Shown here piece after piece: positions 1 to 35,570 of a stretch of 35,570 bases of DNA (its first letter is position 1; each line of letters starts with the position of its first letter). Where the stretch lies: contig SOJN01000149.1 of assembly GCA_004376575.1 (NCBI GenBank), forward strand, positions 1 through 35,570. Reading direction: 5' to 3'. The position numbers were made by a program, and so were the translations under genes. The stretch is from a candidate division TA06 bacterium (GTDB taxonomy: Bacteria > Hydrothermota > DG-26 > E44-bin18). Below the pieces are notes generated by a model, which worked only from the letters and a program-made list of their open reading frames with translations, was not told the origin of the DNA and made no database searches.

Positions 1-90
1 AGCAAGGATTCTCCGTACGTTCCCCAACTCCTCCCTGTCATCAACTTTTTCGGAGGAGAGCCGTTTTTTCCGAGTATCAGGCGCCGTCAG

Positions 91-1413
91 CTAAGCTTTC
101 TTGAATCGGAAAATTCTCTCGTCCTGTATCCTCGGTAGCTCGATATCGACCAGAAGGGTTGTATTTGGCGCAAGAAGCGTCTTATTTCGCTGACTGGCCA
201 CGGTAAGAGAGTCTTCCGGGTCATGATACCTTATTCGCTTGCTCAAGGCTGCCGCGCACAGGCTCATGTCCACCCTTTTGTCTTTTTTGAGAATTTCCTT
301 TTGCAGGTCCGTGATGTCAAACAAGAAGGAACGATAGCTTGCGTCGCGCGAATATTTTCTGACCTTCTCGAGTATGTCCTTTTGAACTTTCTGCATCACA
401 GTATCGGCTCGGTCGCCTTTTTTCTGGAAGAATTCCACAAAGTAGTCTCGTATCCCCTCTCCAAACTGGTCGTGGACTCTTATGACCGCGTGCTGGTATT
501 GATGGTATCTCTCCTTCCTCTCGGGATCCTTAAGCCCCTTGCCAAAAGTTTCTCCTGAAACTTCGTTGAGGTGCTTGATGTGCGTTTTGTATTCATCAGC
601 ACTCTTTATTTTGAGGCTTTTGATCAGAAGATCTGCAAGGGTTTTGTCCTTGCCTGGCTCCACAATCGTCCGGTGGTTACGGTTGTAGAGAACGCCGAAA
701 GCGATGGGATCATAATATCGGTTTTGTTTCTGTACGTCATAGCCCTTTGGGGTCTTGAAAACCACTTTGATGTATGCGGCATTCAAGTTGGCAGTGGAAA
801 CATAGACGGTTCCATCCGAACCATTTTTGTGAAAGCTGCCAGCCAGGCCCGGATACACGTCTGTCCCAATTAAGATAGTGGTGTAAACATGCTCTTGCTT
901 GAAGATTCGGTTTGCTGGGTTGAATAAGTCCTGTTCAGCCATGGCCCATGATGCAGGTGAGGCCAATTCCAAAGCCTCCAAAACTTTTGTACCCGTCTGC
1001 AAAAAGTGGTCCCATTTCCAACCCAATCGTAACCTTCCAATCATTGACTTCCCAATGTGGGCAAGAGCAGAGCCAAAATTTGCAGGGGCAAGCATTACCA
1101 GATGTCTTATGGGACATTTCTCAGGTTTCCCGAGGAAGTAGTGAATCAAGTACTGCCTCACCACCGGGCCGCCCGTGCTGTGTACGATTACATCAAAACT
1201 GTGACGTCTTTCAGGAATTTTCTTGTCCTTCAAGGCGCTGCCCATCGCCTGACCTAAGTCCTGAATAGTGATTTCATCGTTCATACTCAGGTAGTCAGCC
1301 AGCCAAATATCGACGACAGCGAACCCATGTTTCTTTAGAAAAGATGAAAGCGGTCTGAGACTCTGAGAGGTCCCGCTCCACCCGTGCAAAATCAACAACG
1401 AGCGTTTGGCCAT
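91..1413 (-). CDS. alpha/beta-hydrolase (lipase/esterase-like)
   Basis: A 440-residue protein with an alpha/beta-hydrolase core in its first 250 residues. The N-terminal strand ends in LLILHGW (residues 6-12), the usual HG oxyanion region. The nucleophile elbow reads VHSTGG with Ser79, where the first glycine of G-x-S-x-G is replaced. Asp200 in GSDGTV and His247 in RNHRTI are good candidates for the rest of the triad. The C-terminal 190 residues are charged, look helical and then beta-rich, and I do not recognise them. No signal peptide is seen, so it is probably cytoplasmic. The ATG is preceded by AGGAGG at good spacing. It lies 87 bases downstream of the patatin-Omp85 gene on the same strand, so the two may be co-transcribed as lipid- or ester-hydrolysing enzymes. 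The substrate is unknown; the pattern resembles lipases of the PGAP1/LCAT type. Confidence 0.8.
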   Translation of the reverse strand: MAKRSLLILHGWSGTSQSLRPLSSFLKKHGFAVVDIWLADYLSMNDEITIQDLGQAMGSALKDKKIPERRHSFDVIVHSTGGPVVRQYLIHYFLGKPEKCPIRHLVMLAPANFGSALAHIGKSMIGRLRLGWKWDHFLQTGTKVLEALELASPASWAMAEQDLFNPANRIFKQEHVYTTILIGTDVYPGLAGSFHKNGSDGTVYVSTANLNAAYIKVVFKTPKGYDVQKQNRYYDPIAFGVLYNRNHRTIVEPGKDKTLADLLIKSLKIKSADEYKTHIKHLNEVSGETFGKGLKDPERKERYHQYQHAVIRVHDQFGEGIRDYFVEFFQKKGDRADTVMQKVQKDILEKVRKYSRDASYRSFLFDITDLQKEILKKDKRVDMSLCAAALSKRIRYHDPEDSLTVASQRNKTLLAPNTTLLVDIELPRIQDERIFRFKKA

Positions 1414-1500
1414 ACACCCCTCCTTTTTTAGAGAAGACTGAATTGATGCAGATGAAGGTCAAGATTCATCACTGAGGCGCTTGTTGAGGTATTTCGAACA

Positions 1501-4500
1501 TCAAAAGGCAAGGCCGTAGTACACTACAGAAAGATGGAAGTTTTTCCTAAAGAAAGCGTCCCTGTCTATATGTTCAGAGTTCCCCAAGAAGGCAAGTCCA
1601 ATATTCAGCAGAGTGGTATCTAGATATAGTCCGAGAGCACCGCAGAACCTGGCCTTATCCGAGGAAAGTGACTCGAAGTCGAATGATGGGTCTGGGACTA
1701 TGTCGGCGAAGAAGGCGGAGGCCTCTACATGGGCACTGAGTCTTAGGCCCACGGGTGATATTTCGAAGAGAGCGACTCGTGCTGAGGTGCCGGCCTTCCA
1801 CATTAATCTCTCGATAAACTCGTTCCTTCCATATCCGGGAAGATCTTCGGAGTCAAGTAGTCTTAGTTGATAAGCTCCACGAGGACTGAATCCACCGAGG
1901 CTGTAGCGCTCGTGATGAGGAGCATTCTCATCGTACCAGCTCCCGAACAGCTGGATCGCTACTGTTGTCGGTTTGCTCCACATCTGAAATCTCAGTGGAG
2001 CCCACATAGCCTTTGCCCTGGCCTTACCCCACCAGGATTCATTGTCTTTGCCACCCTTGGCCTCAATGTCTGCCTTTAATCCGGAGTTGGGGAAAATGGT
2101 ACGGTCGAGGTCATCGTGCCGGAGCGCCAAGACGCCATTGAAGTACCATTTCTTCTCTTCACCCATATTGATCCATGTTGCTTCGAGACCTGGAATGGCG
2201 GCAACGCGGCCCCGATAGAGCGGAAAAGTAAAGCTTGAACTGAACTCGTCAGTTCTTTGTTCATAGGCTGTTTCGTCTAATGCACTTGGAAAATCGAGCC
2301 CCTTGTAGTGGGCGCTCAACTGAGGGATGAATGAAGAAAAAGAGTAGGGAGTACGCATAATGGAACGATAGCGCTGAAGTCCTATATTAAATCCCTGTCC
2401 TCTTGGGAGTTGCCGGGACATCTTGAGCGGAAAATTCTGAGTGTAATTCGCATAGGGAGACCAATCAAAAATCCACCTTCTGATTCTGATTTCACCAAAG
2501 AAATTGAGGCCTTCATGTGTCTCTAATGCCAAAGATGGGAGTTCTAGGGTAGCATTGGATTTTTTTTGTACCGCAATGTTCAAGCAATCTCCCTCGTGGC
2601 CCTCCACTGAGATAGTTTTGAGCTGAAACTCCTTGCGGACATCCCCAGCCTTCTTTAGAATCTTATTGGGAGAAAAAGGTCTCCTGAATTGATTTGCTAC
2701 AGCCATTTTTGTTCCCGCACCATCACAACTTATCCTTATGTTTCTGAGGAAGGTCCCCTTTTCACCGTGAATGTGCAGGAGGCCAGTATTATGGCTTTTG
2801 TCTGAAGGAAGGAACTGCACGCTGTCGACTCTGGGAGAAACAAAGCCTTGTCGCACAAGGCACCTTTCTACTGTGTCTTTGACCTCCTCGAAATTTAAGG
2901 CTCTCTTCTCTTTGTTGATTCTCCTTCGGATTGCTTCCTCAGTCGCGCGTTTAGCTATCGAATCATAGGCTGTTGAAGCAAAACCCATTTTCAAAACGGG
3001 CTTCACCGAATCTTGAGAGCTTTCCTTTTCTACCAGGCGAAAAGTCAATGACCACTCTTCACCTGCATTTCTCATTTCTGCCCCAACTTCCTCAAAACGG
3101 CCGAGACTATGGATTCGCTTCAAAGCTTCACAGACATCAGTCTTCTCTATCCAGCTCCCCTTCTCGAACCTAATTGCGTCCCGAATTTTCCTTTCTTCGG
3201 TTTCGCCTGGCCCGGTGAGCTTGGGGGCTTCTGAAAGCCTGAGAATCCTTTCGTTGGGTGGGGGTAGGTTCAGGAGGTTCTGCGACGATCGCATGTGATC
3301 TTCCATGCTTGCCACTCCCAGCTTGATCGATTCGATCAGACTGTCTGTAGCAGCGGAACCCGCATGGATCAGTTCGTTCAGCTTCTTGGGGTGGAAGTCA
3401 AAGCCACCTTCAACATCTAGGTCAATTCTGGAGTGAGCAGCGTCCCAACTATTCCAGACATGCTTTTCTCTGGCCAAGGGAAAGGCCGCATTCATCACGG
3501 CGATCCCCAGGGGTCCTGACAGTTCTGGCTTCTGCTTGACTGCATGCCGAGTGCCTCTTCTCTTAGACGGATAGACAGCAATGACATAGTAATCGGTCGT
3601 CTCGTTTTCAGCCACGTTCATCATATTGTCTGGCGCTCTGGTTCCGTCAAATCGGATGAATGCATCTACTGGAAGGTTGTTCAGAACGCCTCCATCAATA
3701 TATACATTACCTGCGATTCTCATTGGTTCAAACGCCATCGGAAACGAGGCGCTGCCACGTAGAGCAGTGCAGATAGTTCCCTCGCGCATCAACTCTGAGT
3801 TTGCCGTGTTCATGTTTGTAAGCATAGTACCAAATGGGATGGGCAAGCTGTCAAATTTGAAGCCCGCTCGATAGTCGGCCTCAAGAGTCCTCTTTGCGAT
3901 CTCGTCAGTGAATTTCTGCGCTGTTCTAAGACCAGCTCCGAAGTCAGGCTCGATAGCAGAAGGGTACAGCAGGAACCCCCAGCGCTTCCAGGTGATGCTT
4001 AAGTCCAGGCCAGGCTCTCGGGGTTTTTCTAGTAACCGCTCCCAGAGAGGCAGGTCCTCCTTGGGTGGTCGATCTGTGAAGATGTTCTTCCAATCGACGC
4101 TGTCTTTGACAATAGACTCCAGGTCGTCAACAGAGATGCCAGACGCATAGAGGCCCCCGATAATCGCACCCATGCTCGTGCCGGCGATCCCGTGAATGGG
4201 GACGTTGTTCTGCTCAAGAACTCTTAGAACGCCGATGTGGCCTATGCCGCGCACTACACCGCCGCCGAGGGCGAGCCCCACCTTGACGTTGCGCGGCAGG
4301 TCGGGAACCAAATCCCAGTTCACGCGGTCGTAGCTCCGTTCAGCCCAGCTAGTATCTTCGGGTAGAACTCTTCGTTCCCAAAGGTACCCGGGATCTGAGC
4401 TGTCCTTGTCGAATCTCAACCTGAGCCATATTGGGTAATTATCGCTCCCTGCTGGGTTGGTGCCTGCCATCGCGCCACTAGACGCGGCGAGACAGAGAAC

Positions 4501-4533
4501 CGCAATTGAAGCTAGCACCCAGGCTATCTTCAT
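1501..4533 (-). CDS. patatin-like phospholipase fused to POTRA and Omp85 outer-membrane barrel (copy 1)
   Basis: About 1010 residues from the ATG at 4533. This start is chosen because AGGAG precedes it and it begins directly with a signal peptide (MKIAWVLASIAVLCLAASSG). An upstream extension of 25 residues is possible but lacks a signal sequence. After a short conserved leader comes the patatin domain: oxyanion loop GGGVVRG, nucleophile Ser120 in GTSMG, and catalytic Asp280 in DGG. Residues about 430-680 look like two or three POTRA-type domains. The last 350 residues form an Omp85 barrel, with the lid-loop-like motif PRGAY and a C-terminus in aromatic/hydrophobic residues (YYGLAF). The order signal peptide, patatin, POTRA, barrel is that of type Vd autotransporters such as PlpD, but this protein is some 280 residues longer. 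Expected role: an outer-membrane-anchored phospholipase A. A paralogue lies at 10108-13158. Confidence 0.9.
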   Translation of the reverse strand: MKIAWVLASIAVLCLAASSGAMAGTNPAGSDNYPIWLRLRFDKDSSDPGYLWERRVLPEDTSWAERSYDRVNWDLVPDLPRNVKVGLALGGGVVRGIGHIGVLRVLEQNNVPIHGIAGTSMGAIIGGLYASGISVDDLESIVKDSVDWKNIFTDRPPKEDLPLWERLLEKPREPGLDLSITWKRWGFLLYPSAIEPDFGAGLRTAQKFTDEIAKRTLEADYRAGFKFDSLPIPFGTMLTNMNTANSELMREGTICTALRGSASFPMAFEPMRIAGNVYIDGGVLNNLPVDAFIRFDGTRAPDNMMNVAENETTDYYVIAVYPSKRRGTRHAVKQKPELSGPLGIAVMNAAFPLAREKHVWNSWDAAHSRIDLDVEGGFDFHPKKLNELIHAGSAATDSLIESIKLGVASMEDHMRSSQNLLNLPPPNERILRLSEAPKLTGPGETEERKIRDAIRFEKGSWIEKTDVCEALKRIHSLGRFEEVGAEMRNAGEEWSLTFRLVEKESSQDSVKPVLKMGFASTAYDSIAKRATEEAIRRRINKEKRALNFEEVKDTVERCLVRQGFVSPRVDSVQFLPSDKSHNTGLLHIHGEKGTFLRNIRISCDGAGTKMAVANQFRRPFSPNKILKKAGDVRKEFQLKTISVEGHEGDCLNIAVQKKSNATLELPSLALETHEGLNFFGEIRIRRWIFDWSPYANYTQNFPLKMSRQLPRGQGFNIGLQRYRSIMRTPYSFSSFIPQLSAHYKGLDFPSALDETAYEQRTDEFSSSFTFPLYRGRVAAIPGLEATWINMGEEKKWYFNGVLALRHDDLDRTIFPNSGLKADIEAKGGKDNESWWGKARAKAMWAPLRFQMWSKPTTVAIQLFGSWYDENAPHHERYSLGGFSPRGAYQLRLLDSEDLPGYGRNEFIERLMWKAGTSARVALFEISPVGLRLSAHVEASAFFADIVPDPSFDFESLSSDKARFCGALGLYLDTTLLNIGLAFLGNSEHIDRDAFFRKNFHLSVVYYGLAF

Positions 4534-4654
4534 AGACCTCTCCTTGTCGTGTTTTTGATGAAAGTGTGGAGTTATGAGCAGACTTATCTGCCCCACTCTT
4601 GTCGGCATGAAATTGAATTGCCTGACCCGCCCATATCCGTGCCATCAATACATC

Positions 4655-4682
4655 AATATACAGTCGATAGGAACAAGGTCAA
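4655..4682 (-). promoter_or_regulatory. candidate sigma70-type promoter for patatin-Omp85 copy 1
   Basis: Read on the minus strand, TTGACC is followed after 16 bases by TATATT (5 of 6 to consensus). It lies about 120 bases upstream of the ATG at 4533. Spacing is one base short of the optimum. Confidence 0.45.
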
Positions 4683-4727
4683 CAGAAATCTTTTAAGCTC
4701 CACACCCTACGAGTGTCGAAATAACTC

Positions 4728-4756
4728 TTGACACGGAGATGCCATAGGGGTAAGAA
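4728..4756 (+). promoter_or_regulatory. candidate promoter for the membrane protein gene
   Basis: A perfect TTGACA is followed after exactly 17 bases by TAAGAA, which is a weak -10 match. It lies about 75 bases upstream of the start at 4831. The 297-base divergent spacer 4534-4830 holds this box and the minus-strand promoter; nothing else was recognised in it. Confidence 0.4.
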
Positions 4757-4830
4757 AGATGGTGTATGCAGGGGCGTAGTCCTGAGAATGAATGTCCTGA
4801 CCTTGTTGGGAGTGGATGGAGGTTTGGCAA

Positions 4831-5892
4831 ATGGAGCTTGTGAATGAGCTTCAGGGGCTCAGAGAGCGAGTTCTATGTAACCTAGTCCTGGACAAAATTG
4901 CGGGCTGGCCCTTCCGACGACTTGAGAGTGGGATGAAACGGTTTCTGGGACTATGTTTACTTTTCATTATCTTCGAGGCTAGCGAATTGCTGGTCTTCGG
5001 CATTGTGAAAATCTCCATACTTCAATCTTTGGTTCCTTCGATCCTAACGGCCTTCATTGCTGCACTTTGTATTCATGTGGTGAGTTGCTGCTACCAGCAC
5101 ACACTTGTTGAGCTCGGGGCAGTTGCCACCACACCGGCCCTCGGGAGTGGTGTTGAGAAAGCGTTGGTCAACTGGTTAAGAAAAACAACAAACATTTGGT
5201 TTCAACTCCTCTGGTCGTGTGGAGTAACCGTTGCGGTTATTCTGGCCCTGTATGTTATCAAACAGAGAGCTACTCTTTCGATTCCCTACGGGCCTGGGCT
5301 GCTCTTTGGTGCTGGGCTGGTGTTTTTCTGGCTGGGCCAGATTTGGTACTGGGCGGTCTTCGCGCCGTTTGCAACCAGGCTCCTGAGAGGCAGCGATGCA
5401 TCAGAAATTGGCCTAGACCCACTGTATCCAAATGAAACGCCAATTCTAGTTGCCATGTCCAGAACACTTTCTGTTTATGCACTTTGGCACGGTTTCGTAG
5501 CGACACTGTGTCTCATATTGCTATTCACATTGCAGCCCGATTTTGGCGAGGGAGGCACACGATATGTTCTTGTTTTTGTCCTTCTGAGTTATCTGATTAG
5601 CTTTTGGACATTCCTGTATCCGCAATTCAATCTCTCCCAGCTTGTCTATCGTGCCAAGCAGGATACCTTGCTCAAGATACGAGCTGAAAGCAGCAAACTG
5701 TACGAGAACCTGGACAAATTGGAAAGAGCGGATTTTGAAAGACTGGAGAACCTGAGGGGCCTTCATGACACGGTTAGTAAATGGCGTAATACAGTGGTCG
5801 GGTTCTCTGGGCTGCGCTCGTTCATTGCTTCATTGATAATGCCTGCTCTGACAGCGTTTGTTGGGTTCAAGCTGCAATCCTTCATGGCGTAA
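4831..5892 (+). CDS. multi-pass membrane protein with cytoplasmic coiled-coil segment, function unknown
   Basis: A 353-residue protein of no family I recognise. Hydrophobic segments at roughly residues 36-56, 60-85, 118-140, 150-172, 210-232, 240-262 and 323-345 suggest about seven membrane spans. Between the last two lies a charged, heptad-like stretch (about 268-312, rich in K, E and L) that could form a coiled coil. The start at 4831 is chosen because GGAGG lies 8 bases upstream of it; an ATG at 4816 in the same frame would add five residues but has poorer ribosome-binding spacing. It stands alone on the plus strand, divergent from the patatin-Omp85 gene and convergent with the radical SAM gene, so its context gives no firm clue to its role. 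Confidence 0.75.
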   Translation: MELVNELQGLRERVLCNLVLDKIAGWPFRRLESGMKRFLGLCLLFIIFEASELLVFGIVKISILQSLVPSILTAFIAALCIHVVSCCYQHTLVELGAVATTPALGSGVEKALVNWLRKTTNIWFQLLWSCGVTVAVILALYVIKQRATLSIPYGPGLLFGAGLVFFWLGQIWYWAVFAPFATRLLRGSDASEIGLDPLYPNETPILVAMSRTLSVYALWHGFVATLCLILLFTLQPDFGEGGTRYVLVFVLLSYLISFWTFLYPQFNLSQLVYRAKQDTLLKIRAESSKLYENLDKLERADFERLENLRGLHDTVSKWRNTVVGFSGLRSFIASLIMPALTAFVGFKLQSFMA

Positions 5893-5986
5893 AACTCACC
5901 TCCGGAATCCTAAGCCTAGCTTATCAGGGATATTTCCACTCATCTCGGGATGTGCGTCACGCAACCCCTGCGAACGGAATGGTACC

Positions 5987-6035
5987 CCCGTCAAACGGGC
6001 GGTCGTGGAACGACCGGGGCAGGGTGTGCAGGTGG
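5987..6035 (+). repeat. double-hairpin repeat, copy 1
   Basis: Two adjacent perfect hairpins: CCCGT-caa-ACGGG (5987-5999) and CGGTCGT-gga-ACGACCG (6000-6016), followed by GGGCAGG. The same two-hairpin plan followed by GGGCGGG occurs in reverse orientation at 7005-7055, with stem bases changed in compensating pairs. The flanking stretch 5893-6129 holds no gene. A third small hairpin (TAGCC-gac-GGCTA, 6087-6099) has no T-run and is not called a terminator. Confidence 0.65.
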
Positions 6036-6129
6036 GAATTTCGAAGGTGGGGGACTGGGTGATGGGAATTTCGTAGTTTCATGTATTAGCCGACGGCTAT
6101 CTTATGTCTTATATCTGGTTCGAGGGTAT

Positions 6130-6885
6130 TTAGAACACCACTCTATATTTCATATGTCTTTTTCGCAGCTCGGCAACAAGCCTTATTTTCTGCTCACGAA
6201 AGAATTCGGGCGTGGTTGCGTGCTGTAGATTGTGTCGGTGGTAGAATCCTTTTATTGAACTCATGTAGTTCATCTTGTCTATCAGGACGTTGTCCACCTT
6301 TCCTGCCAGGCTTTCCACAAGTTTCTCCGGGTTTCCTGGCAGGATTGGGCCAACAAAGGCAAATGTTCTGATTCCTTTTGAATGGATTTTCTCCAGGGCG
6401 TCCAGTCTCTGCCTTACTGTTGAAGCATTTGGCTCAAACACTTTTGCTATTTTTTCATCACCTGTCGCTATCGTAAATCCTACCTGTATTTCCTGAAGCT
6501 CCTGAATTAAATCCAGGTCGCGTAAAACGAGGTCTGATTTGGTCTGAATAGACACAGGGAATTGCTTCTTCACCAGTTCTTTCAAGCATTGTCTCGTTAA
6601 TTCAAACTTAGCTTCCAGAGGCTGATAGGGGTCGGTCACAGAGGAAATCCAAACATTGCCGCGCTTTGCCCTGATCAACTGCTTGCTCAGGAGTTCAGGA
6701 GCATTCACCTTGGCATCCACGAACTGGCCCCAGGGTTCTGTGTGGCCGGAATAACGTTTCATGAACAGACGAGCATAGCAGTATTTGCAGTTGTGCTGAC
6801 AGCCGGTGTAGGGGTTCAGGCAATAGTCGAAGATCTTTGATTTATTCAGAATACTCTTCGCCCTGACTTCCTTGATTACTAGCAT
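6130..6885 (-). CDS. SPL-family radical SAM protein
   Basis: A 251-residue protein resembling the spore photoproduct lyase-like radical SAM family. The cluster-binding motif is C-x3-C-x2-C (Cys29, Cys33, Cys36, in TGCQHNCKYCYAR), and a further cysteine sits at 22. The N-terminal SILNKSKIFDYCLNPYTGC is typical of the group, as are ISSVTDPYQPLE (a SAM-binding region after the first strands) and VGFTIATGD. Despite the name, most members are not spore photolyases, and the true substrate is generally unknown. Length fits the short members of the family. No clear ribosome-binding site precedes the ATG; the -10-like TAGAAT at 6895-6900 lies so close that a nearly leaderless transcript is possible. 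The gene is flanked on both sides by the double-hairpin repeat. Confidence 0.85.
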   Translation of the reverse strand: MLVIKEVRAKSILNKSKIFDYCLNPYTGCQHNCKYCYARLFMKRYSGHTEPWGQFVDAKVNAPELLSKQLIRAKRGNVWISSVTDPYQPLEAKFELTRQCLKELVKKQFPVSIQTKSDLVLRDLDLIQELQEIQVGFTIATGDEKIAKVFEPNASTVRQRLDALEKIHSKGIRTFAFVGPILPGNPEKLVESLAGKVDNVLIDKMNYMSSIKGFYHRHNLQHATTPEFFREQKIRLVAELRKRHMKYRVVF

Positions 6886-7004
6886 AGTGAGGTGATTCTA
6901 TTCTAGTCCTGCCTGATAGGGCAAGTGAATAAACGTGCTCGTACGACAGGATTGCATATCCGGGCCCCTGTGATAGATTGCCACGCGCCCTTACGGGTTG
7001 CGAG

Positions 7005-7055
7005 TTTATCCCGCCTGCCCGCCCGGGCCGTTCGACGGCCGGCCGTTTCACGGCC
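7005..7055 (-). repeat. double-hairpin repeat, copy 2 (inverted relative to copy 1)
   Basis: Two adjacent hairpins with 6-bp perfect stems and 3-base loops: GGCCGT-tcg-ACGGCC (7026-7040) and GGCCGT-ttc-ACGGCC (7041-7055). Read on the minus strand they align position by position with copy 1 at 5987: each has a CGTnnAACG-like core in both hairpins, followed by GGGC and a G-rich tail. The two copies flank the radical SAM gene in opposite orientations. Confidence 0.65.
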
Positions 7056-7174
7056 TCCTGAGCAATAGTCGAAGGGAGCCTGTCGAGGTGCAATGACAGG
7101 AGGGACTTGTGTACGGGGGGGAAGCAATCGGAAGCTGATAGCTGTCTGTTTGCCCAAGTGGTTTTGAAAAGAGA

Positions 7175-7204
7175 TTGACAAAGATGCGGAACACGGTTTA
7201 TGCT
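7175..7204 (+). promoter_or_regulatory. candidate promoter of the serine peptidase gene
   Basis: TTGACA, 18 bases, then TATGCT (4 of 6 to consensus). Transcription would begin near 7211. This excludes the in-frame ATG at 7200 and supports the start at 7230. Confidence 0.55.
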
Positions 7205-7229
7205 TTCTGAAACGCAATTGGAGGATTCT

Positions 7230-8231
7230 ATGGCAGTCACTTTGGAAGAGATAAGAAGGTTGCTTCCTGAGGTCCGTGAGGAATTGCTCAGCAAACCGAA
7301 TGTTATTGGTACAGGGGTAGGGTACAAAGTCGCAGAGGGCAGGCAAACAGAAGAACTGGCTATCATCTGTTCAGTGGAGACAAAAAAGGCCAGGAAGGAC
7401 CTCACCAATAGAGAATTAGTCCCTCCCAGCATACAGAGTGTTCGCACAGATGTCTATCCGACGGGGATGATCTATGCTTTGCAGGATCCAACTAAGAGAT
7501 TTCGGCCTGCACCTGGTGGTGTAAGCATCGGGCACTATCTTATCACTGCTGGGACACTGGGTTGTCTGGTAGAGAGGGGTGAGAAGACATACATACTATC
7601 CAACAACCACGTACTGGCAAATAGCAATGATGCTTCGATTGGCGATCCAATCCTCCAACCTGGCCCACACGATGGAGGAACCCATCCCCTTGATCATATT
7701 GCCAATTTGAGTGAGTTTGTTCCCATCGAGTTCGAAGGAGGGGATAGTGCCTGTCCTGTGGGGCAGGGGATTGCAGCTATTCTGAACGGGCTGGCGAAAA
7801 TAACCGGTAGCAAAACTCGAGTGCGCTTGGTTAGAAAAGCTTTGGCAGCAAATCTGGTTGATTGTGCAATTGCTGAACCGTTGGACCCGAGGGATGTGAA
7901 AAACGAGATACTACATATCGGTAGTGTGAGTGAGATTACTGAGGGAACCCTGGGCATGAGCGTCAAGAAGAGCGGAAGAACGACAGGATTTACTGAGGGA
8001 AAGATCGATCAAATTGACGTAACTGTCAGAGTGAGCTATGGCCCAGAGAGAGTAGCGACTTTTGCAGATCAACTTGTGGCGGGGGCGATGAGTCAGGGAG
8101 GAGACAGCGGTTCTGCTGTGGTTAGCAGCGACGACAAACTGGTTGGGCTATTGTTTGCTGGCAGCTCAAACACCACAGTCATAAATCGTATCCAAAATGT
8201 ATTTCAAGCATTGCAGGTAACATTGCCGTAG
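7230..8231 (+). CDS. trypsin-like (chymotrypsin-fold) serine peptidase with N-terminal propeptide-like domain
   Basis: A 333-residue protein. Residues about 105-330 carry the chymotrypsin-fold triad: His127 in SNNHVLA, Asp211 in LVDCAIAEP and Ser293 in SQGGDSGSAV. The later strand reads VGLLFAG, as in trypsin-like enzymes. Residues 1-95 form a separate domain with the core NVIGTGVGYK and a C-terminal PTGMIYAL, which resembles a propeptide. No signal peptide is visible, so export is unproven. GGAGG lies 6 bases before the ATG at 7230; an in-frame ATG at 7200 lies inside the promoter. The next gene (8279) encodes a free-standing copy of the N-terminal domain, 47 bases downstream. The residues fit an active peptidase, but the substrate is unknown. 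Confidence 0.85.
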   Translation: MAVTLEEIRRLLPEVREELLSKPNVIGTGVGYKVAEGRQTEELAIICSVETKKARKDLTNRELVPPSIQSVRTDVYPTGMIYALQDPTKRFRPAPGGVSIGHYLITAGTLGCLVERGEKTYILSNNHVLANSNDASIGDPILQPGPHDGGTHPLDHIANLSEFVPIEFEGGDSACPVGQGIAAILNGLAKITGSKTRVRLVRKALAANLVDCAIAEPLDPRDVKNEILHIGSVSEITEGTLGMSVKKSGRTTGFTEGKIDQIDVTVRVSYGPERVATFADQLVAGAMSQGGDSGSAVVSSDDKLVGLLFAGSSNTTVINRIQNVFQALQVTLP

Positions 8232-8278
8232 CTGATTGTTTTGCTTGGCGCTATTGGATCTATGCGAGGTCACCGTAA

Positions 8279-8494
8279 ATGAGCAAAATCCGTGAAGTGA
8301 AGCAAGAGTACGAACGAATCTGGCTGGCAAACAAAAGCGTAGTCGCAGTAGGGATAGGCAACACATCCAAGGGAGAGCCGGGGATTATTATTTCGGTCAA
8401 GAAGATAACACTCCAAATACGAGAGCAAATCCCTACCGAAATCGAGGGCGTACCTATCGAAATCCAGGAGACCGGAGAAATCAAGGCCCTTTGA
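8279..8494 (+). CDS. small protein resembling the propeptide-like domain of the neighbouring peptidase
   Basis: A 71-residue protein with no signal peptide or membrane segment. Its VVAVGIGN (residues 21-28), GIIISVKK (35-42), P-rich IPTEI segment and closing GEIKAL line up in order with NVIGTGVGYK, LAIICSVE, the LVPPSIQ segment and GMIYAL of residues 24-84 in the upstream peptidase. It therefore looks like a stand-alone form of that N-terminal domain. GAGGT precedes the ATG at suitable spacing. Lying 47 bases downstream on the same strand, it is probably co-transcribed. It may act in trans as an inhibitor or folding helper of the peptidase; this is inference from the resemblance and the context only. 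Confidence 0.7.
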   Translation: MSKIREVKQEYERIWLANKSVVAVGIGNTSKGEPGIIISVKKITLQIREQIPTEIEGVPIEIQETGEIKAL

Positions 8495-8515
8495 TTCCTA
8501 AACCAGGACCCATAC

Positions 8516-8566
8516 TGTCCTGAGCACTGCTAACAAGATCATAGATCTTCGATCTTAGATCTATAG
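8516..8566 (+). repeat. direct repeat, left copy (flanks the propeller-like gene)
   Basis: Contains the 19-mer TGTCCTGAGCACTGCTAAC (8516-8534) followed by a GATCT-rich near-palindrome (AGATCTTCGATCTTAGATCT, 8543-8562). Both parts recur in the same order and orientation at 10055-10107. Just downstream is a CCGGC-ctaaa-GCCGG hairpin (8569-8583), which lacks a T-run. Confidence 0.75.
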
Positions 8567-8611
8567 TCCCGGCCTAAAGCCGGCTGGCAAAGTCGCACCC
8601 TGAGTTTCCTA

Positions 8612-8635
8612 TTTCACTTTTGCGCAAAAGCGAAA
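8612..8635. promoter_or_regulatory. 24-bp near-perfect palindrome, possible operator
   Basis: CTTTTGCGCAAAAG (8617-8630) is a perfect 14-bp palindrome. It extends to TTTC on the left and GAAA on the right with a single mismatched pair. It lies about 40 bases upstream of the -35 box at 8674, a suitable place for a dimeric regulator. No T-run follows, so a terminator is less likely. Confidence 0.4.
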
Positions 8636-8673
8636 AAGAGAGGCCCTGTCAGCACTTAGCAGACGGAAACGGG

Positions 8674-8702
8674 TTGATTGCTCTGGGTTGAGGGTTTATA
8701 AT
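8674..8702 (+). promoter_or_regulatory. promoter of the propeller-like protein gene
   Basis: TTGATT, 17 bases, then a perfect TATAAT, placed 46 bases before the ATG at 8749. This is one of the best promoters in the window. Confidence 0.65.
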
Positions 8703-8748
8703 TTGGGTTGGGGCGGGTTTCACCGGGATCCAAAATGGGGAAGAACGT

Positions 8749-9987
8749 ATGAAGAGGGCGAAAACCCGACACGCATTAACAGCCATCTACGCTTTGGTGA
8801 CGCTTCTTGTTGGGGCAGTTTCGGTGCCAACCGCCTCGGCGGAGGACAAAGAGTACACCCGACCAAAACTTGTGTGGGAGAGGACGTTTGACCAATGGGT
8901 TCTTGCTGCAGGCGTGGATAAGGATTGTTACCGTCAGTCAGAACAAAACATTGGTGGGTGCCTGAAGTGGATGACCGCGGGGCGGAACGAACTGCGATGG
9001 TTTGTTGAGAACGGCAAACTAGCGCCGGAACCTCTCAAAGGGATGATATTCAGTACGGGCATATCAGCTAACGACAAATATCTTGTGCTTGTTCAGAAAA
9101 AAGGGAGCAACGGTCCATGTCACATGGTTTTCGACTGGAATGGGAACAAAATATGGGAAACAGATGAAAAATATCTGTTTCCGTACGTGCGGAACGACGG
9201 CTCAGCCGTGTTTCTTCGTAACGCGGTTGGCCTTAAGTCTCTTTACGGATTCAATTCGTACGATGCTCAGGGTTGGTTAACGAATACATACGAGTTTCCG
9301 GAAGAGCGTTCCTTCTATTGGGTGGGAGGTTTCGCCATAAGTGACAGTTTCTTCGCTCTGCTAACTGTCCCGCCCGGGGGAGGTTTGGAACTCTGCGTTT
9401 TCGACGAGGACGGTCGGGTCGCTTGGAAACAAAAGCGGATCGGGGGATCCGCTCTGAAAGCGCAAGGCACAGGAATGGCGAAGGACTGGGAGCGAGTTAC
9501 TGTCTCAAATCGGGGTGAAGTGCTTGTACTCGTGGGCTACAATGAGCCATATGGTACGTATGTCTTCATATATGACCATAGAGGGGCCCTCAGAGATACT
9601 CTATTGCTTGACCCAACTGGAGCTTCGAAACGCTTGAAAACGTATGGTCGTTTTGCTTTCGTAAGCGCTCAGCAGTCCGGCAAAAACCGGGGTCTGTTTC
9701 TGTGTTATGATTTTGAGAACATGGCGGTGAAGTCTCTTCTTCAGGAGGAAGTTGGTTTGAGTTTCGGGAACTTTGATGTCGACTTGGACGCCGGGCTCGT
9801 AGCCGTGGCCGTGCATTCCCGTGACAGAGGACATGTCGTGAAGATCTACGACCTGGATGGTGTCTACAAAACCGAAGTGGAGATTGAAGTGGGGTATCGC
9901 GACAGATTGTGGCTCAGAATGTTAGTGGGGGCGCTCCTCGTTGCAGAGAAAAACAAGCTGAGGCTGTACGAGATTGATGTGGAATAG
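8749..9987 (+). CDS. secreted propeller-like protein of unknown function
   Basis: A 412-residue protein with a typical signal peptide (basic start, hydrophobic core, cleavage near ASA-ED at residues 30-33). The mature part contains recurring blades of the form 'strand, strand, D-x-x-G turn, strand'. The turns DWNGNKIWE, DEDGRVAWK, DHRGALRDT and DLDGVYKTE each follow a hydrophobic strand, as in WD40-, PQQ- or NHL-like beta-propellers. I see no catalytic motif. GGGGAAG precedes the ATG, and a strong promoter lies at 8674-8702, so it is probably a single-gene unit. The gene is bracketed by a pair of direct repeats about 1.5 kb apart, which may mark an inserted cassette. It could be an extracellular or periplasmic ligand-binding protein; there is no specific family match. 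Confidence 0.75.
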   Translation: MKRAKTRHALTAIYALVTLLVGAVSVPTASAEDKEYTRPKLVWERTFDQWVLAAGVDKDCYRQSEQNIGGCLKWMTAGRNELRWFVENGKLAPEPLKGMIFSTGISANDKYLVLVQKKGSNGPCHMVFDWNGNKIWETDEKYLFPYVRNDGSAVFLRNAVGLKSLYGFNSYDAQGWLTNTYEFPEERSFYWVGGFAISDSFFALLTVPPGGGLELCVFDEDGRVAWKQKRIGGSALKAQGTGMAKDWERVTVSNRGEVLVLVGYNEPYGTYVFIYDHRGALRDTLLLDPTGASKRLKTYGRFAFVSAQQSGKNRGLFLCYDFENMAVKSLLQEEVGLSFGNFDVDLDAGLVAVAVHSRDRGHVVKIYDLDGVYKTEVEIEVGYRDRLWLRMLVGALLVAEKNKLRLYEIDVE

Positions 9988-10054
9988 GCAGAAGGAAAAT
10001 TACACATTACGAAACGAAAGTCCCAAAGGGTAAAAAGATCTCACCCTGCCATGC

Positions 10055-10107
10055 TGTCCTGAGCACTGCTAACGAGATCTTCGATCTTAGATCTGAGATC
10101 TTAGATT
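10055..10107 (+). repeat. direct repeat, right copy
   Basis: Same 19-mer TGTCCTGAGCACTGCTAAC (10055-10073) and GATCT-rich palindromic tail (10075-10094 and beyond) as at 8516-8566. The repeat ends at the last base before the stop codon of the patatin-Omp85 gene on the opposite strand (stop at 10108-10110). Its foldback tail could serve as a bidirectional end point between the two converging genes, though no T-run is present. Confidence 0.75.
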
Positions 10108-13100
10108 TCAGAGTCCGAGGCCGTATAACACCACGGAGAGATAAAGGTGATGCCAGATATTCCCGCGCGTCCCCTTGAGGGCAAGGCCAAAGTTTCCGAA
10201 ACTCGTATCGAGATACACTCCAGCAGTCGGGCATACCCTGAGTCGGTCTGTGGAGAGAAGAGATTCCCCTGATGGAACGGCGTCTGCAATGTAGAGTGAA
10301 CCTTCCAGGTGAGCATTGACGCGTATCCCCAATAGCGACCTCTCGATAAAGGCCAGCCTTGCTGAGCCTCCGACCTTCCACATCAGTGGTTCGACGAATT
10401 CATCTTTAGCATGGCCAGGGAGGTCTTCGGAATCGTGCAGTGTTAGCTGATAGCTCCCGGTGGGGGTGATTCCGCCAAGGCTGTAGCGCTCGTACCAAGG
10501 AGTATCGTCAGAATACCAGCTGCCAAACGACCTCAGTGCAAGGGTTGTCGTTATTTTGTTTTGAATCCTCCATCTGAATGGTACTCCAACCATTCTCATT
10601 CGGGCTCGGGACCAAGAACTATTTTTCAGGTCAACTTTGGCATCAATGTCTGCTTTCCATCCAGACTCAGGAAACACGATGCGATTCAGATTGTCATACC
10701 GAAGCCACGAAACTCCAGTGACCTGGGTCTGCCATTCTTTCGGCTGGTGTATCATGTGCGTTGTAACTTGAGATACCTCAACGCCTGGAGTGAACGCAAA
10801 ACTCCTATAATAGACAGGAAAAGATAGCCGTCCGCAAATCTCGTAGAATCTCTTGTCGTAGTGTTGTGGTGTGTCCGGCAAACTTGGGAATGTCAACGAC
10901 ATCCAGTGAACATTCACATCAGGTATGGGCAGAAGGGAACGACAGCGTTGGCGACCTGCGCCGAGCCTCTGTCCGCGCGGGAATTCCTCAGCTACTTTCA
11001 GCGGAAAATTCTGCGCGTAGTTTGCATAGAGAGCCCAATCAGAAAGTTTCCTGATACTTCTGTTTCTCAGTTCGCAAAAGAAGTTGAACCCTTCATACAT
11101 TTCCAGAGATAGAGCCGGGAATTCCAGAGTATGAGTGGTTTTCTTCTTCACGGCAATAACCAGCGTATCTTCTTCCAGGCCCTCAACTGCAATAGTCTTG
11201 AGCTGAAATTCCCTGTGTACACGTGCAGTCTTGTCAAGAACGTGCTTCGGACTGAAAGGTTCAGAGAATTCACTCTCCAGGGCTTGCTCCGTTCTTGTAT
11301 CAGTTGTGTCATCGCACACTACCTTTACTCCACGAATAAGTGTCCCCTTGTGAACGTAGACGTAAAGTGTCTCAGGGCTGTTCTTACAGGAACGGAATCT
11401 AACGCTATCCACTCGAGGAGAGGCAAATCCTCGATCTACCAGATTGCTTTCTACCAGTTCTTTTACTTCGCCGAAGTTGAGGACTCTCTCCCTTTTTGCG
11501 CCTACCTGTTCAATCATAGAATTACTTGCTGACCCCGGGACACCTTTTACGATAACTTTCAGAGAATCACGATATTTCTCTTTTCTCTTGAGAAAGAAGG
11601 TGACAGTCCAATCCGAATCCACATTACCTATCTTGGTCTGAACATCCTCATAGGGGCCCAGGCCATAAATTCTTCTCATGGCATCGCAGATATCGATCTT
11701 CTCCACATAACTTCCTTCTTTGAGTCTGATCGCTTTGAGGAGTGTGTCTTGCTTCTCAGTCCCTTTCACAAGAGTAGTCTCATCCTCTACTATAGAGAAT
11801 AGGTCCATGGATGATAGACGACTGATCGGTCGAACCTGTTTTGAAGGTCGCAGGCTGTCTTCCAGAGCGGCCATTTCTCTTTTTATCCGAGGTATTTCCC
11901 TCCAGGCACCGTCATAGCCCGCGCGGATCATGTTCGTAAGGCTCTGTGGAGAAAAATCAAGCCAACCCTCAATCTCCATATCAATCTTGCCGTGGGCAGC
12001 GTCCCAACTGTTCCAGAGATGGTAGTCTCTGGCCAGGGAACGGGTCCGAGCCATCACACCGAATCCTAAAGGCCCGGCAAGTTCTGGCTCTTGAACCGCC
12101 TCTCTAACGCCTCTTCTCTTCGAAGGGTAAACACCAATGACATAGAGAATCTCGTCTTCGTCAGCGATGTTCATCAGTTTGTCTGGGACTCTGCTTGTGT
12201 CAAATGGTATGAATGCGTCTACTGGAAGGTCGTCAAGAATCGCACCGTCTGCATATGGTACGCCTCTAATAATTGTGGGCTCGAAGTAGATTGGAGATGA
12301 ACCGCTAGCACGCGTGGCAGTAGAAATCGTACCCTCCACCATCAGCTCAGATTTTCCCGTATTCAGATTCGTGAGGATGGCACCAAATGGCACAGACAAG
12401 CTGTCAAATCTGAAACCAGCCCGGTAGTCGGCCTCCAGGGATCGCTCAGCGATCTCATCAGTGAGTTTCTGCCCCACTGTAATGCCAAATTCTTGCACAT
12501 AACTGAAAGGAGGCCACCAGTCTCCGGTAGCGTTTAGATCTATTCCGGGCTCTCGGGATTTCTCTCTCAAGCGCACCCACATAGGGAGAGATTGCCTCGA
12601 TGGTTCATCTCCGAGGATATTCTCCCAATCGATATCACGTTTCATGAACGATTCGAGGTCCTCGATGGAGTGGCCACAGGCATACAGTCCCCCCACAACT
12701 GCTCCCATACTCGTGCCGGCAATACCATGGATGGGGATGTTATTCTCCTCGAGGGCTCTTAGAACACCGACATGAGCCGCACCTCGTATGCCGCCGCCGG
12801 CCAATGCTAGGCCCACCTTTACCCTCCTCGGCAATTCATCTACTGGCCTCCACGTTCTGTCAGTAGCGGTGGACTCCTCAGCCCAGGATGAATCCCGATA
12901 TAGATCGGACAAAACCCTTCGCTCCCACAGATATGAATTGGAATCTGATGTTGAAGGATACTTGTCAAACTTCAACCTGAGATGGATTGGATAACTCTCA
13001 TGCTCCAGCGGGATGCTGTTATGCGCGGCGATTGTCAATGTAGTCAAGCAGAGAAGTAGTGCTAAGCCGAGTGTTCGAACCACATTGACAGATCTGCGCC

Positions 13101-13158
13101 CGGGACGCTTTTGCCAGGAAAGCATACGGTAGAGAAAAGCTCTTTCGTTTGTGTTCAT
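10108..13158 (-). CDS. patatin-like phospholipase fused to POTRA and Omp85 outer-membrane barrel (copy 2)
   Basis: A 1016-residue paralogue of the protein at 1501-4533. After an N-terminal hydrophobic stretch (residues about 26-45, a signal peptide with a long basic n-region) comes the shared segment with SYPIHLRLKFDK and YLWERRVL. The patatin domain has oxyanion loop GGGIRG, nucleophile Ser150 in GTSMG and catalytic Asp304 in DGA. POTRA-like modules (about 450-700) lead into the C-terminal Omp85 barrel, with GGITPTGSY in place of the usual RG(Y/F) lid-loop motif, and an end in YGLGL. The ATG at 13158 is used; a second ATG at 13125 in frame would give a shorter n-region. Predicted to be an outer-membrane phospholipase of the PlpD (type Vd) kind, longer than PlpD. 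It has its own promoter (13213-13242). Confidence 0.9.
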   Translation of the reverse strand: MNTNERAFLYRMLSWQKRPGRRSVNVVRTLGLALLLCLTTLTIAAHNSIPLEHESYPIHLRLKFDKYPSTSDSNSYLWERRVLSDLYRDSSWAEESTATDRTWRPVDELPRRVKVGLALAGGGIRGAAHVGVLRALEENNIPIHGIAGTSMGAVVGGLYACGHSIEDLESFMKRDIDWENILGDEPSRQSLPMWVRLREKSREPGIDLNATGDWWPPFSYVQEFGITVGQKLTDEIAERSLEADYRAGFRFDSLSVPFGAILTNLNTGKSELMVEGTISTATRASGSSPIYFEPTIIRGVPYADGAILDDLPVDAFIPFDTSRVPDKLMNIADEDEILYVIGVYPSKRRGVREAVQEPELAGPLGFGVMARTRSLARDYHLWNSWDAAHGKIDMEIEGWLDFSPQSLTNMIRAGYDGAWREIPRIKREMAALEDSLRPSKQVRPISRLSSMDLFSIVEDETTLVKGTEKQDTLLKAIRLKEGSYVEKIDICDAMRRIYGLGPYEDVQTKIGNVDSDWTVTFFLKRKEKYRDSLKVIVKGVPGSASNSMIEQVGAKRERVLNFGEVKELVESNLVDRGFASPRVDSVRFRSCKNSPETLYVYVHKGTLIRGVKVVCDDTTDTRTEQALESEFSEPFSPKHVLDKTARVHREFQLKTIAVEGLEEDTLVIAVKKKTTHTLEFPALSLEMYEGFNFFCELRNRSIRKLSDWALYANYAQNFPLKVAEEFPRGQRLGAGRQRCRSLLPIPDVNVHWMSLTFPSLPDTPQHYDKRFYEICGRLSFPVYYRSFAFTPGVEVSQVTTHMIHQPKEWQTQVTGVSWLRYDNLNRIVFPESGWKADIDAKVDLKNSSWSRARMRMVGVPFRWRIQNKITTTLALRSFGSWYSDDTPWYERYSLGGITPTGSYQLTLHDSEDLPGHAKDEFVEPLMWKVGGSARLAFIERSLLGIRVNAHLEGSLYIADAVPSGESLLSTDRLRVCPTAGVYLDTSFGNFGLALKGTRGNIWHHLYLSVVLYGLGL

Positions 13159-13212
13159 TCCAGTACAGGTTTGGAAAGGACGACTTGCCTATGCTCCTTC
13201 GACTAACAACTT

Positions 13213-13242
13213 TGTATAGTACTGAAGAAGGCCCGAAGTCAA
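13213..13242 (-). promoter_or_regulatory. candidate promoter of patatin-Omp85 copy 2
   Basis: On the minus strand, TTGACT, 18 bases, TATACA, placed about 55 bases upstream of the ATG at 13158. The rest of the 163-base spacer shows nothing else. Confidence 0.5.
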
Positions 13243-13321
13243 GAGAATTCTCGCGGATTGAGTCGTAGATGAGGGCATCGTTATGTGGTACTATGCTGTC
13301 CGCTAATCCTCAGCGCCCATC

Positions 13322-14305
13322 CTACTCGGTGGCGGACAGAGCCTTGATGTATTGGAGTCGTTCGTATAACTCAGGTTTGTCACTCTGCATTTGGCTCAGC
13401 TTACCTCGTATTTGGTCGAGGGAATCAAAACCATGTTTCTTCGTCCACCCTTCCACATCTTTGAGTATCCTGTCAAGTTGTTCCAACCCATTAAGGTACA
13501 GCGTAGAGCAGAGCTCTACAACTGACGCCCCCGCCAACAACTGTTTGATAACTCCGTCTCCATCGTGAACGCCGGTCGAAGCCGCAAGTTCACAGTTTAT
13601 GCGGTCGGCGAGCAGGGCAATCCAGCGTAAACTCAGGTTGATCTCCTGCGGTGAGCTGAACCGGTACCCTTGTGTGAGCCTGAGATTCTCGATGTCAACG
13701 TCAAGTCGGTAGAAGCGGTTGAAGAGGACCAGAGCAGAGGCGCCGCGCCTGCCAAATTCCTCAGCCATTCGTGCCATGGAAGTAAAATAGGGACCAATCT
13801 TAACAGCAATAGGAATCGCAATGTGGGCCTTCACTCCCTCAAATATCTTAAGGTAGAGGCTTTCGATGTCCTGGCTTGTCCGATCAGGATCGCTCGGCAT
13901 GAGCGATATATTTAGCTCCAGGGCGTCAGCACCAGAGATCTCAATCTGCTTGGCGTAATCCACCCACCATCTGGGCGTTATGCAGTTAAGGCTGGCTATT
14001 ATGGGGATATCAACGGCTTTCTTTGCCTCCTCTATCAGCTTTAGATATTCGCGTGAGCCGAGTTCCATACTCATTTGTCTGGCATAATCGAACGCCTCTG
14101 GATGCCCGTACAACCACGATTGTCCCTCCACTAATTCCTTGCTCTGTGCTTCTATTTGCTCCTCAAACAGAGACTTGAGCACGACAGCGCCAGCGCCAGC
14201 ATCGGCGCAACGACGAACGCCTTCACAGCTGTTTGTCAGGCTGCAACTTGCCACTATGAGGGGATTGCGTAGACGCAGGCCCATGTATTTAGCAGAAAGG
14301 TCCAC
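13322..14305 (-). CDS. dihydroorotate dehydrogenase-like FMN protein
   Basis: A 327-residue TIM-barrel flavoprotein. The N-terminal MGLRLRNPLIVASCSLT, the central IPIAVKIGPYF strand and the C-terminal GVHDGDGVIKQLLAGASVVE phosphate-binding stretch match the DHOD fold. At the usual active-site loop, where class 1 enzymes read N-x-S-C-P-N, this protein reads NISLMPSDPD (132-141), so the catalytic cysteine is a leucine. It belongs to the 'dihydroorotate dehydrogenase-like' group and probably does not make orotate. A GTG start is chosen because AGGAGG lies 10 bases before it and the N-terminus then matches the family. No pyrimidine genes are nearby. It is separated by 480 bases from the upstream transporter gene on the same strand. 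Its substrate is unknown. Confidence 0.85.
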   Translation of the reverse strand: MDLSAKYMGLRLRNPLIVASCSLTNSCEGVRRCADAGAGAVVLKSLFEEQIEAQSKELVEGQSWLYGHPEAFDYARQMSMELGSREYLKLIEEAKKAVDIPIIASLNCITPRWWVDYAKQIEISGADALELNISLMPSDPDRTSQDIESLYLKIFEGVKAHIAIPIAVKIGPYFTSMARMAEEFGRRGASALVLFNRFYRLDVDIENLRLTQGYRFSSPQEINLSLRWIALLADRINCELAASTGVHDGDGVIKQLLAGASVVELCSTLYLNGLEQLDRILKDVEGWTKKHGFDSLDQIRGKLSQMQSDKPELYERLQYIKALSATE

Positions 14306-14785
14306 TGTGAACCAACCTCCTTCTTTGTATGGTGTGTAGTAGGTTTAACTATTGGTGTTCGTAAAACAGATGCATCCGTTCTACCTGAGAAGGCCACACA
14401 CAAACTCAGGAGGTTCAGATGCCTTCCAGCCAGCCAAAGTTCATCGAGAGTGGACTGTACCACCCCGGGTGGGGAATGTCAACGGACTGTTTCGACTCCA
14501 ACCCCTGTAACCACAGATTAACACACCCTCCTTCGCCCGTCTTCGCTCAACTCCGTTGAGCTTCGACGGGCTGACGCCCTTGTGGCTCTGGCCGCCGAAG
14601 CTGGTTGCTGGGATTGGGTGGTGGAGAAGCGTAGGGGGCTTCGGAGGGCAGAGATTACCACAAGATTATTCTTCTGGTTCGCGTTGTGGAATCTTGTGTT
14701 AATCTGTGGTTCAGGGATTTTAGGCTATCAGCTAGTTAGAGACTATTGCAAAAATGTAACGCCTAGCACCTGTGAGTGAGACTTC
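14306..14785. other. 480-base intergenic region with foldback repeat
   Basis: Between the DHOD-like gene and the carrier-HEAT gene. The half nearest the DHOD gene (14306-14508) holds that gene's ribosome-binding site and a small CCACC-ccg-GGTGG hairpin near 14460. The other half is the foldback element 14509-14712, with an apparent insert. Short open frames here are made of repeat sequence and I do not regard them as genes. Confidence 0.6.
14509..14712. repeat. foldback repeat, copy 1, with nested palindromic insert
   Basis: The left arm AACCACAGATTAACAC (14509-14524) resumes as AGATTACCACAAGATT at 14652. The right arm, TGGAATCTTGTGTTAATCTG (14687-14706) followed by TGGTTC, is the inverted complement of the left. 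The uninterrupted version of the left arm occurs at 21496. The roughly 127-base insert (14525-14651) contains a strong hairpin, GCCCGTC...GCTCAAC-tcc-GTTGAGC...GACGGGC (about 14539-14575). Its ends are imperfect inverted repeats (CCCTCC near the left end, GGAGGG near the right). Confidence 0.65.
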
Positions 14786-17700
14786 TTACGCTTTGCTTTT
14801 CAGGGAGAGTTCGTGTAATTGTTTTATGCGGATGGCAAGCGCTTTGAAAATGTCGCGGGCGATTTCCATGTAATCATCTAACAGATCGTAGAAGACCTCT
14901 TTATCCAGCCTTAGAAGATGTGCATCCTCAGTTACAATTGCAGTGGCGGGACGCGGCTCACCGATGAACAGCTCAGCACCACCTACTGCCTCCTTTTCCG
15001 TCAGCTCCAAATTCGCCTCTTTGTACCGTACCTTGCCACTCACTATCAAATACATTGAATCCACGTAATCACCCTTCGAATAGAGTACCTCCCCTTTCTT
15101 GTAGTTCTTCTCCGTCATGACAGATCCCACAAGCAACAGCTTCTCAGTCGCCACCTCGGCTAAAATATCAACCCCCCTCAAGTAGATCACCTTCTCTATG
15201 CCAGTCATTCCTTTCTCCTTCTTTTTGGCCGCAATGTCTCCCCTACTAATCAGACCCAAAGCGTAGGATGCGGTTTGTCGTATTAGGTTATCCGAGGAAT
15301 CCAGTGCATCTTCTAGTTCCTTGGTGAAGGATGTCAGACGAAGTTCTCCAACAGTATGTATCGCACAGGCTTTGCGCCATCGCCCGCCTTCTGTCATCAA
15401 CGAATGCAATGTTTCGTCTCCTGTCAGGTTCTTAAGTCCGAAAAGCTCTATACCTTTACGAATCTTGCTTTCAACAGAAGTATCTTCAACAATGGGCAAG
15501 ATATACTTCTTGTGACGACCGTGCAATATACTATCCAACAGTTCAAGAGAATTGGCTCTCTTAACCTTGTCCAGGCTCTTGAGACCATGATATATATTCA
15601 AAAGGTCTTTTGCAGGATAGAGTAGCGCTGTTAGTCTTGATATTCGTTCGTAGCATTTCTCCAACTGTTCCTCGAGAGTTACCCACAATAAGCCTGACTC
15701 TTTTTTCTCTCCTAACGAACTCAGGACGATGAACGTATCAAAATACTCCCTGGCTTCGTTTGTAATTGCCTCTGATATTCCTTCCTCATCATAGTCATAG
15801 TCAGGGCTCTTGTCATGTAGCTTGTCCAACGCCTTTATTATCTGAAATCTCAGGCTAAGATCCTTCTCTCTCAGATTCTTGACAAGATTGTCCACTGCCT
15901 CTTGAGTACCTATCGAAAGCATCACCTTGGGTATCTCTGTTCTTATCCCAATGGGTTCTTCCTCATCGCACACAATATCCCGCAGCGTTCCCAGCACCCT
16001 ATCTCCATAATTGGCCAATGCCTCACGAGCAACATTTCTCATCTTCGGGGAAGCCAGTTTCCTAATCAGTAACAACACGTGCTTTCTCTTTTGCAGTCTT
16101 CCCATACTTCTTATTGCCTGTATGGTCACATCCAGGCATTTATCTTCTATGAAATCTGGCAGAAACTCAATGAGTTTCGAGTTTGAGTCCAGATATCCCA
16201 ATCCCTCCACTAGCTCCTCTATCGCTTTGTCTGCGAGCTCGGTTCTGTGGGATAATATTTCTTGTACACATGCTTTTGTCAGTAATTTTCTCTCCTCTTC
16301 TTTTCCATGTTTGGCAAGGTAGGCTACTGCTACGGCCCGCTTCACACAATCCTCCCGGGTCAGCAGAGAGGCCAATCGTTGGTATTGATCGGTCTCGCCG
16401 AGGTGTGCCAAATACCTCAATGCTTTCACCTGAACCTTCGCAGAATCGTCATCGAGTAGCTCCTCCACCTTTGGCCGAAGCTCAACATATTCAGCTCTGT
16501 GTAGCATATCCAGGACTCGTGCTCTTACTTCTTCCGACGGATGGGATAACAGCTTTTCTAAACTCGGTAAGATCTGGCTCAGGTCAGTATCTTGAAGGAG
16601 AGACAGTGCATACGATATCTGCCGCACGTTCCCGGTTTCAAGTGTCTCCAGGACAACTGCAGTCGATGTTGCATCGTTAAGGTTGAGTGTTGTCTCATCA
16701 ATCCTTAAATGCCCTTTGTAGATTGCTTTCCTGAGTGAGTTAACATATTCTCTTTTTATCAAGACCGCGAGAAATATCAGCGCAAAGGCAAACAACATTA
16801 GTATGGCACTTATGGCTCTCAGATTCAGAGAGAGTACAGAGGTGAAGAGGAGTAAAAGCCCTCCACTTATGCCTCTCGTGAATCGATCAACAAACATGTC
16901 TATGAATCCCTTCGTCTTGTTTTTCACCCGAGAAGGGACCGGAAGATACAGGAGCTCAAGTCCGGATCTATTTATTGAATATCTGAAACCACCTTCGCTG
17001 ATCTTTATGAATATGGCTGACGCAAGAATGGGGGCAAAGATCATGGCCCCTGCGCCGACAACGAGACTCACGGGGAGGAACAAAATAGCAGGACCAATAC
17101 CCACTTTTCTCAGAATGGTCGTCGTGAGGAAAAACTGAAGTGTAAAAGCGACAATGTTCAAAGATAGAAAGAACCTTCCGAAAAATGCTGTCAGCGCGTC
17201 CTTGGATTGAAAAGAGCCCTGCACGATTTTGTTAAACTGAAAATCGACAAAATTCGAGCAAATCAATATCAATCCTACTATTCCTACCAGGAGAAGTAGA
17301 TGCCTTGATTTTGCTATCAAGGCGAATATGCCTTCCTCTCCTTCGGTAGTCTCATCTGCGGCTGTGTCTTGCTGAGTCCTTAGAGGCTTTTCTCTAACCA
17401 GGCGCCACACAATCGTGTACACTCCCCATGACATTGCAAGAATAGCTATACAGAAGTAAAGCATATTGTCGGTTCCAAATGTTTTCACCATGAGAGAAGT
17501 TAGTGTTCCTCCAAAGGCTGCTCCTACCACAGCACCGGTTCCTATGAAACCAAACAGACGTTTCCCCTCTCTTGGATTGAAAATATTGATAGCTAGTAAC
17601 CAGAATTGGGAAGTCACCAGGATAGAAAACATGCTTACCCATATATAGAAGACATACGCCATCCAAGACCAGTCGAAGGTAAAAAGCCACCTGAATATGA

Positions 17701-18001
17701 CGAGATTCGAAAGCAACGCAGCAAAGGTCCAGGAGATTAGAACATTAAGGGAAACTCTTCTAAGAAACCTTGAATAAAGGTATGCTATTCCTCCTACGAT
17801 AACAGCAACCAATATCCAGACATAAGGCAGGGAGTCCGCGTCGAACTTTGTCAAGAAGAGCGAATTCCTTACGGGTTTTATGATATAGTATGAGGAGAGG
17901 AGAAAAAAGATGTAAAGGAACATGAGGATGGTTTTTGCATACTCACCCTTCCTTATCTCGAACATTGAACCGAATATTCTTTTTGAAATTGACACCTTCA
18001 C
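14786..18001 (-). CDS. ATP/ADP-translocase-like carrier fused to HEAT repeats and a cyclic-nucleotide-binding domain
   Basis: A 1071-residue inner-membrane protein. Residues about 15-430 form some 12 membrane spans with the signature YIIKPVRNSLFLTKFDA (39-55), as in the nucleotide transporter (NTT/Npt, TLC) family. Residues about 450-900 are helical repeats of the HEAT/armadillo type, with recurring SxxEEVRARVLDML-like units. Residues about 940-1060 form a cNMP-binding domain; its phosphate-binding cassette GGAELFIGEPRPATA keeps the glutamate (1010) and arginine (1017). Canonical NTT carriers exchange ATP for ADP in energy parasites, but fused forms occur in free-living bacteria and their substrate is unknown. 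A GTG start is supported by GGAGG 10 bases upstream. It is the last gene of the operon, 26 bases after the kinase-like lipoprotein gene. Nucleotide binding and transport are inferred, not shown. Confidence 0.85.
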   Translation of the reverse strand: MKVSISKRIFGSMFEIRKGEYAKTILMFLYIFFLLSSYYIIKPVRNSLFLTKFDADSLPYVWILVAVIVGGIAYLYSRFLRRVSLNVLISWTFAALLSNLVIFRWLFTFDWSWMAYVFYIWVSMFSILVTSQFWLLAINIFNPREGKRLFGFIGTGAVVGAAFGGTLTSLMVKTFGTDNMLYFCIAILAMSWGVYTIVWRLVREKPLRTQQDTAADETTEGEEGIFALIAKSRHLLLLVGIVGLILICSNFVDFQFNKIVQGSFQSKDALTAFFGRFFLSLNIVAFTLQFFLTTTILRKVGIGPAILFLPVSLVVGAGAMIFAPILASAIFIKISEGGFRYSINRSGLELLYLPVPSRVKNKTKGFIDMFVDRFTRGISGGLLLLFTSVLSLNLRAISAILMLFAFALIFLAVLIKREYVNSLRKAIYKGHLRIDETTLNLNDATSTAVVLETLETGNVRQISYALSLLQDTDLSQILPSLEKLLSHPSEEVRARVLDMLHRAEYVELRPKVEELLDDDSAKVQVKALRYLAHLGETDQYQRLASLLTREDCVKRAVAVAYLAKHGKEEERKLLTKACVQEILSHRTELADKAIEELVEGLGYLDSNSKLIEFLPDFIEDKCLDVTIQAIRSMGRLQKRKHVLLLIRKLASPKMRNVAREALANYGDRVLGTLRDIVCDEEEPIGIRTEIPKVMLSIGTQEAVDNLVKNLREKDLSLRFQIIKALDKLHDKSPDYDYDEEGISEAITNEAREYFDTFIVLSSLGEKKESGLLWVTLEEQLEKCYERISRLTALLYPAKDLLNIYHGLKSLDKVKRANSLELLDSILHGRHKKYILPIVEDTSVESKIRKGIELFGLKNLTGDETLHSLMTEGGRWRKACAIHTVGELRLTSFTKELEDALDSSDNLIRQTASYALGLISRGDIAAKKKEKGMTGIEKVIYLRGVDILAEVATEKLLLVGSVMTEKNYKKGEVLYSKGDYVDSMYLIVSGKVRYKEANLELTEKEAVGGAELFIGEPRPATAIVTEDAHLLRLDKEVFYDLLDDYMEIARDIFKALAIRIKQLHELSLKSKA

Positions 18002-18027
18002 TTCAGATCATCCTCCATGTCGTGGTC

Positions 18028-19716
18028 TTACCCCTCGTGCTCAACACCAACAATTGAAAAATCTTGCGATTTCTGTTCATAATATAGATGAACTCTAACA
18101 TATTTATTCCGACTCAATTCTTTCTCTCTTTTGCCGTGAATTTCAAGGAAAAAATATCTGTCTTCTCTTTTTGTATCTTTCTCTTTTACCTTTGCTTCAA
18201 CTAAGTCCTTTATTACACCATCCAAAGCAATTGGAGGTTTCGTTAGCAGGTATTCTGTCATCAATTCAGGTTTTCCCTGGAAATTGTGGTGGTAAAGCCT
18301 GCAACGATATACACATTTCTCAGCACTGCAAAAACCTGCTTTCACAGCCAAATCCTCAAAGTGCAGAAAGCTTTTGTCGGTCCCATCCTTTGCAATTGCA
18401 AAATTGTCAAGGGGATTGACCTTGCCATACCAATATCTCACTAGCTTATCTCTTCTTTCCTGCAAGATCCTAATTAGATATTTCTCAGAATCCAAGTTAG
18501 TAAGATGTCCACTTTTTACAACTGCTTCAATGTGTTCATCCGAGAATGACGCAACTACTCTGGCTCCCCAGTATCTATCCAGATTTGTCATATTCTGAAA
18601 AGCTGGATTAGGATAATTTGCCTTCCATCTCGCGGGCTCGAATACTTTTGATTCAAAATAGCCTATTGACGGTAAATCAATAAATTCCAAATCCTCCCAG
18701 GATCTTTTATAGATTCCAAACGTAAACAATGACTTCAAGGTTTCGACAAAATCAATGGTGTATTCGTGTCCACCCTCGAAATGCGGTGGCCTACTCGCAT
18801 TTCCCAAGGTCGAACCGAAATCTATCAAATAGTGTTTGAGGTACTTCCTTCCATTATCTTCCACATACATATCCAGTGTATTTTTCCCCACTATATCAAC
18901 GTGGTTGAGCCATGCGCATATGACGCCGAGACCCCGGAGTTCGCGCCTGTCCTCATGGGGAATCAAGTCCTCGGGATCATCTCTTCTTCTTCCCCTATAT
19001 GAAAATGGACCTTTAGGTTTTCCTGAGAGATACTTGCTTGCCATTACCCTGATTTTAGCGTCATCTCTCCAAGGCACTCTGCTCAAAATCTCATCTAAAT
19101 CGGCCTGCTTCATGAGTCGCTTTACACCTCTTTTATCGACAAACTTCGCATTTTTGCCCACCCTTAACCTATCGGGACAAAACACTGCTATGTAGTTCTC
19201 AGGAGTATTATACCCAGCCGCGTAAAAGAATTTTGTGCAAATCACTTCAGAGGAGCTGGCAAGCTCAGGATGCCCTAGGGGATCGAACTTGATTACATAA
19301 ATATCTCCTCTCGAGTCTTTAACGTGGAACCCGACGGTTACTCCCCGACTCTTTCCTTTAATCACCTCCCACATGCCAGAAGTATCTGGACCATCTCCTT
19401 TGTTTGGACCCTTCACAATCCCTTCAATGCTCAAAGGTGTAGCGGCATTCCTATTTGTAAACCAATCTGAGTCAAGTACTTGCCCAAATGGATCTACATT
19501 CTTACTTTCCTCTTTCCCACTCCTGCAAAAAATCCGTGGTATCTGGGAGAAAATAGAATTATCCAGGAAATCATACTGTTCACTGATTTCACGCTCTGAG
19601 GGTTCAGAAATAGACTCAGCGCCGGAGGGTGAGAGTGTTTTTATGCGATATTCGGATACACTGCTGCATCCTATCATGAAAGCCAACGCGACTATTGCAA
19701 TCGCACTCTTATTCAT
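18028..19716 (-). CDS. lipoprotein with protein-kinase-like catalytic motifs
   Basis: A 562-residue protein with a lipoprotein signal (FMIGC, Cys17). Residues about 115-310 hold the pieces of a kinase-like fold in the right order: a G-rich hairpin (GKSRGVTVGF), VIKFDP with Lys143, SSEVICTKFF with Glu157, NHVDIVGKN with Asp274 and Asn279 (D-x4-N, as in HRDxxxxN), and LIDFGS with Asp299 as the DFG aspartate. The C-terminal 230 residues are not recognised and contain a cysteine group (C-x4-C-x3-C, near 464-473). The ATG overlaps the stop of the upstream Omp85 gene (ATGA), which implies translational coupling. The lipid anchor would place it in the periplasm or at the outer membrane, where ATP is scarce, so it may be a kinase, an AMPylase or a pseudo-enzyme. 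I can give no family name. Confidence 0.8.
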   Translation of the reverse strand: MNKSAIAIVALAFMIGCSSVSEYRIKTLSPSGAESISEPSEREISEQYDFLDNSIFSQIPRIFCRSGKEESKNVDPFGQVLDSDWFTNRNAATPLSIEGIVKGPNKGDGPDTSGMWEVIKGKSRGVTVGFHVKDSRGDIYVIKFDPLGHPELASSSEVICTKFFYAAGYNTPENYIAVFCPDRLRVGKNAKFVDKRGVKRLMKQADLDEILSRVPWRDDAKIRVMASKYLSGKPKGPFSYRGRRRDDPEDLIPHEDRRELRGLGVICAWLNHVDIVGKNTLDMYVEDNGRKYLKHYLIDFGSTLGNASRPPHFEGGHEYTIDFVETLKSLFTFGIYKRSWEDLEFIDLPSIGYFESKVFEPARWKANYPNPAFQNMTNLDRYWGARVVASFSDEHIEAVVKSGHLTNLDSEKYLIRILQERRDKLVRYWYGKVNPLDNFAIAKDGTDKSFLHFEDLAVKAGFCSAEKCVYRCRLYHHNFQGKPELMTEYLLTKPPIALDGVIKDLVEAKVKEKDTKREDRYFFLEIHGKREKELSRNKYVRVHLYYEQKSQDFSIVGVEHEG

Positions 19717-21014
19717 CTGATGAACGGCGGTGAAAGATTCAGCATCGCTCTGATGCCTTCAGGACTTCTCCCCACCTCTAATCTGAGTACAACTGTATTG
19801 GGAGATTTTACACGTATGCCACCACCATATGTCTTGCGCAAAGAGCCGGAATGAATGTCTGAGAAGTCCTCAAACACCTGTCCAATGTCCGCAAAGATGA
19901 CAGCATCCACAATTCCCCTCCATCTCCGCCAAATAGGATACGAATATTCCAGATTCAGACACGCTGCTTGCGTGCCCCAGAACCTATCTTCAGGGTATCC
20001 TCTTAAGCTGGTACCGCCCCCCAGTCTTACCATCGAGAAGAAAGGAATCTCATTGTTCTCTAGGGGATAGGTTCTCTCATACAGCAACCTGACCGAAACC
20101 CTGCGACCTTCCCTAATCATAGTGAAGTAGCGAGTTATCTCAAAAGTATAATCAAGGAAACGAAATGGCTGGCCGCTTACATCTCGTGAGAAGCCGAACG
20201 ATACATACTCAGTACCACCAGAGAATGGATCTCCTGGTTTGTCTCTGGAATCATGCATAACCGAGGCTGCAACAGAGGCCAACTCAGCTCCGTCAAGCCC
20301 GGGCAATTCGCTGTGCACCTCTTCTATCAACGGTGATGCATTTCTTGCTACATAGACACGCCTGTTTTGATAATTCGCACACCCAGTGATTTTGACACTC
20401 TTCCCCAGAAGGGCACCCAACTGGAAGTCTAGAAAAGTCTCTTCACTCCCCCAAAATGTGGTGTCACTTTCGTGCGTCTTAGGACCCAATCCGTAGAAAA
20501 CCTGTCTGTGTTTTATAGCGTACCCAGCTTCTGTGTCAAAAAACAGCCCGTTCTCTGAGGATGTACTCAATGACACTCTATGATCCTGATACAAACTCGT
20601 CGATAGTCCCGCCGATATGGAAGCATCGAGTGGGCTTTTGAAGAGGTTGTCGCGGCTGACGGTAATTCCTCCTCCGATTCCGGAACCTGGTCCAAGCCCT
20701 CCTAGATTGGCTGCAATATCATGCTCACCAAACCACGAAAACAGGTATGCACCCCTGATTATGAGGTTGCGCTTCTCGATGGCTAAAAGGCCCTTCTCCA
20801 ATCCGTAGTCAAGCAAATAGAACGGCGAAAAAAGTACCTTACAGGGAAATGAAATGATTTTGCAGAGCGAAAGGGTGGGTGATTTCTCTTCTGTGACGAC
20901 ATAATAGCTCTGACTGCTGTCCTCATAAGCAGCCTGACTTTGTTGCCCAGATTGCTCCATACCAGAAAGCAAAGATGCAAGACAAAGCCCAGTTATGACT
21001 AATGTCGAGTACAT
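19713..21014 (-). CDS. POTRA-less Omp85/BamA-TamA-family outer-membrane barrel
   Basis: A 433-residue protein: a short signal-like N-terminus (residues 1-20), a linker rich in S and Q, an amphipathic stretch (ISFPCKVLFSPFYLLDYGLE, 54-73), then a barrel to the end. The barrel has the Omp85 lid-loop motif in GGGTSLRGYPEDRF, the following strand-turn block NLEYSYPIWRRWRG and DIGQVF. POTRA domains, expected in BamA or TamA, are absent. It heads a three-gene operon: its TGA overlaps the ATG of the kinase-like lipoprotein, and the carrier-HEAT gene follows. A promoter with a perfect -35 box lies at 21229-21257, leaving a leader of about 210 bases. The role may be transport or display across the outer membrane. 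Confidence 0.85.
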   Translation of the reverse strand: MYSTLVITGLCLASLLSGMEQSGQQSQAAYEDSSQSYYVVTEEKSPTLSLCKIISFPCKVLFSPFYLLDYGLEKGLLAIEKRNLIIRGAYLFSWFGEHDIAANLGGLGPGSGIGGGITVSRDNLFKSPLDASISAGLSTSLYQDHRVSLSTSSENGLFFDTEAGYAIKHRQVFYGLGPKTHESDTTFWGSEETFLDFQLGALLGKSVKITGCANYQNRRVYVARNASPLIEEVHSELPGLDGAELASVAASVMHDSRDKPGDPFSGGTEYVSFGFSRDVSGQPFRFLDYTFEITRYFTMIREGRRVSVRLLYERTYPLENNEIPFFSMVRLGGGTSLRGYPEDRFWGTQAACLNLEYSYPIWRRWRGIVDAVIFADIGQVFEDFSDIHSGSLRKTYGGGIRVKSPNTVVLRLEVGRSPEGIRAMLNLSPPFIR

Positions 21015-21228
21015 GATCCAGCGCCTAATGGATTCTAAGGTAGTTGGAAAATGGCTTGTCGAAAATTCTATTGAGTCTTCTCTGCTTTCCCAAAAACCTT
21101 CCTGTGCCAGCTTTCATTATCGCTGGTCAGAGCGTTGCATTGACGGTCACGCCCTCTGAGCGAGTCAGTCTTGTGCCTCTGCAGAATTTTCGCCAATCGT
21201 TTGATTTCTTGGGTTCGCTCTGTCAGTT

Positions 21229-21257
21229 ATACTATTATACTTGGTGACGCCTGTCAA
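21229..21257 (-). promoter_or_regulatory. promoter of the Omp85-lipoprotein-carrier operon
   Basis: On the minus strand, a perfect TTGACA, 17 bases, then TAGTAT (4 of 6), within an AT-rich run. It is the only strong candidate upstream of the ATG at 21014. Confidence 0.55.
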
Positions 21258-21495
21258 GGCCCCTTTGACCTTGCACTCTCCCATTCTTAGGGAGCTGATG
21301 CCGACCAAGTGTCGGCAGCCTCATCTCTGGTGTTAGGTGAACAAGTCAAGGATTTTCAATCACTTGCGCGGCAGCATACAGTCAAACAAGCTGAAGCCCT
21401 GTAGAAATACAGAAGTGTAGAGTCCAGGATTTGGGAAGGAAAATGTAAAAGTGCAAGGTCCGGCCCGACTACGCCGTTTCAGACTACAACCCTGC

Positions 21496-21600
21496 AACCA
21501 CAGATTAACACAGATTACCACAAGATTTTTCTTCTGGTTCAAGCTCAGCCATGAGGATGTGGTTGGAATCTGTGTGAATCTCGTGTAATCTCGTGGTTCC
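21496..21600. repeat. foldback repeat, copy 2
   Basis: The left arm reads AACCACAGATTAACACAG followed by ATTACCACAAGATT. The right arm (about 21560-21600) carries the inverted, more diverged form (GGAATCTGTGTGAATCTCGTG and on to CGTGGTT). The sequence TTCTTCTGGTTC in the loop is shared with copy 1 at 14670-14680. It is the uninterrupted form of the element at 14509-14712. Confidence 0.65.
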
Positions 21601-21768
21601 AAGGATTTGAAGCGCAAAAAATGCAGCGCTTGAACCGATGGTTCTGAATCGAGTGTCATATTGACGTATCAGGTTGGGACATTTGCAACAGTTTGCTGCG
21701 GTGGTGTCACCCGAGATGTCTATCACCTCATGCCATTTGGGGTCAATCTGGGACACATCTGTGTGCTT

Positions 21769-22581
21769 CTAGCGCTTTCTCTTGAAGGAGGAATAGAGAA
21801 AAGAGAGGAAGAAAAGGAGACCGGCAAAAAGGACGATTGTGGCTCCGGAAGAGAGGTTCAGATAATAGGAAAGAAACAAGCCCGCGACTGTGGATACTAT
21901 TCCCAGAAGAACCGAATAGACCACCAGGGCTCTATAGTTGTCGGTCAGCTGTCGTGCAGTGGCAGCCGGCAGCACAAGAAGAGCGGACACGAGTATTATC
22001 CCCACGACTTTTATTGCAAGAACAATGGTAATCGCCATGGAGAAAAGGAATAGATAATAGATTGGGCCGACCGGGATGCCACTTACCGAGGCAACTTCTT
22101 CGTCGAAAGAAAGAAAGAGGAGTTCTTTGAACACAGCGGCAAGTATGATGAGTAAGATAGGTGCAGAGACCAAGACCAAAACCAGGTCGGCCTTCGTTAT
22201 AGCCAGTATGTTGCCAAACAGATAGCCGAATAGATCTACGTTGTACTTCTTTGAGATCCCAATGAAGAATATCCCGAGGGCCATTGTTAGTGCAAAGAAG
22301 ATGCCTATGGCAGTGTCCTCATGCAGTTTGCCGCGTCTATTTATGAATCCTATGAGGAGTGCGACCCCTGCTGAAAAGATCACTGCGGAGAGTGTGGGGT
22401 TAATTCCAAGAAAGTAGCCCAGCGAGACCCCGCCGAATGCGGAGTGGGAAATCCCCACTCCAATAAAAGAAAGCCTCTTCAGTACCACGAATGTGGAGAA
22501 AACACCGCACAATACGGCGATGAGTATTCCCGCAGCGAATGCCCTCTGCATAAAGCCCATGCTGAGAGCGTCAATCACCAT
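21769..22581 (-). CDS. znuB: metal (zinc/manganese) ABC transporter permease, ZnuB/TroC-like
   Basis: A 270-residue, highly hydrophobic protein with about eight membrane spans, typical in length for the ABC-3 permease family. Family marks include GVFSTFVVLKRLSFIGVGIS (residues 25-44), SHSAFGGVSLGYFLG with the metal-site histidine region, and VSALLVLPAATARQLT. AGGAGA precedes the ATG, which lies inside the end of the ATPase gene (11-base overlap), so the genes are translationally coupled. It forms the membrane channel of the importer encoded with the two upstream genes. Zinc is the likeliest substrate; manganese or iron cannot be excluded. Confidence 0.9.
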   Translation of the reverse strand: MVIDALSMGFMQRAFAAGILIAVLCGVFSTFVVLKRLSFIGVGISHSAFGGVSLGYFLGINPTLSAVIFSAGVALLIGFINRRGKLHEDTAIGIFFALTMALGIFFIGISKKYNVDLFGYLFGNILAITKADLVLVLVSAPILLIILAAVFKELLFLSFDEEVASVSGIPVGPIYYLFLFSMAITIVLAIKVVGIILVSALLVLPAATARQLTDNYRALVVYSVLLGIVSTVAGLFLSYYLNLSSGATIVLFAGLLFFLSFLYSSFKRKR

Positions 22582-23350
22582 GTTCTCCTACTACGCGATG
22601 CGGAATCCTACCGTGCACCAGGAGCTCAACCTCGCAGCCGTATGCCTCGCGTAAAGATTCGTGGGTAAGAACCTCTTCAGGTTTGCCGTGCAGGTGTATC
22701 CTTTGATTTACGCAGGCGATTTCCTCTGTGTAGTAGGGAATCACTCCAATGTCGTGCGAAACAAGAACGAGGGTCAGACTCAGGTCCCTTTTTAGTGCAC
22801 CAAGTAACTGATAGAATTCATTTTGCGCTCTGGTGTCAACCCCTGTCAACGGCTCATCCAAGAGGAGAATCTTGGGCTCTGAGGAGAGCGCTCTGGCAAT
22901 GAAGACTCGTTGCTGTTGTCCCCCGGACAGATGGCCTATGGGCCGAGCCTTCAGGTCAGACATTCCAACCTGCTTCAGGACCCTCATCACGATTTCTCTG
23001 TCTGTGGCAGATGCCTTTCGGAACGGGCCTATCATTGAGTATCGGCCCATCATTACAACATCGTAGACGGAAACCGGGAAGTCAAGGTCTGCAATCGGAT
23101 TTTGAGGGACATATCCGATTGCGCCCTTTGGCTTGACGTGAGCTGGGGGGTGACCGAGTACGGTCACTTTTCCTTTGACAGGTTTGATGAGCCCAAGAAT
23201 ACACTTGAGAAGTGTGGTCTTGCCCCCGCCATTTGGGCCTATTAAACCCAGGAACGTTCCTTTGGGAATCATGAGGTTTACGCCTTTGAGGACGACAGTA
23301 CCATTCAATGTCACCGAGAGATTTCGTATGTCAATAGCAACATCAATCAT
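22571..23350 (-). CDS. znuC: metal ABC transporter ATP-binding protein, ZnuC-like
   Basis: A 259-residue ATPase of the ABC class. Walker A is GPNGGGKT (38-45), the Q-loop is GYVPQNP (79-85), the ABC signature LSGGQQQR (141-148), Walker B ILLLDEP (161-167) and the switch histidine lies in VSHDIG. The reading frame begins at an ATG that overlaps the stop of the substrate-binding gene by four bases (ATGA). It energises metal import through the permease encoded next. The C-terminus ends in a His-containing tail (VHGRIPHRVVGEHGD) that could bind metal, as an inference only. Confidence 0.92.
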   Translation of the reverse strand: MIDVAIDIRNLSVTLNGTVVLKGVNLMIPKGTFLGLIGPNGGGKTTLLKCILGLIKPVKGKVTVLGHPPAHVKPKGAIGYVPQNPIADLDFPVSVYDVVMMGRYSMIGPFRKASATDREIVMRVLKQVGMSDLKARPIGHLSGGQQQRVFIARALSSEPKILLLDEPLTGVDTRAQNEFYQLLGALKRDLSLTLVLVSHDIGVIPYYTEEIACVNQRIHLHGKPEEVLTHESLREAYGCEVELLVHGRIPHRVVGEHGD

Positions 23351-24258
23351 TCCATCGCCTGTCTCATCACATTCAGGTTGTATCTCATCAAATTAAGATA
23401 GGAGTCTCGGCCGGGGATGCCTTCTCCCCCCAGAGGGTCCAGCATGAGGACTCTGACGTTTGCCTCCTCAGCAATCGCCATGGCAGCCTTTGCGCTCAAT
23501 TGGGGTTCAGAGAATACAGCCTTTATTTCGAATTTGCCGATATCTTCAACGATACGTTTCAACTGTTTTGGTGTTGGCTGTCGGCCAGGGGACTCCTCTA
23601 TGATGCCTACCTCGTTGAGGCCATAAGTCCTCGCGAAGTATGACCAGGCAGGATGAAAAGCAACATACTCTTTTATACCGAAATTGCTGACTGCCTTCTT
23701 TACCTCTGCATGGAGAGAATCGATCAGGGACATATACTCGTTTGCGTTTTTCATATAGAAGTGAGCGTGGCCAGAATCAACCTCTGCGAGAGCAACCGCA
23801 ATCTGATGGGTTATCTTCTTGGCAATGGTGGGATCCAACCAGATATGCGGGTTGCCTTCTTGTCTGCCGACAGAAGAGAGTCTGGTCTCCCGGTGTGCAT
23901 GAGCAACATCTGGAATCATTTGAACTCCCTGGGACGTCCTTACTACCAGCAATGATTCTGAGGCAGCAGCTTTTATTAGCTTTTCCGCCCAGAACTCGAA
24001 GCCAGCACCCACAGTGACGAAGACCCGGACATTGACGAACTTCTTGAACTCCCTGGGAGAAGGTTCAAAGGTGTGAGGACTGGCGCCAGGAGGAATCAGA
24101 ACATACACGTCTGCCATCTCCTTGCCCACATTTCTGGTTATGTCAGCGAGAGGGAAGATGCTGGCTGCAACCTGTATCCGTGCTTCGGGTGCAGGTGTGC
24201 TGCAGCCGGTGAGCAAGGCTAGAAGCGCAAGCACAATTGCTGCGAATGATATCTTCAT
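23347..24258 (-). CDS. znuA: zinc/manganese-binding lipoprotein of ABC importer, ZnuA-like
   Basis: A 303-residue cluster A-I substrate-binding protein with a lipoprotein signal (LLTGC, Cys19). The metal ligands expected for the family are visible: His62 in PHTFEPSP, His138 in NPHIWLDP, His202 in FHPAW and Asp274 in LDPLGG. The His-rich loop between the first two ligands is short (HAHRE, 120-124), as in manganese- or low-histidine zinc-binding members. The ATG at 24258 is chosen because it begins directly with the signal peptide; a TTG at 24297 would add 13 residues. First gene of a three-gene operon with overlapping ends. No Zur-type operator was recognised. Confidence 0.9.
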   Translation of the reverse strand: MKISFAAIVLALLALLTGCSTPAPEARIQVAASIFPLADITRNVGKEMADVYVLIPPGASPHTFEPSPREFKKFVNVRVFVTVGAGFEFWAEKLIKAAASESLLVVRTSQGVQMIPDVAHAHRETRLSSVGRQEGNPHIWLDPTIAKKITHQIAVALAEVDSGHAHFYMKNANEYMSLIDSLHAEVKKAVSNFGIKEYVAFHPAWSYFARTYGLNEVGIIEESPGRQPTPKQLKRIVEDIGKFEIKAVFSEPQLSAKAAMAIAEEANVRVLMLDPLGGEGIPGRDSYLNLMRYNLNVMRQAME

Positions 24259-24304
24259 ATCCAGGGAAAGCGTAGCAGGATACGCACCCCGCGTCAATGC
24301 ACTT

Positions 24305-24415
24305 TTTGCAAAGTACAGTCTACAAAGTACGATGTACGAAGTGCGAGGTACAAAGCTTGTACTTCCTACTTAGCAATTCGTACTTAGTACTTTGCAATCC
24401 GTACGTTGTAGTTTG
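24305..24415. repeat. AT-rich foldback of GTAC-type units
   Basis: Short units such as CAAAGTAC, GATGTACGAAGTGC and GAGGTACAAAG run to the centre GTACAA-agc-TTGTAC (24348-24362). They then recur as inverted forms (TACTTCCTACTTAGC, CGTACTTAGTACTTTGCAA). The whole could fold into one long imperfect hairpin between the TamB-like and ZnuA-like genes, both on the minus strand. It may act as a transcript end for tamB; no T-run typical of a terminator was seen. Confidence 0.55.
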
Positions 24416-24422
24416 TTTTCAG

Positions 24423-27400
24423 TCAATAGCGGACCTTGAATCCCAAGCCCAGGTTATATCTTCCCTCCTCATCACGGCTACCCACAACGGAAGACCCCTT
24501 CCACAGGTAATACTCTACCTTGTATTCATCTTTTGCTCCTGCAAACAGATCGTGAGAATAAGATACATATACACCTTTGCGAACGTATTTCCCGACAGTG
24601 AGCCGCGCAGACCTTTCTGGCCCGAAGAGCTCGCTTTTGAACCTTATTTCATGTAGACCGGTGGTCCTTTCCAGTTCCCTCATTACAATGTTCTGAAGGA
24701 CAGCTAGGCTGAGATCTCCGCCGGTTTTCGCGATCAGTTCTTGGCCGGACACGTTGCCGTTTGACCCCCTTCCGGTCGTGAAGCCGAGGCTCAGAAGGAG
24801 AAGAAGGTCTGTCTCTGAGAGTTCGGGATCGGGAGAAGAGAGATGGAACTCCGGTTCAAGCATCGTCCCTGCGACAGTGAGAGTGATAATATCTGGCAAG
24901 ACCTTATTGGAGTCTGGATCGAGAGGCTTGAAGGGATCTATTACTATGGCCTCCGCTTCAACGTCGACGGAGGGATTCAGTTCCGGGGCATTTGAAAATC
25001 TGAACTCCCCTGTCTTCACGTCGAAAGGCTGGGTGAACCCCAGATAGTAGAACCTCCCACCAACAATATCCATCACTCCAGAAAGAACCATTGTCCCGGG
25101 TCTCCATCTCACTCTCACATCGGCTCCCATTTCCAGATCCGCGTCTCTGTTGCTCAGGAATATGTTTCTGTCCCCATGGATCGTCAGGTCATATGATGCA
25201 TTGTGTTTGGATGCGGCCAGAGGTATGGCGCGTGTCCTGAACGGGACTGTAAGAGTACTCTGGATGACTTCGACATCACATTCAGTATGTATCATGTCTT
25301 TTCCGCGCCTGACGACCGCATCCGCGTTAACGACTGCAGAGACATCCTTGAAACCTTCAACGAGCGCATTTCTGGCCTTCACATTGAATTCATAGTCCTT
25401 GTAGGAAAGTGCCTCAAAAACGAGATAACCATTGACATCCACTGAACCGCCCTTAGTCTTGCCTGAGACAGACACAACATCGAGCCTTTCACCTTCGAGT
25501 TTCAACTTTCCCACAACATCAGTCGCCGAAGTCAAGGTGGGTCTGAAGAGGACTCTTGGCGAGGAAACATTCATCGTACCCGTGATGTTCGGGTTGTGGG
25601 GCGTTCCCCGTACGTTGATTTTGGCGTCTACTCTACCCTCTGCAACCTCAAACAGATTTCTCAAGGGGAAGAATATCCATACTCCGACGTCGTTGAAATC
25701 AGCGTCCAGTGACATGTCTGACTCTAGGATTCTGGGCCCTTCGCTTCTAATGGCAAGGTTGACCGGAATGTATCCAGACAGAGTTGACTTTCTTTCATTT
25801 CTGTAGATGATGAACTTCTCCGTTTTGAGAAGGTTCTTTGCATAGGAAAGGGAAATTATTGAGCTGTCCACTGATGCCTGCGCGATCGACATGCTTCGCA
25901 GATCGAGCAGGAGGGCCATCTGAGGATCCTCCAAAGTTCCGTTCAACTTGAAGTCGACTGTGAGAAATCCTTCTGCTTGAGGCTTGGATGTCAGCATGGC
26001 AGTCAGGCTGCTGAGCCGTACCGAATCGGCCCTCAGGTTGAATTCAGTATGTCCGTTGTTCAGATTGAGCCCGCCAAAAGACATCTCTGAACCGAGAAAG
26101 TCAAGCGTGCAAGGTCTGATGAAAAGGCCGCTGTCTGAGTAGACGACGCTCAACACACTTGAATTTTTGATTATCTGATCGTTGAGAACCAAAAAAAAGT
26201 TGTCCGCTTCGGCTTCTGCACTACCATCTTTCAGGAAGGCGTTTCCTCTCACGTTGAGAGAGCCCTCATCAGCAGTAGCCCACACCTCGTATTCAAGAGT
26301 CTTCCCTTCCGCAACAAGTTCTATTTTGCCCTGTTCCACTCGGGTGTCATTAAGTGCAACTCCAGCGAAGCTGATGGTCGCGGATCCTTTTGGTTCTCTT
26401 ACCATATCCTGTATGTTCAAGTTTGCGCCGAGATGATCAAACCGCAAACCCTTGAACTCGCCGTCAGCTATCCACGCGGTACCCGAAAGTGATGGGTTGC
26501 TCACCGTTCCTTCCATCCAGAGATAACCGCTTAGACTTCCCTTCAGGTCGTTGATGCCCAGGACCGGGCCGAATGTGGCCACGTCCATGTTTTCCATCTT
26601 GCTGTCGAGTTCAAAACCGGTTCTGGAAAGCCTGCCTGACGAAATGAAACGTCCTCTTTCAAAGGTGACATCAAGTGTGTCCAGCTTGATCGTGCCGGAG
26701 GAGTAGGAAAAATCAGAGATTGCACGGCTGAGTGTTATGCCATCTAAGGAGGTCTGGTTCAGGCGGGCCTTTCCTGTAGCTGTCACATTCTCAAGAGAGT
26801 TGCCGCTGCCGGTTAGATTCAAATTGCCGGTCAAGACAACTCGCCTGTCCAGCAGGAGTCCTGGGTCGAAGCTATCCAGTTGGCAGTCGACAGAAAATAC
26901 GGGGATTGTTGGAGTCATATCCACCAGGATGGAGCCTGTGGCGAACCCTTTTTCTATCTGCCATCTGTTGATTTTCAATCTGCCCTGAGGTCCGTCAAAG
27001 CTGGCAAGTAGGTCAAGCCGTCCAAGGTCTATGCCTCTTATTTGGGCACCAGCAACAAGCATTCTGGCGTTCACGGTTCTGACATCAAGGCTCTCACTGT
27101 AAGTTCCGCTGATCGTCATGTCGCCTTTCAGTCCCAGTTCGGGCTGCAAGATGTCGGCAAATTCCTCGACATTTACTTTCGAGTCGAGGAAAACGATATG
27201 TGTGCCAGTTGAATCCACCTTTCCCGCTACAGCGATTCTAGATCTTCTGGTTCTGAGCTGGAACTCCTTCAATTCGAGGCCCATTTCCCCTAGTGCGGCT
27301 TCACCAAATAGCCGGAACACTCTGAGGCGGCCGTTGACGGTAAACTTGCCATTGTACAGCCTGATTGTGGTTCCGTTTCCCTTCGTGAGAAGCGAGCAGA

Positions 27401-27929
27401 AAAGGTTCGCATCAGACACAGCGATATTTCTGTCCCCTTGAATGGACATGGCCCCATCTAGAACAATCATGTGGGCGATAGAAAAGGGGAATGCGCTCAG
27501 CGGTTTCTTTTGCGGTGTTGGCTTCGCTTCGCTGGCAGAAGGTTCCTTCCTGTTCAGGAGACCGGACAAGTTCCACTTACCGTTTTCCTTTTTCAAAGAC
27601 AGACCCGGGCCATGTATCATAATAGAGGTGAGGCGGCGCCTTACGACCAGTGCAATAGGAGAATAACTGACGGCAAGCGAATCAGCCCATATTATTGGCT
27701 TTTCTTCTCCCGCAGGCGCTATTTCTATTCCCGACAGCTTGATCTCGCCAAGAAGGGTACCCGCTACCCCTCTCACATCAACATTGATTCCTGAGGTCTC
27801 AATCCGTCTGACTAGATGGTTAACCACACGATTGAGCGCCCACTCGGTGCCCAGGATAAGGTGGGCTAGCAGGAATAGCATAGCAAGGGCTATGGTTACT
27901 ACATAGGTTATCTGACGTTTGCGGCTCAT
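24423..27929 (-). CDS. tamB: TamB-like inner-membrane/periplasmic protein (translocation and assembly module)
   Basis: An 1168-residue AsmA/TamB-family protein. One membrane anchor (residues about 9-28) precedes a very long run of beta-strand repeats (e.g. GSLSGYLWMEGTVSNPSLSG and similar 'G-x-L-D-A-x-I-x-V-x-G' units), forming the lipid-conducting groove known from TamB. The last 300 residues carry the TamB C-terminal domain (MDIVGGRFYYLGFTQPFDV, then PELSETDLLLLLSLG and GKYVRKGVYVSYSHDL). It starts 27 bases after the BamA/TamA-like gene, so the pair is an operon like tamA-tamB. Expected role: phospholipid passage between inner and outer membrane and/or outer-membrane protein insertion. Length is close to the 1259 residues of the E. 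coli protein. Confidence 0.9.
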   Translation of the reverse strand: MSRKRQITYVVTIALAMLFLLAHLILGTEWALNRVVNHLVRRIETSGINVDVRGVAGTLLGEIKLSGIEIAPAGEEKPIIWADSLAVSYSPIALVVRRRLTSIMIHGPGLSLKKENGKWNLSGLLNRKEPSASEAKPTPQKKPLSAFPFSIAHMIVLDGAMSIQGDRNIAVSDANLFCSLLTKGNGTTIRLYNGKFTVNGRLRVFRLFGEAALGEMGLELKEFQLRTRRSRIAVAGKVDSTGTHIVFLDSKVNVEEFADILQPELGLKGDMTISGTYSESLDVRTVNARMLVAGAQIRGIDLGRLDLLASFDGPQGRLKINRWQIEKGFATGSILVDMTPTIPVFSVDCQLDSFDPGLLLDRRVVLTGNLNLTGSGNSLENVTATGKARLNQTSLDGITLSRAISDFSYSSGTIKLDTLDVTFERGRFISSGRLSRTGFELDSKMENMDVATFGPVLGINDLKGSLSGYLWMEGTVSNPSLSGTAWIADGEFKGLRFDHLGANLNIQDMVREPKGSATISFAGVALNDTRVEQGKIELVAEGKTLEYEVWATADEGSLNVRGNAFLKDGSAEAEADNFFLVLNDQIIKNSSVLSVVYSDSGLFIRPCTLDFLGSEMSFGGLNLNNGHTEFNLRADSVRLSSLTAMLTSKPQAEGFLTVDFKLNGTLEDPQMALLLDLRSMSIAQASVDSSIISLSYAKNLLKTEKFIIYRNERKSTLSGYIPVNLAIRSEGPRILESDMSLDADFNDVGVWIFFPLRNLFEVAEGRVDAKINVRGTPHNPNITGTMNVSSPRVLFRPTLTSATDVVGKLKLEGERLDVVSVSGKTKGGSVDVNGYLVFEALSYKDYEFNVKARNALVEGFKDVSAVVNADAVVRRGKDMIHTECDVEVIQSTLTVPFRTRAIPLAASKHNASYDLTIHGDRNIFLSNRDADLEMGADVRVRWRPGTMVLSGVMDIVGGRFYYLGFTQPFDVKTGEFRFSNAPELNPSVDVEAEAIVIDPFKPLDPDSNKVLPDIITLTVAGTMLEPEFHLSSPDPELSETDLLLLLSLGFTTGRGSNGNVSGQELIAKTGGDLSLAVLQNIVMRELERTTGLHEIRFKSELFGPERSARLTVGKYVRKGVYVSYSHDLFAGAKDEYKVEYYLWKGSSVVGSRDEEGRYNLGLGFKVRY

Positions 27930-27956
27930 CGTCTTGAAGGGGTCTTCATTAAGAAC

Positions 27957-29765
27957 CTAAAACAGGTGGCCTATCCCGAAGTATACACGACCCAAGTCGG
28001 TGTCGCTCGGACCTGTTATGTTACGTGCATAGTCCAGTCTGAAAGGCCCTATGGGTGTTTCCAGGCGGAGTCCTACACCTGCACCCGTCTGCAGATCAGC
28101 AAATTTGATGTCACTCTTGTTCCTCCAGGCATTACCCATGTCCACAAAATATGCCAGGCCGATATACCTTCCATAGATCTTGAACACGGGAAAACGCATT
28201 TCGGCATTGGATGTTATGAGGTAGTTGCCTCCTTCTGTCAAATCCTGCTCCCGATAGCCCCTGATGGCGTCAGTCCCCCTGAGGGCAAATCTCTCTTCAA
28301 ATGGTGTGACCCTGCCACCAAATGACTCTATGAGTCCGCCGCGCGCCCTGAGTGCAAAGACGATACTTCTCAGGGGGTTGTAAAACGCGCTGGCGTCTGC
28401 GATGAATCGGTAGAAGTAGTTGTCCCCTCCAAGCAAACCACCCGCGTATTCAGTTGCGAACGAACTGAAGGTTCCATTTCTTGGATCAAAAATGTTGTTT
28501 CTGTAATCCCTTGAGACTGACAAACGGACGCTATTAGTAACGGCCTCTGGCCTAGTATCACTCTCCTTGAAGATTTCCACTGATGCAGTTTTGAACTTGT
28601 ATTCAGCAAAGGCCTCGATATGTTTTCCCATGTACCGGCCCATTCTTAAGTGACCTCCGGTTTCGATTATATGGTACGATTCTAATAGTACTCTGTGATG
28701 AAACAGATGAAGCTGGCCCTGAAATAAAGAGTTGAAGAGGTAGGGTTCACGGTGGGTGATGCCAAATCTCTCTTCGTGTTCATTCTCTGAAGGGTATGGA
28801 TTCAAAGAATATGACGATTCCAGTTTCAGTTTCTGCCCATTATTCAGGAGATTATCGTGTCCCCAGTTGAGATAGACAGATATCCAATCCGGCGACCGAA
28901 AGCCCCCGCCGAAGGCAACCCACCTCGGTTTGCCTTCGACCACACTAAACACCAGGTCCACTATCTCCTTCTTTTCCTCCGCACCAACTACGTCGAACCT
29001 GACGTCTTTGAACAGCCCTGTTCCATATATCCTTCTCTGGCTCTCGTAAGCCTTTCCGGGATTGAATATCTCTCCGGGTTTGATTACGATCTCCCTTTCA
29101 ATAATTTCTCTCCTGACAGACTTGTCGCCACTTATACTGACAGTGCCCACCTTGACCTGGTTCCCTTCGTCTATCTCAAAAATCAATAGCCTGGAATATC
29201 TCAGGTTGGGCGATGTCTCCAATCTGTGGTCGATCTTGCAGTATACGTACCCCTCTCTTGCATAGAACTCGCGCATCCTGAATTCTGAGTAATATATGAG
29301 GGCATTTTTCAGAACTTGGCCGGTTCTCATAGTAAGCAAACCCTTCAGTTTCCTCGCGTCAATCTTCTCTGCTCCCTCTATTACTATGCTGGAAATCGTG
29401 TAGGGGCTTCCCTCTTGTATGATGTAGGTATAGGTTATCAGGCGCTCGCGTTTAGGATCGGGAATTCTTTTTGTCTGCACCAATCTCGCATCGAGATATC
29501 CGTTCTGTCTATAGAATGCGATCACATTTTCAACATCGCGCACAAGCTGGAAGGAATCCTCCGGCTGACCGACCTTTAACCTCATCTGGTCTCTCAACGT
29601 GCTGGCCTTAAAGGACCTGTTCCCCTCAAATAGAATGCTGCGAACGATGGTCTCTTCTTCCTGGCCTAAGCAAAAGGAAGGGAGAAGTGCCAGGAACATC
29701 ACAATAATAATTGAGCCGGCTAGTTTGGAGAGCCGGTCAGAGGTTTCCAAAGATTTGTAGTTCAT
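27957..29765 (-). CDS. BamA/TamA-family outer-membrane assembly protein
   Basis: About 602 residues from the ATG at 29765, chosen because it begins the signal peptide (hydrophobic core LAGSIIIVMFLALLPSFCLG) and lies 50 bases after the -10 box. An ATG at 29813 in the same frame would be almost leaderless. Three POTRA domains are seen: one starting at SILFEGNRSFKAS, one at SIVIEGAEKIDARKLKG and one at TVSISGDKSVRREI. The C-terminal 16-strand-type barrel ends in FGIGHLF, an Omp85-like C-terminal aromatic. The lid-loop motif is IRGY in GTDAIRGYREQD. With three POTRAs and TamB next door, TamA is the likelier role, but BamA itself (usually five POTRAs) cannot be ruled out. Confidence 0.9.
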   Translation of the reverse strand: MNYKSLETSDRLSKLAGSIIIVMFLALLPSFCLGQEEETIVRSILFEGNRSFKASTLRDQMRLKVGQPEDSFQLVRDVENVIAFYRQNGYLDARLVQTKRIPDPKRERLITYTYIIQEGSPYTISSIVIEGAEKIDARKLKGLLTMRTGQVLKNALIYYSEFRMREFYAREGYVYCKIDHRLETSPNLRYSRLLIFEIDEGNQVKVGTVSISGDKSVRREIIEREIVIKPGEIFNPGKAYESQRRIYGTGLFKDVRFDVVGAEEKKEIVDLVFSVVEGKPRWVAFGGGFRSPDWISVYLNWGHDNLLNNGQKLKLESSYSLNPYPSENEHEERFGITHREPYLFNSLFQGQLHLFHHRVLLESYHIIETGGHLRMGRYMGKHIEAFAEYKFKTASVEIFKESDTRPEAVTNSVRLSVSRDYRNNIFDPRNGTFSSFATEYAGGLLGGDNYFYRFIADASAFYNPLRSIVFALRARGGLIESFGGRVTPFEERFALRGTDAIRGYREQDLTEGGNYLITSNAEMRFPVFKIYGRYIGLAYFVDMGNAWRNKSDIKFADLQTGAGVGLRLETPIGPFRLDYARNITGPSDTDLGRVYFGIGHLF

Positions 29766-29823
29766 ATGTTTAGCCCTATTGATTATAGTGTTGCATTCAT
29801 ACAATGTCAACATCAGAGCACCT

Positions 29824-29853
29824 ATTCGACGATATGATGGGATATGGTGTCAA
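29824..29853 (-). promoter_or_regulatory. candidate promoter of the tamA-tamB-like operon
   Basis: On the minus strand, a perfect TTGACA, 18 bases, then TCGAAT (4 of 6). Transcription would begin near 29818, which favours the start at 29765 for the BamA/TamA gene. Confidence 0.5.
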
Positions 29854-29874
29854 TTGGCGCTTGCATCTTCATGC

Positions 29875-29903
29875 TTGACAATCGGGGCAAAAGGTGGTAT
29901 ACA
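29875..29903 (+). promoter_or_regulatory. promoter of the plus-strand secreted-protein/PorV/accA group
   Basis: A perfect TTGACA, exactly 17 bases, then TATACA (4 of 6), 42 bases before the ATG at 29945. It is back to back with the tamA-tamB promoter. Confidence 0.7.
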
Positions 29904-29944
29904 TAGAGGACGCAAAATAATAACAATACAATCTGGAGGTAAAC

Positions 29945-30271
29945 ATGCCTAGAAGGGCAGCCTCAGCCCTCGGCTTCCTTTTGGCCTTTGCCTTTTTTAA
30001 TTTGTGCTTCTCTGCGGAGCTTTTTATCGGCTCAGAGGACGTGCCGTTCGAGTTAGGGACTTATGCCGAATACACACAGAATGCGGATATGTTCTTCTGG
30101 ACACAGTTTGACTCAACTGCGACTATGTGGGATCTGACTGTCTATCCCGGCGAGCAGACGGCCACCGTTCGGCTTCTTGACCCCAGTCAGGGTAATCCCC
30201 CTGCGCCCGACACTTTTCCTTCTGCGGAGCTTGTTGAGCTAGACACACTGGGTGACGGGAGTGAGGCCTAG
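29945..30271 (+). pseudogene. N-terminal part of secreted tail-bearing protein, ended by an in-frame amber codon
   Basis: This 108-residue reading frame has a signal peptide (RRAASALGFLLAFAFFNLCFSA, residues 3-24, cleaved near FSA-EL) and a good GGAGG site 5 bases before the ATG. It stops at TAG (30269-30271). The frame then continues without any other stop to 31399, starting with T-Y-M-S-K, so the two parts look like one 485-codon gene broken by a single base. A tryptophan codon TGG changed to TAG would explain it. The alternatives are a sequencing error, a real nonsense mutation, or stop readthrough. The mature fragment by itself has no recognised domain. Confidence 0.75.
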
Positions 30272-30277
30272 ACCTAT

Positions 30278-31399
30278 ATGTCGAAAGAAACATTCTACCT
30301 GTATGTGCAGGGGATAGATTTCGTGGTCACACCATTCAGATTCATCGGCAACTATCAGCCGGACGCCCGGGTTTACTTCTTCCCTATTTTCTATGGTAGC
30401 GGATGGATAACCTCCTGGACCTGGACGTATGACGTTGGTATCCCATACACCGCAAATGAGATGCACCTGAAACAGGTTGTGGCCAAGGGATGGGTGAAGA
30501 CGGAAATAACAGGCGGCCAGTACTGGCCTTGCCTGGTCATCAGAGACAATTATACTTTCAGTGACAACTTCGGGACCAACGACCTAAGGTGGCTCTATGA
30601 ATGGGTCGTTGCTGGAAGATTTGCCGGAGGAAACGGTATAGCGGCTGCCTTGAGTCCAAACGGTGCGAGCAAGGACTTTATTGTTGTGGACAAGATGCTG
30701 CGCATGAAATCACTGAATGTTCCGGGCTGGGACCTCACCTGTCCCGTGTTCGACAGCACGACCGTGTGGACTGATACGTCCTTTGCGGGGCCGTACCCGG
30801 TCTCAAGTATCATAACCGATCCAGGTGGAATAGGTGGCGACTCGTTATTCTACATGGTGGACTCTGGAAGCTTCACAGGAGTTGGTCACGACAGCCTCTG
30901 GGGAGACAAGTACTACTTCACCATCCCGGAGGTCGCGAGCTCGTGCACCATCTCCTACTATCTGTGGGCAGAGGATTCGTTCAGTGTGGTCAATAGTATC
31001 GATATATGGACCACAGATCCGGAAGCCGCGCCCGAGAATAATCTGATCACGTTTGTTGTTACATTGACAGCAGTTGAAGAGAAATGGACCAGGCGCGTCG
31101 AGCAGGAAGCTCTTCGGGTTTTTCCGAATCCATTCTCGTCATCGGTGCGTATCGATGCCGGCGTCGCCTGGGACGGTGGTCCTGCACGGATAAATATATT
31201 TGATCAGGCGGGTCGCCTCGTACGCACATTCAACCTGGCTGAGTCCCCGGAGAATAGCCGGGGAACAACAGTTCACCTTTCCTGGACCGGTACCGATGAA
31301 CTTAATCGATCAGTGCCATCCGGGATGTATTTCGTCACGCTTGAGCAGCCATCCAGCCCGATTACCACTCACGCCACCAAGCTGGTCAAGATTCGATAG
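30278..31399 (+). pseudogene. C-terminal part of the same secreted protein, with FlgD/Por-type secretion tail
   Basis: A 373-residue frame, the continuation of 29945-30271 past one TAG. As an independent gene it would lack a signal peptide and has no close ribosome-binding site, which supports a broken single gene. It reads like a secreted, aromatic-rich beta domain (with W-x-Y and G-W-I-T-S-W type stretches). The C-terminal 95 residues are the secretion/FlgD-like tail: VFPNPFSSSV, then INIFDQAGRLVRTF, then WTGTDELNRSVPSGMYFVTL, ending in KLVKIR. Such tails direct cargo to type IX-like or related outer-membrane systems. The PorV-like gene follows 15 bases later. The function of the middle part is unknown. 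Confidence 0.75.
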
Positions 31400-31414
31400 G
31401 GAGGACCTTAATCA

Positions 31415-32332
31415 ATGAAGCGTGCCATATTTTCCATCCTTCTCGTTCTGGTTGCATGTTCTCTTCCAGCAGACGAGATTTACGAGGGAGCAGGGTTGAG
31501 CGGTATGGTCTTTTTGAAGATTGGAGTCGGGCCACGCGCCAGCGGACTGGCCGGTGCATACAGCGCAGTGGCAGACAACAGTATGGCCGTTTTCTGGAAC
31601 CCTGCTGGCCTGGCGGGCTTGAAGGGAACCGACATGGGTTTCGCGCACAACCAATACGTGGAAGGGATGAGATATGACGTTGCGTCCCTGGCCATGGGTA
31701 CAAGAATTGGCACTTTTGGCTTGGGAATGGGGGCTCTTTATGCAGACGATCTTGAGCTCCGCGAAAAGCCCGGAGAGCCCGAGGGTCTATTCAGATATTA
31801 CGACTATGTTCTGAGTCTCTCCTACGCTCGAAAGATGAGCTCTGAATCGGATGTAGGCTTCACTGCAAAAGCGCTCCAGGAGAGAATCTATATATACAGC
31901 GCAAGCGGGTTTGCGTTCGACTTTGGAGTTGCTTTCAGGCCAACGGAGCTGAGAGGCCTGACTCTCACCGGGACTCTTTTGAATCTGGGGCCGAAGGTGA
32001 AGTTTCGCGAGGAGGGCTTCAAGCTCCCTTTGACCACAAGGGTGGGTGCAGCCTACAGGGTGCCCAGGCAGTTCATTGATGGTAGATGGCTCTTATCTTT
32101 CGAAGGGTCAAAACCGATAGACGCATATTATGTGTACAGCGGCGGAGTAGAATACACATACAAAAATGCTCTTGCAATAAGAGGCGGCTACAAGTATGGT
32201 CACGATACGGAAAGTCTCTCTTTTGGAGCTGGATTTACGTTTGCGCAGATGCGCCTGAATTATTCCTATACGCCCTGGAGTTATGACTTTGGGGCGGAAC
32301 ACTGGATATCCGTCGGAGTAAGCCTGGACTGA
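31415..32332 (+). CDS. PorV/PorQ-like outer-membrane protein
   Basis: A 305-residue protein with a signal peptide (residues 1-18, AC-SLPA; the -LVAC- shape could also be read as a lipobox). It has the family's marks: GPRASGLAGAYSAVADNSMAVFWNPAGLA (residues 38-66, with the NPA motif) followed by repeated 10-12-residue strands with alternating hydrophobic and polar residues. It belongs to the PorV/PorQ group, of which PorV is a type IX secretion shuttle barrel, although many members in candidate phyla have no assigned role. It follows a gene whose product ends in a FlgD/Por-type tail, so a cargo-partner link is plausible. GGAGG precedes the ATG. It lies 17 bases before accA, so they are probably co-transcribed. 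Confidence 0.85.
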   Translation: MKRAIFSILLVLVACSLPADEIYEGAGLSGMVFLKIGVGPRASGLAGAYSAVADNSMAVFWNPAGLAGLKGTDMGFAHNQYVEGMRYDVASLAMGTRIGTFGLGMGALYADDLELREKPGEPEGLFRYYDYVLSLSYARKMSSESDVGFTAKALQERIYIYSASGFAFDFGVAFRPTELRGLTLTGTLLNLGPKVKFREEGFKLPLTTRVGAAYRVPRQFIDGRWLLSFEGSKPIDAYYVYSGGVEYTYKNALAIRGGYKYGHDTESLSFGAGFTFAQMRLNYSYTPWSYDFGAEHWISVGVSLD

Positions 32333-32349
32333 AACAACTGGAGGAAGAG

Positions 32350-33303
32350 TTGGCAGGAGTTTGTCTTGACTTTGAGCGCCCGATCCTAGAACTGGAAAAG
32401 AAGATAGCTGAGCTGAAGGGGCTTGCCTCGGCAGAGAAGCTCCAGGTGGACGATGAAATCAAGAGGCTTGAAAGGAAAGCAGAGAAACTGACCAAAGAGA
32501 TCTATTCCAAACTAAGCAGGTGGCAGAGAGTTCAACTAGCCAGACATCCGAGCAGACCATATACTCTCGACTTTATCAAACACATGGCTGATGATTTCAT
32601 TGAACTACACGGCGATAGACTTTATGCAGATGACGCCGCCATAGTGGCGGGACTTGCCAGGATAGGCGAAAGGCAGATGGTTGTGATAGGACACGAGAAG
32701 GGCAGAACAACGAAGGAGAAGATTGAGCGCAACTTCGGCATGGCCCATCCGGATGGATTCCGAAAAGCACTTCGCGTTATGCAGATGGCCACCAAGTTCA
32801 AGATGCCGATCGTAACTTTCATTGACTCCAGTGGAGCATATCCCGGTATAGGAGCTGAGGAAAGGGGAATCTCAGAATCGATTGCCAGGAACATGAAGGA
32901 GATGGCACTTCTGCCTGTCCCCATAATTTGTGTGATCACGGGAGAGGGGATGAGTGGTGGGGCGATTGCGATTGCGCTGGGTGACCGTGTGCTGATAATG
33001 GAGAATGCAGTCTACTCAACGATCACCCCTGAAGGGTGCGCCTCAATACTCTGGAGAGATTCATCCAAAGCGCCACAGGCGGCAGAGAGCTTGAAGGTGA
33101 GCGCAAAAGACTTGATACAGCTGGGCGTTGTTGATGAGATAATCGAGGAGCCGCTGGGTGGTGCGCACAGAAACCACAAGGAAGCGGCAGAGAATGTGAA
33201 ATCCGCAATACTCAGGCATCTGGCAGAGCTTGACAAACTCCCATCAGAAGAGCTCACTCAGATGAGAATAGACAAGTTCGCCAGGATTGGTGTCTCAAGC
33301 TGA
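32350..33303 (+). CDS. accA: acetyl-CoA carboxylase carboxyltransferase subunit alpha
   Basis: A 317-residue protein, very close in length to E. coli AccA (319). It starts with TTG, preceded by GGAGG at 5 bases; the resulting N-terminus (LDFERPILELEKKIAELK, residues 6-23) is typical of AccA. Conserved blocks include DGDRLYADDAAIVAG-like (HGDRLYADD), DSSGAYPGIGAEERG and TGEGMSGGAIAI, the oxyanion-forming and biotin-carboxyl transfer parts of the crotonase fold. With AccD it transfers carboxyl from carboxybiotin to acetyl-CoA, the first step of fatty-acid synthesis. accD, accB and accC are not in the window. It stands between a PorV-like gene and a secreted peptidase gene, an unusual setting. 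Confidence 0.95.
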   Translation: MAGVCLDFERPILELEKKIAELKGLASAEKLQVDDEIKRLERKAEKLTKEIYSKLSRWQRVQLARHPSRPYTLDFIKHMADDFIELHGDRLYADDAAIVAGLARIGERQMVVIGHEKGRTTKEKIERNFGMAHPDGFRKALRVMQMATKFKMPIVTFIDSSGAYPGIGAEERGISESIARNMKEMALLPVPIICVITGEGMSGGAIAIALGDRVLIMENAVYSTITPEGCASILWRDSSKAPQAAESLKVSAKDLIQLGVVDEIIEEPLGGAHRNHKEAAENVKSAILRHLAELDKLPSEELTQMRIDKFARIGVSS

Positions 33304-33307
33304 TGGA

Positions 33308-35570
33308 ATGAGGCAGTCCTTCCTTTTTGCGCTGCTGGTTGGTGTCACGCTATTCCCCGCGACAAGAGCATGTTCACAACAGCTGCTTCTGGCAATAGAG
33401 AAGACCACTTTAGAACGCGCGCAAGACTATCTGGCAAATGACTTCTATCTCTATGCTATTCTCGAGAGGGACTGTCTGATAGGGACCTCATCAGGTGGGA
33501 CCGCAGTTCTCAGTTCTGGCCACATCCCATATGATGTGATTCTAAGGGACATGAAACCCGGTGCCTGCTATTTGGCTACGGTTCCCCCTCATGTGTACGG
33601 TTTGGACCTCAGTTCTCTAGACAATATCCTTTACGGAAATGAAAACCTGGTTGTTGTAGAAGCGAGTCGACAACAGGCAGAAATCCTGAGGAGGAGTGGG
33701 TTCGAGTTAGTAAGCCTAATGCCCCTTGCCATTAAAGAGAAGGCTTCAATTCACAGAGGGGATTTGATACTGAGAAAGAGGAGTTCAGATGGGCTCATAG
33801 AAGAACTGGTTAGAGAAGTCTCTTCGGACTCAATAGAGTCTCATGTTCGCGCTCTGACCGGCTTTATGACCAGATACTCATATGCCGACTCTTGCTCCTC
33901 AGCAGGCCAGTGGATCTACGATAAGTTCCAGAGCTTCGGAGTGGACGCTTCTTTTCATTACTACGATTGGGATGGGAATCATTGGCGAAACGTTGTCGGC
34001 ACGATTCCCGGCAGGACCGACTCCACGGTGATTGCGATCATATGTGGACACTTTGATTCGATATCAGAGGATCCCTGGAATCTAGCTCCTGGTGCTGAAG
34101 ATAATGGGAGCGGCACGGCGACAGTCATAGAAGCAGCAAGAGTCCTGAGCAAAGAGGATCATGAGTATACATTGAGGTTCATATGCTTTTCTGGAGAGGA
34201 ACAGGGGCTCAGAGGGAGCTATTACTATGTGACAGAAGCATTCCTCCGTGGGGATAATATAATTGCAGCAATGAATTTTGATATGGTTGGATATACTGAC
34301 GATTTTCATTACGACCTCTCAGCTCGCTATGATTCAAATTCTATCTGGTTGGGAAACATGATGACGGCCGCTTCAAGGTTTTCTAAACTCGAGCTCTATC
34401 CCTCTCATTATTCTTCGCCGAGCAGCGACCACTGGTATTTCCAGCAGTATGGTTATCCTGCAACTTTTTCTGTTCACATAAGCAGGACACACGGTTACCC
34501 CTTCTACCATTCTATATATGACACCGCCGGAAATCTGAATCCAGATTTTCTTGCGGAAGTTACGAAAATGGGAGTCGCATCCATGGCAATGCTCGGGAAT
34601 GGATATCCGGAACCGCCACTTCCTCCAGAGGCTGTTTCTGCAACAGACGCCGGTGTAGGAGGGGAAGTTCAGGTGGACTGGACGCCAAGCCTGACACCAG
34701 GCGTTTTGGGCTACAATGTCTATTATGGATTATCACCCAGAAGATATGAGGGGTCAGTCTTTGCCGGAGATACAACAAGCTTGTGCTTGAGTGGGTTGCG
34801 GAACGATACGCTCCATTTCTTCTCCGTTACGGCCATTGACAACAACGCCGAGGGCGGGTATTCAAGAGAAGCGACAGCAGTACCACGATTGGTCCCTCGC
34901 CCTCCTCAATCGTTGAGTCTGATACCTACCTATCTGGGTATGGACCTATCTTGGGCGCCCAACACGGAACTGGACCTTGCCGGCTACAACGTTTACAGAA
35001 GCGAAAATCCTGGGGGCCCATATCAGTCGGTCAATCCCATGCTTATTACTGATACCACTTACAGTGACAGCGGTCTCGTTTCTGGGCAGATGTACTATTA
35101 CGTTGCCACGGCTGTGGATACGACAGATTTGGAAAGCGGATATTCCGAAGAGAAAGCTGGGCTGCCGCTGTCATTTGACCACGGCATCCTGCTGGTCGAT
35201 GAAACCAGGAACGGTTCAACGGGAATTCTCGTACCGGACTCCCTTCAAGATAGGTTCTACGCGCAGATCCTCTCAGGGTATAAATTCGACTCGTGGGATT
35301 GTGACTCCAGTGGGCTGCCGGCGATTTCGACGATGGGATCGTACTCAACAGTGATCTGGCGAGCGGAGGATATCTACGATCAATATCTTTCCGAGCAGGC
35401 TGAGGATCTGGCATACTATCTTTCGCAGGGCGGGAAGCTGTGGTTGATAGGGTGGAAGACGATAGAAGTACTAATGACACAAGGAGAGTATCCGTTCACA
35501 TTCATTCTTGGCGATTGGCCCTATGATTACCTTCATCTTTCTTCAAGCGACAATACTGGGCCTGTCGGGC
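33308..35570 (+). CDS. secreted M28-family zinc aminopeptidase-like protein (partial, runs off window end)
   Basis: Read by hand from the ATG at 33308, four bases after the accA stop; open to the last base (754 codons visible, no stop). Signal peptide MRQSFLFALLVGVTLFPATRA. Residues about 20-160 form an unrecognised N-terminal domain. The M28 domain (about 165-430) has all metal and catalytic residues: His248 in GHFDS, Asp265 in GAEDNGSG, Glu297-Glu298 in SGEEQG, Asp325 in NFDMVG and His401 in YHS. Two fibronectin-III-like modules follow (about 440-530 and 535-620, with GYNVYYG and GYNVYRS). A further domain begins near 625 (HGILLVDETRNG), with an alpha/beta look, and is cut by the window end. 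A secretion tail may lie beyond the end. Likely an extracellular peptidase; the exact specificity is unknown. Confidence 0.88.
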   Translation, partial: MRQSFLFALLVGVTLFPATRACSQQLLLAIEKTTLERAQDYLANDFYLYAILERDCLIGTSSGGTAVLSSGHIPYDVILRDMKPGACYLATVPPHVYGLDLSSLDNILYGNENLVVVEASRQQAEILRRSGFELVSLMPLAIKEKASIHRGDLILRKRSSDGLIEELVREVSSDSIESHVRALTGFMTRYSYADSCSSAGQWIYDKFQSFGVDASFHYYDWDGNHWRNVVGTIPGRTDSTVIAIICGHFDSISEDPWNLAPGAEDNGSGTATVIEAARVLSKEDHEYTLRFICFSGEEQGLRGSYYYVTEAFLRGDNIIAAMNFDMVGYTDDFHYDLSARYDSNSIWLGNMMTAASRFSKLELYPSHYSSPSSDHWYFQQYGYPATFSVHISRTHGYPFYHSIYDTAGNLNPDFLAEVTKMGVASMAMLGNGYPEPPLPPEAVSATDAGVGGEVQVDWTPSLTPGVLGYNVYYGLSPRRYEGSVFAGDTTSLCLSGLRNDTLHFFSVTAIDNNAEGGYSREATAVPRLVPRPPQSLSLIPTYLGMDLSWAPNTELDLAGYNVYRSENPGGPYQSVNPMLITDTTYSDSGLVSGQMYYYVATAVDTTDLESGYSEEKAGLPLSFDHGILLVDETRNGSTGILVPDSLQDRFYAQILSGYKFDSWDCDSSGLPAISTMGSYSTVIWRAEDIYDQYLSEQAEDLAYYLSQGGKLWLIGWKTIEVLMTQGEYPFTFILGDWPYDYLHLSSSDNTGPVG

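Follow-up and report, generated by a model that had tools for sequence, protein, structure and literature searches.

The window, a stretch of 35,570 nucleotides from contig SOJN01000149.1 of a candidate division TA06 bacterium, carries an operon of three genes on its minus strand that encode, in this order, an Omp85-type barrel, a kinase-like lipoprotein and a carrier combining NTT, HEAT and cNBD domains. The locus raises the question whether these genes belong together and, if so, what a kinase-like lipoprotein would do between a barrel and a nucleotide carrier.

Operon layout and recurrence across phyla

The genes and the sites that bear on their expression are located as follows.

19713..21014, minus strand: barrel of the Omp85 superfamily without POTRA domain, 433 aa (Pfam Omp85, E = 4.8e-13)
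18028..19716, minus strand: predicted exported atypical kinase, a lipoprotein of 562 aa (AlphaFold2, Foldseek, 63-row alignment)
14786..18001, minus strand: carrier of 1071 aa with GTG start (Pfam TLC/NTT 2.5e-14, HEAT_2 5.5e-22, cNMP_binding 2.3e-16)
19713..19716, minus strand: ATGA shared by the stop codon of the barrel gene and the start codon of the lipoprotein gene (sequence)
21229..21257, minus strand: candidate promoter-like site TTGACA-17 nt-TAGTAT, ~215 nt ahead of the barrel gene

As the first-pass annotation had described, the barrel and lipoprotein genes overlap as ATGA (19716-19713), and the GTG start of the carrier, preceded by GGAGG, follows the lipoprotein stop after 26 bases. 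A single promoter with a perfect -35 box had also been placed ahead of all three genes; the TTGACA site is indeed present at 21257, but a scan returned 16 promoter-like sites versus 11.5 +/- 3.2 expected by chance, and because their number is at chance level the promoter upstream of the barrel is unproven.

Homologous loci were selected by the kinase alone, which yielded 79 loci in 13 named phyla. The genome scan used an alignment of the window protein and four synthetic variants of its kinase region, written to steer the search patterns; every match was confirmed by tblastn with the authentic window protein, and the synthetic variants were excluded from all later alignments, trees and counts. 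A single-protein search with the window kinase revealed no homologues in plasmids, phages, viral contigs or the window's own phylum, and a search of viral contigs by degenerate nucleotide pattern produced a single match, which was unrelated.

Computation showed the grouping to be conserved. The barrel gene was located directly upstream of the kinase gene on the same strand at 70 of the 74 testable loci, the four exceptions including one locus cut by masked sequence beyond the C-terminal end of the barrel (L004), one with the barrel downstream (L055) and one at a contig edge (L045). Long open frames at two loci (L048 and L070) had raised the suspicion of a barrel-kinase fusion, which was discarded since the reading frames differ. 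Barrel and kinase distances were closely correlated (Mantel r = 0.88, n = 74), also with the NTT tree partialled out (r = 0.87, 24 loci), and the NTT and kinase trees agreed moderately (r = 0.47 to 0.48). An NTT carrier was encoded within 7 kb of the kinase at 34 of the 79 loci and at 16 of the 32 with full flanks, and approximately half of the kinase loci were without a nearby NTT. Counting frames, 46 NTTs were found in the 644 kb nearer than 5 kb versus 3 in the 451 kb farther off, a ten-fold density near the kinase.

The exported kinase-like lipoprotein and its barrel partner

Four features of the lipoprotein bear on its export and its catalytic potential.

19666..19716, minus strand: lipoprotein signal peptide with lipobox LAFMIGC-S (C17, Ser at +2; sequence)
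19288..19290, minus strand: K143, the N-lobe Lys, invariant in the 63-sequence alignment
18880..18897, minus strand: D274-x4-N279, the catalytic loop, invariant in the same alignment
18814..18822, minus strand: D299-F300-G301, the metal-binding DFG, likewise invariant

The AlphaFold2 model of the lipoprotein (pLDDT 92.5, pTM 0.92) matched by Foldseek the kinases Fam20C (4kqa, E = 1.9e-5) and CtkA (3akl, E = 4.1e-5), both with a probability of 1.00, at modest TM-scores (0.21-0.35 overall for Fam20C; 0.56 over the target for CtkA). The catalytic set K143, D274, N279 and D299 was unchanged in 63/63 aligned homologues. By sequence, the family was without a match in Pfam, NCBIfam, PADLOC and PDB sequences, apart from weak Pfam HipA_2 and HipA_C matches of a few of its 63 members and none for the window protein; the best member reached 16.9 bits against the HipA family proper, below the cut-off of 27. 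The description of this lipoprotein as kinase-like, invisible to Pfam, is supported by the predicted structure, which points to a new family with the HipA/CtkA/Fam20 fold and intact catalytic residues. The spacing of D-x4-N and the following DF motif is common to this family and to CtkA and HipA; HipA, however, is cytoplasmic and one half of a toxin-antitoxin pair, whereas the family described here has signal peptides, an extra C-terminal domain and a barrel partner. A lipobox-like site was present in 32 of the 63 homologues, one of them (L067) doubtful, with Asp at +2 in none, and a plain signal peptide replaces the lipobox in many acidobacterial homologues.

The barrel protein consists of an N-terminal signal peptide, a helical stretch (residues 47-93) and 16 predicted strands from residue 100 on; its AlphaFold2 model (pLDDT 85.1) found its best Foldseek matches in the barrels of TamA and BamA (E = 1e-12). 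It resembles these proteins in the 16-strand barrel and the LRG[FY] family motif, but it differs from them in that a helical N-terminal stretch takes the place of the POTRA domain, for which there was no Pfam match and ahead of strand 1 only helices in the model, and in that it is nearly always paired with the kinase. Members of the Omp85 superfamily without POTRA domains exist.

The NTT-HEAT-cNBD carrier and its co-occurrence with the kinase

Two domains of the carrier bear on its substrate and its suggested regulation.

16712..18001, minus strand: NTT membrane domain, residues 1-430 (Pfam, profile search)
14873..15109, minus strand: cNBD, residues 965-1043 (Pfam; ribose Glu replaced, Arg kept)

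The carrier matched the PF03219 (TLC/NTT) profile with 53.4 bits (curated cut-off 21), and a profile of the family's NTT domain matched the solved ADP/ATP carriers 9j3n (7.8e-37) and 9j3j (4.2e-32). Apart from one marginal match, AtNTT1 and chlamydial NTT1 were the sole solved relatives of the membrane domain; both are without the HEAT and cNBD domains appended here. Membership in the NTT superfamily stands, yet judging from the residues ATP/ADP exchange would not follow from it. Classical exchange was assessed by AtNTT1 residues K155 and K527 for binding, both required for ADP and ATP (PMC3306366), and E245 for translocation. At these positions the window carrier has V61, R376 and S123, respectively, and all three were changed rather than conserved in the 21 NTT-HEAT carriers of the loci, with V or A in place of K155 and mixed residues in place of K527; a D/E at the E385 position and the basic pair at 133/136 were kept. 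Since the binding positions are altered, the substrate of the module carrier may not be ATP/ADP.

The first-pass annotation had further suggested that a cyclic nucleotide gates or is sensed by the carrier. The cNBD matches its Pfam profile with 60 bits and the Arg of its phosphate-binding cassette is mostly kept in module members. The suggestion is not supported, however: the ribose-binding Glu position is T, V or G in the window and in most module members, and the cNBD is encoded by its own gene in many loci. NTT-HEAT-cNBD fusion carriers were described in 2017 by Major, Embley and Williams (PMC5381601), whose passages on these proteins give a three-domain architecture identical to that of the window carrier, record a separate cNBD gene directly behind NTT-HEAT, leave the function of the carriers open, and link them to no Omp85 barrel, exported kinase or phosphatase. 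PADLOC gave no support for a role in defence: it matched nothing but the HEAT and cNBD parts of the carrier, in a generic way.

Kinase and carrier also co-occurred genome by genome. PF03219 was present in 48/49 kinase-bearing genomes versus 0/14 control genomes. Among 98 genomes of the phylum of G149, 26 had both genes, 3 the kinase only, 1 the NTT only and 68 neither (p = 2.5e-19), and in 247 genomes of Acidobacteriota the NTT was found in 36 of 41 kinase genomes versus 40 of 206 others (p = 6.6e-17), these Fisher p-values being inflated by kinship among genomes. In the former phylum the association reached significance in all three strata of genome size and spanned 17 separate runs of the genome listing; for generic metallophosphoesterases of the same genomes it was absent (p = 0.75). 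When a more sensitive NTT profile was applied, the carrier was recovered in three apparent exceptions, and six kinase genomes were without a recognisable NTT (G147, G262, G264, G308, G311 and G349). In the window's own phylum both kinase and carrier are missing from 146 other genomes, and the window's genome has the two side by side. The first-pass interpretation is partly supported: that the three genes form a module is upheld across phyla by their recurrence, by the agreeing barrel and kinase trees, and by kinase-NTT co-occurrence far above chance.

A proposed envelope phosphorylation module and its alternatives

We give even chances to the reading that the operon represents an envelope phosphorylation module of wide occurrence, which would operate as follows. 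The NTT-HEAT-cNBD carrier would move nucleotide across the inner membrane, in the simplest case exporting ATP in exchange for ADP or AMP; the exported kinase, lipidated here with outer-membrane sorting signals, would use this nucleotide to phosphorylate a periplasmic or cell-surface target; the dedicated POTRA-less barrel, as fixed partner of the kinase, may serve as its anchor, its passage through the outer membrane or its target; and in some lineages the product could be processed, or its formation undone, by an exported metallophosphoesterase encoded beside the kinase. We infer that the protein has kinase activity with ATP as its donor, and likewise the direction of the carrier and the role of the barrel. 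The full reading, a true extracytoplasmic system of many phyla in which the NTT exports ATP to a Fam20-like lipoprotein kinase on its own Omp85 barrel for envelope or surface phosphorylation, with partner-lipoprotein dephosphorylation in some lineages, we hold tentatively, at somewhat less than even chances. The periplasm is held to be free of ATP, which counts against the proposed module, as do the altered K155 and K527 positions of the carriers, the NTTs in genomes without the kinase, the six kinase genomes without a recognisable NTT and the loci that have none nearby.

Nucleotide scavenging, whereby the barrel admits nucleotides or pieces of nucleic acid, exported enzymes process them, the NTT imports the products and the kinase-fold protein is accessory, is unlikely but would accord with the nucleotide import by NTTs of intracellular parasites (PMC5381601) and with the PAP2 phosphatases and metallophosphoesterases that recur near the kinase, as well as with a beta-CASP nuclease-like gene next to the NTT at three loci. 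It leaves the invariant catalytic set of the exported kinase unexplained, and the barrel is of the Omp85 type, which handles protein and lipid, and not a known nucleotide porin. The kinase-barrel pair, moreover, persists where the phosphatase is absent: an exported metallophosphoesterase with its metal-binding motifs kept adjoins the kinase in some lineages, but a dedicated one occurs in only 4/29 kinase genomes of one phylum and was hence rejected as a core part and regarded as accessory, and the window's genome has only a generic match.

The kinase fold might instead serve another nucleotide-dependent transfer (AMPylation, glutamylation or NAD-based chemistry), with the NTT supplying the matching nucleotide. 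Kinase-fold enzymes with such alternative transfers are known in SelO and SidJ, and the altered ATP/ADP-binding sites of the NTT make another substrate possible; we nevertheless consider this quite improbable, as the invariant K143, D274, N279 and D299-F-G constitute the standard set for phosphotransfer.

It is more doubtful still that kinase and barrel alone form a real unit and that NTTs go along with them merely because similar organisms carry both, no nucleotide being exchanged between them. The moderate agreement of the NTT and kinase trees, the half of the loci that have no nearby NTT and the occurrence of NTTs without kinase (40 Acidobacteriota genomes) would fit this explanation, but NTT adjacency at 34/79 loci with its ten-fold density, and the tracking in 98 genomes across separate runs and size strata that generic metallophosphoesterases do not share, argue against it. 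A local accident has practically no likelihood left: although no other genome of the window's own phylum has the grouping, the comparison of co-occurrence and gene trees that had been proposed as a check found the grouping to recur in other phyla.

The first-pass annotation knew of no described system with this set. In the open-access literature searched (periplasmic kinases, periplasmic ATP, Fam20/CotH/HipA, NTT operons), neither the assembly nor the kinase family itself was found described, nor any biochemistry of a module member. The component families are known, and the NTT-HEAT-cNBD architecture is already present in the 2017 account of these carriers. Were the phosphorylation module real, it would overturn the rule that there is no ATP-driven phosphorylation in the Gram-negative periplasm and would assign a function to the NTT-HEAT carriers that free-living bacteria possess and that have lacked an explanation since 2017. 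Its small size and known catalytic residues make the module directly testable.

Fam20C, the best Foldseek match of the bacterial kinase, is a casein kinase of the Golgi that likewise acts outside the cytosol and relies on nucleotide delivered by a carrier. It differs in being eukaryotic and without a barrel partner, and no sequence similarity between the two was detected; if real, the module would be the bacterial analogue of an arrangement in the Golgi, in which Fam20 kinases receive their nucleotide through a carrier.

Gene layout and predicted products of the operon

The three-gene layout proposed in the first-pass annotation was borne out by the sequence. All three genes lie on the minus strand, an ATGA is common to the barrel stop and the lipoprotein start, and the carrier gene begins 26 bases downstream of the lipoprotein gene with a GTG preceded by GGAGG:

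21014-19713, minus: Omp85 barrel
19716-18028, minus: lipoprotein with kinase-type fold (hereafter kinase)
18001-14786, minus: carrier (NTT-HEAT-cNBD), GTG start

The promoter claimed for the operon fared less well: a TTGACA is present approximately 215 nt upstream, but the second box matches at only 4/6 positions, and such promoter-like sites occur around the operon at chance level.

The lipoprotein gave no worthwhile sequence match in Pfam, NCBIfam, PADLOC or PDB. Its AlphaFold2 model (pLDDT 92.5, pTM 0.92) retrieved as top Foldseek matches the Golgi casein kinase Fam20C (E 1.9e-5), CtkA (E 4.1e-5; TM 0.56 on target) and other Fam20 kinases, and residues K143, D274, N279 and D299-F300-G301 are invariant in an alignment of 63 homologues, in support of the label "kinase-like". 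A few of the 63 members show weak HipA_2 and HipA_C matches, consistent with a kinase fold; by score, the family belongs to none of the HipA families of Pfam. The window protein carries a lipobox with Ser at +2; a lipobox-like site was found in 32/63 homologues (one doubtful), none with Asp at +2, and many acidobacterial homologues have a plain signal peptide. Judged by these signals the lipoprotein is exported, and it is best described as an atypical, exported kinase, predicted to be catalytically complete. Many Acidobacteriota genomes also encode short, weak relatives (330-450 aa, E 1e-4 to 1e-8), with matches limited to the two kinase lobes; these probably form a separate HipA-like family.

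The barrel is an Omp85 member by profile (Pfam Omp85, 4.8e-13) and by predicted fold (pLDDT 85, 16 strands), and structurally it comes closest to the barrels of TamA and BamA; a helical stretch without POTRA occupies its N-terminus.

Association of the kinase with barrel and carrier genes

Homologue loci were gathered with the kinase alone as query. Scanning of 84,980 species genomes yielded 79 distinct loci in Acidobacteriota, Zixibacteria, Latescibacterota, Calditrichota, Gemmatimonadota, Poribacteria, Krumholzibacteria, six further phyla (Eisenbacteria, Myxococcota, Bdellovibrionota, Omnitrophota, Bacteroidota, LCP-89) and unplaced MAGs. The grouping recurs among them. A same-strand barrel lies directly upstream of the kinase in 70 of the 74 loci that extend 0.9 kb or more upstream, the four exceptions being an assembly gap, a barrel located downstream, a contig edge and one locus (L071) with none nearby. 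The gap adjoins the closest kinase homologue, where the C-terminal 37 residues of a barrel run into a masked or N stretch (L004:9663-9917). The gene trees, whose comparison had been proposed, agree for barrel and kinase (distances r = 0.88, 74 loci; r = 0.87, 24 loci, once correlation with the NTT tree is removed). Tandem kinase duplications occur at L014:4878-11028, L037:8179-11494 and L041:8272-11500, that of L014 taking in the whole barrel-kinase pair.

NTT carriers were found within 7 kb of the kinase in 34/79 loci, and in 16 of the 32 with full flanks, often as one single-domain carrier plus one NTT-HEAT carrier with a 145-residue cNBD gene. Within 5 kb of the kinase, 46 NTT frames were counted in 644 kb, versus 3 in 451 kb beyond, and the NTT family PF03219 is present in 48/49 kinase genomes versus 0/14 control genomes. 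In one phylum of 98 surveyed genomes, 26 have kinase and NTT, three kinase only, one NTT only and 68 neither (Fisher p 2.5e-19, inflated by kinship); in 16 of the 26 with both, the coordinates put kinase and NTT no more than 10 kb apart. This association persists in three genome-size strata. In the genome listing, whose order is assumed to track kinship, the kinase-bearing genomes fall into 17 separate runs, and the association spans these as well. Generic metallophosphoesterases, used as control in the same 98 genomes, showed no association (p 0.75). Among 247 Acidobacteriota genomes, NTT occurs in 36/41 with the kinase versus 40/206 others (p 6.6e-17, likewise inflated by kinship). A sharper NTT profile recovered the carrier in three apparent exceptions. 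The size of the kinase-NTT effect does not depend on kinship-inflated p-values alone. Both genes are absent from 146 other genomes of the window's own phylum, unlike the window genome, in which they are adjacent, as if the set had arrived jointly.

The carrier and a proposed working of the module

By Pfam the carrier comprises TLC/NTT, HEAT_2 and cNMP_binding domains, and its profile match places it among the NTT carriers. The three-domain architecture is not new: Major, Embley and Williams (PMC5381601) describe NTT-HEAT and NTT-HEAT-cNBD fusions, as well as a separate cNBD gene immediately after NTT-HEAT, and leave the function of the fusions open. A profile of the module NTT domains matches solved ADP/ATP carriers (E 7.8e-37 and 4.2e-32). 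In the ADP/ATP carrier AtNTT1, mutation of K155, E245 or K527 impairs nucleotide binding or transport (PMC3306366). None of these positions is conserved in the aligned module carriers, AtNTT1 numbering being inferred via the offset that places all four residues compared on K, E, E and K. At the fourth, which we take to be E385, D or E is retained, as is a basic pair upstream. Given the profile match and these retained residues, but with K155, E245 and K527 changed, a nucleotide-type substrate is likely, while ATP/ADP exchange is not established. The cNBD weakens the case for the proposed control by a cyclic nucleotide: read against a consensus string set down for orientation, the window carrier and most module members have no Glu for ribose binding where it would canonically stand, although the Arg is mostly retained.

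The core of the suggested trans-envelope module stands, namely a recurrent grouping in which a barrel and an exported kinase are tied to nucleotide transport; its cyclic-nucleotide part is unsupported and its mechanism unproven. As the presence of the exported kinase tracks that of a nucleotide carrier, the simplest account is that the carrier would supply nucleotide to the kinase, with the barrel as fixed partner of the kinase, whether to anchor it, to gate its export or to be its target. The kinase activity is inferred, as are the nucleotide donor, the target and the direction in which the carrier works. In arrangement the module would work like the Golgi Fam20 kinases, the likeness of the kinase to Fam20 being one of fold only, with no membership implied. 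The nearest bacterial precedent found, Lani_1194 of Legionella and its NoeA relatives, is a kinase-methyltransferase adjoining a phosphatase-fold protein and thought to decorate secreted factors, but differs in having neither barrel nor carrier (PMC9758233). Each part of the module is of a known kind. In the open-access literature searched we found no description of a kinase-barrel-carrier module, nor a known kind of system in which a nucleotide carrier is combined with an exported kinase that has an Omp85 barrel of its own.

Other neighbours of the kinase and further window genes

A calcineurin-like metallophosphoesterase with its own lipobox or signal peptide and retained metal-binding motifs lies beside the kinase in about 22 loci. 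It is accessory, since the dedicated form occurs in just 4/29 kinase genomes of one phylum, adjoining the kinase in all four; the window genome has a generic relative only. PAP2 phosphatases and response regulators are further recurrent neighbours. In Zixibacteria, the kinase and PAP2 phosphatase genes flank an exported family of approximately 423-450 aa that has no match in Pfam (L034:11608-12879, L035:6586-7938, L038:11608-12960). In Gemmatimonadota, the kinase gene is immediately followed by a pair of genes for bacterial PH domains (bPH_2; L062:11804-13814, L081:11607-13911), and in three loci a beta-CASP metallo-hydrolase (RNase-like) gene adjoins a divergent NTT gene (L060:7115-8536, L068:2185-3642, L076:7120-8619).

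Elsewhere in the window we noted:

1501-4608 and 10108-13158, minus: two patatin-POTRA-Omp85 proteins near the operon, approximately 1000 aa each
21769-24297: ZnuABC-like zinc uptake genes, adjoining the next pair
24423-29813, minus: adjoining TamB-like and POTRA-Omp85 (TamA/BamA-like) genes
30278-31399, plus: protein with a Por_Secre_tail-like C-terminus

The two patatin proteins resemble PlpD-type type V secretion in plan, a patatin phospholipase with its own barrel, and the Por_Secre_tail-like C-terminus hints at type IX secretion in the window genome.

Follow-up and report, generated by a model that had tools for sequence, protein, structure and literature searches.

Positions 18028–19716 (minus strand) of the window, by which we mean the whole 35,570-nt stretch of the candidate division TA06 contig SOJN01000149.1 that was analysed here, hold an open reading frame of 562 amino acids encoding a lipoprotein with a predicted kinase fold. 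A lipoprotein signal peptide running up to the lipobox Cys17 (FMIG-C; 19666–19716, minus strand, as are all parts of this gene) precedes a kinase domain at about residues 107–432 (18421–19398) and a C-terminal beta domain at about residues 433–562 (18031–18420). Lys, Glu, D-x4-N and DFG are the catalytic residues of the protein-kinase fold and its distant relatives, and the first-pass annotation had read such a set behind a lipobox cysteine: VIKFDP with Lys143, SSEV with Glu157, NHVDIVGKN with Asp274-x4-Asn279, and DFG at 299. All of these were found in the frame at the residues it gave, with the lipobox reading IGC. Catalytic Lys143 maps to 19288–19290, the helix-C residue Glu157 to 19246–19248, the catalytic-loop Asp274-x4-Asn279 to 18880–18897 and DFG (299–301) to 18814–18822.

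The gene lies between two others on the same strand, a linkage that was absent from the first-pass annotation and was found here. The stop codon of the upstream gene (19713–21014), which encodes an Omp85-superfamily barrel without POTRA domains (Pfam Omp85, E = 4.8e-13), overlaps the start of the kinase gene (ATGA). Downstream, 26 nt past the kinase stop, starts a gene (14786–18001) for an NTT-type nucleotide translocase with HEAT repeats and a cNMP-binding domain (Pfam TLC, E = 2.5e-14; HEAT_2; cNMP_binding). Mis-binning of the contig was considered and rejected: the genome has no full-length AccA gene other than the one on this contig, which is 62–65% identical to the nearest genes of the same phylum. 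A phage or plasmid origin of the kinase was likewise rejected, as tblastn gave no match to it in the plasmid and phage collections.

Screening of the GTDB genome collection with a degenerate DNA pattern for HYLxDFG[ST]x[LF]G matched at least 119 stretches. Among 120 loci examined, the window locus counted in, at least 111 were true loci of this family, which has no Pfam family of its own, and 9 were not homologues. Among the matches listed, the carriers were assigned to Acidobacteriota, Zixibacteria, Omnitrophota, Latescibacterota, Gemmatimonadota, Calditrichota, Myxococcota, Poribacteria, Marinimicrobia and others; a few bins may carry the wrong phylum label. Edaphobacter aggregans DSM 19364 is a carrier that has been cultured. 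Conservation was assessed in an alignment of 73 full-length sequences, the homologues being 29–43% identical to the window kinase. Lys143, Asp274 and Asn279 were each retained in 72 of the 73 and DFG in all 73, so that the lack of conservation in homologues that would have refuted the first-pass reading was not observed. Position 157 was occupied by Glu in 45 sequences, Asp in 23, Ala in 4 and Thr in 1, and was thus acidic in 68. An extra motif, DDP-N-D-x3-H-x2-RR-x-LR, was nearly invariant in the family directly ahead of the catalytic loop. A group of cysteines C-terminal to the domain (C463, C468 and C472), for which metal binding or disulphide formation had been suggested, was not conserved across the 73 sequences; such a role was therefore rejected, and the group has no evident significance.

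In a quick tree, the window kinase fell loosely within a mixed group of Zixibacteria, Calditrichota and Gemmatimonadota. No second copy turned up when 147 genomes of its own phylum were searched at the protein level, and in the same genomes the family profile found no further copy other than a single marginal fragment containing stop codons. Open frames of 1000–1170 aa in some loci had been suspected of being kinase–Omp85 fusions; five turned out to be kinases with a C-terminal extension lacking a Pfam match, and a sixth merely contained an upstream open frame. Some Acidobacteriota kinases (L124–L128) have an additional C-terminal region of about 400–600 residues with no Pfam match.

An AlphaFold2 model of the kinase, computed with the family alignment as input (pLDDT 92, pTM 0.92), placed Lys143 in strand 139–144, Glu157 in helix 152–167, Asp274–Asn279 in a loop ahead of strand 280–287 and DFG after strand 290–297. 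Catalytic residues lying far apart in the predicted fold would have contradicted the first-pass reading; the fold predicted was instead that of a kinase. Comparison with the PDB by VIA-align gave Z scores of 9–14 against many kinases, in keeping with a bilobal kinase fold, the closest being CtkA (Z 14.4; 236 residues at 4.3 Å, over residues 107–440), Fam20 (13.8; range about 13–14), PI4KIIalpha (12.6, over residues 102–432), HipT (about 11) and HipA (9.7); the CtkA and PI4KIIalpha alignments delimit the kinase domain. Residues 433–549 matched fibronectin-type (FN3) cytokine-receptor domains at a borderline Z of 7.6. A search of viral structures retrieved scattered kinase-like matches only.

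The Pfam search gave no match for the window protein, and querying the PDB sequences with the family profile brought up no kinase; the fold evidence thus rests on structure and on HipA_2. The HipA_2 profile matched 14 of the 73 members weakly (best E = 6e-4) and was itself absent from 60 relatives. HipA_C reached a best E of 0.09 among the 73, one such weakly matching member scoring 12.5 bits against a cut-off of 30.5. Profile–profile comparison with the kinase clan, which had been proposed as a check, was positive: hhalign aligned the family to a profile of 19 genuine HipA_2 proteins with a probability of 94% (E = 1.2e-7) and set Lys143, Glu157, Asp274/Asn279 and Asp299 opposite the HipA_2 Lys, Glu, D-x4-N and Asp, and a control comparison of the kinase profile with the Omp85 alignment gave 0.7%. 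The earlier caveat that a Lys–Glu spacing of 14, shorter than in canonical kinases, might indicate a helix insertion or a different fold lost its force, as the spacing in HipA_2 members is also exactly 14 (YVLKFRGAGHGVKALIAEL). The Fam20C profile matched none of the 73 members, the PI3_PI4_kinase profile none of the members, and the CotH profile none of the 73 at E up to 1. Assignment as a Fic/AMP transferase was rejected: the single NCBIfam match of the window protein, to this family, fell far short of the cut-off (E = 0.003; 17 bits where 181 are required), no other of the 73 members showed it, and the fold is that of a kinase.

On the strength of the model, the window protein almost certainly has a kinase fold, and we consider it likely to be a catalytically active phosphotransferase, although catalysis is inferred. 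On the computed fold, and with catalysis inferred, we assign the proteins to a new exported kinase family that belongs to the HipA/PI4KII/Fam20-like region of the kinase superfamily. With the HipA-like kinases (HipA_2, PF20613; HipA_C, PF07804; CtkA, HipT and HipA) the family shares the fold, the Lys–Glu spacing of 14, D-x4-N and the metal-binding Asp. It differs from them in being exported or lipidated, in its additional N-terminal region and C-terminal beta domain, in having DFG-S-x-LG where they have ID[HF], and in the extra motif ahead of the catalytic loop. Whereas HipA is accompanied by a partner, no HipB or HipS gene lies by the family kinases, which are coupled instead to Omp85 and NTT genes. 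Fam20 kinases of the secretory pathway likewise place a kinase fold outside the cytosol, and they require ATP carried across a membrane; the present family is, however, bacterial, with only 8–9% identity to Fam20 in the structural alignment and no match to its profile. Type II phosphatidylinositol 4-kinase shares the fold but, again, not the profile.

Export-type N-termini were called by a simple heuristic in 66 of the 73 members (24 lipobox-like, 31 Sec-like and 11 hydrophobic only), and none was detected in the remaining 7. Judged from these N-terminal sequences, the kinase is very probably located outside the cytoplasm, apparently anchored in the envelope as a lipoprotein in the window and Sec-exported in other members. 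Fold, conservation and export signals together support the first-pass proposal of an exported kinase or other ATP-using transferase, with catalysis itself remaining an inference. The periplasm is generally held to be without ATP, and an exported kinase therefore needs explanation.

Among the matches listed, 89 loci offered 300 nt or more of upstream sequence, and in 87 of these an Omp85 gene directly preceded the kinase. The AlphaFold2 model of the window Omp85 protein (pLDDT 86) matched the barrels of TamA, BamA and Sam50 with Z scores of 26–27. Pfam found no POTRA domain in this protein, and the model contained only two helices (63–81 and 84–97) before the barrel. In this it resembles the noNterm group of the Omp85 superfamily, which also lacks POTRA domains (PMC4104836). 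Pairing of an enzyme with Omp85 is known from PlpD-type proteins, and PlpD is an Omp85-linked enzyme able to remain in the periplasm (PMC11116518); there the enzyme is a fused patatin, whereas here it is a separate kinase lipoprotein. The window contig itself carries two PlpD-like patatin–Omp85 fusion proteins (1501–4608 and 10108–13158, both minus strand) and thus several enzyme–Omp85 pairs. In one Latescibacterota locus (L130, 6414–12561), a tandem of two Omp85–kinase pairs is followed by two NTT genes.

The window NTT scored 53.4 bits against PF03219 (cut-off 21), with an additional match to MFS_1, and its NTT domain aligned along most of its length to the plant NTT1 structure 9j3j (E = 1.9e-7) and also to 9j3n (ADP,ATP carrier protein 1). 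Charged residues were conserved across the kinase-linked NTTs. Of 70 kinase copies, 39 had PF03219 no more than 7 kb away. Such linkage was seen in 34 of 50 genomes, against a chance expectation of about 0.4 genomes, with 25 downstream on the same strand. All 50 kinase-bearing genomes contained PF03219. Because the kinase lacked an adjacent NTT in 16 of them, in some cases on a short contig, adjacency is not obligatory. A sample of 149 genomes of Acidobacteriota, the phylum of Bryobacterales F-183, revealed PF03219 in 24 of 27 genomes with a full-length kinase versus 20 of 122 others (Fisher p ~1e-12); since those 20 lack the kinase, NTTs have other roles as well. In the phylum of the window, PF03219 occurred in 1 of 147 genomes, namely as the neighbor of the kinase, which is likewise the only kinase of this family found there. 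These co-occurrence counts were not corrected for phylogeny or shared ancestry. We regard a functional link between kinase and NTT as probable. That the NTT supplies ATP to the kinase is somewhat favored, ATP export being inferred without transport data.

Extended loci repeated the order Omp85–kinase–NTT–NTT/HEAT–cNBD, often with histidine kinases or response regulators nearby. A calcineurin-like phosphatase gene lay directly 3' of the kinase in Zixibacteria, Latescibacterota, Gemmatimonadota, Marinimicrobia, KSB1 and LCP-89; the full-length phosphatases examined had a lipoprotein-like start and kept the GD, GNH and GHxH motifs. No such phosphatase occurs in the window, and most loci lack one. 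A PAP2-type phosphatase family was present in four extended loci.

As the best explanation of the computed fold, residues, export signals and linkage, and the simplest one to make use of every part, we put forward with some confidence an envelope phosphorylation module, of which catalysis, substrate and ATP export are inferred. The inner-membrane NTT would swap cytoplasmic ATP for periplasmic ADP. The kinase, using Lys143, Glu157, Asp274, Asn279 and Asp299, would phosphorylate a protein, lipid or sugar of the envelope, and the ADP that it released would be taken back up by the exchanger. Kinases use ATP and release ADP, and a one-for-one ATP/ADP exchanger would fit for this reason. The POTRA-less Omp85 barrel may dock the kinase at the outer membrane, or pass the kinase or its product to the surface, and the calcineurin-like phosphatase lipoprotein, where present, may reverse the phosphorylation mark.

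An exported kinase-fold enzyme that performs some other ATP-dependent transfer (AMPylation, glutamylation, or phosphorylation of sugars or lipids), or a non-catalytic binding protein, is the alternative that survives best, although we consider it unlikely. Relatives of the kinase fold include SidJ, which is on the Foldseek list for the kinase model, and lipid kinases such as PI4KIIalpha, and a lipid substrate would suit the PAP2-type phosphatases of some loci. Glu157, moreover, is not strictly conserved, being Asp in a third of the members and Ala or Thr in five. Against this, the nearly invariant Lys, D-x4-N and DFG make up the standard phosphotransfer set, and a pseudoenzyme is disfavored because the loss of some catalytic residues would then be expected.

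Were the NTT-like neighbor not a nucleotide carrier here but an MFS-like membrane sensor or scaffold, with its HEAT and cNMP-binding parts, the kinase would draw ATP from leakage or use another donor. The modest TLC score of the window NTT and its MFS_1 match leave room for this, as does the uncharacterized state of NTT-HEAT-cNBD proteins (PMC5381601); we nevertheless doubt it, given the alignment to solved NTT1-type ADP,ATP carriers over most of the domain and the conserved charged residues. More improbable still is a scavenging role, in which a surface or periplasmic kinase would use extracellular ATP, for example from lysed neighbors, and the NTT would import nucleotides. The kinase is indeed exported, its partner is an outer-membrane barrel, and characterized parasite NTTs import ATP (PMC5381601); however, carriers came mostly from soil, sediment and water samples, judged by record titles, and not from host cells, scavenging would be an unusual task for a kinase, and the two-component genes beside the cluster suggest internal regulation. 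Coincidence of the catalytic motif set in an unrelated fold, which the missing Pfam match of the window protein might have allowed, is scarcely conceivable and already refuted by the high-confidence kinase fold, the residue conservation and the in-register HipA_2 match.

The 2017 survey of NTTs by Major, Embley and Williams described NTT-HEAT-cNBD fusions, stated that their function was unknown, gave no kinase partner for them and reported no function in free-living bacteria; it also noted that NTT members can move other nucleotides or NAD (PMC5381601). The gene downstream of the window kinase encodes one of these translocases, here linked to an exported kinase. For the NTT-HEAT-cNBD proteins of free-living bacteria, which the survey left without a role, this linkage suggests a function and provides a partner for the first time. 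Conversely, the linked NTT offers a testable explanation of the ATP source for an exported kinase. In the open-licence PMC literature, to which our search was limited, no publication described a bacterial kinase that is exported and associated with Omp85 or NTT. That these loci represent an envelope phosphorylation system, widespread among bacteria and equipped with a dedicated ATP/ADP exchanger, an exported kinase, a phosphatase eraser in some phyla and an Omp85 link to the outer membrane, is advanced only tentatively and may well prove wrong. If true, bacteria would possess an equivalent of the secretory-pathway kinases, a role would be assigned to the NTT-HEAT-cNBD proteins of free-living species, and Acidobacteriota as well as several uncultivated phyla would commonly use regulated extracytoplasmic phosphorylation with a dedicated nucleotide supply. 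The kinase is a new family of a known kind; the module, provided that the supply model holds, would be a new kind of system.

The surroundings of the module in the window include, near it, a 412-aa open reading frame without a Pfam match (8749–9987, plus strand). An adjoining metal-uptake module (21769–24297, minus strand) encodes a ZnuA-like metal-binding protein, an ABC ATPase and an ABC-3 permease, beyond which lie TamB and BamA-like genes (24423–29813) and a frame (30278–31399, plus strand) with a weak match, just under the cut-off, to a type IX secretion-like C-terminal sorting domain (Por_Secre_tail). Outside the window, Bryobacterales F-183 encodes a shorter, exported-looking relative of the kinase (L123, 3458–4435, plus strand). 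Short Acidobacteriota relatives of this type (about 320–450 aa) align with the family profile in the block around Lys and in that of D-x4-N/Asp, and are perhaps a second, distant group of exported kinase-like proteins.
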